A stretch of 37,776 nucleotides of DNA, from positions 1-37,776 of the forward strand of contig CACBWE010000008.1 in NCBI GenBank assembly GCA_902542855.1. Reading direction: 5' to 3'. The notes under the pieces were generated by a model that was given only the letters and a program-made list of their open reading frames with translations, ran no database searches and was not told the origin of the DNA. The first letter of the stretch is position 1. Each line of letters begins with the position of its first letter. Shown piece after piece: positions 1 through 37,776 of the stretch. This DNA is from an uncultured Pelagibacteraceae bacterium. Lineage in GTDB: Bacteria; Pseudomonadota; Alphaproteobacteria; Pelagibacterales; Pelagibacteraceae. Position numbers and translations under genes: made by a program.

Positions 1-218
1 CTCAAAAAGAGAGAGAAGATGAGGAAAATAGGCGAATGAAAGAATGGGAGAAAAAATTTGATGAAGAACAACGACTTAAAGAGGAGGAATTGGTTAGAAA
101 GTTTTATAGCAACGAAACTCCTGAACAAGAAAATAATCAGGATGGCGATAATTTAGAAACTAAAACTGATAACGAAAACTTAGAAAATAAAAACGATGAA
201 GATAATTTAAAGAATTAA
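1..218 (+). CDS. C-terminal fragment of an unknown, highly charged protein (5' end outside window)
   Basis: The reading frame is open from base 3 to a TAA at 216-218, so about 71 residues of a longer protein are visible; the ATG at 36 is probably internal. The segment is almost all Glu, Lys, Asp, Asn and Arg. Its last 25 residues contain an approximate repeat of the form DN-LE-K-DNE-N. It looks like a disordered or coiled-coil tail. I cannot assign a family. It runs convergently into the phosphomannomutase gene, the two stop codons overlapping by 4 bp. Confidence 0.6.
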   Translation, partial: QKEREDEENRRMKEWEKKFDEEQRLKEEELVRKFYSNETPEQENNQDGDNLETKTDNENLENKNDEDNLKN

Positions 219-1669
219 ATTTTCTGATCATAAGCGCCGACTTTACCTGTTTTTTGTAACAGATCGTCAATAAAATCAAAGATTTTTTTCTTTCTTTCAT
301 CTGAAGTTGGGCTTTCAGTAACAATAACTAAAGATGGTTTGTTTGAGGAAGCTCTTATAAGTCCCCAAGAACCATCTTCGAATGAAAACCTAACTCCATT
401 AACAGTTAAAATATCATCAATAACTTGGTCATCAATTTCAGTTTTATTTTCTTTTAAAATTTTAATTTGTTTAACTAGCTGTTCAACAACAATATACTTC
501 TCTTCGTCTTTGCAAAAAGGTGCCATTGTTGGTGTTTGAAACGTGCTAGGTAATTCACTAATTATTTCACTCATTTTTTTATTTTGATTATCTAATAAGT
601 GGCACACTTGAATTGCTGAATTTATCCCATCATCATAACCATATCCTAAAGGCTTATTAAAAAAGAAATGACCACTTTTTTCAAAGCCTGCTAATGCTTT
701 TTCGGTGTTTACTTTCCTTTTAATGTGAGAATGACCTGTTTTCCAATAAATTGTTTCACAATTGTTTTTTAACAAAATCTTATCTTTAGAGTATAAACCT
801 GTTGATTTTACATCTACTACAAATTTAGAATTTTTATGTTTACCTGATAAATTTCTAGCAATTAGAAGACCAATTTTATCTGAAAATATTTCATTACCAT
901 TATCGTCAATAATACCGACCCTATCTCCATCACCATCAAATCCAAACCCTATATCAGCATTATTTTCTTTTACTACTTTTGCTATTTCATGAAGCATTTC
1001 TAAATCTTCAGGATTTGGATTGTATTTAGGAAAATTCCAATCCAGGTTACAGTCCAACTCTATTACTTCACATCCAATACCTTTTAGAATATCTGGAGCA
1101 AAAACACCTGCTGTTCCATTCCCACAGGCCACTACAGCTTTAATTTTTTTCTTAATTTTGTTTTTACTAATTAAGTCATCTTTATAAATTAAATTAAAAT
1201 CTTTTATTTGTTTTTCACTACCTTCGCCTTTTATGAACTTTTCATTTAAGGTAATTTCTTTTAATTCTTGCATTTCTTCAGGCGCATGAGTTAATCCTTT
1301 TTTGATGCCCATTTTCACACCAGTCCAACCATTTTCATTATGACTTGCTGTAATCATAGCAACTGCATCGGCATCTAAATTGAATTGTGCGAAATAAACC
1401 ATTGGAGACAATGAAAGACCAATATCCTCTATGCTGCATCCTGTAGACATTAATCCTTTTTTAAGAGCAGTTTTTATTTCTTCACTGTAGGAACGGTAAT
1501 CATGACCTATGATAATTCTAGGATTTTTTATTTTTGTACGAATTTTTATTTGTGATCCTAAACCCTTACCAAGATTCTCTATACCAGCTAAATTTATGTC
1601 TTTTTCATACAACCATCGAGCGTCATATTCTCTGAAGCCAAATGGATCTATTTTTACGTTTTGATTCAT
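215..1669 (-). CDS. manB: Phosphomannomutase / phosphoglucomutase (ManB/AlgC type)
   Basis: 484 residues, a full-length alpha-D-phosphohexomutase. The catalytic phosphoserine loop TASHN is at residues 107-111 (Ser109) and the metal-binding DGDGDR loop at 245-250. A sugar-binding GFEKSGH segment and a C-terminal phosphate-binding RASSNKPSLV segment follow in the usual order. The enzyme interconverts mannose-6-P/mannose-1-P and often glucose-6-P/glucose-1-P, feeding nucleotide sugars for envelope polysaccharide. Substrate preference cannot be read from sequence, so AlgC-like dual specificity is possible. It is transcribed divergently from nrdA across a 180-bp spacer. The start is the ATG at 1667-1669; no strong ribosome-binding site is visible. 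Confidence 0.87.
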   Translation of the reverse strand: MNQNVKIDPFGFREYDARWLYEKDINLAGIENLGKGLGSQIKIRTKIKNPRIIIGHDYRSYSEEIKTALKKGLMSTGCSIEDIGLSLSPMVYFAQFNLDADAVAMITASHNENGWTGVKMGIKKGLTHAPEEMQELKEITLNEKFIKGEGSEKQIKDFNLIYKDDLISKNKIKKKIKAVVACGNGTAGVFAPDILKGIGCEVIELDCNLDWNFPKYNPNPEDLEMLHEIAKVVKENNADIGFGFDGDGDRVGIIDDNGNEIFSDKIGLLIARNLSGKHKNSKFVVDVKSTGLYSKDKILLKNNCETIYWKTGHSHIKRKVNTEKALAGFEKSGHFFFNKPLGYGYDDGINSAIQVCHLLDNQNKKMSEIISELPSTFQTPTMAPFCKDEEKYIVVEQLVKQIKILKENKTEIDDQVIDDILTVNGVRFSFEDGSWGLIRASSNKPSLVIVTESPTSDERKKKIFDFIDDLLQKTGKVGAYDQKI

Positions 1670-1771
1670 TACCTATTTTCTTACTCTTTTTTTGTTAATT
1701 TCTTGCAAAAAAATTTAATTTTTTCTTGATTATCATATTGTCGCGTTCTATAAATGTTCTGTTGTTAAAAT

Positions 1772-1841
1772 GTTTATATAGTATATTTACATCAAACGCC
1801 TACAACATATAGTTGTTTTCGTGCTAATAACAAAATATATT
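1772..1841 (+). promoter_or_regulatory. Probable NrdR double box overlapping the nrdA promoter
   Basis: Two copies of ATATAGT lie 31 bp apart (1776-1782 and 1807-1813). The second sits inside CAACATATAGTTG (1803-1815), whose outer four bases on each side form an inverted repeat. NrdR is known to bind paired AT-rich palindromes spaced about three helical turns apart upstream of nrd operons, and this fits spacing and core sequence. A candidate promoter overlaps the second box: -35 TTGTTT at 1813-1818, 17-bp spacer, -10 TATATT at 1836-1841. A repressor bound there would block RNA polymerase. The first box is less palindromic (GTTTATATAGTAT). NrdR itself is not in the window. Confidence 0.6.
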
Positions 1842-1849
1842 AAACTTTT

Positions 1850-3790
1850 ATGAATAAGATTCTTTCTCAAGCCCTTAAAAAAGCTGTCTCTGAATATAGC
1901 CCTGAAGTTAAACAAGTTTCAAAGATAAACAAACCAGATCTGTTCTCCCTAAGCAATGAAACAGAACTATTTCAAAATGACAAAGGCATTATAATTAAAA
2001 TTGATCGTTCTAGAGATGTAAATCTTACTGACTTTGGCAAAGCAACTTTAAAAGATAGATACCTTGGTTTAAATGAATCTTACCAAGATTTATTTGCAAG
2101 AGTAGCAAGCACGTATTCAGATGACAATTTACATGCTCAAAGAATTTATAATTACATTAGCAACCTTTGGTTCATGCCAGCAACACCAGTGTTATCAAAC
2201 GGTGGTACAAAAAGAGGACTACCTATTTCATGTTTTTTAAATGAAGCATCTGATAGCTTAGGAGGTATTCTTGATTTGTGGAGCGAGAATGTTTGGTTAG
2301 CAGCGAAGGGTGGAGGAATTGGAAGTTACTGGGGCAACCTAAGATCTATAGGTGAAAAAATAGGAAGAGTTGGAAAAACTTCTGGAATAATTCCTTTTAT
2401 AAAAGTTATGGATTCTTTAACAATGGCTATCAGCCAAGGATCATTAAGAAGAGGTTCTGCAGCATGTTATCTTCCAATAGATCATCCTGAGATAGAAGAA
2501 TTTATTGAAATGAGAAGACCTACTGGTGGTGATCCAAATAGAAAAGCATTAAATCTACACCATGGTGTTTTAGTTTCAGATGCGTTTATGAGAGCTGTAG
2601 AAACAGATGGACAATGGGCTTTAAAAAGTCCTGCTGATGGCAGTGTCCAACAAACTATTTCAGCAAGAAATTTATGGATAAGATTATTAACTGCAAGAAT
2701 TGAAACAGGTGAGCCATATATAATTTATATTGATACTGTCAACAGACAGATTCCTCAACATCACAAGTTAGCAAATCTTACTGTAAAAACTTCTAACCTA
2801 TGTAGCGAAATAACTTTACCGACTGGAATTGATAAAGATGGAAGAGATAGAACCGCAGTATGTTGTTTGTCCTCATTAAATTTAGAAAAATATGATGAAT
2901 GGAAAGATGATCCAGACATGATTAATGATGTTATGAGATTTTTGGATAATGTTTTATCTGACTTTATTAACAAAGCTCCTGACCAGTTTAAGGATGCAAA
3001 ATATTCCGCGGAAAGAGAAAGAAGCGTTGGATTAGGCGTAATGGGCTTTCATTCATTTTTACAAAAAAATAGAATTCCACTTGAATCGGTAATGGCAAAA
3101 TCATGGAACAAAAAAATATTTAAAAACATTCACGAAAAAGTAAACCAAGCTTCTAAAGATTTAGCTGAAGAAAGAGGCGCTTGTCCAGATGCAGCTGAGT
3201 ATGGTTATAAAGAAAGATTTTCAAATAAAACAGCAATTGCTCCAACAGCTTCAATCTCAATTATTTGTGGAGGTGCTTCACCTGGAGTAGAACCTATTGC
3301 TGCAAACAGCTATACACATAAAACTCTTTCAGGATCTTTTAATGTTAGAAATAGATACTTAGAAGAAATTCTTCAGTCGCATGGTAAAAATGATGATGAA
3401 ACATGGTCTACAATTACCACTAATCAGGGCTCAGTTAATCATCTAGATTTCCTAACTGATCTCGAAAAAGACGTATTTAAAACTGCATTTGAACTTAACC
3501 AAAATTGGATAATTGAATTAAGTGGTGACAGAACTCCATTTATTTCTCAGGCACAGTCAGTAAATTTATTTTTACCAGCAGATGTTCACAAGAAAGAACT
3601 ACACAAAATTCATTTTGATGCTTGGAGGAAAGGTTTAAAGAGCCTTTATTACTGTAGATCAAAATCAATTCAACGAGCTGAAAATATTAACGATGCTAAA
3701 TCAACAGATATTACAGCAAATGTTTATAAATCTAAAAATCAACAATCTAAAGAAGAGCCAGAGTACGAGGAGTGTCTATCATGTCAGTAG
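1850..3790 (+). CDS. nrdA: Class Ia ribonucleoside-diphosphate reductase, catalytic (alpha) subunit
   Basis: 646 residues. It reduces ribonucleoside diphosphates to deoxyribonucleotides using a radical delivered by NrdB. The active-site redox cysteines are Cys128 (PISCFLN) and Cys338 (CCLSSLNL). The thiyl-radical Cys318 lies in NLCSE, with Asn316 and Glu320 also in place. A C-terminal shuttle pair CLSC is at 642-645, one residue from the end. The protein is short for the family: core sequence begins near residue 60 and nothing before it resembles the N-terminal ATP-cone that carries the dATP overall-activity switch. The last codons overlap nrdB by 10 bp and contain its ribosome-binding site. 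Confidence 0.95.
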   Translation: MNKILSQALKKAVSEYSPEVKQVSKINKPDLFSLSNETELFQNDKGIIIKIDRSRDVNLTDFGKATLKDRYLGLNESYQDLFARVASTYSDDNLHAQRIYNYISNLWFMPATPVLSNGGTKRGLPISCFLNEASDSLGGILDLWSENVWLAAKGGGIGSYWGNLRSIGEKIGRVGKTSGIIPFIKVMDSLTMAISQGSLRRGSAACYLPIDHPEIEEFIEMRRPTGGDPNRKALNLHHGVLVSDAFMRAVETDGQWALKSPADGSVQQTISARNLWIRLLTARIETGEPYIIYIDTVNRQIPQHHKLANLTVKTSNLCSEITLPTGIDKDGRDRTAVCCLSSLNLEKYDEWKDDPDMINDVMRFLDNVLSDFINKAPDQFKDAKYSAERERSVGLGVMGFHSFLQKNRIPLESVMAKSWNKKIFKNIHEKVNQASKDLAEERGACPDAAEYGYKERFSNKTAIAPTASISIICGGASPGVEPIAANSYTHKTLSGSFNVRNRYLEEILQSHGKNDDETWSTITTNQGSVNHLDFLTDLEKDVFKTAFELNQNWIIELSGDRTPFISQAQSVNLFLPADVHKKELHKIHFDAWRKGLKSLYYCRSKSIQRAENINDAKSTDITANVYKSKNQQSKEEPEYEECLSCQ

Positions 3791-4788
3791 CAGAAAAAAT
3801 AAATAAAGAAATTATTCAACCAAAAAAAATGGGATTACTAGTTGAAAACCCTGTTTATAAACCTTTTAGATATCCTTGGTGCTATGATGCTTGGTTAACC
3901 CAGCAAAGAATTCATTGGTTACCAGAAGAAGTTCCTCTTGGAGATGATGTTAAAGACTGGCAAAAAAATCTTTCAGAACCAGAAAAAAATCTACTCACTC
4001 AAATTTTTAGGTTTTTTACTCAAGCTGATGTAGAGGTTAACAATTGTTATTTAAGACATTACACAACTGTATTTAAACCAACAGAGGTATTAATGATGAT
4101 GACGGCTTTCGCTGCAATGGAAACAGTCCATGTAGCTGCTTACTCTCATCTTTTAGATACAATTGGTATGCCTGAGTCAGAATATTCAGCTTTCATGAAA
4201 TACAAAGAGATGAAAGACAAGTACGATTACATGCAGGGTTTCAACGTAAATTCCAAAGAGGATATTGCAAAGACAGTTGCAGTGTTTAGTGCTTTTACAG
4301 AAGGATTACAGTTATTTGCAAGTTTTGCTATTTTGTTAAATTTTCCAAGACACAATAAAATGAAAGGAATGGGACAGATAGTTACTTGGTCTGTAAGAGA
4401 TGAAACACTTCATTGTAATTCTATGATCAGAATTTTTAAGGAGTTTATAAAAGAAAATCCTGAAATCTGGACACCTAAACTTAAAAAAGAACTTTATGAA
4501 GCTTGTAGAACAATTGTTGAGCATGAAGATGCTTTTATCGATTTAGCCTTTGAAATGGGTCCGATGGAAGGTTTAACTGCGCAAGAAGTTAAAGGTTACA
4601 TTAGGTTCATTGCGAATAGACGACTTATTCAATTAGGATTAGAGCCAATTTATGATATTCAAAAAAACCCACTAACTTGGCTTGATACAATGCTTAATGC
4701 AGTTGAGCATATGAATTTCTTCGAAGGTAGAGCGACCGAATATTCTAAAGCATCAACACAGGGTACTTGGGCAGAAGCTTTTAGTTAA
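3781..4788 (+). CDS. nrdB: Class Ia ribonucleotide reductase, radical-generating (beta) subunit
   Basis: 335 residues from the ATG at 3781. A GTG nine bases upstream is in frame, but the AGGAG at 3768-3772 lies 8 nt before the ATG and decides the start. The diiron ligands match the E. coli pattern and spacing: Asp83, Glu114 and His117 (METVH), Glu174, Glu208 and His211 (RDETLH). The radical tyrosine is Tyr121, four residues after the first His. These point to a conventional tyrosyl-radical diiron cofactor rather than a Phe-substituted class Ic site. No ATP-cone is fused to the N terminus. It overlaps nrdA and ends 5 bp from the convergent prpC; the inverted repeat AGTTAAA/TTTAACT (4783-4810) across that junction could be a weak shared terminator. 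Confidence 0.95.
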   Translation: MSVAEKINKEIIQPKKMGLLVENPVYKPFRYPWCYDAWLTQQRIHWLPEEVPLGDDVKDWQKNLSEPEKNLLTQIFRFFTQADVEVNNCYLRHYTTVFKPTEVLMMMTAFAAMETVHVAAYSHLLDTIGMPESEYSAFMKYKEMKDKYDYMQGFNVNSKEDIAKTVAVFSAFTEGLQLFASFAILLNFPRHNKMKGMGQIVTWSVRDETLHCNSMIRIFKEFIKENPEIWTPKLKKELYEACRTIVEHEDAFIDLAFEMGPMEGLTAQEVKGYIRFIANRRLIQLGLEPIYDIQKNPLTWLDTMLNAVEHMNFFEGRATEYSKASTQGTWAEAFS

Positions 4789-4793
4789 AAAAA

Positions 4794-5918
4794 TTATCTT
4801 TGATTTAACTGCATCACTTTTCGATGCTTGTTACCTTTGTAACTAGCTAAAGGTCTAATTAGTTTGTTAGCAGCATGTTGTTCCATTATGTGAGCGGACC
4901 AACCTGTTATTCTTGAAATCACAAATATTGGTGTAAAAAAATCGGTTTCAAATCCCATTAAATGATAAGTAGGTCCTGTAGGATAGTCTACATTAGGATA
5001 TATATTTTTTTCTTTTATCATTACCCTTTCAACAATATCGTAAATTTTCTCGAATTTTTTATCTTTCTTAATTTTTGCAACTTTTGCAAAATACTTCCTC
5101 ATGGTTGGAACTCTAGAATCACCTGATTTATAAACTCTATGTCCAAATCCCATTACCACTTCTTTATTTTTTAAGGCGTTATTTATCCATTTTAAGGCAT
5201 TTTCAGGCTTTTTAATTTTATTCATCATATGCATCACTTCTTCATTAGCTCCACCGTGAAGAGGGCCTTTTAAACTGGCGATTGCACCTGTTATTGCCCC
5301 ATGTATATCAGACAAACTGCTAGTGATTGTTCTTGCCGTAAATGTAGAAACATTAAAACTATGCTCAGCATAAAGAATTAGAGATACATCAAAAGCCTTA
5401 ACAATTTCTTTTTGAGGTACTTTTCCAAAACACATATAGAAAAAGTTTTCAGCAAAAGTTAAAGTTTTTTTTGGTTTAATAATTTTTTTTCCTTTCCTTA
5501 TTCTGTAAAAAGCAGCAAGCGCTGTAGGAGTTTTTGCAAAAATTCTTAGGGCTTTTCTCATATTTGCTTCAGGTGAAGAGTCGGTAGTCTCTTTATCTTC
5601 CAATCCCATTACACTTACAGCAGTCCTAGCTACATCCATCGGATGAGATTTTTTTGGCATATGCCTTATAATCTCATATAAATTTTTAGTTAACTCCCTA
5701 TGATTTCTTTCTTCTTTCTCAAATTTTCTAAGTTCAATAGTATTTGGTAAATCTTTATTTAAAATTAAATATGCAACCTCCTCAAATCTACAATACTCAC
5801 ATAAATCTTGAGCAGCATACCCCCTATAAGTAAGCGAATTAATCTCAGGCATTACTTTTGAAACCTCTGTTTCATCCACAACAATGCCCAGTAATCCCTT
5901 CTTGATATCATCACTCAT
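4794..5918 (-). CDS. prpC: 2-methylcitrate synthase (citrate synthase family)
   Basis: 374 residues. It condenses propionyl-CoA with oxaloacetate to give 2-methylcitrate, the first step of the methylcitrate cycle. Citrate-synthase catalytic residues are present: His221 (GPLHGGANE), His260 followed by Arg261 (GFGHRVYKSGDSR) and Asp311 (NVDYPTG). The length is typical of the short PrpC/type II group. Sequence alone separates PrpC from housekeeping citrate synthase poorly; the call rests mainly on position as the last gene of prpD-prpB-prpC. Its ATG overlaps the prpB stop by one base, so the two are translationally coupled. Confidence 0.88.
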   Translation of the reverse strand: MSDDIKKGLLGIVVDETEVSKVMPEINSLTYRGYAAQDLCEYCRFEEVAYLILNKDLPNTIELRKFEKEERNHRELTKNLYEIIRHMPKKSHPMDVARTAVSVMGLEDKETTDSSPEANMRKALRIFAKTPTALAAFYRIRKGKKIIKPKKTLTFAENFFYMCFGKVPQKEIVKAFDVSLILYAEHSFNVSTFTARTITSSLSDIHGAITGAIASLKGPLHGGANEEVMHMMNKIKKPENALKWINNALKNKEVVMGFGHRVYKSGDSRVPTMRKYFAKVAKIKKDKKFEKIYDIVERVMIKEKNIYPNVDYPTGPTYHLMGFETDFFTPIFVISRITGWSAHIMEQHAANKLIRPLASYKGNKHRKVMQLNQR

Positions 5919-6814
5919 TATTCATGTCCTTCTGTATTAAAATTATAAATTTTCTCATCCAATGAATTATATTTTTCATAATCAACTAATTCATAAAGTC
6001 TTTTTCTAGTTTGCATTTTATCTATAATATTGTTTTGATGTCCATTTGTATAAATGTCTCTCAATCCATCTTCAACATTTTTCATCGCTAATCTTTGTGT
6101 TGTTACTGGATAAATAACAATATTAAAGCCAAGATTTTCCAATTCTTTATAATTAAATAGTTTAGATTTACCAAATTCAGTCATGTTAGCCAAAAGATAA
6201 ACTGATAATTCTTTTCTAACTTTTTCAAAATCTTTTTCATCTTGTAATGCCTCAGGAAATATAATTTCTGCTCCAGCATCAATATATGCCTTACATCTTT
6301 CAATCATTTTATCAATTCCCTCAACACTATTGGCATCTGAACGTGCTATAATTTTAAAATTTTGATCTTTTTTAGCATCAACACATTCTTTAATTTTTTT
6401 AACCATAGCATCAGTTGATATAAGTTCTTTATTATCAAGATGCCCACATCTTTTTCTTTCTATTTGATCTTCCAAATGAACACCAGTTATTCCAAATTCT
6501 TCAAATGTTTCTATGGTTTCTTTACAAGATTTAAATCCTGTATCTATATCAACTATTGTTGGAAGATTTGTCACTCTAGAAATTAAATAAGATCTTGTAC
6601 TAACATCTTGAAGTGTTGTTAATCCAATATCGGGAAATCCAAGATCATTTGCCATTACTCCTCCGGAAACGTAAACCGCATCATATCCAATTTCTTCTAT
6701 TAATTTTGCAGTAAGAGGATTATAGGCACCAGGAACTCTTAATATTTTATTTAATTTTAATTTTTGATCAAAATCTAATCTTTTTTGACTTGGTTCTTTT
6801 TCCACAAAATGCAT
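5918..6814 (-). CDS. prpB: 2-methylisocitrate lyase
   Basis: 298 residues of the isocitrate lyase/PEP mutase superfamily. It cleaves 2-methylisocitrate to pyruvate and succinate, closing the methylcitrate cycle. The catalytic loop KRCGH is at 121-125 with Cys123. The metal-site segment DIDTGF (Asp89, Asp91) and the YVSGG strand near 48-52 fit PrpB, as does ANMTEFGKS later in the chain. Its ATG overlaps the prpD stop by one base and its stop overlaps the prpC start, so the three genes form one tight operon. Confidence 0.92.
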   Translation of the reverse strand: MHFVEKEPSQKRLDFDQKLKLNKILRVPGAYNPLTAKLIEEIGYDAVYVSGGVMANDLGFPDIGLTTLQDVSTRSYLISRVTNLPTIVDIDTGFKSCKETIETFEEFGITGVHLEDQIERKRCGHLDNKELISTDAMVKKIKECVDAKKDQNFKIIARSDANSVEGIDKMIERCKAYIDAGAEIIFPEALQDEKDFEKVRKELSVYLLANMTEFGKSKLFNYKELENLGFNIVIYPVTTQRLAMKNVEDGLRDIYTNGHQNNIIDKMQTRKRLYELVDYEKYNSLDEKIYNFNTEGHE

Positions 6815-8316
6815 TAAAAAATTCCTTTTTTATTATTTCTTTTTAATTTTCTTTTGTTTACCTCAATATTTAATTTATGAAGATGTCCTGATTTTAAATT
6901 TTTTAAATTTTGTACTGTTTTTAAAAAACGATCACTCTCTTTTTTATCTAAAATACCATCAGTTAAAGTTAAAAATTTGTTTATATAATTTTGTCTTTTA
7001 AATGGTCTAGCCCCATATGGATGCGCGTCTGCTCTATCTAGTTTCTCAGTTACTTTTTTTCCATTATTTAGTGTCACAACAACTTTAGCACCAAATGATT
7101 TATTTTTAGGGTTTGGGTCATGATATTTTTTTGTCCATTTCTTATCTTCATAAGTTTTAATTGATCTCCAAACTTTAATTGTGCTTTTTCTATTAGCTCT
7201 AGCTTTCGTATATGATTTCACATGATGCCAATCTCCGTCTTCTAATGCTACAGCAAATATGTACATTATAGAATGATCCAGTGTTTCTCTACTTGCTTTA
7301 GGATCCATTTTTTGTGGATCATTTGCACCTGTTCCAATAACATAATGAGTGTGATGACTTGTAAATATATCAATTTTTTTAATTTGATTTAAACTTGGAA
7401 TTTTTATTTTAAGCTTTTTCGCTAAATCTATTAATGCTTGTGATTGATATTCAGCCGAATATTCTTTTGTATATGTTTCCAAAATAGCTTTTTTACTTTC
7501 ACCTTTTTTTGGTAAAGGGACTTTATATTTTGCTTTTTTTCCATCTAATATTCTTGCAATTACACTATCTTCGCCCTCATATATTGGACTGGGAGCTCCT
7601 TCACCTCTCATAGCTCTATCAACTGCTTCAATAGCAAGTTTTCCAGCATGTGCAGGAGCGTAAGCCTTCCAACTTGAAATCTCTCCTTTTCTAGATTGTC
7701 TTGTAGATATTGTTGTATGTAGTGCTTGTTGAACAGCTTGATAAATTGTTTCAGTTTTTAATTTTAACATTGCTCCTAATCCAGCAGCTACACTTGGACC
7801 TAAGTGAGCAATGTGATCAACTTTATGCTTATGTAAACAAATTCCTTTAACTAAATTAACTTGAACTTCGTATGCAGTAATTATTCCTTTTAATAAATCC
7901 AACCCACTTTTTTTGTTTTGTTGTGCAACACTTATAAGTGGAGGTATGTTGTCACCAGGATGACTATAATCTGCAGCTAAAAAGGTGTCATGAAAGTCTA
8001 ACTCTCTAACAGCCGTCCCATTTGACCATGCTGCCCATTCACAATCAAATTTTAATCTTGAATTTACTCCAAATATAGTTGCTCCATTCTTTCTAGAATG
8101 TTTCAAAGCCATTTCTCTAGATGAGATTACTGGCTTTCTATTTAATGAAGCAAGAGCAACAGAAGCATTATCAATAATTCTATTGATAACCATTTCAACA
8201 GCAGCTTTATTTAATTTTGCATTATCACTGGCTATCTCAGCTATTTTCCAAGCAAGTTGTTTCTTCTTTGGAAGGTTGATTTTTGACGGATATACTTTAA
8301 CTGTGTGTAATAACAA
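6814..8316 (-). CDS. prpD: 2-methylcitrate dehydratase (MmgE/PrpD family)
   Basis: 500 residues. It dehydrates 2-methylcitrate to 2-methyl-cis-aconitate. The opening HTVKVYPSK...[15 protein letters not shown] and the later [20 protein letters not shown] segment are characteristic of PrpD. The start is a TTG at 8314-8316: an AGGAG (8322-8326 on this strand) sits 5 nt upstream, no ATG occurs in frame before an upstream stop, and the next in-frame ATG would remove more than 40 conserved residues. It leads the prpDBC operon. A 53-bp gap separates it from gph on the same strand, so read-through from gph is possible. Confidence 0.92.
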
Positions 8317-8369
8317 AATAACTCCTAATTTGTGATTTTGTTTTAATAGTTAAAATAAATTAATCAATA

Positions 8370-9053
8370 TTAAAGATATTTAGATATTATTTTCTCAATA
8401 CCTACAAAGTCTTTTATTAAGTGATTATGATAAATTTCATCAATATTTTTTTCAGTATATCCGTCTTCCAATAAGATAATTGGTATTTCAGCTGCCTTTG
8501 CAGCATTTGCATCAGTTTCACTATCACCTATCATTATCGATTTTTTTATATCTCCATCTAGTATTTCAACCACAGAGGTAAGATGTCTTGGATCTGGTTT
8601 ACAATAATCAAAAGTATCTGATCCAGCTACATATTCAAAATAATCATAAATGCCAATTTTTTTTAATAGATCATTTGATAATCGTTCTTGTTTATTTGTA
8701 CAAACACCCATGGATATACTTTGATCTTTGCACCAATTTAAAAATTCTTTTACACCTTTTATGAGGGTACTTTCATTTATTATATTCTTTCCATAAAAAT
8801 CAACAAATTCTGTTACCATTTCATTTTTTACCTTTTCATCATTTACTTTTCCAAATTCTTTTTTTGCCTGGCCCCATATAGATCTTCCAATCATTGCACC
8901 AGCACCCTTACCAACAAGATTTCTAATTTCTTCAGTTGATTTAGTTGGGTAGCCAAATTTCTTCATAACATGGTTATGAGCCCTCATTAGATCTGGAGCA
9001 GTATCAACTAATGTACCATCTAAATCGAATAAAATTGTAAATTTTTGTTTCAT
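8370..9053 (-). CDS. gph: Phosphoglycolate phosphatase-type HAD hydrolase
   Basis: 227 residues with complete HAD motifs: DLDGTLVDT (nucleophile Asp10, acid Asp12), GVCTNK with its Thr, the Lys in YCKPDPRH, and MIGDSETDANAA for Mg2+ binding. The cap domain and length fit the Gph/PGP group, which removes phosphate from 2-phosphoglycolate. Related phosphatases such as pyrophosphatase PpaX share these features, so the substrate is inferred. It lies upstream of prpDBC on the same strand and diverges from the glmU-like gene across 69 bp. Confidence 0.8.
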   Translation of the reverse strand: MKQKFTILFDLDGTLVDTAPDLMRAHNHVMKKFGYPTKSTEEIRNLVGKGAGAMIGRSIWGQAKKEFGKVNDEKVKNEMVTEFVDFYGKNIINESTLIKGVKEFLNWCKDQSISMGVCTNKQERLSNDLLKKIGIYDYFEYVAGSDTFDYCKPDPRHLTSVVEILDGDIKKSIMIGDSETDANAAKAAEIPIILLEDGYTEKNIDEIYHNHLIKDFVGIEKIISKYL

Positions 9054-9122
9054 TTTAAAAGTATTTTAAAGAAATAAATTGTGAATTAATCAATGTATAT
9101 ACTTAATGTAAATCAATTTTAA

Positions 9123-9734
9123 ATGAAAGTTTTAAATCAAAAAAAACTTAGAGAAAAATTTACGAAGGCAGGCGTAAAGATGATTGGTCCTGAAACCATT
9201 TTTTTTTCGAAAGATACCAAGATCGGAAATAATGTGACTATAGAACCTTATGTTGTTATTGGCTCTAAGGTAAAAATTGGGAATAACGTAATTATAAAAT
9301 CTTTTTCACATTTAGAGTCTTGTAAAATTGAAAATGAAGTTGAGATTGGCCCATATGCCAGAATAAGACCTAATACAATTTTAAAAGAAGGATCCAAAGT
9401 AGGTAATTTTGTAGAGATAAAAAAAAGTATTTTAGGAAATAAATCTAAAGTTAATCATTTATCTTATGTGGGAGATACTCAAATTGGAAGATCAGTAAAT
9501 ATTGGAGCTGGTACAATTACTTGTAATTATGATGGAGTTAAAAAGAATAAGACAAAAATTAAAGATAAAGTATTTATAGGTTCAAACTCTTCCTTAGTTG
9601 CTCCAGTTACATTAAATGAAGATAGCATTGTTGGAGCTGGATCAGTAATAACAAAGAATGTTAAAAAAAAATCTTTAGCAATAACAAGAACGCCACAATT
9701 AGAAGTTAAGAATTATAAAAGAAAGAAAAATTAA
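9123..9734 (+). CDS. glmU: Stand-alone GlmU C-terminal domain (glucosamine-1-phosphate N-acetyltransferase)
   Basis: 203 residues, all left-handed beta-helix hexapeptide repeats, aligning with the C-terminal half of GlmU (family about 450 residues). Acetyltransferase-site residues known from E. coli GlmU are conserved with constant offset: Arg82, Lys100, His112, Tyr115, Asn126 and Lys141. The [13 protein letters not shown] signature is intact. The N-terminal uridylyltransferase domain is missing and cannot be recovered upstream: a TAA directly precedes the ATG and gph lies there on the other strand. The protein should acetylate GlcN-1-P, while UDP-GlcNAc formation needs a separate enzyme. glmS follows after 3 bp, placing two hexosamine-pathway steps in one operon. 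Confidence 0.85.
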
Positions 9735-9737
9735 AAT

Positions 9738-11558
9738 ATGTGTGGAATTATTGGAATATCAAGCAACAAATCTGTTTCAGCAAATATAATTAATTCTTTA
9801 AAAAAATTAGAGTACAGAGGATACGACTCAGCTGGTATCGCTACACTTTCAGACGGTGAAATCTATGAGGTAAAATCAGAGGGTAGAGTAGATAATCTAG
9901 AAAGTAATTTTGATTTAAAAAATTTGAAAGGAAATATTGGAATTGGGCATGTAAGATGGGCAACACATGGCATTCCTAATAGCATTAATGCTCATCCACA
10001 TTCCTCTCATAACGTATCAGTAGTTCATAATGGAATTATTGAAAATTCTACAATACTAAAAAAATATTTGATTAACAAAGGGCACAACTTCAAATCTCAG
10101 ACAGACACAGAGGTAATCGTTCATTTAATAACAGAACATTTAAAAACCTCAGAACTGGAGGAAGCTATAACAAAAACATTAAAACAACTCCACGGTAGTT
10201 TTGCACTTGGAATTGTATTCAAGGATATGCCAGATTTAATAGTTGGTGCAAGAAGAGGATCGCCTTTGGCAGTTGGTTATGGTCCAAATGAAAATTATCT
10301 GGGTTCAGACTCTTATGCTTTAAAATCAATGACAAATAAAATCACTTATCTAGAAGATGGAGAATTTTGTGTAATTAAAAAAGATCAAGTTCTTTTTTTT
10401 AATGATGAAGGTAAAAAAGTTAATAAAAAAATATTAGAATTATCATCAGACGAGGCTAGTTATGACAAAGGTGATTTTAAACATTTCATGGCTAAAGAAA
10501 TTGAAGAACAACCTACAACAATCAAAACTGGAATTAAAGAATATATAGATAATGTAAACAATGAGATAAATATTTTTAATTTTCCATGGAAAATGGAAGA
10601 AGTTAAATCAATAACTTTAGTAGGTTGTGGAACTGCATACCATTCTTGTTTGATGGCAAAATATTGGTTTGAAGAACTTACTTCTTTAGATGTTAATATA
10701 GATATAGCCTCAGAATTTAGATATAGAAAAAATAGATTTAAAAGTGACACTTTATATATTTTTGTTTCACAATCTGGAGAAACTGCAGATACATATGCAG
10801 CATTAGATCTTTGTAATAAAAATAATATGAAAACTTGCGCTATTGTAAATGTAATTGAAAGTTCAATAGCTAGAGATTCTAATTTTGTATTACCAATTCA
10901 TTGTGGTCCTGAAATAGGAGTAGCTTCAACAAAAGCATTTTTAGGTCAAATACTTGTTTTGTATATTTTGGCTTTAAAACTAGGATCATTAAGAAATGAA
11001 ATTGAGAAAAAAGAATATCAAGATAAAATTAAAGACCTAAAAGATTTACCAAAATTGATACAAAAAACATTATTGCATGACAATGATATCCAAGCAATAT
11101 CCTCAACATTTAATGAGGCAAAAGGTTCAATGTTCTTGGGTAGAGGTTACTCATACCCAATAGCTTTAGAAGGTGCATTAAAACTTAAAGAACTTTCATA
11201 TATTCATGCAGAAGGATATCCAGCAGGTGAAATGAAACATGGACCACTAGCATTAATTGAAGAGGGTATGCCTGTAGTAGTTTTGGCACCGAGAGATAAT
11301 TATTATAAAAAGACAATTTCAAATATGCAGGAAGTAATAGCAAGAGGAGCAAAAGTATTATTAATAACTAGTAAAAGTAAAGATGAAGTTATCTCAGAAA
11401 ATATTTGGGAGACTATAGAAGTAGAAAATACAAATGATGATTTGCTTCCATTTCTTCTAACTATTCCACTACAAAAACTTGCTTATTACTCTGCTCTTAA
11501 AAAAGGTTATGACATTGATAAGCCAAGAAATTTGGCTAAATCTGTCACTGTTGAATAA
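9738..11558 (+). CDS. glmS: Glutamine--fructose-6-phosphate aminotransferase (isomerizing)
   Basis: 606 residues, full length. Domain 1 is a class II glutamine amidotransferase with the N-terminal nucleophile Cys2 (MCGIIG), GHVRWATHG and TDTEV. Domain 2 has two SIS modules with SQSGETADT and STKAF, and the C terminus ends in KSVTVE as in other GlmS proteins. It makes glucosamine-6-phosphate, committing carbon to peptidoglycan and LPS amino sugars. It is cotranscribed with the GlmU acetyltransferase domain three bases upstream. There is no room for a glmS ribozyme. Confidence 0.97.
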   Translation: MCGIIGISSNKSVSANIINSLKKLEYRGYDSAGIATLSDGEIYEVKSEGRVDNLESNFDLKNLKGNIGIGHVRWATHGIPNSINAHPHSSHNVSVVHNGIIENSTILKKYLINKGHNFKSQTDTEVIVHLITEHLKTSELEEAITKTLKQLHGSFALGIVFKDMPDLIVGARRGSPLAVGYGPNENYLGSDSYALKSMTNKITYLEDGEFCVIKKDQVLFFNDEGKKVNKKILELSSDEASYDKGDFKHFMAKEIEEQPTTIKTGIKEYIDNVNNEINIFNFPWKMEEVKSITLVGCGTAYHSCLMAKYWFEELTSLDVNIDIASEFRYRKNRFKSDTLYIFVSQSGETADTYAALDLCNKNNMKTCAIVNVIESSIARDSNFVLPIHCGPEIGVASTKAFLGQILVLYILALKLGSLRNEIEKKEYQDKIKDLKDLPKLIQKTLLHDNDIQAISSTFNEAKGSMFLGRGYSYPIALEGALKLKELSYIHAEGYPAGEMKHGPLALIEEGMPVVVLAPRDNYYKKTISNMQEVIARGAKVLLITSKSKDEVISENIWETIEVENTNDDLLPFLLTIPLQKLAYYSALKKGYDIDKPRNLAKSVTVE

Positions 11559-11593
11559 ACTTTAAACTCTGCTAAAACACCTCCAGGTTGAAC

Positions 11594-12973
11594 ATGAAAA
11601 ATTGGAAAAAAAATAGTTGGAGAAAATACCCAGTTAAACACATACCAGTTTATCCAGATAAAAAAGAGCTGGATAAGGTTTTAGATAAGATAGGAACATT
11701 TCCTCCTTTAGTCTTTGCAGGAGAAACAAGACATCTTAAAAGTCAGTTAGCTGAGGTTGTAGATGGTAGAGCATTTTTACTTCAAGGTGGAGATTGTGCA
11801 GAAAGTTTTGCAGAATTTAACCCAGATAATATTAGAGATACATTTAAACTTATGTTGCAAATGTCATTAGTTTTGACTTATTCAGCATCTTTACCAGTTG
11901 TTAAAGTTGGAAGAATAGCTGGACAGTTTTCAAAACCAAGAAGTGCTCCAACAGAAATTAAAGATGGTGTAGAACTACCAAGCTACTTAGGTGATAATAT
12001 AAATGCAATGGAATTTACGGAAAAAGCAAGAGTTCCTGATCCTAAAAGATTATTTAAAGCTTACTCACAGTCAGCAGCAACTCTTAATCTTATTAGAGCT
12101 TTCTCCAAAGGAGGTTTTGCAGATTTAAACAAAGTCCACTTATGGAATTTAGATTATATTAAACAAAGCCCACAAGCTAAAAAATTTAAGGATCTTGAGG
12201 ACAAAATTGCTGATGCTATAGCTTTTATGAGAGCATGTGGAATTACCTCAGATTTTAATAATCGATTGTACACAGTTAATTTTTGGACATCACATGAAGC
12301 TTTACTTCTACCTTTCGAGGAATCAATGACTAGAACAGATTCTACCACTGGTGAAAATCATGATACTTCAGCTCATTTTGTTTGGATTGGAGATAGAACC
12401 AGACAATTAGATGGCGGTCATGTTGAATTTTGCAGGGGTATAGAAAATCCAATTGGAATTAAATGTGGACCAACTTTAAAAGCTGATGATTTAATTAATC
12501 TTTGTAATAAAATTAATCCAAAAAATGAAAAAGGTAAAATTACTTTGATATCAAGATTTGGTGCAGATAATGTATCAAAATTTTTACCAAAATTAATTAG
12601 AGCAATAAAAAAAGAGGGATTAAATGTGATTTGGTCGTGTGATCCTTGTCATGGAAACACAATTAAAGCAGCTACAGGTTTCAAAACAAGACCATTCAAT
12701 AGTGTTTTAAAGGAAGTAAAAGAAGTTTTTGCATGCCATCAAAGTGAAGGAAGTTATGCAGGTGGTCTACATATCGAATTAACTGGTCAAGATGTAACTG
12801 AATGTATAGGTGGTGCTCAAAAAATATCAGAAAAAGATTTATCTTCTAGATATCATACTCATTGCGATCCAAGACTTAATGGAAATCAAGCATTAGAGCT
12901 TGCATTTTTGATCTCTGATGAGATTAAAAAGAATAGCTCATATTCAAAAAATGCAGACAGAGCGGCATCTTAA
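11594..12973 (+). CDS. 3-deoxy-7-phosphoheptulonate (DAHP) synthase, class II
   Basis: 459 residues. It condenses PEP and erythrose-4-phosphate in the first step of the shikimate pathway. It belongs to the class II (plant/mycobacterial-type) family: GGDCAESF with metal-binding Cys68, SYLGDNIN, CDPCHGNT and HIELTGQDVTECIGG are all present in order. A TTG at 11588 is in frame, but the AGG at 11585-11587 sits 6 nt before the ATG at 11594, which is the better start. A 35-bp gap separates it from glmS; no terminator is obvious, so read-through is likely. Confidence 0.93.
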   Translation: MKNWKKNSWRKYPVKHIPVYPDKKELDKVLDKIGTFPPLVFAGETRHLKSQLAEVVDGRAFLLQGGDCAESFAEFNPDNIRDTFKLMLQMSLVLTYSASLPVVKVGRIAGQFSKPRSAPTEIKDGVELPSYLGDNINAMEFTEKARVPDPKRLFKAYSQSAATLNLIRAFSKGGFADLNKVHLWNLDYIKQSPQAKKFKDLEDKIADAIAFMRACGITSDFNNRLYTVNFWTSHEALLLPFEESMTRTDSTTGENHDTSAHFVWIGDRTRQLDGGHVEFCRGIENPIGIKCGPTLKADDLINLCNKINPKNEKGKITLISRFGADNVSKFLPKLIRAIKKEGLNVIWSCDPCHGNTIKAATGFKTRPFNSVLKEVKEVFACHQSEGSYAGGLHIELTGQDVTECIGGAQKISEKDLSSRYHTHCDPRLNGNQALELAFLISDEIKKNSSYSKNADRAAS

Positions 12974-13011
12974 TACATTGTAAAATTACAGATAATAAAT
13001 ATTTTTAAAAC

Positions 13012-13749
13012 ATGCGACCTTCTGAAAAAGTAAAATTCATATCTAATTGGATTAAAGATTATGTAAATAATATGCCAACAAAGGCAGAGTCATTAGTAAT
13101 AGGAATTTCTGGAGGAATTGACTCATCAGTATCAAGCACACTTAGTGCAATGACTGGTTTAAAAACGATTGTTTTATCAATGCCAATAAAACAAAAATCT
13201 CATCAACATGATTTGAGTTTAAAACATCAAGATTGGTTAATTAAAAATTTTAAAAATGTTGAAGCCCATACAATTAATTTAGATGAATTATTTTTAGCAT
13301 TTAACGCAAGTTTATCTAAATTTGATAGTGAACATGGTATGGCTAATTCAAGAGCAAGACTTAGAATGACTACTCTTTATCAAGTGGCTGCTGCCAACAA
13401 AGGAATTGTTGTAGGAACAGGAAATAAAGTTGAGGATTTTGGAGTAGGGTTTTATACAAAGTATGGTGATGGAGGCGTAGATATCTCACCAATAGCTGAT
13501 TGTAATAAAACTCAGGTATGGGAATTAGGAAAAGAGCTTGGAATTTTACAAGAGATTATTGATGCACCTCCAACTGATGGATTATGGGATGATGGTAGAA
13601 CTGATGAAGGTCAACTTGGATTAAAATATAATGAATTAGAAGAAGCTATGGAGAATCCAAATTCTCCGAATCGTAATAAATACGAAAATATTAGAAAACA
13701 AAATATGCATAAAATGGAGCCAATTCCTGTATGCATAATTCCAAATTAA
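13012..13749 (+). CDS. nadE: NH3-dependent NAD+ synthetase
   Basis: 245 residues. It amidates deamido-NAD+ to NAD+. The ATP-pyrophosphatase P-loop SGGIDSS is at 33-39, and the GTGNKVEDFGVGFYTKYGDGG and DISPIAD segments are typical of NadE. There is no fused N-terminal glutaminase domain, so ammonia is the expected nitrogen donor. No Shine-Dalgarno is visible; a candidate promoter (TTGTAA at 12978-12983, 16-bp spacer, TATTTT at 13000-13005) would give an almost leaderless message. NAD kinase is encoded later in the window. Confidence 0.92.
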   Translation: MRPSEKVKFISNWIKDYVNNMPTKAESLVIGISGGIDSSVSSTLSAMTGLKTIVLSMPIKQKSHQHDLSLKHQDWLIKNFKNVEAHTINLDELFLAFNASLSKFDSEHGMANSRARLRMTTLYQVAAANKGIVVGTGNKVEDFGVGFYTKYGDGGVDISPIADCNKTQVWELGKELGILQEIIDAPPTDGLWDDGRTDEGQLGLKYNELEEAMENPNSPNRNKYENIRKQNMHKMEPIPVCIIPN

Positions 13750-13753
13750 TCAA

Positions 13754-13771
13754 ATAGATTCACAAATCTAT
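13754..13771 (+). terminator. Small hairpin downstream of nadE
   Basis: ATAGATT and AATCTAT form a perfect 7-bp stem around a CACA loop, 4 bp after the nadE stop and 23 bp before the cysS start. There is no T-run after it and the stem is AT-rich, so it is at best a weak terminator or an RNA end-protecting hairpin. In such AT-rich DNA it may also be chance. Confidence 0.25.
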
Positions 13772-13794
13772 AATTTAAGTATATCTCTTCAAAT

Positions 13795-15150
13795 ATGAGT
13801 TTGGATATTTTTTTAACAAATAATCTTACTAAAAAAAAAGAAAAATTTATTCCTCAGGATAAAAATAATGTGAGAATGTACGTTTGTGGTCCAACAGTTT
13901 ATGATGATCCACACATTGGTAATGCCAGACCATTAGTTATATTTGATATTTTATTTAAAATTTTAAAAAAAGAATATCCAAATGTAACTTATGTGAGAAA
14001 TATAACAGATGTAGATGATAAAATAATTAAATCTGCACAAGAAAATAAAATTACTATTTTAGATCTTACAAAAAAAATTACTCAAAACTTTAACGAAGAT
14101 TGTATTTATCTAAATTGTGAAAAACCAAATCATGAGCCTAAAGCTACCGAGCATATTTCTGAGATGATAGAAATGATCTCTGAATTAATTAAAAAAGGTT
14201 TTGCATACGAAAATATGAAGCATGTTTATTTTGAAGTCAAAAAATTTAAAGATTATGGACAGCTATCAAATAAAAAATTAGATGAATTAGTTGCAGGATC
14301 AAGAATTGAAGTAAGTGATAATAAAAAAAATCCTGAAGATTTTGTTCTATGGAAACCATCACAACCAGAAGAACCATCATGGAGTTCCCCTTGGGGCAAA
14401 GGGAGACCTGGTTGGCATTTAGAATGCTCAGCTATGTCAAAAAAATATTTAGGAAAAGAATTTGATATTCATGGAGGAGGTATTGATTTGCTATTTCCTC
14501 ATCATGAAAATGAAATCGCCCAATCCAGATGTGCAAATGATAGTAAGGTATTTGCAACTTATTGGTTACATAACGCCTTCATCACAATGTCCAATGAAAA
14601 AATGGCAAAATCTCAAGGTAATATTTTAAAAATTAAAGATTTTAGAAATAATAAAAGTGGTCAAGTTTTAAGATTGGCTTTAATGAGCGCACATTACCGA
14701 CAGCCATTAGATTGGAATGATAAGCTTTTAGAGGATTGTGAAAATACAATTAGTAAATGGTACAATGTTTATTCAAACAATGTATCAAATCTAAAAATTT
14801 CATATCACATTCTAAAACCTCTTTTTGATGACCTCAATACACCAGGCTATATTGCCAATTTGCATAAACTTTATGATGAGGCATCAAAAGGGTCTGATGA
14901 AGATAAGAGATTATTTGTATCCGCATGTAATTTTGTTGGATTATTGAATGAAACTAAAGAGGATTGGCTTAAATTTAAGAAAAGCAATGTATCAATTTCT
15001 GAAAATGAAATTTTAATTAAAATTAATAAGAGAAATCAAGCCAGATTAAATAAAAATTATAAGGAAGCTGACAAAATTAGAGATGAGCTTTTAGACAAAG
15101 GTGTTTTAATAGAGGATAAAGATGGTAAAACGATCTGGAAATTTAAATGA
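13795..15150 (+). CDS. cysS: Cysteinyl-tRNA synthetase
   Basis: 451 residues, a class I synthetase. Zinc ligands are visible as Cys31 (YVCGPTVYD), the Cys in WHLECSAMS and His/Glu in FPHHENEIAQS. The HIGH motif is HIGN (40-43) and the KMSKS motif is KMAKS (269-273); the Ser-to-Ala change at the third position removes no catalytic Lys. The C-terminal part is shorter than in E. coli. Its stop overlaps the next gene's ATG as ATGA, so translation is coupled to citramalate synthase. Confidence 0.96.
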   Translation: MSLDIFLTNNLTKKKEKFIPQDKNNVRMYVCGPTVYDDPHIGNARPLVIFDILFKILKKEYPNVTYVRNITDVDDKIIKSAQENKITILDLTKKITQNFNEDCIYLNCEKPNHEPKATEHISEMIEMISELIKKGFAYENMKHVYFEVKKFKDYGQLSNKKLDELVAGSRIEVSDNKKNPEDFVLWKPSQPEEPSWSSPWGKGRPGWHLECSAMSKKYLGKEFDIHGGGIDLLFPHHENEIAQSRCANDSKVFATYWLHNAFITMSNEKMAKSQGNILKIKDFRNNKSGQVLRLALMSAHYRQPLDWNDKLLEDCENTISKWYNVYSNNVSNLKISYHILKPLFDDLNTPGYIANLHKLYDEASKGSDEDKRLFVSACNFVGLLNETKEDWLKFKKSNVSISENEILIKINKRNQARLNKNYKEADKIRDELLDKGVLIEDKDGKTIWKFK

Positions 15151-16748
15151 GTAAAGATCGCTTATATATATTTGATACAACACTACGTGATGGTGCACAA
15201 ACTCAAGGAGTAGACTTTTCACTTGATGATAAAGAAAAAATATCATTCTCTCTTGATACGTTAGGTGTTGATTATATTGAAGGAGGATGGCCTGGAGCAA
15301 ATCCTACAGATACTGAATTTTTTAATAAGGATCATAACTTTAAATCCGCAAAATTAACATCATTTGGTATGACAAAAAAAACTGAACATAGTGCTGATAA
15401 TGATCCAATGCTTTCTTCATTAATAAATTCAAAAAGTTCATCAGTATGTTTGTTTGGTAAATCATGGGATTTTCAAGTTGATGTCGCCCTTGGTATTTCA
15501 AATGATCAAAATCTTTCAAATATTAGTGAAAGTGCAAAACATATAGTAAAATCTGGAAAAGAATTTATGTTTGATGCAGAACATTTCTTTGATGGGTACA
15601 AATCGAATCCCGAATATGCAATTACTTGTTTAAAAGCTGCCTATGATAATGGTGCTAGATGGGTTATTTTATGTGATACAAATGGTGGTACTCTTCCTCA
15701 TGAAGTAGATAAAATTGTTAAAGAAGTTATTAAACATATTCCTGGTAAAAATTTAGGCATTCATGCTCATAATGACACTGAAAATGCAGTAGCTAATAGT
15801 TTAGTTGCAGTTCAAGCAGGAGTAAGACAAGTTCAGGGTACATTAAATGGACTAGGAGAGAGATGTGGAAATGCAAATTTAGTATCACTAATTCCTACGT
15901 TTTTTTTGAAAAAAGATTTTTATGAAAATTATGAGCTAAATATTAAACGTGAAAATTTAAAAAACTTAACTCAATGCTCAAGGTTATTAGATGAATTATT
16001 AAATAGAAAACCAAACAAAAATCTTCCTTATGTTGGAGCTTCAGCTTTTTCTCATAAAGGTGGAATGCATGTTTCAGCTGTTCAAAAAAACCCTAAAACT
16101 TATGAGCATATTAATCCTGAAGAAGTTGGAAATTCTAGAAATATTGTAATTTCAGATCAGTCTGGACAATCAAATATAATGTCAAGATTGAATTTAATAG
16201 GAATTAAAGTTGAAAAAAGTGATCCAAAAATTAAAAAACTTTTAGATGAAGTGAAAGATAGAGAATTTATTGGTTATAGTTATGATGGTGCTGATGCATC
16301 TTTTGAATTATTGGCCCGAAGACTAATGGGTGAGATACCAAGGTATATTTCTATTAATGAATATGATGTTTCAGTAAAAAAAGACAATACAGGAGAAATT
16401 GTTTCATATGCAAAAGCTCAATTAGAGGTAGATGGAAATAAAATTTTGTGTGAAGGACAAGGAAATGGTCCTGTAAATGCATTGGATAATGCTATTAGAA
16501 AGAATGTTAATAAGCTTGCTAAATATTCAGAATATTTAAAAGATTTAAGACTGGTTGATTATAAAGTTAGAATTTTAAATACTGGTACAGAAGCTGTAAC
16601 AAGAGTAAGTATAGAGAGCACAGACTCGAAAGGTGTTAACTGGTTTACTATTGGAGTATCACCAAATATTATTGATGCTTCTTTCAAAGCCCTAGTTGAT
16701 AGTTTAGATTATAAGTTATTCAAGGATAAAGCCCCTGGAAGTTTGTAA
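15147..16748 (+). CDS. cimA: (R)-citramalate synthase
   Basis: 533 residues of the DRE-TIM HMGL-like family. DTTLRDG (10-16, catalytic Arg14) and the metal motif GIHAHND are present. The sequence YIEGGWPGANPTD near the N terminus is the hallmark of the Geobacter/Leptospira-type CimA rather than LeuA. The C-terminal 150 residues fit the LeuA-like allosteric dimer domain. It joins pyruvate and acetyl-CoA to citramalate, giving threonine-independent 2-oxobutyrate for isoleucine. It starts inside the cysS stop (ATGA) and is followed after 2 bp by a DUF1989 gene. Confidence 0.88.
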   Translation: MSKDRLYIFDTTLRDGAQTQGVDFSLDDKEKISFSLDTLGVDYIEGGWPGANPTDTEFFNKDHNFKSAKLTSFGMTKKTEHSADNDPMLSSLINSKSSSVCLFGKSWDFQVDVALGISNDQNLSNISESAKHIVKSGKEFMFDAEHFFDGYKSNPEYAITCLKAAYDNGARWVILCDTNGGTLPHEVDKIVKEVIKHIPGKNLGIHAHNDTENAVANSLVAVQAGVRQVQGTLNGLGERCGNANLVSLIPTFFLKKDFYENYELNIKRENLKNLTQCSRLLDELLNRKPNKNLPYVGASAFSHKGGMHVSAVQKNPKTYEHINPEEVGNSRNIVISDQSGQSNIMSRLNLIGIKVEKSDPKIKKLLDEVKDREFIGYSYDGADASFELLARRLMGEIPRYISINEYDVSVKKDNTGEIVSYAKAQLEVDGNKILCEGQGNGPVNALDNAIRKNVNKLAKYSEYLKDLRLVDYKVRILNTGTEAVTRVSIESTDSKGVNWFTIGVSPNIIDASFKALVDSLDYKLFKDKAPGSL

Positions 16749-16750
16749 GA

Positions 16751-17614
16751 ATGAAAATTAAAAAATTTTCAGAAAAACCATCTGACCTAAAAAGTAGAAT
16801 AGGCGCTAAACCAATAGTTTGTTATCCAAATACCAATATTGAAGAAAAAAATTTAAGTATTTTACATAGTGCTAGAGAACATTTGGTCAAAAAGGACGAA
16901 GTTATAATACCTCCAAGAGATGCAAAAACTTTTGAAGTAAAATTTGGTGAGTTTTTTAGAATCGAAAGCGTGGAAGGGCCTCAGGTAGGAGATTTAAATT
17001 TATTTAATTTAAATAATTTAGAAGAAAAATTTTATTCAGGAAAAACAAGAGCTCTTTATGGTACTCATCTTTCAGTAGGTGATAAAATGTTTAGTAATTT
17101 TCCCTATCTTAGATCTTTAGCAACAATAACTTGGGATACATTAGATTGGTATGATTATGATAAAGATGGAGGATCGGTTCATGATGTAATTGGTACAAGA
17201 TGTGATCCATATACCTCGAAACTTTTAAATGACAACGATTATCATCATTGTTGTCATTCAAATTTAACAAGAGCTTTGGTTAAAGAAAAAAGTTTTCAAT
17301 TAGACGATGCAGAAAAAATAGTTCATGATGTATTAAATGTTTTTATGTTAACTGGATTTACCAATGATACTAAACAATACTTTATGAAAGCAAGTCCTGT
17401 AAGACCTGGTGATTATTTAGAGTTTTTTGCTGAAACAGATTTACTAGGCGTACTTTCTGCTTGTCCAGGTGGTGATTGTGGATCTGAACATTCATCTGAT
17501 GTAGCAAAATGTTATCCTTTAAAAGTTTCCATTTTGAAAGTGGATCCTAAATATTTAAATGATATCAAACCATCAGCTATTTCAAAGTATAATAGGAATC
17601 ATGGCATAGATTAA
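16751..17614 (+). CDS. DUF1989 / urea carboxylase-associated family protein
   Basis: 287 residues. The pattern VGDLNLFNL, then KTRALYGTHLSVGDKMFSN, WDTLDWYDYD, CCHSNLTRAL, NVFMLTGF and LGVLSACPGGDCGSE matches DUF1989, known from proteins beside urea carboxylase and related genes. Conserved His, Asp and Cys residues suggest a metal-binding cupin-like enzyme, but I know of no established reaction that can be transferred safely. No urea or guanidine genes are nearby. It is held between cimA (2 bp) and trmJ (1-bp overlap), so it is expressed with core genes. Confidence 0.75.
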   Translation: MKIKKFSEKPSDLKSRIGAKPIVCYPNTNIEEKNLSILHSAREHLVKKDEVIIPPRDAKTFEVKFGEFFRIESVEGPQVGDLNLFNLNNLEEKFYSGKTRALYGTHLSVGDKMFSNFPYLRSLATITWDTLDWYDYDKDGGSVHDVIGTRCDPYTSKLLNDNDYHHCCHSNLTRALVKEKSFQLDDAEKIVHDVLNVFMLTGFTNDTKQYFMKASPVRPGDYLEFFAETDLLGVLSACPGGDCGSEHSSDVAKCYPLKVSILKVDPKYLNDIKPSAISKYNRNHGID

Positions 17615-18327
17615 TGTCTGTTAACAATATTTCTTTCATTCTACACAAGCCTCAACTCTCAGAAAATATAGGAGCGTGTGCAAGGGGGATGAAAAATTTT
17701 AATTTTAATAAACTTATTGTTATTGATCCTAAACCAATATTTCCAAATGATAAAATTTTAGCAACCTCAGTAGGAGCAAAAAATATAATTAATAAAGCTA
17801 AGAATTTTGAAAGTTTAGAAAAATCTTTAAAAAATATTGATATTGTAATTGCAACATCAGCACGATTTAGAAATAAAAATATTAAACATATTCAGTTAGA
17901 AGATTTAAAAAAACTTAATTATAAGAAAAAAGTGGCTTTTTTATTTGGTTCAGAAGCATCTGGTTTATCAAACAATGAAATAAGCTACTCAAATTATACT
18001 CTTCAAATTCCAACTAATTCTGATTTTAAATCATTAAATCTATCTCACAGCCTTATAATAATAGCACAATATCTATCAAGTATTATTAATTCAAAAGCTT
18101 CATCTTTTAAGAAATCAAATAAAATAAAATCTGCTTCTAAAAAAGAGATAGTTGCTATGGCAAATCTTTGCATAGATAATCTTGAAGAGATTAATTTCTT
18201 TAAATCAAAAGAGAAGAAACCGATAATGCTTGAAAACTTAAGGAATATTTTTTATAGGATGGAATTATCAACCAAAGAAACACGTATTTTATCAGGAGTA
18301 TTTGCACGTTTAGGTAAAAAACGTTGA
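17614..18327 (+). CDS. trmJ: SPOUT-class tRNA/rRNA 2'-O-methyltransferase, TrmJ-like
   Basis: 237 residues. The N-terminal 160 residues are a SpoU-type SPOUT methyltransferase: RPQ-like LHKPQLSENIGACARGMKNF, LFGSEASGLSNNE and IPTNSDFKSLNLSHSL form the knotted SAM site. The C-terminal helical extension fits TrmJ/LasT, which methylates the ribose of tRNA residue 32. The exact target is inferred. Its ATG overlaps the DUF1989 stop by one base, and its own stop abuts the rpsD promoter. Confidence 0.82.
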   Translation: MSVNNISFILHKPQLSENIGACARGMKNFNFNKLIVIDPKPIFPNDKILATSVGAKNIINKAKNFESLEKSLKNIDIVIATSARFRNKNIKHIQLEDLKKLNYKKKVAFLFGSEASGLSNNEISYSNYTLQIPTNSDFKSLNLSHSLIIIAQYLSSIINSKASSFKKSNKIKSASKKEIVAMANLCIDNLEEINFFKSKEKKPIMLENLRNIFYRMELSTKETRILSGVFARLGKKR

Positions 18328-18355
18328 TTGACAAAATGACGAGTAAGTTTATAAA
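18328..18355 (+). promoter_or_regulatory. Strong sigma70-type promoter for rpsD
   Basis: A perfect -35 TTGACA (18328-18333) begins at the base after the trmJ stop, followed by a 16-bp spacer and -10 TATAAA (18350-18355). Transcription should start near 18361-18363, only about 5-7 nt before the rpsD ATG. This leaves no space for a Shine-Dalgarno or an S4-binding leader, so the rpsD mRNA would be near-leaderless. Confidence 0.65.
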
Positions 18356-18367
18356 GCCAACTATTAA

Positions 18368-18985
18368 ATGACAAAAAGATTAAACTCAAAGCATAAAGTA
18401 GACAGAAGATTAAAAGTTAACCTTTGGGGAAGACCTAAAAGCCCTTTTAACACTAGAGCTTATGGACCGGGACAACATGGTCAAACAAAGACATCAAAGC
18501 CATCTGATTATGGAATACAGCTTCAAGCTAAACAAAAATTAAAAGCCTATTATGGTAACATTAACGAGAGACAATTTAGAAATATCTACAAAAAAGCAGC
18601 AATGCTTAAAGGTGATACAGGTGAAAACTTAATTGGCCTTCTTGAGAGAAGATTAGATGCTGTGATCTACAGATCAAAATTTGCAACAACAATATTTTCA
18701 GCTAGACAATTAATCAATCATGGCCATGTAAAAGTAAATGGTAAAAAAGTGAATATCGGAAGCTATTTAGTTAGGGAACAAGATACAATTGAGATAAGAG
18801 ACAAATCTAAACAACTTGCAATAATTGATATTGCTCTTGCAAATAAAGAGAGAGAAACTCCGGAGTATATTCAAATGGATGAAAAAAACAAAAAACTAAA
18901 ATTTGTTAGAATTCCAAAATTTGAAGAAGTTCCATATCCAATTGTTATGGAGCCCAATTTAGTAATCGAATATTACTCAAGATAA
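18368..18985 (+). CDS. rpsD: 30S ribosomal protein S4
   Basis: 205 residues, normal S4 length. The N-terminal R-rich [21 protein letters not shown] segment and the S4 RNA-binding domain ([37 protein letters not shown]) are typical. S4 binds 16S rRNA early in 30S assembly. Here it is a single gene, not in an alpha operon. No ribosome-binding site precedes the ATG. Its TAA is immediately adjacent (0 bp) to the convergent grxD stop. Confidence 0.97.
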
Positions 18986-19324
18986 TTAGCTTTTAGCTTT
19001 AAAACTTATATTTTTACTTTCAAAAAGTTTTGCTAGCTCACCACTCTCGTACATTTCTTTAACAATATCACATCCACCAATAAATTCATTTTTCACATAA
19101 AGTTGAGGTATTGTTGGCCAATCACTAAATACCTTAATACCTTCTCTTAAATTTTGATTTTCTAATACATTTACTCCTTTAAAATTTACTTGAAGAACTT
19201 TTAAAATGTTAGACGTAGCCATTGAAAATCCACATTGCGGAGCGTCAGGTGTGCCTTTCATAAATAAGCAAACCTCGTTTTTTTCAATTTCGTTTTTTAT
19301 TAAATCTTTTATTGGTTGATCCAT
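18986..19324 (-). CDS. grxD: Monothiol glutaredoxin (Grx4/GrxD)
   Basis: 112 residues with the monothiol active site CGFS (31-34), the glutathione-binding WPTIPQLYV and the GGCDI segment. CGFS glutaredoxins carry [2Fe-2S] clusters and pair with BolA proteins in Fe-S trafficking and iron sensing. The bolA gene lies directly upstream with one base between its stop and this ATG. It is the last gene of the long purine operon and ends at the base next to the rpsD stop. Confidence 0.95.
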
Positions 19325-19325
19325 T

Positions 19326-19559
19326 TTAACTCTCCTTTGTTTTAATTGCTAATGCATGCAGCTCATTGCCCATTCTACCTTTTAATGAGTTGTAAACCAT
19401 TTTATGTTGCTCAATTTTACTTTTTCCAGAAAATTGAGACGAAGTAATGGTAGCTGAATAATGATTTCCATCACCTGCCAAATCTTGTATTTCAACAATT
19501 GCATCTGGCATTGCCTCTTTTATAAAATTCTCAATTTCTTTTAAGTCCATAGCCATCAT
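19326..19559 (-). CDS. bolA: BolA family protein
   Basis: 77 residues, a short BolA/IbaG-type protein: [23 protein letters not shown] followed by [19 protein letters not shown] and [19 protein letters not shown]. The conserved His in the NHY and LHAL segments fits [2Fe-2S] coordination with a monothiol glutaredoxin. The first ATG overlaps the purL TGA as ATGA; ATGs one and three codons later are also possible starts. grxD follows directly, the usual partner. Confidence 0.93.
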
Positions 19560-21748
19560 TTACTCATATAGTTTGTAAGCCAACTTTTATTAGAAGTTGA
19601 TAATTCGTCAATTGTAACTTTTGTCTTATCATTAATATATACTTCATTTTCACTAATTGTACCAAGTTCATCAAAATGGACTGCATTTTTATTCAATATA
19701 TCAGCTACTTTTCTATAATCTTTTTTGTTTATTTCCAAAATATATCTACCTTGATCTTCAGCGAATAAGTATTCTATCTCATTAATTAGATATTTAGGTT
19801 TCTTAATATTTATTCCTTTTTTTCCTTTAATACACATTTTTGCAACCGCAGTAATTATGCCACCTAAAGAAACATCATGAGCACTCTGTATCAATTTATT
19901 ATCAATCAATTTAAGCAATGTTTCTCCATTATTTTTCTCATTAAATAAATTTACTTCAGGTGGAGGTCCATTTTTTTCATCTAAAATAATCCTTGCAAAT
20001 AAACTTTGATCAATATGTCCTTCAGTTTTTCCAATTACTAAAACTAAATTATCAACTTTTTTAAAATCCATAGTAATCATATTTTTATAATCTTTAATTA
20101 AACCAACTCCGCCAATTGCAGGTGTTGGTTTTATGCCTTGGTCTTTTGTTTGGTTATAAAAAGATACATTTCCAGAAACAACTGGGAACTTTAAATAATC
20201 GCTTGCCTCACCAATCCCCTCAACACATTCAACAAACTCACCCATGTTTTCCTCATTTTCAGGACTTCCAAAATTTAAACAGTTAGTTATAGCAATTGGT
20301 TTGGCCCCTACAGAGATAAGATTTCTAAAACTTTCACATACTACTTGTTTTCCGCCAGTTAAAGGGTGTGCCCAACAATAAACTGCAGAGGAGTCTATTG
20401 ATGCAGCAACAGCTTTATCTGTCCCATGAACTCTTACAACACCTGCGTCTCCTCCAGGTTTTTGTATTGTATCTCCCATTACAGTATGATCATATTGTTG
20501 CCAAATCCATTCTTTGCTACACACATTAGGATTTGTTAAAATTTTTTTTAAAGTATCAATAATTTTTAAATGTTTAATATCTTCTTTTTTAATCTTATTT
20601 TTTTTAGGAAGTTTTGCTTTTTTCCATTTACGATTGTACATAGGAGAGTTTTCAACTAATGTATTAACTGGAATGTCTGCTACCCTTTCTTCATCAAAAT
20701 AAAGTTCTATTTTTTTAGATTTAGTAGTTTTACCTATTACTGCAAAATCTAAGTTCCATTTATCAAATATTTTTTTTGCATGATCTTCTTTACCGTTTTC
20801 TAAAACAATCAACATTCTTTCTTGGCTCTCAGAAAGCATAATTTCATAAGGAGTCATTTTAGTTTCTCTACAAGGCACTTTGTTTAAATTAATTTCAATA
20901 CCAAGGTTTCCTTTTGATGCCATTTCAATACTTGAGGAAGTTAATCCGGCAGCACCCATATCCTGAATGGCTATAATTGAATCTCCAGCCATCAACTCTA
21001 AACAAGCCTCTAGTAAAAGTTTTTCAGTAAATGGATCTCCAACTTGAACTGTTGGTTTTTTTTCCTCAATTTTTTCATCAAAACTAGCTGAAGCCATACT
21101 TGCACCATGGATTCCATCTCTTCCGGTTTTAGATCCAACATAAATGACAGGCTTATTTAAACCAGCTGCTTTAGAGTAGAAAATCTTATCTTTTTTTACT
21201 AATCCTAAAGTCATCGCGTTAACTAAAATATTACCATTATACGAACTATCAAAACTTGTTTGACCTGCTATTGTAGGAACACCCATGCAGTTTCCATAAC
21301 CGCCTATACCATGAACAACACCTCTTAATAAATTTTTTGTTTTTTTATGTTGTGGTGATCCAAAATGAATTGAGTTTAAGTTAGCTATTGGTCTCGCACC
21401 CATTGTAAACACATCTCTCATTATTCCTCCAACACCAGTGGCAGCACCTTGGTATGGTTCAATAAATGAAGGGTGATTGTGACTTTCTATTTTAAAAACT
21501 ATTGCATCATTATCATCAATATCGATAACACCAGCATTTTCTCCAGGACCTTGAATAACTTTCTTTCCTTTAGTAGGTAGCTTTTTTAAATGTAATCTTG
21601 ACGATTTATAAGAACAATGCTCATTCCACATTGCAGAAAAAATACCTAGTTCTGTGATATTAGGAGTTCTCTTTAATAGCTCACAAATTTTAGCGTATTC
21701 ATCTTTCTTTAAACCGTGATCGACTGCTATTTGTTCGTTTACAATCAT
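19556..21748 (-). CDS. purL: Phosphoribosylformylglycinamidine synthase, large subunit PurL
   Basis: 730 residues, the short multi-subunit type of FGAM synthase that works with PurQ and PurS. ESHNHPSF, the glycine-rich [30 protein letters not shown] and SGNVSFYNQ are all present. It converts FGAR, ATP and ammonia channelled from PurQ to FGAM. Its start overlaps the purQ stop by 4 bp and its stop overlaps the bolA start, so all three are translationally coupled. Confidence 0.97.
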
Positions 21749-22428
21749 TTTAAGTTGTTTATTAAGTTTTTAAAAAATAATGACCCATCTTCACCAGATA
21801 AAGATGTATCAATCATTCTTTCAGGATGGGGCATCATGCCTAGAACATTTTTTTCTTTATTAAATATACCAGCAATATTTTTTATAGACCCATTAGGATT
21901 AAATTTATCTTCTACTTTTCCGTTTTCATCACAATAATTTATGGCTATTTGATTGTTATCTTCAATTTCTTTTAACTGATCTTTAGTACAAAAATAATTT
22001 CCTTCATTATGAGCAATATGAAATTCTAAAACTTCATTATTAACATTTTTAAAATATTTATTTTGTTTATTGTTAATTTTTACAAAAACATTTTTACATA
22101 TAAATTCCAAATATTTGTTTCTAAGTAAAACACCAGGAACTAAACCAGTTTCAACCAATATTTGAAAACCATTACAAATACCCATCACCATACCACCTGA
22201 ATTTGCAAAATTAATTACCGAATTCATTATTTTAGATTTAGATGCCATACTTCCACATCTTAAGTAATCACCATAAGAGAAACCACCTGGTAAAACTACC
22301 AAGTCACTTTTTGGTAATTCAGCATCTGCATGCCAAACCATTTTATTTTTAAATCCAAATTTCTTTAGAGCAACCTCCATGTCTCTATCACAATTTGAAC
22401 CAGGAAAAGTAATAACTGACGATTTCAT
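21745..22428 (-). CDS. purQ: Phosphoribosylformylglycinamidine synthase, glutaminase subunit PurQ
   Basis: 227 residues, a class I glutamine amidotransferase. The nucleophile is Cys85 in GICNGFQ, and the His/Glu pair is in MMPHPERM near the C terminus. [10 protein letters not shown] at the start and [14 protein letters not shown] are PurQ signatures. It supplies ammonia to PurL. Three bases separate it from purS; a 4-bp overlap links it to purL. Confidence 0.96.
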
Positions 22429-22431
22429 TAA

Positions 22432-22674
22432 TTACTTTGGATCAATAATTTTATAATTTTCTATTACAAGATTTGCTAAAAGTTTTTTACACATTTCATC
22501 AACTTTTGCTTTTGCTTTGTCTTTATCGTTGTGTTTAGTGTCTATTTCAAAATATTTACCTTGTCTAACTTCATTAACATCATCAAAACCCATTCCATTT
22601 AGAGTTTGTTGAATAACTTTACCTTGTGGATCAAGAACATCTTTTTTTAAAGTGATGATTATTGAAATTTTCAT
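22432..22674 (-). CDS. purS: Phosphoribosylformylglycinamidine synthase, PurS subunit
   Basis: 80 residues, the normal PurS size. The pattern [36 protein letters not shown] and a C-terminal [15 protein letters not shown] is typical. PurS bridges PurQ and PurL in the FGAM synthase complex. It overlaps purC by 4 bp (ATGA) and precedes purQ by 3 bp. Confidence 0.94.
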
Positions 22675-23456
22675 TTTTTCTTTCTTTTGACTGAAGATAA
22701 GTTAGTTACATTTACTGCTGTAATATTGGATTGCTCATGAAGTATACCTAATCTTTTAGCAACCTCAGTATAAGCTGGAATTAAATCACCCAAATCTTTT
22801 CTAAATCGATCTTTATCTAATTTTTTTTCTGTAATACTATCCCATAATCTGCACGTATCAGGACTAATTTCATCTGCTAAAATAACCTCATTTTTCCCAT
22901 CAATTTTAATTCTTCCAAATTCTAATTTAAAATCGATAAGTTTAATTCCAACACCCCTAAACATCCCAATCATAAAATCATTAATTCTTAAAATCATTTT
23001 TTTAACATTATCGATTTCTGTTTTTGAGGCCCAATCAAATGCTAAAATATGCTCTTCAGATATTAATGGGTCGCCAAGTTTATCATCTTTTAAGCAGTAT
23101 TCGATTAAAGGTTCTTTTAATACAGTGCCGTCCTCAATACCCAATCTTTTAGTAATTGAACCTGTTGCAACATTTCTTATAATGAACTCGATTGGAATTA
23201 TTTCCACAAGCTTTATAATTTGCTCACGCATATTTAATCTTTTTACTAAATGATTTTTAATTCCTATTTGAGACAGGTTAGAGAGTATATGTTCAGATAT
23301 TCTGTTGTTTAAAACACCTTTACCTTCAATGATAGATTTTTTTTGATTATTGAATGCGGTTGCATCATCTTTAAAATATTGAATTACTAAATTCTTATCA
23401 TTAGTTGCATAAATAATTTTAGCTTTTCCTTCGTATAATTTTTTTTCTTTTTTCAT
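22671..23456 (-). CDS. purC: SAICAR synthetase
   Basis: 261 residues. It joins aspartate to CAIR in purine synthesis. [11 protein letters not shown] at the N terminus, [17 protein letters not shown] and [14 protein letters not shown] are the family signatures. The C-terminal 25 residues are basic and not conserved. Its ATG overlaps the purB stop by one base and its stop overlaps purS. Confidence 0.96.
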
Positions 23457-24748
23457 TATTTGAAAACTCTTCTAAAAATAAAATTTACATTTTTAAAGTG
23501 TTTAGAATAATTAAATATAGACTTTAGTTTTTTTGGTGAAATTTTACTCATTATAAGTTTATCAGATGAAACGACGTCAATTAAATTTAGATTTTCTGCA
23601 AAACATTTTTTTGCATAAGATTGTACCATTTTATATGATTTCTCTCTGCTTAAACCTGTTTTAGTTAACTCCAACATAACTTCTTGAGAAAAAATTAAAC
23701 CTTTTGTTAAATTTAGGTTTTCAAGCATTTTTTTAGGATAAACTATAATGTTATCTAAAATATTTGTAAGCCTAACCAAAGCAAAATCGGTAGTTATGTT
23801 AGCATCTGGTCCAATATTTCTCTCCACACTTGAGTGAGAAATATCTCTTTCATGCCATAGAGCAATGTTTTCAAGAGCCGGTACAACTGTACTTCTAACC
23901 ATCCTAGCTAAACCTGTTAAATTTTCGCTTAAGATTGGATTTTTTTTATGAGGCATTGCAGAAGAGCCCTTTTGATTTTTAGAGAAATATTCCTGTAATT
24001 CATAAACTTCAGTTCTCTGTAGGTGTCTTATTTCAATAGCAATTCTTTCAATTGATCCTGCAATAATTCCTAAAATTGAAAAATAAAAAGCATGTCTATC
24101 TCTTGGTATTACTTGTGTAGATATTGGTTCAACTTTTAAACCTAATTTCTTAGCCACATGTTTTTCAACATTAGGATTAATATTGGCAAATGTACCAACT
24201 GCACCTGAAATTGCACATGTAGAAACTTCATCAATGGCATCATTAAGTCTTTTTCTATTTCTTTTAAATTCCTCATAAAACGAAGCTAATTTTAAACCAA
24301 AAGTAATTGGTTCAGCATGGATACCATGACTTCTTCCCATACACGGTGTAAATTTATACTTTTTAGCCTGCCTTTTTAAAACTTTTAAAAGTTGATCTAT
24401 ATCTTTTAAAATCATTTTACCTGATTGAACTAATTGAATGTTAAAACTAGTGTCTAGAACGTCAGATGAGGTCATACCCTGGTGAAGGTATCTAGCTTTA
24501 ATTCCAGCTTTTTCAGTAACAGAAGTTAGAAAAGCTATTACATCGTGTTTAATTTCGGCTTCTATTTTGTGTATTCTGTTTACATTAATTTTAGCTTTTT
24601 TTCTTACAACAGAAGCTACACCTCTTGGAATTTGTCCAAGCTTTTCCATTGCCTCAGCAGCTAAAACTTCTACGTTTAACCAGATTTTATATTTATTTTC
24701 CTCTGACCAAATATCAGTTAATTCTTTTCGAGCGTATCTTTTAATCAT
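23456..24748 (-). CDS. purB: Adenylosuccinate lyase
   Basis: 430 residues of the fumarase/aspartase superfamily. The signature [11 protein letters not shown], the [12 protein letters not shown] segment and [14 protein letters not shown] are intact. It releases fumarate from SAICAR and from adenylosuccinate, so it serves both the IMP and AMP branches. It lies 3 bp after map and is coupled to purC by a one-base overlap. Confidence 0.96.
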
Positions 24749-24751
24749 TAG

Positions 24752-25522
24752 TTATAAATATGGGGGCTTTGAATAACCTTTAGCAGATTCTGTAAAGATT
24801 TCATAACCATTTTCAGTAATTCCTAAAGTATGTTCAAATTGTGCTGATAAAGATTTATCTTTTGTAACAGCTGTCCAGCCATCATTCAACATTTTAACAT
24901 CGTATTTACCAGCATTAATCATTGGTTCTATAGTAAATGTCATACCAGGTCTTAATTCCATTCCTGTATTTTTTTTACCATAATGCAAAATATTTGGAGA
25001 CTCATGAAATGTTGTACTTATTCCGTGACCACAAAAATCTCTAACGACTGAAAACCCTTTATGTTCTACAAAAGATTGAATTTCATAACCAATATCTCCT
25101 AATTTAATTCCAGGTTTTAAAATTCTAATTGCTCTCATCATAGATTCATAAGTAGCATCTATAAGATTTTTTAACTTTACTGGAGTTTTTCCAATACAAA
25201 ACATTCTACTTGTATCACCATAATGCTCATCAACGATTGCAGTTACATCAACATTTACGGCATCACCTTCTTGTAAAATTCGATCAGAAGGTACACCATG
25301 ACAAACTACATGATTTAAAGATGTGCATAATGATTTTGTAAAACCTCTATAATATAGTGGAGCAGAGTAGCCACCATTATCTCTTATAAATTCATATCCT
25401 AGTTTATCAATATAATCAGTGGAAATACCTTCTTTAATATTTTCTGTTAACATATCTAAAGTTCTTGCAGCTAAATTTCCTGCAATTCTCATTTTTTCAA
25501 ATTTTTCTTTATAATCAGTCAT
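24752..25522 (-). CDS. map: Methionine aminopeptidase, type I
   Basis: 256 residues. The five metal ligands match the E. coli pattern with constant offset: Asp92, Asp103, His166, Glu199 and Glu230. It removes the initiator Met from nascent proteins. A TTG at 25523-25525 could extend it by one residue, but the ATG at 25520-25522 is the natural start. It overlaps the sfsA end by 8 bp. Confidence 0.95.
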   Translation of the reverse strand: MTDYKEKFEKMRIAGNLAARTLDMLTENIKEGISTDYIDKLGYEFIRDNGGYSAPLYYRGFTKSLCTSLNHVVCHGVPSDRILQEGDAVNVDVTAIVDEHYGDTSRMFCIGKTPVKLKNLIDATYESMMRAIRILKPGIKLGDIGYEIQSFVEHKGFSVVRDFCGHGISTTFHESPNILHYGKKNTGMELRPGMTFTIEPMINAGKYDVKMLNDGWTAVTKDKSLSAQFEHTLGITENGYEIFTESAKGYSKPPYL

Positions 25523-26213
25523 CAATAATTTTTAATTTTTTATCTATAAAAATTCTTTTAGAATTTATATCACATCTATAAGCAAAAAAATTAACACCAG
25601 CTTTTTTAGCAATTAAATAAGTCTTATAGTATTCTTCATCTATATCTTTAGCTATTTTAAAATATTTCATATTTTGTATTTGAACTAAAAATATTAAGTA
25701 TGTTTTATAACTTTTTTTTATGGCATCAATAAGGGTTAATAAATGCTTAGTTCCCCTAGCTGTTGGGGCATCTGGAAATTCAGCAGTATCCTTATTTCTA
25801 AATAAAGTAACATTTTTCACCTCAACAAACATTTTTTGACCCTTTTTTTCTAATAAAAAATCAAATCGTGTTTCTTTATTAAAAAAAACCTCTGGTTTTA
25901 TAATGTCATTATTCTTTAGTTCGTTTACCAAATTATTTTTGAGACCATGTTCAATTATTCTATTGGCCATATGAGTATTTACGCCTACTAAATTTTTTCT
26001 AGATTTAATAATTTCTAATCCATATTTAAGCTTTTTTTTTGGATCGTTATTAGGAAGCAAATAAACTTCATTTCCTTCATCTAACAAACCTTTCATTGAT
26101 CCTGTATTAGGACAGTGAGCTGTGACAATTTCCTTACCTATTTTTACATCAGTAAAAAATCTTTTATATCGTTTGATTAGTTTGCCTTTTATTAAAGACT
26201 TGGTAAATTCCAT
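25515..26213 (-). CDS. sfsA: SfsA family protein (sugar fermentation stimulation protein A homologue)
   Basis: 232 residues from the ATG at 26211-26213. The longer frame to 26264 adds 17 hydrophobic residues and would run into the divergent gene; SfsA proteins normally begin as here, with a short lead to GKLIKRYKRFFTDV. NTGSMKGLL, SRKNLVGVNTHMANR, FVEVKNVTL and FPDAPTARGTKHL are family signatures. The fold resembles a nuclease or nucleic-acid-binding domain; the cellular role is unsettled. It heads the nine-gene run to grxD, and a TATAAT lies 6 bp before its ATG. Confidence 0.88.
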   Translation of the reverse strand: MEFTKSLIKGKLIKRYKRFFTDVKIGKEIVTAHCPNTGSMKGLLDEGNEVYLLPNNDPKKKLKYGLEIIKSRKNLVGVNTHMANRIIEHGLKNNLVNELKNNDIIKPEVFFNKETRFDFLLEKKGQKMFVEVKNVTLFRNKDTAEFPDAPTARGTKHLLTLIDAIKKSYKTYLIFLVQIQNMKYFKIAKDIDEEYYKTYLIAKKAGVNFFAYRCDINSKRIFIDKKLKIIDD

Positions 26214-26219
26214 TACTAA

Positions 26220-26249
26220 ATTATATATTTCATATGGATAAAAAAGCAA
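26220..26249 (-). promoter_or_regulatory. Candidate promoter of the sfsA-map-pur-bolA-grxD operon
   Basis: On the minus strand, TTGCTT (26244-26249), an 18-bp spacer and a perfect TATAAT (26220-26225) precede the sfsA ATG by only 6 nt. Transcription would begin at or next to the ATG, giving a leaderless mRNA. The site overlaps the first codons of the divergent CinA-like gene, because only 20 bp separate the two starts. Confidence 0.5.
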
Positions 26250-26983
26250 AAGTAAATGCATCAATATTAATCATTGGTAATGAAATTTTGTCTGGTAGAA
26301 CTCAAGATACAAACACCTCAACTTTAGCAATATGGTTAAATTCAATTGGAGTTAATGTTGCAGAAGTTCGAGTAATTCCAGATGTTGAAAATATAATTGT
26401 TGATACTTTAAATTTGCTTAGGTCAACATATGATTATATTTTTACAACTGGAGGTATAGGACCAACGCATGATGATATTACTGCTCAATCCGTATCAAAG
26501 GCTTTTGGAATAAAATATGAAGTTCACAATGAAGCTTTTAAAATTTTAGAAAAATATTATCAACCAGGTGAATTTAATGATGGAAGACAAAAAATGGCGT
26601 GGATGCCAGAGAACGCAAAATTAATTTTAAATCCAACAAGTGGCGCCCCTGGTTTTAATGTTGAAAATGTTTTTTGTTTACCAGGAGTTCCATCTATTTT
26701 GAAATCAATGCTGGGCGGATTAACCAACAGTATAGTAGGTGGAGAACCTATTAAAAGTCTTACTATAAGTTTAAAAACTGTGGAGAGTGAAATAGCAAAT
26801 TCTCTAACAAAAGTACAGAATGAAAACCAAGATGTTGAGATAGGAAGTTATCCATTTTTCCACGCAGGTAAATTAGGTGTATCAATTGTAATAAGATCTG
26901 AAGATCAAAGTAAGATAAATAATTGTAATTCCCAAATTTTAAAATTTGTTAATGAAAAAAAAATTGAAATAGTGGATCGATAA
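26234..26983 (+). CDS. CinA N-terminal / molybdopterin-binding (MoCF) domain protein
   Basis: 249 residues. ASILIIGNEILSGRTQDTN near the start, TTGGIGPTHDD (71-81) and FCLPGVPSI are hallmarks of the CinA/MoaB/MogA-like nucleotide-binding domain. The C-terminal nicotinamide-nucleotide amidase domain of full CinA is absent. Members are variously annotated as competence/damage-inducible protein A or molybdopterin-binding protein; related CinA domains hydrolyse ADP-ribose. Function here is open. The gene cotranscribes with the cyclotransferase-like gene, overlapping it by one base. Confidence 0.78.
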   Translation: MDKKAKVNASILIIGNEILSGRTQDTNTSTLAIWLNSIGVNVAEVRVIPDVENIIVDTLNLLRSTYDYIFTTGGIGPTHDDITAQSVSKAFGIKYEVHNEAFKILEKYYQPGEFNDGRQKMAWMPENAKLILNPTSGAPGFNVENVFCLPGVPSILKSMLGGLTNSIVGGEPIKSLTISLKTVESEIANSLTKVQNENQDVEIGSYPFFHAGKLGVSIVIRSEDQSKINNCNSQILKFVNEKKIEIVDR

Positions 26984-27384
26984 TGTTGTATTTTGCATAT
27001 GGTAGCAATCTTCATCACTTTCAAATGAAACGTAGATGTAAAGACAGTATTTTTTTAAAAAAAATAAATCTAAAAGATTTTAAATTAACCTTTAGAAGCA
27101 AATATAGAGCTGCAGATATAGAGGCAAAAAAAAATTCAATTGTACCAGGTGCTTTATTTGAAATTTCTAAAAGTGATGAAAAAAAGTTAGATGTGTATGA
27201 AGATTTTCCAATACTATATAAAAAACATTATTTCAATTATTATGGAAAGAAAGTGATGACTTATACAATGGTTAAAAAATCTCCATTCAAATTTCCAACT
27301 GAAAGATATTTAAATGTTGTAAAAAAGGGTTATCAAGATTGTAAACTTGATAAAAGATTTTTACTTAAAGCACTAAGAACGTAA
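26983..27384 (+). CDS. Gamma-glutamylcyclotransferase-like (GGCT/AIG2) protein
   Basis: 133 residues. The nucleotide-free YGSNL motif at 6-10 and an acidic residue at the catalytic position (Glu73 in VYEDFP) identify the GGCT-like fold. Such enzymes release 5-oxoproline from gamma-glutamyl groups, for example in glutathione turnover, but several subfamilies differ in substrate. It overlaps the CinA-like gene by one base and ends 6 bp from the convergent glycosyltransferase gene. Confidence 0.75.
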   Translation: MLYFAYGSNLHHFQMKRRCKDSIFLKKINLKDFKLTFRSKYRAADIEAKKNSIVPGALFEISKSDEKKLDVYEDFPILYKKHYFNYYGKKVMTYTMVKKSPFKFPTERYLNVVKKGYQDCKLDKRFLLKALRT

Positions 27385-27390
27385 ATAAGA

Positions 27391-28611
27391 CTATAGATAA
27401 TATTTATTATCTTCATTAACAGCTTTTTCTAATCTTAATAAAAAATCTGGGATAGCGCTTTTAACTCTACTCCATGTTGGTATGAAAGGAGCATCCATCG
27501 GATTTAAATAAAAATCTTCACCAGCTCTAATTATATTTCTTGAAAATAATTCAACTGCTTTTTCTTCAGAATGTGAGTCAAATTTCAAACCATTCATTTC
27601 AGCATCACCTCGATAAGCGTCAATTAAATCAAGTGCTGACCTATAGTATGTTGCTTTAAGTGATCTTAATTCTTCTCTACTAAACGAGTGACCTTGTGTA
27701 GCAAGTTTTTTGATAAAGGTTTTAATAATATCAATGGACATTCTTGATAGACCTTTATTTTCATCATCAATAGATAAATCCTGATGCTTGTGGTCATAAG
27801 TATCTGCTAAATCAACCTGACAGATGTTTTGTGGAGAAAAGTTTCTTTGCATTTCTGACAAAATTCCAATTTCTATTCCCCAGTCTGATGAAATTCTTAA
27901 TTCAGGGAGAATGTTTCTCCTAAAAGAAAATTCCCCAGCTAGCGGGTATCTAAATGATTTCATAAAATCCAAATATTCACTCTTACCTATTGTTTTTTCT
28001 AAAGCGTTTAATATCGGAAATACTAACAGTCTGGCTACTCTTCCATTCATTTTATTATCTGCTACTCGAGGATAGTAACCTTTACAAAATTCAAAATTGA
28101 ATAAAGGATTAACTACCGGGTAAAATAATTTTGCGAGCATCCTTCGATCGTATGTTTTTATATCACAATCATGTAAAGCAACTGATCTTGCACTATTTCT
28201 TGCTATTGACATACCAATACAATACCAAACATTTCTTCCTTTGCCTTTTTCATTTGGGGCTAGTGCTTTTTTTTGTAATTCTTTATCTAATTTTTTTAAA
28301 TTTGGACCATCATTCCAGAGTATTGTGAAAGGGGTTTCTAATTTTTCGAAAAATGTCCATGCTTTCCTAGCCTGTTTTTCATTAGCTTGATCTAATCCTA
28401 TTATTATATGATGCAGATAGTTAGTTTGAGCAATTTCAGAAACAATTTTTGGTAATGCATCTCCTTTTAACTCGCTATAAAGACATGGCAAGATAAGCTC
28501 CATTTTCCTCTCTTTTGAAAAACTTAAAAGCTCTTTCTCTATTTGTTTCGTTGACTTTGTTCCAAAGTCATGAAGTGTGGATATGATTCCATTTTGTGTA
28601 AATTCACTCAT
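27391..28611 (-). CDS. gpgS: Probable glucosyl-3-phosphoglycerate synthase (GT-A glycosyltransferase)
   Basis: 406 residues. An N-terminal LILPCLYSEL strand, the D-x-D metal site HDCDI (Asp148, Asp150) and FCKGYYPR, then RYPLAGEFSFRR and SDWGIEIG, fit the GT81-type family. That family makes glucosyl- or mannosyl-3-phosphoglycerate from NDP-sugar and 3-phosphoglycerate. The adjacent upstream gene encodes a phosphoglycerate-sugar phosphatase-type HAD protein, so together they should make glucosylglycerate, a nitrogen-free compatible solute. Glucosyl versus mannosyl specificity is inferred. Confidence 0.7.
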   Translation of the reverse strand: MSEFTQNGIISTLHDFGTKSTKQIEKELLSFSKERKMELILPCLYSELKGDALPKIVSEIAQTNYLHHIIIGLDQANEKQARKAWTFFEKLETPFTILWNDGPNLKKLDKELQKKALAPNEKGKGRNVWYCIGMSIARNSARSVALHDCDIKTYDRRMLAKLFYPVVNPLFNFEFCKGYYPRVADNKMNGRVARLLVFPILNALEKTIGKSEYLDFMKSFRYPLAGEFSFRRNILPELRISSDWGIEIGILSEMQRNFSPQNICQVDLADTYDHKHQDLSIDDENKGLSRMSIDIIKTFIKKLATQGHSFSREELRSLKATYYRSALDLIDAYRGDAEMNGLKFDSHSEEKAVELFSRNIIRAGEDFYLNPMDAPFIPTWSRVKSAIPDFLLRLEKAVNEDNKYYL

Positions 28612-28619
28612 ACAGTTTT

Positions 28620-29426
28620 TTATAAACTTTTATTTATTTTAACTAGAGCTATTTTAATCACATCTGCCCAGCCCTCAGGTGATGGCTTGTTGGTTGTAAT
28701 TAAGTTATTTATTGGAATTTCATCTAAAGTGAATTTATCATTAAATACTAAGCAAGGAAAATCACTTGTTTTCAACATATCTAAGTCATTATAATTATCT
28801 CCAACTGCCACTGTTTTTACATTTTTATGATATTTTTTATAAAATCTAACAAATACTCGAAGAGCTTTAGCTTTATTTACTCTATCAGTTAAATTAATTA
28901 CCCTGCCACCTTCTTGCAACGAAAGACCATCTTTTTTTATTATTTTTGATAATTGATTTTTTTCATTTTTAGTTCCATTAAATATAAAAGGAATAGTATA
29001 TCTACGATCTAAAGCCATTTTCAGTTTTTTATCATTTAAACCAAAAATTAAACTTTGGTTTATATTATTCATTTCAGATAACCATTTGCATTTATTTTGT
29101 AGGTTTAATGGAACTATATTTTTAAAAATATAAAAAATATCCTCTTTTTCTCTACTAAGAATTAATTCTTTAGGTAAATCTGGATTTAATAAGTCTAAGC
29201 CATTAATAGCTGCGCCATTTTCAGAAATATATGGCAAATTTGAACCTAGCTCACTATTAAACTCTAAAATTTCTTTTTCAGTTTTGCTTGTATTAGGTAT
29301 AATAAAAACATCTTTGGAAATTAGTTTTATTAAATAATTTTTTATCTCATCAAATTTAAATGTATCTCTGTGAAGAAGTGATCCATCAAGGTCTGTAAAT
29401 ATTAAAACTTTGAATGTTTTTTCCAT
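28620..29426 (-). CDS. gpgP: Probable glucosyl-3-phosphoglycerate phosphatase (HAD-IIB, MpgP-like)
   Basis: 268 residues of the HAD-IIB (Cof-like) group. TDLDGSLL carries nucleophile Asp12 and Asp14, followed by PNTSKTEKEI, SENGAAI and the Mg2+ motif VAVGDNYNDLDML. The pattern is that of mannosyl-3-phosphoglycerate phosphatase. It would remove the phosphate from the product of the glycosyltransferase 8 bp downstream. A candidate promoter on this strand (TTGTTA 29457-29462, TATAAA 29436-29441) ends 9 nt before the ATG. Confidence 0.72.
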   Translation of the reverse strand: MEKTFKVLIFTDLDGSLLHRDTFKFDEIKNYLIKLISKDVFIIPNTSKTEKEILEFNSELGSNLPYISENGAAINGLDLLNPDLPKELILSREKEDIFYIFKNIVPLNLQNKCKWLSEMNNINQSLIFGLNDKKLKMALDRRYTIPFIFNGTKNEKNQLSKIIKKDGLSLQEGGRVINLTDRVNKAKALRVFVRFYKKYHKNVKTVAVGDNYNDLDMLKTSDFPCLVFNDKFTLDEIPINNLITTNKPSPEGWADVIKIALVKINKSL

Positions 29427-29520
29427 TATTTAATATTTATAAAATATTCAAATAAATAACAATTTTACATATTATCCTTGTTCAATTATAAATATTAGCA
29501 TAAACACTCATGAAATTCAT

Positions 29521-29563
29521 TAATGCCCTCGTGGTGAAATTGGTAGACACAAAGGACTTAAAA
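29521..29563 (+). repeat. Left copy of 43-bp direct repeat: truncated 5' half of tRNA-Leu (att-like)
   Basis: Bases 29521-29563 are identical to 30590-30632. They comprise 4 bp of upstream sequence plus the first 39 nt of tRNA-Leu, ending exactly at the 3' edge of the anticodon loop (CTTAAAA). After that the sequence diverges (AGTATTC instead of TCCTTGC), so no tRNA can fold. It marks the original position of the tRNA 5' end before insertion of island 1. Confidence 0.9.
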
Positions 29564-29618
29564 AGTATTCAAAACTAAGGTTCCACTAATAAACTCAACG
29601 TTTTTTGATAAAATTGAA

Positions 29619-29640
29619 CTAGTGTAGTTCTAGTGTAGTT
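29619..29640 (+). repeat. Left arm: two tandem 11-bp repeats CTAGTGTAGTT
   Basis: CTAGTGTAGTT occurs at 29619-29629 and 29630-29640 with no gap. The pair starts 55 bp inside the left tRNA repeat. The same tandem pair recurs near the right end in the same orientation. The 11-bp helical period suggests adjacent protein-binding sites such as integrase arm sites. Confidence 0.9.
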
Positions 29641-29660
29641 AGTAGAATGACGAAATGTTT

Positions 29661-29701
29661 TACTACACTAGAAGTATACATGTCATTAAAAACTACACTA
29701 G
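29661..29701 (-). repeat. Inverted copies of the 11-bp arm repeat
   Basis: AACTACACTAG, the exact reverse complement of the arm repeat, is at 29691-29701, and a 10-of-11 match (TACTACACTAG) is at 29661-29671. They lie 30 bp apart, between the left tandem pair and the first cargo gene. No inverted copies occur at the right end. Confidence 0.85.
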
Positions 29702-29743
29702 AATAATTCTTGGAAAATTCGCTAAAAATTATAAAATTAAATT

Positions 29744-30187
29744 ATGAGTTACATAAAAACAAACCTAACTAATAATGAAAAATTAAAATATCATTCTAGA
29801 ATTTCTCTGAAACCAATTCTAATAAATTATTTTGCCTTAATAATAATAGGTTTTTTTGCTGGTTATGGAATCACAGATTGGTTTTTAGGATTAACTATAT
29901 CTGTATTAATTTTTATTATTTACTTACCTTTTGTTTTAATTGATTATTTTGGTTCTGAGTTTGGTGTTACAGGAAAAAGAGTTATTAGCAAAAAAGGCAT
30001 AATTAGTAGAAATGCCTCAGAAATGAACTTAAGTTCTATAGAAAGTGTTAATGTTGACCAAGGTATTATTGGAAGAATTTTAAATTATGGTACAGTTAAA
30101 ATATCAGGAAGAGGAACTACAACAGTTGATTTTAAAAATATTGATGAACCGGTGAAAGTTAGAAAGTTAATACAAAATAAGGACTAA
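29744..30187 (+). CDS. Two-TM membrane protein with bacterial PH (YdbS/DUF304-like) domain; island 1 cargo
   Basis: 147 residues. After a polar lead, hydrophobic segments at about 25-43 and 47-67 should form a membrane hairpin. The C-terminal 75 residues (FGVTGKRVISKKGIISR, LSSIESVNVDQGIIGRILNYG and an F-x-x-I-x-x-P segment) match the bacterial PH-like domain of YdbS/YdbT-type proteins. The role of such proteins is poorly known; some are linked to membrane or stress functions. It is the first of two genes inside island 1, and a TAATATG junction couples it to the next. Confidence 0.8.
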   Translation: MSYIKTNLTNNEKLKYHSRISLKPILINYFALIIIGFFAGYGITDWFLGLTISVLIFIIYLPFVLIDYFGSEFGVTGKRVISKKGIISRNASEMNLSSIESVNVDQGIIGRILNYGTVKISGRGTTTVDFKNIDEPVKVRKLIQNKD

Positions 30188-30188
30188 T

Positions 30189-30482
30189 ATGAAAAAGTAT
30201 GTTTTAATTATATTTCTTTTTTTAACTAATTTTAGTTATGCTGGACAATATGAGATGGAGCAGGCAGCAAAGACTATACCAGGTGTTGCTGATGCTGCTT
30301 TTCAAGGAAGTTCTTCATTTTGGGTTGTAATGTCAAATCCAAACGCTGGTCATGATTATGATTATTATGGTTCTATGCTTTGTAATGGTGGACAACAAAA
30401 TTTTGGTGTTAAAAAAGGTTATACAATTACCTTTTGGAATGCTTACACAAAAAAACCAATTAAAAAATTTAGATGTTTTTAA
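30189..30482 (+). CDS. Small secreted protein of unknown function; island 1 cargo
   Basis: 97 residues with a clear signal peptide; cleavage is expected after FSYA (residue 18), leaving about 79 residues. The mature part contains two cysteines (Cys65 and Cys96, the penultimate residue) that could form a disulfide, and is rich in Tyr and Gly. I do not recognise the family. It begins one base after the preceding stop, so the two are coexpressed and may work together at the inner membrane and periplasm. Confidence 0.7.
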   Translation: MKKYVLIIFLFLTNFSYAGQYEMEQAAKTIPGVADAAFQGSSSFWVVMSNPNAGHDYDYYGSMLCNGGQQNFGVKKGYTITFWNAYTKKPIKKFRCF

Positions 30483-30509
30483 ATAAAATTGGATTTATCC
30501 TAAAAATTT

Positions 30510-30531
30510 CTAGTGTAGTTCTAGTGTAGTT
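30510..30531 (+). repeat. Right arm: two tandem 11-bp repeats CTAGTGTAGTT
   Basis: Exact copies of the left arm unit at 30510-30520 and 30521-30531, ending 58 bp before the right tRNA repeat. They start 28 bp after the last cargo stop. If the element were circular, the two arm pairs would flank the tRNA core almost symmetrically. Confidence 0.9.
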
Positions 30532-30589
30532 ATAAAAAATTAATAATTTGATTTTTGATGATAAAAAAAGTAAGTAAACACAGTTCAAA

Positions 30590-30632
30590 TAATGCCCTCG
30601 TGGTGAAATTGGTAGACACAAAGGACTTAAAA
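30590..30632 (+). repeat. Right copy of 43-bp direct repeat (inside intact tRNA-Leu)
   Basis: Identical to 29521-29563 and forming the 5' half of the functional tRNA-Leu. Only 4 bp of sequence upstream of the tRNA are shared; everything further upstream is element DNA. Confidence 0.9.
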
Positions 30633-30679
30633 TCCTTGCCGCTTGCGGAGTGCCAGTTCGAGTCTGGCCGAGGGCACCA
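30594..30679 (+). tRNA. tRNA-Leu (anticodon UAA)
   Basis: 86 nt including encoded CCA. The acceptor stem GCCCTCG/CGAGGGC, anticodon stem AAGGA/TCCTT with loop CTTAAAA, long variable arm and T-arm GCCAG-TTCGAGT-CTGGC all fold. Its 5' half coincides with the right island 1 repeat, so its upstream region belongs to the element. The spacer before it contains TAAACAC (30575-30581), also present before the truncated copy, which may be the -10 region. nadK starts 4 nt after the CCA. Confidence 0.95.
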
Positions 30680-30683
30680 TTAA

Positions 30684-31454
30684 ATGAGCAAACTTCATAT
30701 CATTTCAGATAAAAATAAAAAATCTTCAAAGATCAAAAATTTATTGATTAAAAAAATCAATTCTAATCATTTTAGAAAAGAAAATCTTATCATTGTTATC
30801 GGTGGTGATGGCTTTATGCTTCAAACACTTAAAAAGAATAAGTATTCTAACAAACATTTTTATGGGATCAATTCTGGAAATTATGGATTTCTTATGAATA
30901 AATTTTCATCAAAAGATATTATTAAAAATTTATCAAAAGCAAACTTGGTTACAATTTCTCCTCTAGAAATGCTAGTTAAAACTAGAAATGATCAAATAAG
31001 AAGATCTATAGCAATTAATGAAGTATCTGTTCTTAGACAAAGTAGACAGGCTGCTTCATTGTCAATTAAGCAAGGTTCAAGACAAATAATTAAAAAATTA
31101 GTTTCAGATGGTGTACTAGTATCAACACCTGCAGGAAGCACGGCCTATAATCTTTCAGTTCATGGACCTATATTAAGTCTTCATTCAAAAAAATTATCAA
31201 TATCACCAATAAGTGCATTTAGACCAAGAAGATGGAAAGGCAAGATAGTTAATGATAAAACTAAAATAGTTATAACAAACTTAAATCCAACTAAGCGACC
31301 TATTAGCGCTGTCGCTGATAATTTAGAAGTAAGAAATGCTAAGTCAATTACAGTTAAAACTAATAATAACATAAAGTTTAATCTTCTTTATGACAAAAAT
31401 AGAAGTCTGCAAAAAAAGATTAAAATTGAACAAATAAGAAGAGAAACTAGTTAA
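30684..31454 (+). CDS. nadK: NAD kinase
   Basis: 256 residues. GGDG (40-43) in VIGGDGFML and NE (112-113) in AINEVSVLR are the ATP/NAD-binding motifs, and STPAGSTAYNLS is the conserved core loop. It phosphorylates NAD+ to NADP+. The ATG lies 4 nt after the tRNA-Leu CCA, leaving no room for a separate promoter or Shine-Dalgarno, so it should be cotranscribed with the tRNA and left near-leaderless when the tRNA 3' end is cut. A further exported-protein gene follows 4 bp later. Confidence 0.92.
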   Translation: MSKLHIISDKNKKSSKIKNLLIKKINSNHFRKENLIIVIGGDGFMLQTLKKNKYSNKHFYGINSGNYGFLMNKFSSKDIIKNLSKANLVTISPLEMLVKTRNDQIRRSIAINEVSVLRQSRQAASLSIKQGSRQIIKKLVSDGVLVSTPAGSTAYNLSVHGPILSLHSKKLSISPISAFRPRRWKGKIVNDKTKIVITNLNPTKRPISAVADNLEVRNAKSITVKTNNNIKFNLLYDKNRSLQKKIKIEQIRRETS

Positions 31455-31458
31455 ATAA

Positions 31459-32040
31459 ATGAAAAAACTTTTAAAGATCATGGTTCTTTATTTATTATGG
31501 ATTATTCCAGTATTAGCTGATGAAAGATTTATTCCTTTAGAGCTCTTCACTGGCAGTGAAATAAGAGAAGATACTGAAATTAAATTTACAAACGCTAATT
31601 TGATATTTGGTGAAAAGAAAAGAAAAAAAATAGTTGGACCTGAGGATTGGAAAAATCCTCAAACTGGAGAAACAATTAAAGTTTATAAAAGAACAAGAAA
31701 AAGTCAAAGTGGACTTAAAACACAGTTATTTTCAGTCACTAATGATGGACAGTGTATAGGTAGAGTTTGGGATAGTAGACGTGGAGGGAGAATAATTGAA
31801 AATGGATGTAAATTTCCTTTAGGAGTTTGGAAAGAAGGTGAGACTAGATCATTTATAGGTGCTTCTGGTGGTAAGCCAAGAAAAATAGAATTGACTATTT
31901 TAAAATTAGGAAAGAAGCAGAAAGATAAAGTAAAATTTAATTGGAAACTTTATGATGGAAGTGGAACATTAATGGATGACAATGATTATACTTTTTCCCC
32001 TGGAAAAGCTATGACTAAGCTTAATGATAAAAAATTATAA
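31459..32040 (+). CDS. Exported protein of unknown function
   Basis: 193 residues with a signal peptide; likely cleavage is after residue 20 (PVLA-DE). The mature part is basic and has two cysteines (DGQCIGRVW and ENGCKFPLG) that could pair. A G-V-W-K-E-G-E-T-R-S-F segment and a beta-rich C-terminal half suggest a periplasmic beta-sandwich, but I do not recognise a family. It sits 4 bp after nadK, outside both islands. Confidence 0.65.
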   Translation: MKKLLKIMVLYLLWIIPVLADERFIPLELFTGSEIREDTEIKFTNANLIFGEKKRKKIVGPEDWKNPQTGETIKVYKRTRKSQSGLKTQLFSVTNDGQCIGRVWDSRRGGRIIENGCKFPLGVWKEGETRSFIGASGGKPRKIELTILKLGKKQKDKVKFNWKLYDGSGTLMDDNDYTFSPGKAMTKLNDKKL

Positions 32041-32113
32041 TTAATCTCTTCACAATACTTTAAGTTTTTTGGGTTTATTAAAAAAAATAATTAGTGTTGA
32101 ATTTATTGAGTGA

Positions 32114-32167
32114 TGGTGCCCCCGCACGGATTCGAACCGCGGACCTATTGATTACAAATCAATTGCT
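32114..32167 (-). repeat. Left copy of 54-bp direct repeat: truncated 3' part of tRNA-Thr (att-like)
   Basis: Identical over 54 bp to 32915-32968. On the minus strand it comprises tRNA-Thr nucleotides 23-76: the last bases of the D-stem, the anticodon arm, T-arm, acceptor 3' strand and CCA. The 5' portion is absent (sequence continues TTTTAAAT), so it is not a functional tRNA. It is the displaced 3' end of the original gene. Confidence 0.92.
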
Positions 32168-32218
32168 AAAATTTAAATAAACATTTGTTTACAACAATAA
32201 TTTTGAAATATTTTTAAC

Positions 32219-32240
32219 TTGGCAACAATCTGGCAACAAT
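32219..32240 (+). repeat. Left arm: two tandem 11-bp repeats (Y)TGGCAACAAT
   Basis: TTGGCAACAAT (32219-32229) and CTGGCAACAAT (32230-32240) are adjacent with an 11-bp period. A weaker match, ACAACAAT, lies 30 bp upstream at 32191-32198. The arm ends 14 bp before the lipoprotein ATG. Confidence 0.88.
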
Positions 32241-32254
32241 GATAGGATTTTATA

Positions 32255-32806
32255 ATGTTTAAAATATTTTCAAAAATATTTATTATCTGTTCGGCTTTTA
32301 TATTATTTGGTTGTGCTACCTCACAAGTAAGCATGGTTGGTGAAAAAGTTTCTTTGGCAAGTTATAAGAACATAGCATTAAGCGGTAATTCAGGAGTGCT
32401 AGGCCAAGCGGTTGCAAATGAGTTAGCTAGTAGAGGCTACAGAATTTCAAGTCCTGGTAAAACAAGCTCGCTTATGTTGAGACTTAATCTAAATGAAGCT
32501 GAAATTACAGAACCAAAAAATTTACAACTATTATCTAAAGAAGGTGTTGATGCTGTAATAGTAGTTAATGCTGTTGGTGGTTATGATCAAATGCCACAAA
32601 GTGCTAGTGTTCAAATTCTTGAAACTAAATCTCTTGAAATTTTAGCTGGAGTAAATTGGCAAAATGGCTGGGGAGGTCAGCAAGGTTCTATAGCAGATAG
32701 AGTAATGAGAAAAGGACTGACAAGATCCGCTAAAGAAATTGTTAATGCATTAGACGCATCTTATTCAAGTGCTGGTAAAAAAGTTCTTAATATCTTAACT
32801 GAATAA
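32255..32806 (+). CDS. Lipoprotein of unknown function; island 2 cargo
   Basis: 183 residues. A signal sequence ends in lipobox LFGC with acylated Cys20. The mature part begins with a short linker, then a strand/helix pattern (YKNIALSGNSGVLGQAVANELASRGYRIS; DAVIVVNAVGGYDQ; ASVQILETKSLEILAGVNW) reminiscent of CsgG/LpoB-like or related outer-membrane lipoprotein folds. I cannot assign a family with confidence. It is the only gene in island 2 and is packed tightly between the arm repeats. Confidence 0.75.
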   Translation: MFKIFSKIFIICSAFILFGCATSQVSMVGEKVSLASYKNIALSGNSGVLGQAVANELASRGYRISSPGKTSSLMLRLNLNEAEITEPKNLQLLSKEGVDAVIVVNAVGGYDQMPQSASVQILETKSLEILAGVNWQNGWGGQQGSIADRVMRKGLTRSAKEIVNALDASYSSAGKKVLNILTE

Positions 32807-32825
32807 TATTTATCGACTACTTGAT

Positions 32826-32858
32826 TAAGCAACAATTCTGCAACAATCCTGCAACACT
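32826..32858 (+). repeat. Right arm: three tandem 11-bp repeats of the GCAACAAT type
   Basis: GCAACAAT recurs at 32829 and 32840 and as GCAACACT at 32851, an exact 11-bp period, in the same orientation as the left arm. The first starts 22 bp after the lipoprotein stop and the last ends 56 bp before the right tRNA repeat. Confidence 0.87.
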
Positions 32859-32914
32859 TATTGTCGTAAGAATAGTTTTTTGTATAAATAAATTTTATTA
32901 AAAAGTAAGTGAAG

Positions 32915-32990
32915 TGGTGCCCCCGCACGGATTCGAACCGCGGACCTATTGATTACAAATCAATTGCTCTACCAGCTGAGCTACAAGGGC
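32915..32990 (-). tRNA. tRNA-Thr (anticodon UGU)
   Basis: 76 nt with encoded CCA. Acceptor GCCCTTG pairs with CGGGGGC using two G-U pairs; the anticodon stem ATTGA/TCAAT carries loop TTTGTAA with anticodon TGT; the T-loop is TTCGAAT. Its last 54 nt are the right repeat of island 2. It lies downstream of rlmB on the same strand. Confidence 0.95.
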
Positions 32991-33023
32991 ATGCGCAATA
33001 ATTATTAATTATTTGTTAAATAA

Positions 33024-33767
33024 TCAACTCTTTTTTTTTAAATAACTAAGGTGATGAAACACTATTGCAGCACTATTTGAGATATTTAAACTTTCTATAT
33101 CTTCACTAATATTAATTTTAACAAAAAAATCCGTATATTTACCTGTATGCATTCTCATACCAAATCCTTCTGATCCAAATAGAAGGATATTATTTCCTTC
33201 CCATTTAATGTCTGTAAAATCTCTTTGACCTTTTGCATCAAAACCATAAACCCAGAAATTTTTTTCTCTTAAATTTTTTAATGTAGAATTAATATTAGAT
33301 ACCTGAAATATATTTACATGCTCCATACACCCACTTGCAGATTTATACATCAACTTACTATCTTTAGGGAAATGTCTTTCTTTAATTATTAAACCGTCAA
33401 TATTAAATGATGCAGCGCTTCTTATCAACGAACCAATGTTTCTTGGATCTGTAACTTCATCAAGACATACGAATGTTAAATTATTTTTACCTTTAATGAA
33501 TTTTTTTAAGTCTGGTTGATCTAAATGCTCAATCTCAGCAACATAACCATTATGTATCAACTGTTCTTTTGAGGTATATTTGTCTAATTCTTTTTTTGAT
33601 TTAAAGTAAACTTTGATATCCTGTAAAATATTTTTATTAGGGTTTTTTCTATGAATATTTTTTTTAGACTCCTCAGTTAAAAATACTCTTAAAACTTTTC
33701 TTTTAGGGTTTCTAAGAGCTTCGATTACTGCATGTTGACCAACAATGAAAAAAGATGATTTATTCAT
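33024..33767 (-). CDS. rlmB: 23S rRNA 2'-O-methyltransferase of the TrmH/RlmB family
   Basis: 247 residues. An N-terminal substrate-binding domain (FFIVGQHAVIEALRNPKRKV) precedes a SPOUT methyltransferase domain with TDPRNIGSLIRSA (Asn110), LLFGSEGFGM and SLNISNSAAIVFHH. RlmB methylates G2251 of 23S rRNA; TrmH-family members with tRNA targets look similar. It is followed on the same strand by tRNA-Thr 33 bp later and diverges from the tRNA-Tyr/tuf unit. Confidence 0.9.
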   Translation of the reverse strand: MNKSSFFIVGQHAVIEALRNPKRKVLRVFLTEESKKNIHRKNPNKNILQDIKVYFKSKKELDKYTSKEQLIHNGYVAEIEHLDQPDLKKFIKGKNNLTFVCLDEVTDPRNIGSLIRSAASFNIDGLIIKERHFPKDSKLMYKSASGCMEHVNIFQVSNINSTLKNLREKNFWVYGFDAKGQRDFTDIKWEGNNILLFGSEGFGMRMHTGKYTDFFVKINISEDIESLNISNSAAIVFHHLSYLKKKS

Positions 33768-33821
33768 AAATTTGTAAGTGTTTTATAAGGTTTTTTTAAT
33801 ATTTTTCTATTAAATCACGTG

Positions 33822-33849
33822 TTGCATTTGCATAAATAAAATATATAAA
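33822..33849 (+). promoter_or_regulatory. Candidate promoter of the tRNA-Tyr / tRNA-Gly / tuf unit
   Basis: TTGCAT (33822-33827), a 16-bp spacer and TATAAA (33844-33849) lie 47 bp before tRNA-Tyr. The leader contains a 5-bp GC hairpin GGGGA-CACT-TCCCC (33880-33893) just before the tRNA. No other strong promoter is seen before tuf. Confidence 0.5.
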
Positions 33850-33896
33850 ACGCTTGTTATTTGAAGCTTTATTGAACAAGGGGACACTTCCCCAAA

Positions 33897-33982
33897 GGAG
33901 GGGTTCCAGAGCGGTCAAATGGGGCGGGCTGTAAACCCGTTGACTTCGGTCTTCGAAAGTTCGAATCTTTCCCCCTCCACCA
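33897..33982 (+). tRNA. tRNA-Tyr (anticodon GUA)
   Basis: 86 nt with encoded CCA. Acceptor GGAGGGG/CCCCTCC, anticodon stem GCGGG/CCCGT-type with loop CTGTAAA, long variable arm and T-loop TTCGAAT. It is the first gene of the tRNA-tuf unit; its position before tRNA-Gly and tuf matches the arrangement known in many proteobacteria. Confidence 0.95.
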
Positions 33983-34028
33983 TTTTAATAAAATTTTGGA
34001 TAACATGGAGTGTTACTCTTGGGGTTGT

Positions 34029-34102
34029 GCGGGTGTAGTTCAATGGTAGAACGCTAGCCTTCCAAGCTGGATGTAAGGGTTCGATTCCCTTTACCCGCTC
34101 CA
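34029..34102 (+). tRNA. tRNA-Gly (anticodon UCC)
   Basis: 74 nt with encoded CCA. Acceptor GCGGGTG/TACCCGC, anticodon loop CTTCCAA with TCC, T-loop TTCGATT, discriminator T. It is 46 bp after tRNA-Tyr and 47 bp before tuf. Confidence 0.95.
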
Positions 34103-34149
34103 AGAAATTAAAATTAGAAGAAACAAAAAAAAACTGAGGTATAAACGTA

Positions 34150-35340
34150 ATGTCAAAAGAAAAATTTGTAAGAAATAAACCCCACTGTAACATTGGGACT
34201 ATTGGTCATGTCGACCATGGTAAAACAACTCTTACTGCCGCGATTACAAATGTATTAGCACAAGCGGGCGGCGGAACTGCGGTTGCTTATGATCAGATTG
34301 ATAAAGCACCTGAAGAAAAAGAGAGAGGTATAACAATTTCAACAGCTCACGTAGAGTATGAGACAGAAAAAAGACACTATGCTCACGTAGACTGTCCTGG
34401 TCACGCTGATTATGTTAAAAACATGATCACTGGAGCAGCGCAAATGGATGGAGCAATTTTAGTTGTTAATGCAGCTGATGGTCCAATGCCACAAACAAGA
34501 GAGCATATTCTTTTAGGAAGACAAGTTGGTATTCCTGCAATCGTTGTTTATCTAAATAAAGTAGATCAAGTTGATGATAAAGAAATGATTGAACTAGTCG
34601 AAGAAGAAATTAGAGAACTTTTAACTTCATACAAATACCCAGGTGATAAAACACCAATCGTTAAAGGTTCAGCTTTAGCAGCAGTTGAGGGTCGAGATGA
34701 TGAAATTGGAAAAAATTCAATTTTAGAATTAATGAAAGCTGTTGATGAACATATTCCACAACCAGCTAGAGAGGTTGATAAGCCATTCTTAATGCCAGTT
34801 GAGGACGTATTCTCAATTTCTGGAAGAGGAACTGTTGCAACTGGTAGAGTAGAGTCAGGTGTTATCAAAACTGGTGAAGAAGTTGAAATAGTTGGAATTA
34901 GAGAAACTAAAAAATCAGTTTGTACAGGAGTTGAAATGTTTAGAAAACTTTTAGATTCTGGTGAGGCTGGTGATAACGTTGGAATTTTATTGAGAGGTAT
35001 TGAAAGAACTGATATCGAAAGAGGTCAAGTTCTTTGTAAGCCTGGTTCAATTACTCCTCACACTAAATTTGAGGCTCAAGCTTATGTACTTAAAAAAGAT
35101 GAAGGTGGTAGACATACTCCATTCTTTACTAAGTACAGACCACAGTTTTATTTTAGAACAACAGACGTTACAGGTGAAGTAGAATTACCAGCTGGTACTG
35201 AAATGGTTATGCCAGGTGATGATGCTAAATTTACTGTTAAACTTATTACACCAATTGCTATGGCAGAAAAACTAAATTTTGCAATTAGAGAAGGTGGAAG
35301 AACTGTTGGAGCTGGAGTAGTAACAAAAATTATAGAGTAA
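34150..35340 (+). CDS. tuf: Elongation factor Tu
   Basis: 396 residues. The G-domain motifs are complete: GHVDHGKT (19-26), RGITI, DCPGH, NKVDQ and SAL. Domains 2 and 3 follow with GRVESG and the C-terminal [12 protein letters not shown]. It delivers aminoacyl-tRNA to the ribosome. A GAGG at 34136-34139 lies 10 nt before the ATG. tRNA-Tyr and tRNA-Gly precede it and tRNA-Trp/secE follow, the classic tufB-type neighbourhood. Confidence 0.98.
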
Positions 35341-35350
35341 CTCTATAAAT

Positions 35351-35426
35351 AGGAGTGTAGCTCAATTGGTAGAGCGCCGGTCTCCAAAACCGGAGGCTGA
35401 GGGTTCGAGTCCCTCCGCTCCTGCCA
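35351..35426 (+). tRNA. tRNA-Trp (anticodon CCA)
   Basis: 76 nt with encoded CCA. Acceptor AGGAGTG/CGCTCCT, anticodon stem CCGGT/ACCGG with loop CTCCAAA, T-loop TTCGAGT, discriminator G. It lies 10 bp after the tuf stop and 17 bp before secE, so it is presumably processed from a common transcript. Confidence 0.95.
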
Positions 35427-35443
35427 ATTTGAGCTGATATATT

Positions 35444-35635
35444 ATGAGAAACCCGATTAAATTTATACAAGAAGTTAAGCAAGAGGCTTTTAAAGTAACG
35501 TGGCCAACTTGGAAAGAGACTTTGCAAGGTGCTTTAATGGTATTTGTTATGGCAGTTGTTATGTCTTTATTTTTCCTGTTTTTAGATCAGGTTTTGAAAT
35601 TTTTCTTAGAACTTTTACTAAAAGTGAGTATTTAA
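35444..35635 (+). CDS. secE: Preprotein translocase subunit SecE
   Basis: 63 residues. The amphipathic N-terminal helix FIQEVKQEAFKVTWPTWKET and one transmembrane helix at about 29-55 are diagnostic of the minimal SecE. It clamps SecY in the inner membrane. Its TAA shares one base with the nusG ATG. Confidence 0.95.
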   Translation: MRNPIKFIQEVKQEAFKVTWPTWKETLQGALMVFVMAVVMSLFFLFLDQVLKFFLELLLKVSI

Positions 35636-36165
35636 TGAAAAATTGGTACATAGTTCAATCTCATTCAAGCTTTGAAAATAAAGTTGCAGCCCTAATCAAA
35701 GAAGAAGCAGATAAAGCTAAAATTTCTGAAAAATTTGAGGAAATTATTGTACCAACTCATGATGTTACAGAAGTTAAGAGAGGTAAAAGGGTTCAAAGAA
35801 AAAAAAAATATTTTCCAGGGTATGTATTAATTAAAAGTGAGATGGATAATAATATTTATCACATGATTAAAAACATAAAGAGAGTTAGTGGTTTCTTGGG
35901 TACAAAAGGTATTCCTGTTCCAGTTTCAGATAAAGAGGTAGAGAAGATTTTAGGCCAGATTAAAGATGGTGTTGCTCAGCCTAAATCGGGAGTAGATTAC
36001 AGTGTTGGTGAAAAAGTACAGGTCGTAGATGGCCCATTTGCTTCATTTACTGGAATGATTGAAGAAATAGATGAAGAAAAAGCTAGACTTAAGGTGTCAG
36101 TTTCTATATTTGGTCGTCCTACACCAGTAGATTTAGAATATAATCAGGTTGAGAAAGTAAGTTAA
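35635..36165 (+). CDS. nusG: Transcription termination/antitermination protein NusG
   Basis: 176 residues from the ATG at 35635-35637. A longer in-frame opening back to 35500 only reads secE in the wrong frame. NGN domain: [17 protein letters not shown] to the VSGFLG segment; KOW domain: [22 protein letters not shown]. It links RNA polymerase with Rho or ribosomes. It overlaps secE and rplK by one base each. Confidence 0.96.
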
Positions 36166-36590
36166 TGGCAAAAGAAATTAGTGGATTTATAAAATTACAA
36201 ATTAAAGGTGGTCAAGCCAACCCAGCTCCACCAGTTGGTCCTGCATTAGGTCAACGAGGTGTAAATATAATGGAATTTTGTAAAGCTTTTAATGACAAAA
36301 CGAAATCAATGGCAGGCAAACCTGTGCCAGTTGAAATTACAGTATATAAAGATAAAAAATTTGATTTTAAAATTAAATCACCTCCAGCATCATTTTATAT
36401 TAAAGAAGCTGTAAAACTGAAAGGTGGTTCAAATGAGCCAGGAAGAAACATTGTTGCTTCTATCTCCAAAAAACAATTAGAGAGTATAGCTAAAGAAAAA
36501 ATGAATGATTTAAATGCACATGATATTGAAGAAGCTATAAAAATTATTGCTGGATCAGCTAGATCTATGGGTATTGAGGTAAAGGAATAA
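36165..36590 (+). CDS. rplK: 50S ribosomal protein L11
   Basis: 141 residues. [35 protein letters not shown] and the C-terminal rRNA-binding [10 protein letters not shown] segment are typical. L11 forms the GTPase-associated centre. It overlaps nusG and rplA by one base. Confidence 0.97.
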
Positions 36591-37279
36591 TGACATCTAA
36601 AAGATATAAAAAATTACCTGAAAAGACTAAAGACTTGAACGCTGAGTCTATCGAAAAATTATTATCTGAACTTAAGAAAAACTGTACAACTAAATTTGAT
36701 GAGTCTTTAGATTTAAGTTTCCAAATAAACAATAAACAAAAGAAAAGTGAAGTTAATATTAGAACAGTTGTTAACTTACCTGGTGGTACAGGTAAAAAAG
36801 TTAAAGTTGCTGTTGTTTGTGAAGATAATAAAGCTCAAGATGCAAAAGATGCAGGAGCAGATGTTGTGGGTGGTGATGAATTTGTTGAGAGAATTAAAGC
36901 AGGAGAATTAAATTTTGAAAAATTAATTTGTACACCAGGAATGATGATTAAACTTTCTAAATTAGGAAAAGTTTTAGGACCAAAAGGTTTGATGCCTAAT
37001 CCTAAACTTGGATCGGTTTCAGATAACATCAAAGAGGCAGTAACTAATGCTAAATCTGGTCAAGTAGAAATTAGAAATGATAAAGATGGAAATATCGGAG
37101 TTAGTATTGGTAAAAAATCTTTCAGCGATGATAAATTATTAATGAATTTCAATGCAATCTTAGATGCTTTAGAAAAAGAAAAATCAAACAACACATTAAA
37201 GGGCGATTTAATAAGAAGTGTATTTGCTACATCTACAATGGGAGTCTCATACAAAGTTAAACTGGGGAAATCGATATAA
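36590..37279 (+). CDS. rplA: 50S ribosomal protein L1
   Basis: 229 residues. The central signature (TPGMMIKLSKLGKVLGPKGL followed by MPNPKLGSV) and the VEIRNDKDGNIGVSIGKKSF segment identify L1, which forms the L1 stalk and can repress its own operon. The start overlaps the rplK stop by one base. Confidence 0.97.
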   Translation: MTSKRYKKLPEKTKDLNAESIEKLLSELKKNCTTKFDESLDLSFQINNKQKKSEVNIRTVVNLPGGTGKKVKVAVVCEDNKAQDAKDAGADVVGGDEFVERIKAGELNFEKLICTPGMMIKLSKLGKVLGPKGLMPNPKLGSVSDNIKEAVTNAKSGQVEIRNDKDGNIGVSIGKKSFSDDKLLMNFNAILDALEKEKSNNTLKGDLIRSVFATSTMGVSYKVKLGKSI

Positions 37280-37281
37280 TT

Positions 37282-37776
37282 ATGATGAACAAAGAACAAA
37301 AGAAAAATTATATTGAAGAAATGACTGGTAAGTTTGAAAACAGCAAAGCTGTCATGGTTACTCATTATCAAGGTTTGACTATGACCCAGTTAGATGAATT
37401 AAGAGCTAAAATGAGAGAACATGGCATCATTTTTAAAATTACGAAAAACAGAATTACAAAGTTAGCTTTAGAAAAAACAAAGTGTAAAGATTTATCAAAT
37501 TTATTTACCGGTCCTACAGCAGTTGCGTTTGGTGAGGATGCTATCATGTCTGCAAGAATTCTTTCAAAATTTGCTAAAGATAACGAAAACTTAAAATTAA
37601 TTGGTGGAATAATGGATGATGAGGTCTTAGATTCGGCCGGTGTCCAAAAAGTAGCAAGTTTACCTACATTAGATGAAGCAAGAGCCAATATTGTAGGTAT
37701 TTTGAACGCTTCTGCATCCAAATTAATCAGTATTTTGCTTGCACATTCAGAAAAAATGAGTAGTTTGTCGGCAGAA
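37282..37776 (+). CDS. rplJ: 50S ribosomal protein L10, 3' end outside window
   Basis: 165 codons are visible from the ATG at 37282 (a second ATG follows immediately at 37285). KEQKKNYIEEMTGKFENSK, VMVTHYQGLTM, FKITKNRITKLAL and FTGPTAVAFGED are typical of L10, the base of the L7/L12 stalk. The family is about 170 residues, so only a few are missing. Only 2 bp separate it from rplA, so there is no space for a long L10-binding leader. Confidence 0.95.
   Translation, partial: MMNKEQKKNYIEEMTGKFENSKAVMVTHYQGLTMTQLDELRAKMREHGIIFKITKNRITKLALEKTKCKDLSNLFTGPTAVAFGEDAIMSARILSKFAKDNENLKLIGGIMDDEVLDSAGVQKVASLPTLDEARANIVGILNASASKLISILLAHSEKMSSLSAE

Follow-up and report, generated by a model that had tools for sequence, protein, structure and literature searches.

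Gene cassettes bounded by tRNA-derived repeats and matching arm sites at two tRNA genes of SAR11 bacteria

Within a 37,776-nt stretch of DNA from an uncultured Pelagibacteraceae bacterium (hereafter, the window), two neighboring segments, one at tRNA-Leu(TAA) and the other at tRNA-Thr(TGT), each consist of small cargo genes enclosed by arm-like repeats and by duplicated parts of the tRNA gene (the cores). Sequence comparison with relatives reveals a recurrent layout, exchanged cargo, agreement of left and right arms within a cassette, sites both with and without inserts, tandem stacking, near-identical cassettes in diverged genomes, and larger elements of the same kind that encode an integrase. 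We judge it quite likely that both segments are integrative cassettes of a non-autonomous kind, moved by a tyrosine recombinase acting in trans.

Two cassettes with tRNA-derived ends

Both repeats are perfect, 43 bp at the Leu site and 54 bp at the Thr site, with units of 1069 and 801 bp, respectively, so that the description given in an earlier note on this DNA is exact to the base; two such repeats within 4.6 kb are beyond chance expectation. The Leu core corresponds to the 5' part of tRNA-Leu and the Thr core to the 3' part of tRNA-Thr, and ARAGORN detected one intact copy of each gene and no second intact tRNA-Leu(TAA) or tRNA-Thr(TGT). The same note described tandem arms at both ends; these are present in both cassettes, but the right Thr array comprises about three imperfect units, and the left Leu end carries two extra inverted copies. 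The features of the two cassettes, with the gene between them, are:

29521-29563, + strand: left Leu core, duplicating 43 bp from the 5' part of tRNA-Leu(TAA)
29619-29640, + strand: left Leu arms, CTAGTGTAGTT twice, conserved in Leu-B cassettes (see below)
29662-29671 and 29691-29701, - strand: inverted Leu arm copies at the left end, the former one base short of a full arm
29744-30187, + strand: cargo 1a, 147-aa protein with a bacterial PH domain (PF03703, E 1.4e-15; phrog_3707, E 7e-25)
30189-30482, + strand: cargo 1b, 97-aa protein with a signal-like N-terminus and no family match
30510-30531, + strand: right Leu arms, CTAGTGTAGTT twice
30590-30632, + strand: right Leu core, overlapping the intact tRNA-Leu gene
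30594-30679, + strand: tRNA-Leu(TAA), ARAGORN
30684-31454, + strand: NAD kinase, between the two tRNA sites (PF20143, E 6e-10)
32114-32167, strand not given: left Thr core, duplicating 54 bp from the 3' part of tRNA-Thr(TGT)
32220-32240: left Thr arms, TGGCAACAATC and TGGCAACAAT; identical arms occur with other cargo in the relative L035
32255-32806, + strand: cargo 2, 183-aa lipoprotein-like protein (lipoprotein reading by eye)
about 32829-32858: right Thr arms, three imperfect units GCAACAATTCT/GCAACAATCCT/GCAACACT
32915-32968: right Thr core, within the intact tRNA-Thr gene
32915-32990, - strand: tRNA-Thr(TGT), ARAGORN

Neither cassette includes a tyrosine recombinase among its cargo, as judged from the open reading frames and from Pfam and PHROG profiles, and no integrase was found elsewhere in this genome, the assembly of which is only 60% complete. 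Cargo 2 matched Pfam Epimerase weakly (E 5.5e-5; 23.1 bits, cut-off 20.9) and TraT below threshold (E 0.003), and was flagged by a signal rule and missed by a crude lipobox rule. Folding of the Leu fragment revealed nothing notable, and a promoter/terminator scan returned no terminator and 26 promoter-like sites, compared with 17.9 (sd 4.1) expected.

On its left side, each of the two cassettes is flanked by sequence similar to the right end of some other cassette, and the genes preceding these flanks can be read as further cargo:

27391-28611, - strand: glycosyltransferase-like gene, named from context, no family match
28620-29426, - strand: HAD hydrolase gene (PF08282)
29440-29523: right end of an upstream Leu-A cassette, 93% identical over 84 bp to the cassette right ends of L037 and L043 (E 4e-33)
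31459-32040, + strand: 193-aa secreted-type protein
32041-32113: right end of an upstream Thr cassette, 79% identical over 63 bp to the Thr right end of L085 (E 1e-11)

The glycosyltransferase-like and HAD genes (27391-29426) are probably the cargo of a further Leu-A cassette, the left core of which is missing here; the same pair sits between two Leu cores in the relatives L037 and L043, in copies 97.0% identical over 2136 bp. Similarly, given that a Thr-type right end follows the 193-aa protein and that a relative in L072 adjoins a Thr core fragment, this protein is probably the cargo of a further Thr cassette that lost its left end. Judged by these resemblances, there are probably four cassettes in the window, a pair at each tRNA.

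Occupied and empty sites in relatives

The NAD-kinase gene was matched in 80 of 121 genomes of the genus, mostly incomplete ones, and the 59 best-scoring of the 79 genomes other than our own were taken as relatives, with the loci fetched around this gene. Two or three copies of the Leu core were present in 26 of the 59 and of the Thr core in 18, with multiple cores at one or both sites in 32. When partial tRNA copies (any part, at least 30 bp) were sought by BLAST across 64 loci, which included the window and four loci picked for carrying its arm, there were 42 for tRNA-Leu and 32 for tRNA-Thr, and none for any of the neighboring tRNA-Tyr, tRNA-Gly and tRNA-Trp.

Empty sites, the search for which the earlier note had proposed, were indeed found: 16 of the 59 loci carry a single Thr core 4-13 bp past the NAD-kinase match, and 4 have a single Leu core preceded by native upstream sequence. 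A single core is the commonest state at both sites (Leu 31/59, Thr 33/59). However, native upstream sequence accompanies only 4 of the 31 single Leu cores, and most of these loci have a cassette-type right end, so that gain of cassettes cannot be polarized against loss.

Constant ends, exchanged cargo and transfer between genomes

We delineated 61 segments, five of which (from L158-L161) were included because they carry the window's arm. One (THR_L072_672), which overlaps a Leu cassette, is an artefact; it is counted among the 61 segments, their open reading frames and the arm-matching tests below, and excluded from the lists of cargo proteins. By left end, the segments comprise 28 Leu-A, 18 Thr, 5 Leu-B, a pair and 8 singletons. 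All but three do not exceed 6 kb (58/61), with units often near 1-2 kb, and tandem cassettes occur, as do segments lacking a core or tandem arms. The many tRNA-flanked cassettes with 11-bp arms bear out both the suggestion of a general class of cargo cassettes and the expectation that further tRNA duplications with 11-bp tandem repeats would be found.

The cargo is diverse, its 145 open reading frames forming 118 mostly unrelated families. Restriction-modification genes are part of it, as are pilin-like and envelope-type proteins; the family scans, which list the first 25 of 69 Pfam and the first 25 of 47 PADLOC families, covered 92 of the 105 listed cargo proteins, with 13 near-duplicates or paralogues omitted, and two more window proteins. 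The ends, in contrast to this cargo, are constant. Those of Leu-B hardly vary among 12 distinct loci that differ in cargo (the left-end alignment has 14 rows, with L055 = L171 and L158 = L178), with a sharp boundary, and the conserved block stops at an inverted half arm. A short open frame in the Leu-B left end, MTKCFTTLEVERYKLGTL, was considered as a possible start of a lost helper's integrase; given where the conserved block stops, conservation of binding sites explains it equally well, and a degenerate search for this frame in viral contigs returned nothing. In Leu-A, the arms plus adjoining bases are repeated at both ends of the cargo. By alignment, Leu-A left ends seem to retain an arm-bearing 5' stretch of an integrase gene without its start codon, which suggests that Leu-A cassettes probably began as deletion derivatives. 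One cassette (L081) spans only 228 bp and has arms and cores and no open reading frame of 70 aa.

Several cassettes are far more similar than the genomes that carry them. The identity between L062 and L089 is 97.1% over 2814 bp of cassette versus 75.6% for NAD kinase, which implies that the cassette moved as a unit; for the L037 and L043 cassettes described above, NAD-kinase identity is 81.6%. Cassettes of 96-99% identity occur between genomes whose core genes are 76-89% identical. Some other shared cassettes exceed the core genes in identity by very little.

Arm words match between the two ends of a cassette

The 11-bp arm words vary among cassettes and agree between the two ends of the same one, at a distance from the core that is constant to a few bases in most cassettes. 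Left and right arms matched in 22 of 28 Leu-A segments, compared with a mean of 2.2 and a maximum of 9 in 400 shuffles. For Thr, a strict tandem-arm test gave 2 matches in 18 segments (shuffles: mean 0.25, highest 2), and a looser test, picked after the strict one, gave 11 in 21 (mean 3.4; none of 2000 shuffles reached 11). The looser test, on which the Thr result rests, used 21 Thr segments, 15 of them with a right tandem word, after L075 was dropped by length.

Integrase-bearing elements as candidate helpers

At the Leu core of genome G168, there is an integrated 7776-bp element with a 545-aa integrase and an arm word, ACTAGAAAC, identical to that of four integrase-less cassettes. An 8.8-kb element is integrated at the Leu core of G120, and its word, ACCAGCACA, also occurs in three integrase-less cassettes. 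Three further elements of 7.7-8.9 kb (L123, L138 and L142), of similar gene order, have terminal repeats of 99-123 bp, from which we infer circles. Of five helper arm words, read by eye, two are exactly identical to cassette arms (binomial P 0.011). Residues R378/R379, K406, R491, H514 and Y524, which we take to be the catalytic positions, are common to six of the integrases. The L123 integrase matched phrog_1 (E 4e-20), with PF00589 below its cut-off, and had no match in a phage collection; an integrase profile had none among solved structures. In L123, profile searches with 7 of the 8 main open reading frames identified a primase-helicase and a RusA-like protein, and no structural or capsid genes were found in the helper elements, within that same scope for L123. 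Helper elements occur in viral contigs, which is no proof of packaging.

Close relatives of the integrase of these elements are rare in the genus: 4 of 181 genomes gave a match, which in two cases was only 27-35% identical and in one of those two was broken. Of 23 viral contigs carrying the Leu core, four encode close relatives of the G120 integrase and two (L139 and L141) distant relatives with 11-bp arms on both sides. In 11, the integrase belongs to another family (matched by the L067 integrase) and 11-bp arms were undetected, which indicates that other elements use the Leu core without this arm layout; in the remaining 6 no integrase was matched. Integrases related to that of L163 occur in five of the 181 genomes, which show no Leu or Thr core in the stretches examined.

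The window's own Leu-B and Thr arm types, CTAGTGTAGTT and GCAACAAT, were not found with a helper in viral contigs or phages. Eight genomes carrying these arms (seven the Leu arm, one the Thr arms) encode either one 325-aa integrase common in the genus (four genomes) or no integrase (four genomes). Among viral contigs, only L031 contains the doubled Leu arm exactly, and it was rejected as a helper: no tRNA was detected on it, the arm has no Leu core nearby, and the open reading frames were read, without a family search, as other phage-type genes. Two more contigs (L032 and L033) match only the spaced GCAACAAT motif in motif and tRNA scans. Thus, of the proposal that such cassettes depend on a foreign integrase, the class itself is supported, and integrases beside matching arms exist for Leu-A, but not, so far as these searches go, for the arm types of the window.

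Proposed mechanism and alternative explanations

Under the cassette model, a small integrative element encoding an integrase, a primase-helicase and a RusA-like protein would supply a tyrosine recombinase in trans. The recombinase would bind the arms at both ends of a cassette, and the cassette, alone or together with a neighboring helper, would be excised as a circle, a step inferred without read data, no excision or circular junction of a cassette having been seen. On reaching a new cell, the circle could then integrate at this tRNA again, with the cassette restoring the tRNA gene split by the insertion. Leu-A cargo may additionally be swapped when the direct repeats on either side of it, which contain the arms, recombine with each other; the L081 cassette resembles such a product.

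The alternative that deserves most attention, even if we regard it as unlikely, is that the cassettes are moved and swapped by homologous recombination after DNA uptake or transduction, for which the shared cores, the constant ends and the genes alongside would provide the homology, with the att sites persisting as relics. The lack of a detected integrase in the window's own genome and the presence of only the genus-common type or none in the carriers fit this possibility, and so do the repeated Leu-A arms with their adjoining bases and the cargo-less L081. Homology alone, however, does not need 11-bp phasing, and it is hard to reconcile with arm words that co-vary between left and right although the remaining end sequence is family-wide, with the arm-core distance held to a few bases in most cassettes, and with integrase-bearing circles of the same layout.

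That the segments are inert remnants of old prophages or islands, now fixed after loss of the integrase and interior, was already disfavored, and we consider it very improbable. Leu-A left ends with their apparent integrase remnant, the lost cores at 27391-29426 and 31459-32040, and segments without tandem arms are what such decay would leave, whereas unrelated cargo within identical ends, cassettes much more similar than core genes, and the perfect cores of the window are not. The earlier note had named larger integrase-bearing versions as a refuting case. This condition is fulfilled in part, since such versions do exist and Leu-A cassettes probably arose from them by deletion, but with ends that stay constant around unrelated cargo, and with whole units being transferred, they are more than one-off remnants. 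Hardly any weight remains for an artefact of single-cell amplification or chimeric binning: the window's arm has 13 named carriers, every one an uncultured assembly, but the same end sequences and phasing recur across dozens of independent assemblies, and the neighboring tRNA controls are clean.

Relation to known systems

SAR11 bacteria are among the most abundant bacteria and have very small genomes. Prophages are rare in them, as PMC7771536 also says, yet they draw on a large flexible gene pool; a metagenomic study of SAR11 (PMC7542561) gives the specifics of their gene-transfer mechanisms as unknown. Cassettes with fixed tRNA sites and readable arm keys would offer a concrete, testable route of transfer, in which helper and cassette can be paired from sequence and very small genomes could trade genes through a recombinase probably borrowed from small mobile elements. 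A SAR11 temperate phage of 39 kb also integrates at a tRNA-Leu, in this case tRNA-Leu(TAG), with an 11-bp core, and brings a replacement tRNA-Leu (PMC6811365); the cassettes differ in using tRNA-Leu(TAA), a 43-bp core and about 1 kb.

Gene cassettes with tRNA repeats are already known elsewhere. Additive flexible genomic islands (fGIs) built of tRNA-targeted cassettes are described in 'Ca. Actinomarinales' (PMC7771536) and, as fGI-2, in 'Ca. Methylopumilus' (PMC10872708). The SAR11 cassettes resemble them in conserved position and variable content in streamlined aquatic bacteria, and meet two criteria for such cassettes: a partial tRNA direct repeat at the far end of the insert, and a fixed location with gene content varying among relatives. 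The hosts differ, being Actinobacteria and Methylophilaceae there and SAR11 here, and the sections of these papers that were consulted do not describe arm sites, matching of left and right arms, constant ends beyond the tRNA repeat or a matched integrase element. Within a limited literature search, we found no description of this att anatomy, arm matching or matched helpers.

A tyrosine recombinase is a criterion for Tycheposons and VEIMEs; none is among the cargo of the window cassettes, nor was one found in the 60%-complete genome. SAR11 cassettes likewise lack replication genes. In contrast, L123, L138, L142 and L186 show the full set of features, namely a tyrosine recombinase together with a replication gene, an att site at a tRNA and the absence of capsid genes, the last three being judged solely by integrase homology and gene order. 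According to PMC11389934, PMC10803314 and PMC10872708, Tycheposons and VEIMEs are, like our elements, marine and integrative, and are proposed satellites; it is the 7.7-8.9 kb integrase-primase elements that resemble this class.

Cis-mobilizable elements (CIMEs) are derivatives of ICEs moved by conjugation. Like the SAR11 cassettes, they are att-flanked and lack an integrase; they accrete in tandem with a related integrative element and are excised beside it, as the cassettes, which also occur in tandem, may do. Both window cassettes satisfy the requirement of attL and attR with no recombinase or transfer genes inside, the att role of the repeats being inferred. Unlike CIMEs, SAR11 cassettes are often near 1-2 kb with no conjugation gene noticed, swap cargo within constant ends, and have arm words that vary from cassette to cassette.

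More tentatively, and with the balance of our judgment against it at present, SAR11 might maintain a cassette economy that works like integrons in their absence. Cassettes of one gene or a few, with standardized attP-type ends at two tRNA genes, would then form a large common pool. The arm word of a cassette would tie it to a single integrase specificity, rare integrative elements of a satellite-like kind would move it in trans, as hitch-hikers on hitch-hikers, and cargo would be exchanged between arm repeats. If so, the key-and-lock arm words would partition the pool among helper lineages. Integron cassettes and CALINs differ in having a single attC rather than two tRNA-derived repeats with arm sites, and the related enzyme in SAR11 is a phage-type tyrosine recombinase. 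The likeness, drawn in part from PMC11389934, lies in cargo arrays that depend on an integrase in trans and in cargo mostly of one orientation, which in SAR11 is 77 to 6 at the Leu site and 33 to 0 at the Thr site.

Cassettes at the tRNA-Leu and tRNA-Thr genes

On re-checking the window sequence, we found the coordinates and repeats on which the earlier note had based its two mini-islands to be exact. Each tRNA gene has a partial copy of itself one unit away from the intact gene: 43 bp from the 5' part of tRNA-Leu(TAA), with a unit of 1069 bp, and 54 bp from the 3' part of tRNA-Thr(TGT), with a unit of 801 bp. Phased 11-bp repeats (arms) are present inside both ends of each cassette, and the NAD kinase gene is situated between the two tRNA sites. 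The Leu cassette, of the Leu-B end family, encodes one protein with a bacterial PH domain and another, small one of secreted type; the Thr cassette encodes a lipoprotein-like protein.

Both islands were confirmed, but not their number: sequences of the cassette right-end type precede both left cores (the tRNA-derived repeats), so that each tRNA gene seems to carry two stacked cassettes and the window, as far as sequence can tell, probably holds four. Over the 84 bp just before the left Leu core, identity to Leu-A right ends is 93% (E 4e-33); the glycosyltransferase-like/HAD gene pair further out has a Leu core on either side in the related loci L037 and L043. The 73 bp leading up to the left Thr core are of the Thr right-end type (best match 79% over 63 bp, E 1e-11) and follow this gene:

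31459-32040, gene of 193 aa, followed by the Thr-type right end before the left Thr core

The outer cassettes at both tRNA genes seem to be without a recognisable left core.

A short open frame at 29645-29700, within the conserved Leu-B left end, encodes MTKCFTTLEVERYKLGTL in most Leu-B copies, is altered in the window, and is joined in frame to the cargo in some copies; whether it represents a leader peptide, an integrase remnant or chance is unresolved.

Constant ends and changing cargo

The suggestion of a general class of cargo cassettes in this lineage was borne out by 61 core-to-core segments (2 from the window, 54 from relatives and 5 from loci selected because they carry the window's arm; the total includes one artefact), which share few end families and carry 145 ORFs of at least 70 aa belonging to 118 families. 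By their left ends, the segments comprise 28 Leu-A, 18 Thr (window included), 5 Leu-B (the window's type), one pair and 8 singletons, and 58 of the 61 are no longer than 6 kb. In an alignment of 12 distinct loci, the Leu-B left end is almost invariant for ~140 bp, apart from the last part of this stretch in the window and the first part in L055. The break to variable sequence is sharp and comes at the cargo, which has its start codon on the boundary or a little behind it. Between arms and core, the right end hardly varies. With up to 2 mismatches allowed, the doubled Leu arm of the window turns up in only 7 of 399 genus genomes, making Leu-B a minority type.

ORFs of at least 100 aa point mostly in one direction (77 to 6 in Leu and 33 to 0 in Thr cassettes, without counting the artefact or the two integrase islands, L090 and L075). 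By a crude rule, 50 of 94 cargo proteins have a signal- or membrane-like N-terminus, compared with 0 of 29 window ORFs outside 27380-33000. Cargo matches among the first 25 of 69 Pfam families and the first 25 of 47 PADLOC families range from pilin-like N-terminal motifs and restriction-modification proteins to metabolic enzymes and a transport-binding protein.

Several cassettes have unusual content. The Leu-A cassette of L046 (oriented 3111-8757) contains eleven related ORFs in series; those seen start pilin-like (MNRKAFTLIELLVVVAIIG), a multi-copy pilin-like cargo. In L177 (oriented about 217-2200), the inner part of the Leu-B left end is repeated before the second of the cargo genes, resembling a fusion of two cassettes with loss of the intervening core. 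What looks like an empty cassette occurs in L081 (oriented 10669-10896): its 228 bp comprise cores, 10-bp repeats and arms, and no ORF in it reaches 70 aa.

Leu-A arms start about 122-130 bp inside the left core and comprise many different words; the right arms lie 100-105 bp before the right core in most cassettes, and 93 and 115 bp in two. Left and right words agree within 22 of 28 Leu-A cassettes, against a mean of 2.2 and a highest value of 9 in 400 shuffles of the right ends. The same strict test matched only 2 of 18 Thr cassettes (shuffles: mean 0.25, highest 2). In a looser test, chosen after that result, it was enough for the word of the right arms to appear in the left end as well; 11 of 21 Thr segments passed, whereas shuffling gave 3.4 on average and none of 2000 shuffles attained 11. 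A recombinase that has to bind the two ends would impose such matching; plain homology would not.

Passages of earlier papers describe tRNA-targeted gene cassettes with tRNA direct repeats in 'Ca. Actinomarinales' (PMC7771536) and tRNA-Lys repeats ahead of an additive island in 'Ca. Methylopumilus' (PMC10872708). For SAR11, those of PMC7542561 and PMC7318151 mention a tRNA-Val prophage and flexible islands, and no cassettes of this kind were found there. We claim no absence from print beyond open-licence full text, to which the literature scope was restricted.

Site occupancy and exchange between genomes

Searching 121 genus genomes with NAD kinase gave 80 matches, including the window's own genome, and the 59 best other loci were fetched. 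Zero, one, two and three Leu cores were present in 2, 31, 19 and 7 of these, and the same numbers of Thr cores in 8, 33, 15 and 3, with loci cut by contig ends included; 32 of the 59 had at least two cores at one or both sites. Uninterrupted sites, which the earlier note had proposed to look for in relatives, do occur: the Thr site is empty in 16 of 59, a single tRNA-Thr core following 4-13 bp after the NAD-kinase match, and native tRNA-Leu upstream sequence is found in six loci, four of them with a single core. Most other single-core Leu loci are not plainly empty because their upstream sequence is of the Leu-A right-end type. Loci yielding 42 partial copies of tRNA-Leu and 32 of tRNA-Thr gave none of the neighbouring tRNA-Tyr, -Gly and -Trp, examined as a control. 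The window's Leu arm is present in 13 named contigs, all titled as uncultured Pelagibacteraceae, which places the lineage in SAR11, some of them being the same contigs as the genus-genome loci.

Identity levels indicate that cassettes move between genomes. The cassettes of L062 and L089 are 97.1% identical over the whole 2.8 kb, whereas the core genes reach 75.6% (NAD kinase), 77.1% (SpoU) and 86.4% (EF-Tu); L062 and L077 have 2.7 kb in common at 99.1%, versus 86-89.5%. L037 and L043 likewise agree at 97.0% in their GT-HAD cassette, and at 81.6% in NAD kinase. Other shared stretches, judged older from their divergence, are those of L057/L160 (84% versus 78%), L053/L089 (79% versus 74.5%) and L046/L073 (80.5% versus 78.5%).

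Two loci seem rearranged or composite. Upstream of its Leu cores, L072 has a fragment of the Thr core together with a gene related to the window's 193-aa one, reflecting either cassettes of both sites in one row or a rearrangement. In L056, tRNA-Thr and SpoU lie upstream of tRNA-Leu in opposite orientation, and the region between the two tRNA sites seems inverted.

Integrase-bearing elements and proposed mechanism

No phage-type integrase was found in the window's own assembly, which is 60% complete. In relatives, the tRNA-Leu core also hosts elements of 8.8 kb (G120, also L090) and 7.8 kb (G168, also L186), encoding tyrosine recombinases of 551 and 545 aa. Across six elements, 136-137 bp separate the beginning of this integrase gene from that of the 34-bp core string, and the left arms fall within the gene's first codons. 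The viral contigs L123, L138 and L142 have a similar gene order and terminal repeats of 99-123 bp, and are therefore circles of 7.7-8.9 kb. By family searches, L123 encodes an integrase, a primase-helicase and a RusA-like protein; none of its genes was recognised as structural. This integrase type is rare (4 of 181 genus genomes, two only distantly, and 4 viral contigs by profile), and no phage record matched it.

A search for integrases beside cassette-type arms succeeded in part: the G168 arm word recurs in four integrase-less cassettes and that of G120 in three, but no such integrase-bearing element was identified for the window's own words. Exact identity with cassette arms holds for 2 of 5 helper words (P 0.011, position-wise model). 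In eleven further viral contigs, this Leu core has an integrase of a different family next to it and no such arms. At the tRNA-Thr core, the viral contig L163, possibly a satellite or phage, encodes an integrase, an AAA protein and a terminase small subunit and has its core flanked on either side by 11-bp arms, and L075 carries a 7.7-kb integrase-bearing island; both have other arm words.

At the level of sequence, the anatomy, matching arms, stacking and empty sites are established, as are cargo exchange within constant ends, near-identical cassettes in diverged genomes and related circular elements. We infer that the integrase of a helper element would act on the cassettes in trans, although the helper for the window's own arm words remains unidentified. 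Arm repeats may recombine with one another and so swap the cargo; the best hint of this is the cassette of 228 bp in L081, which is ORF-less. Right ends would supply the promoter of the restored tRNA. A 1-kb circle could pass between cells by excision with a neighbouring helper or by packaging with it.

L067 has a 349-aa integrase of another family (6312-7358) immediately upstream of its NAD kinase gene, and no Leu core was recognised there. In the viral collection, the contigs L131 (5061-5094) and L126 (140-173) each have ATGAAATTCATTAAT ahead of a Leu core, a feature shared with the right ends of Leu-A cassettes. L131 also has 11-bp arms (ACCTGTACATG) 87 bp before its core, so that the end of a cassette may be present in a contig that is either viral or host DNA wrongly labelled.
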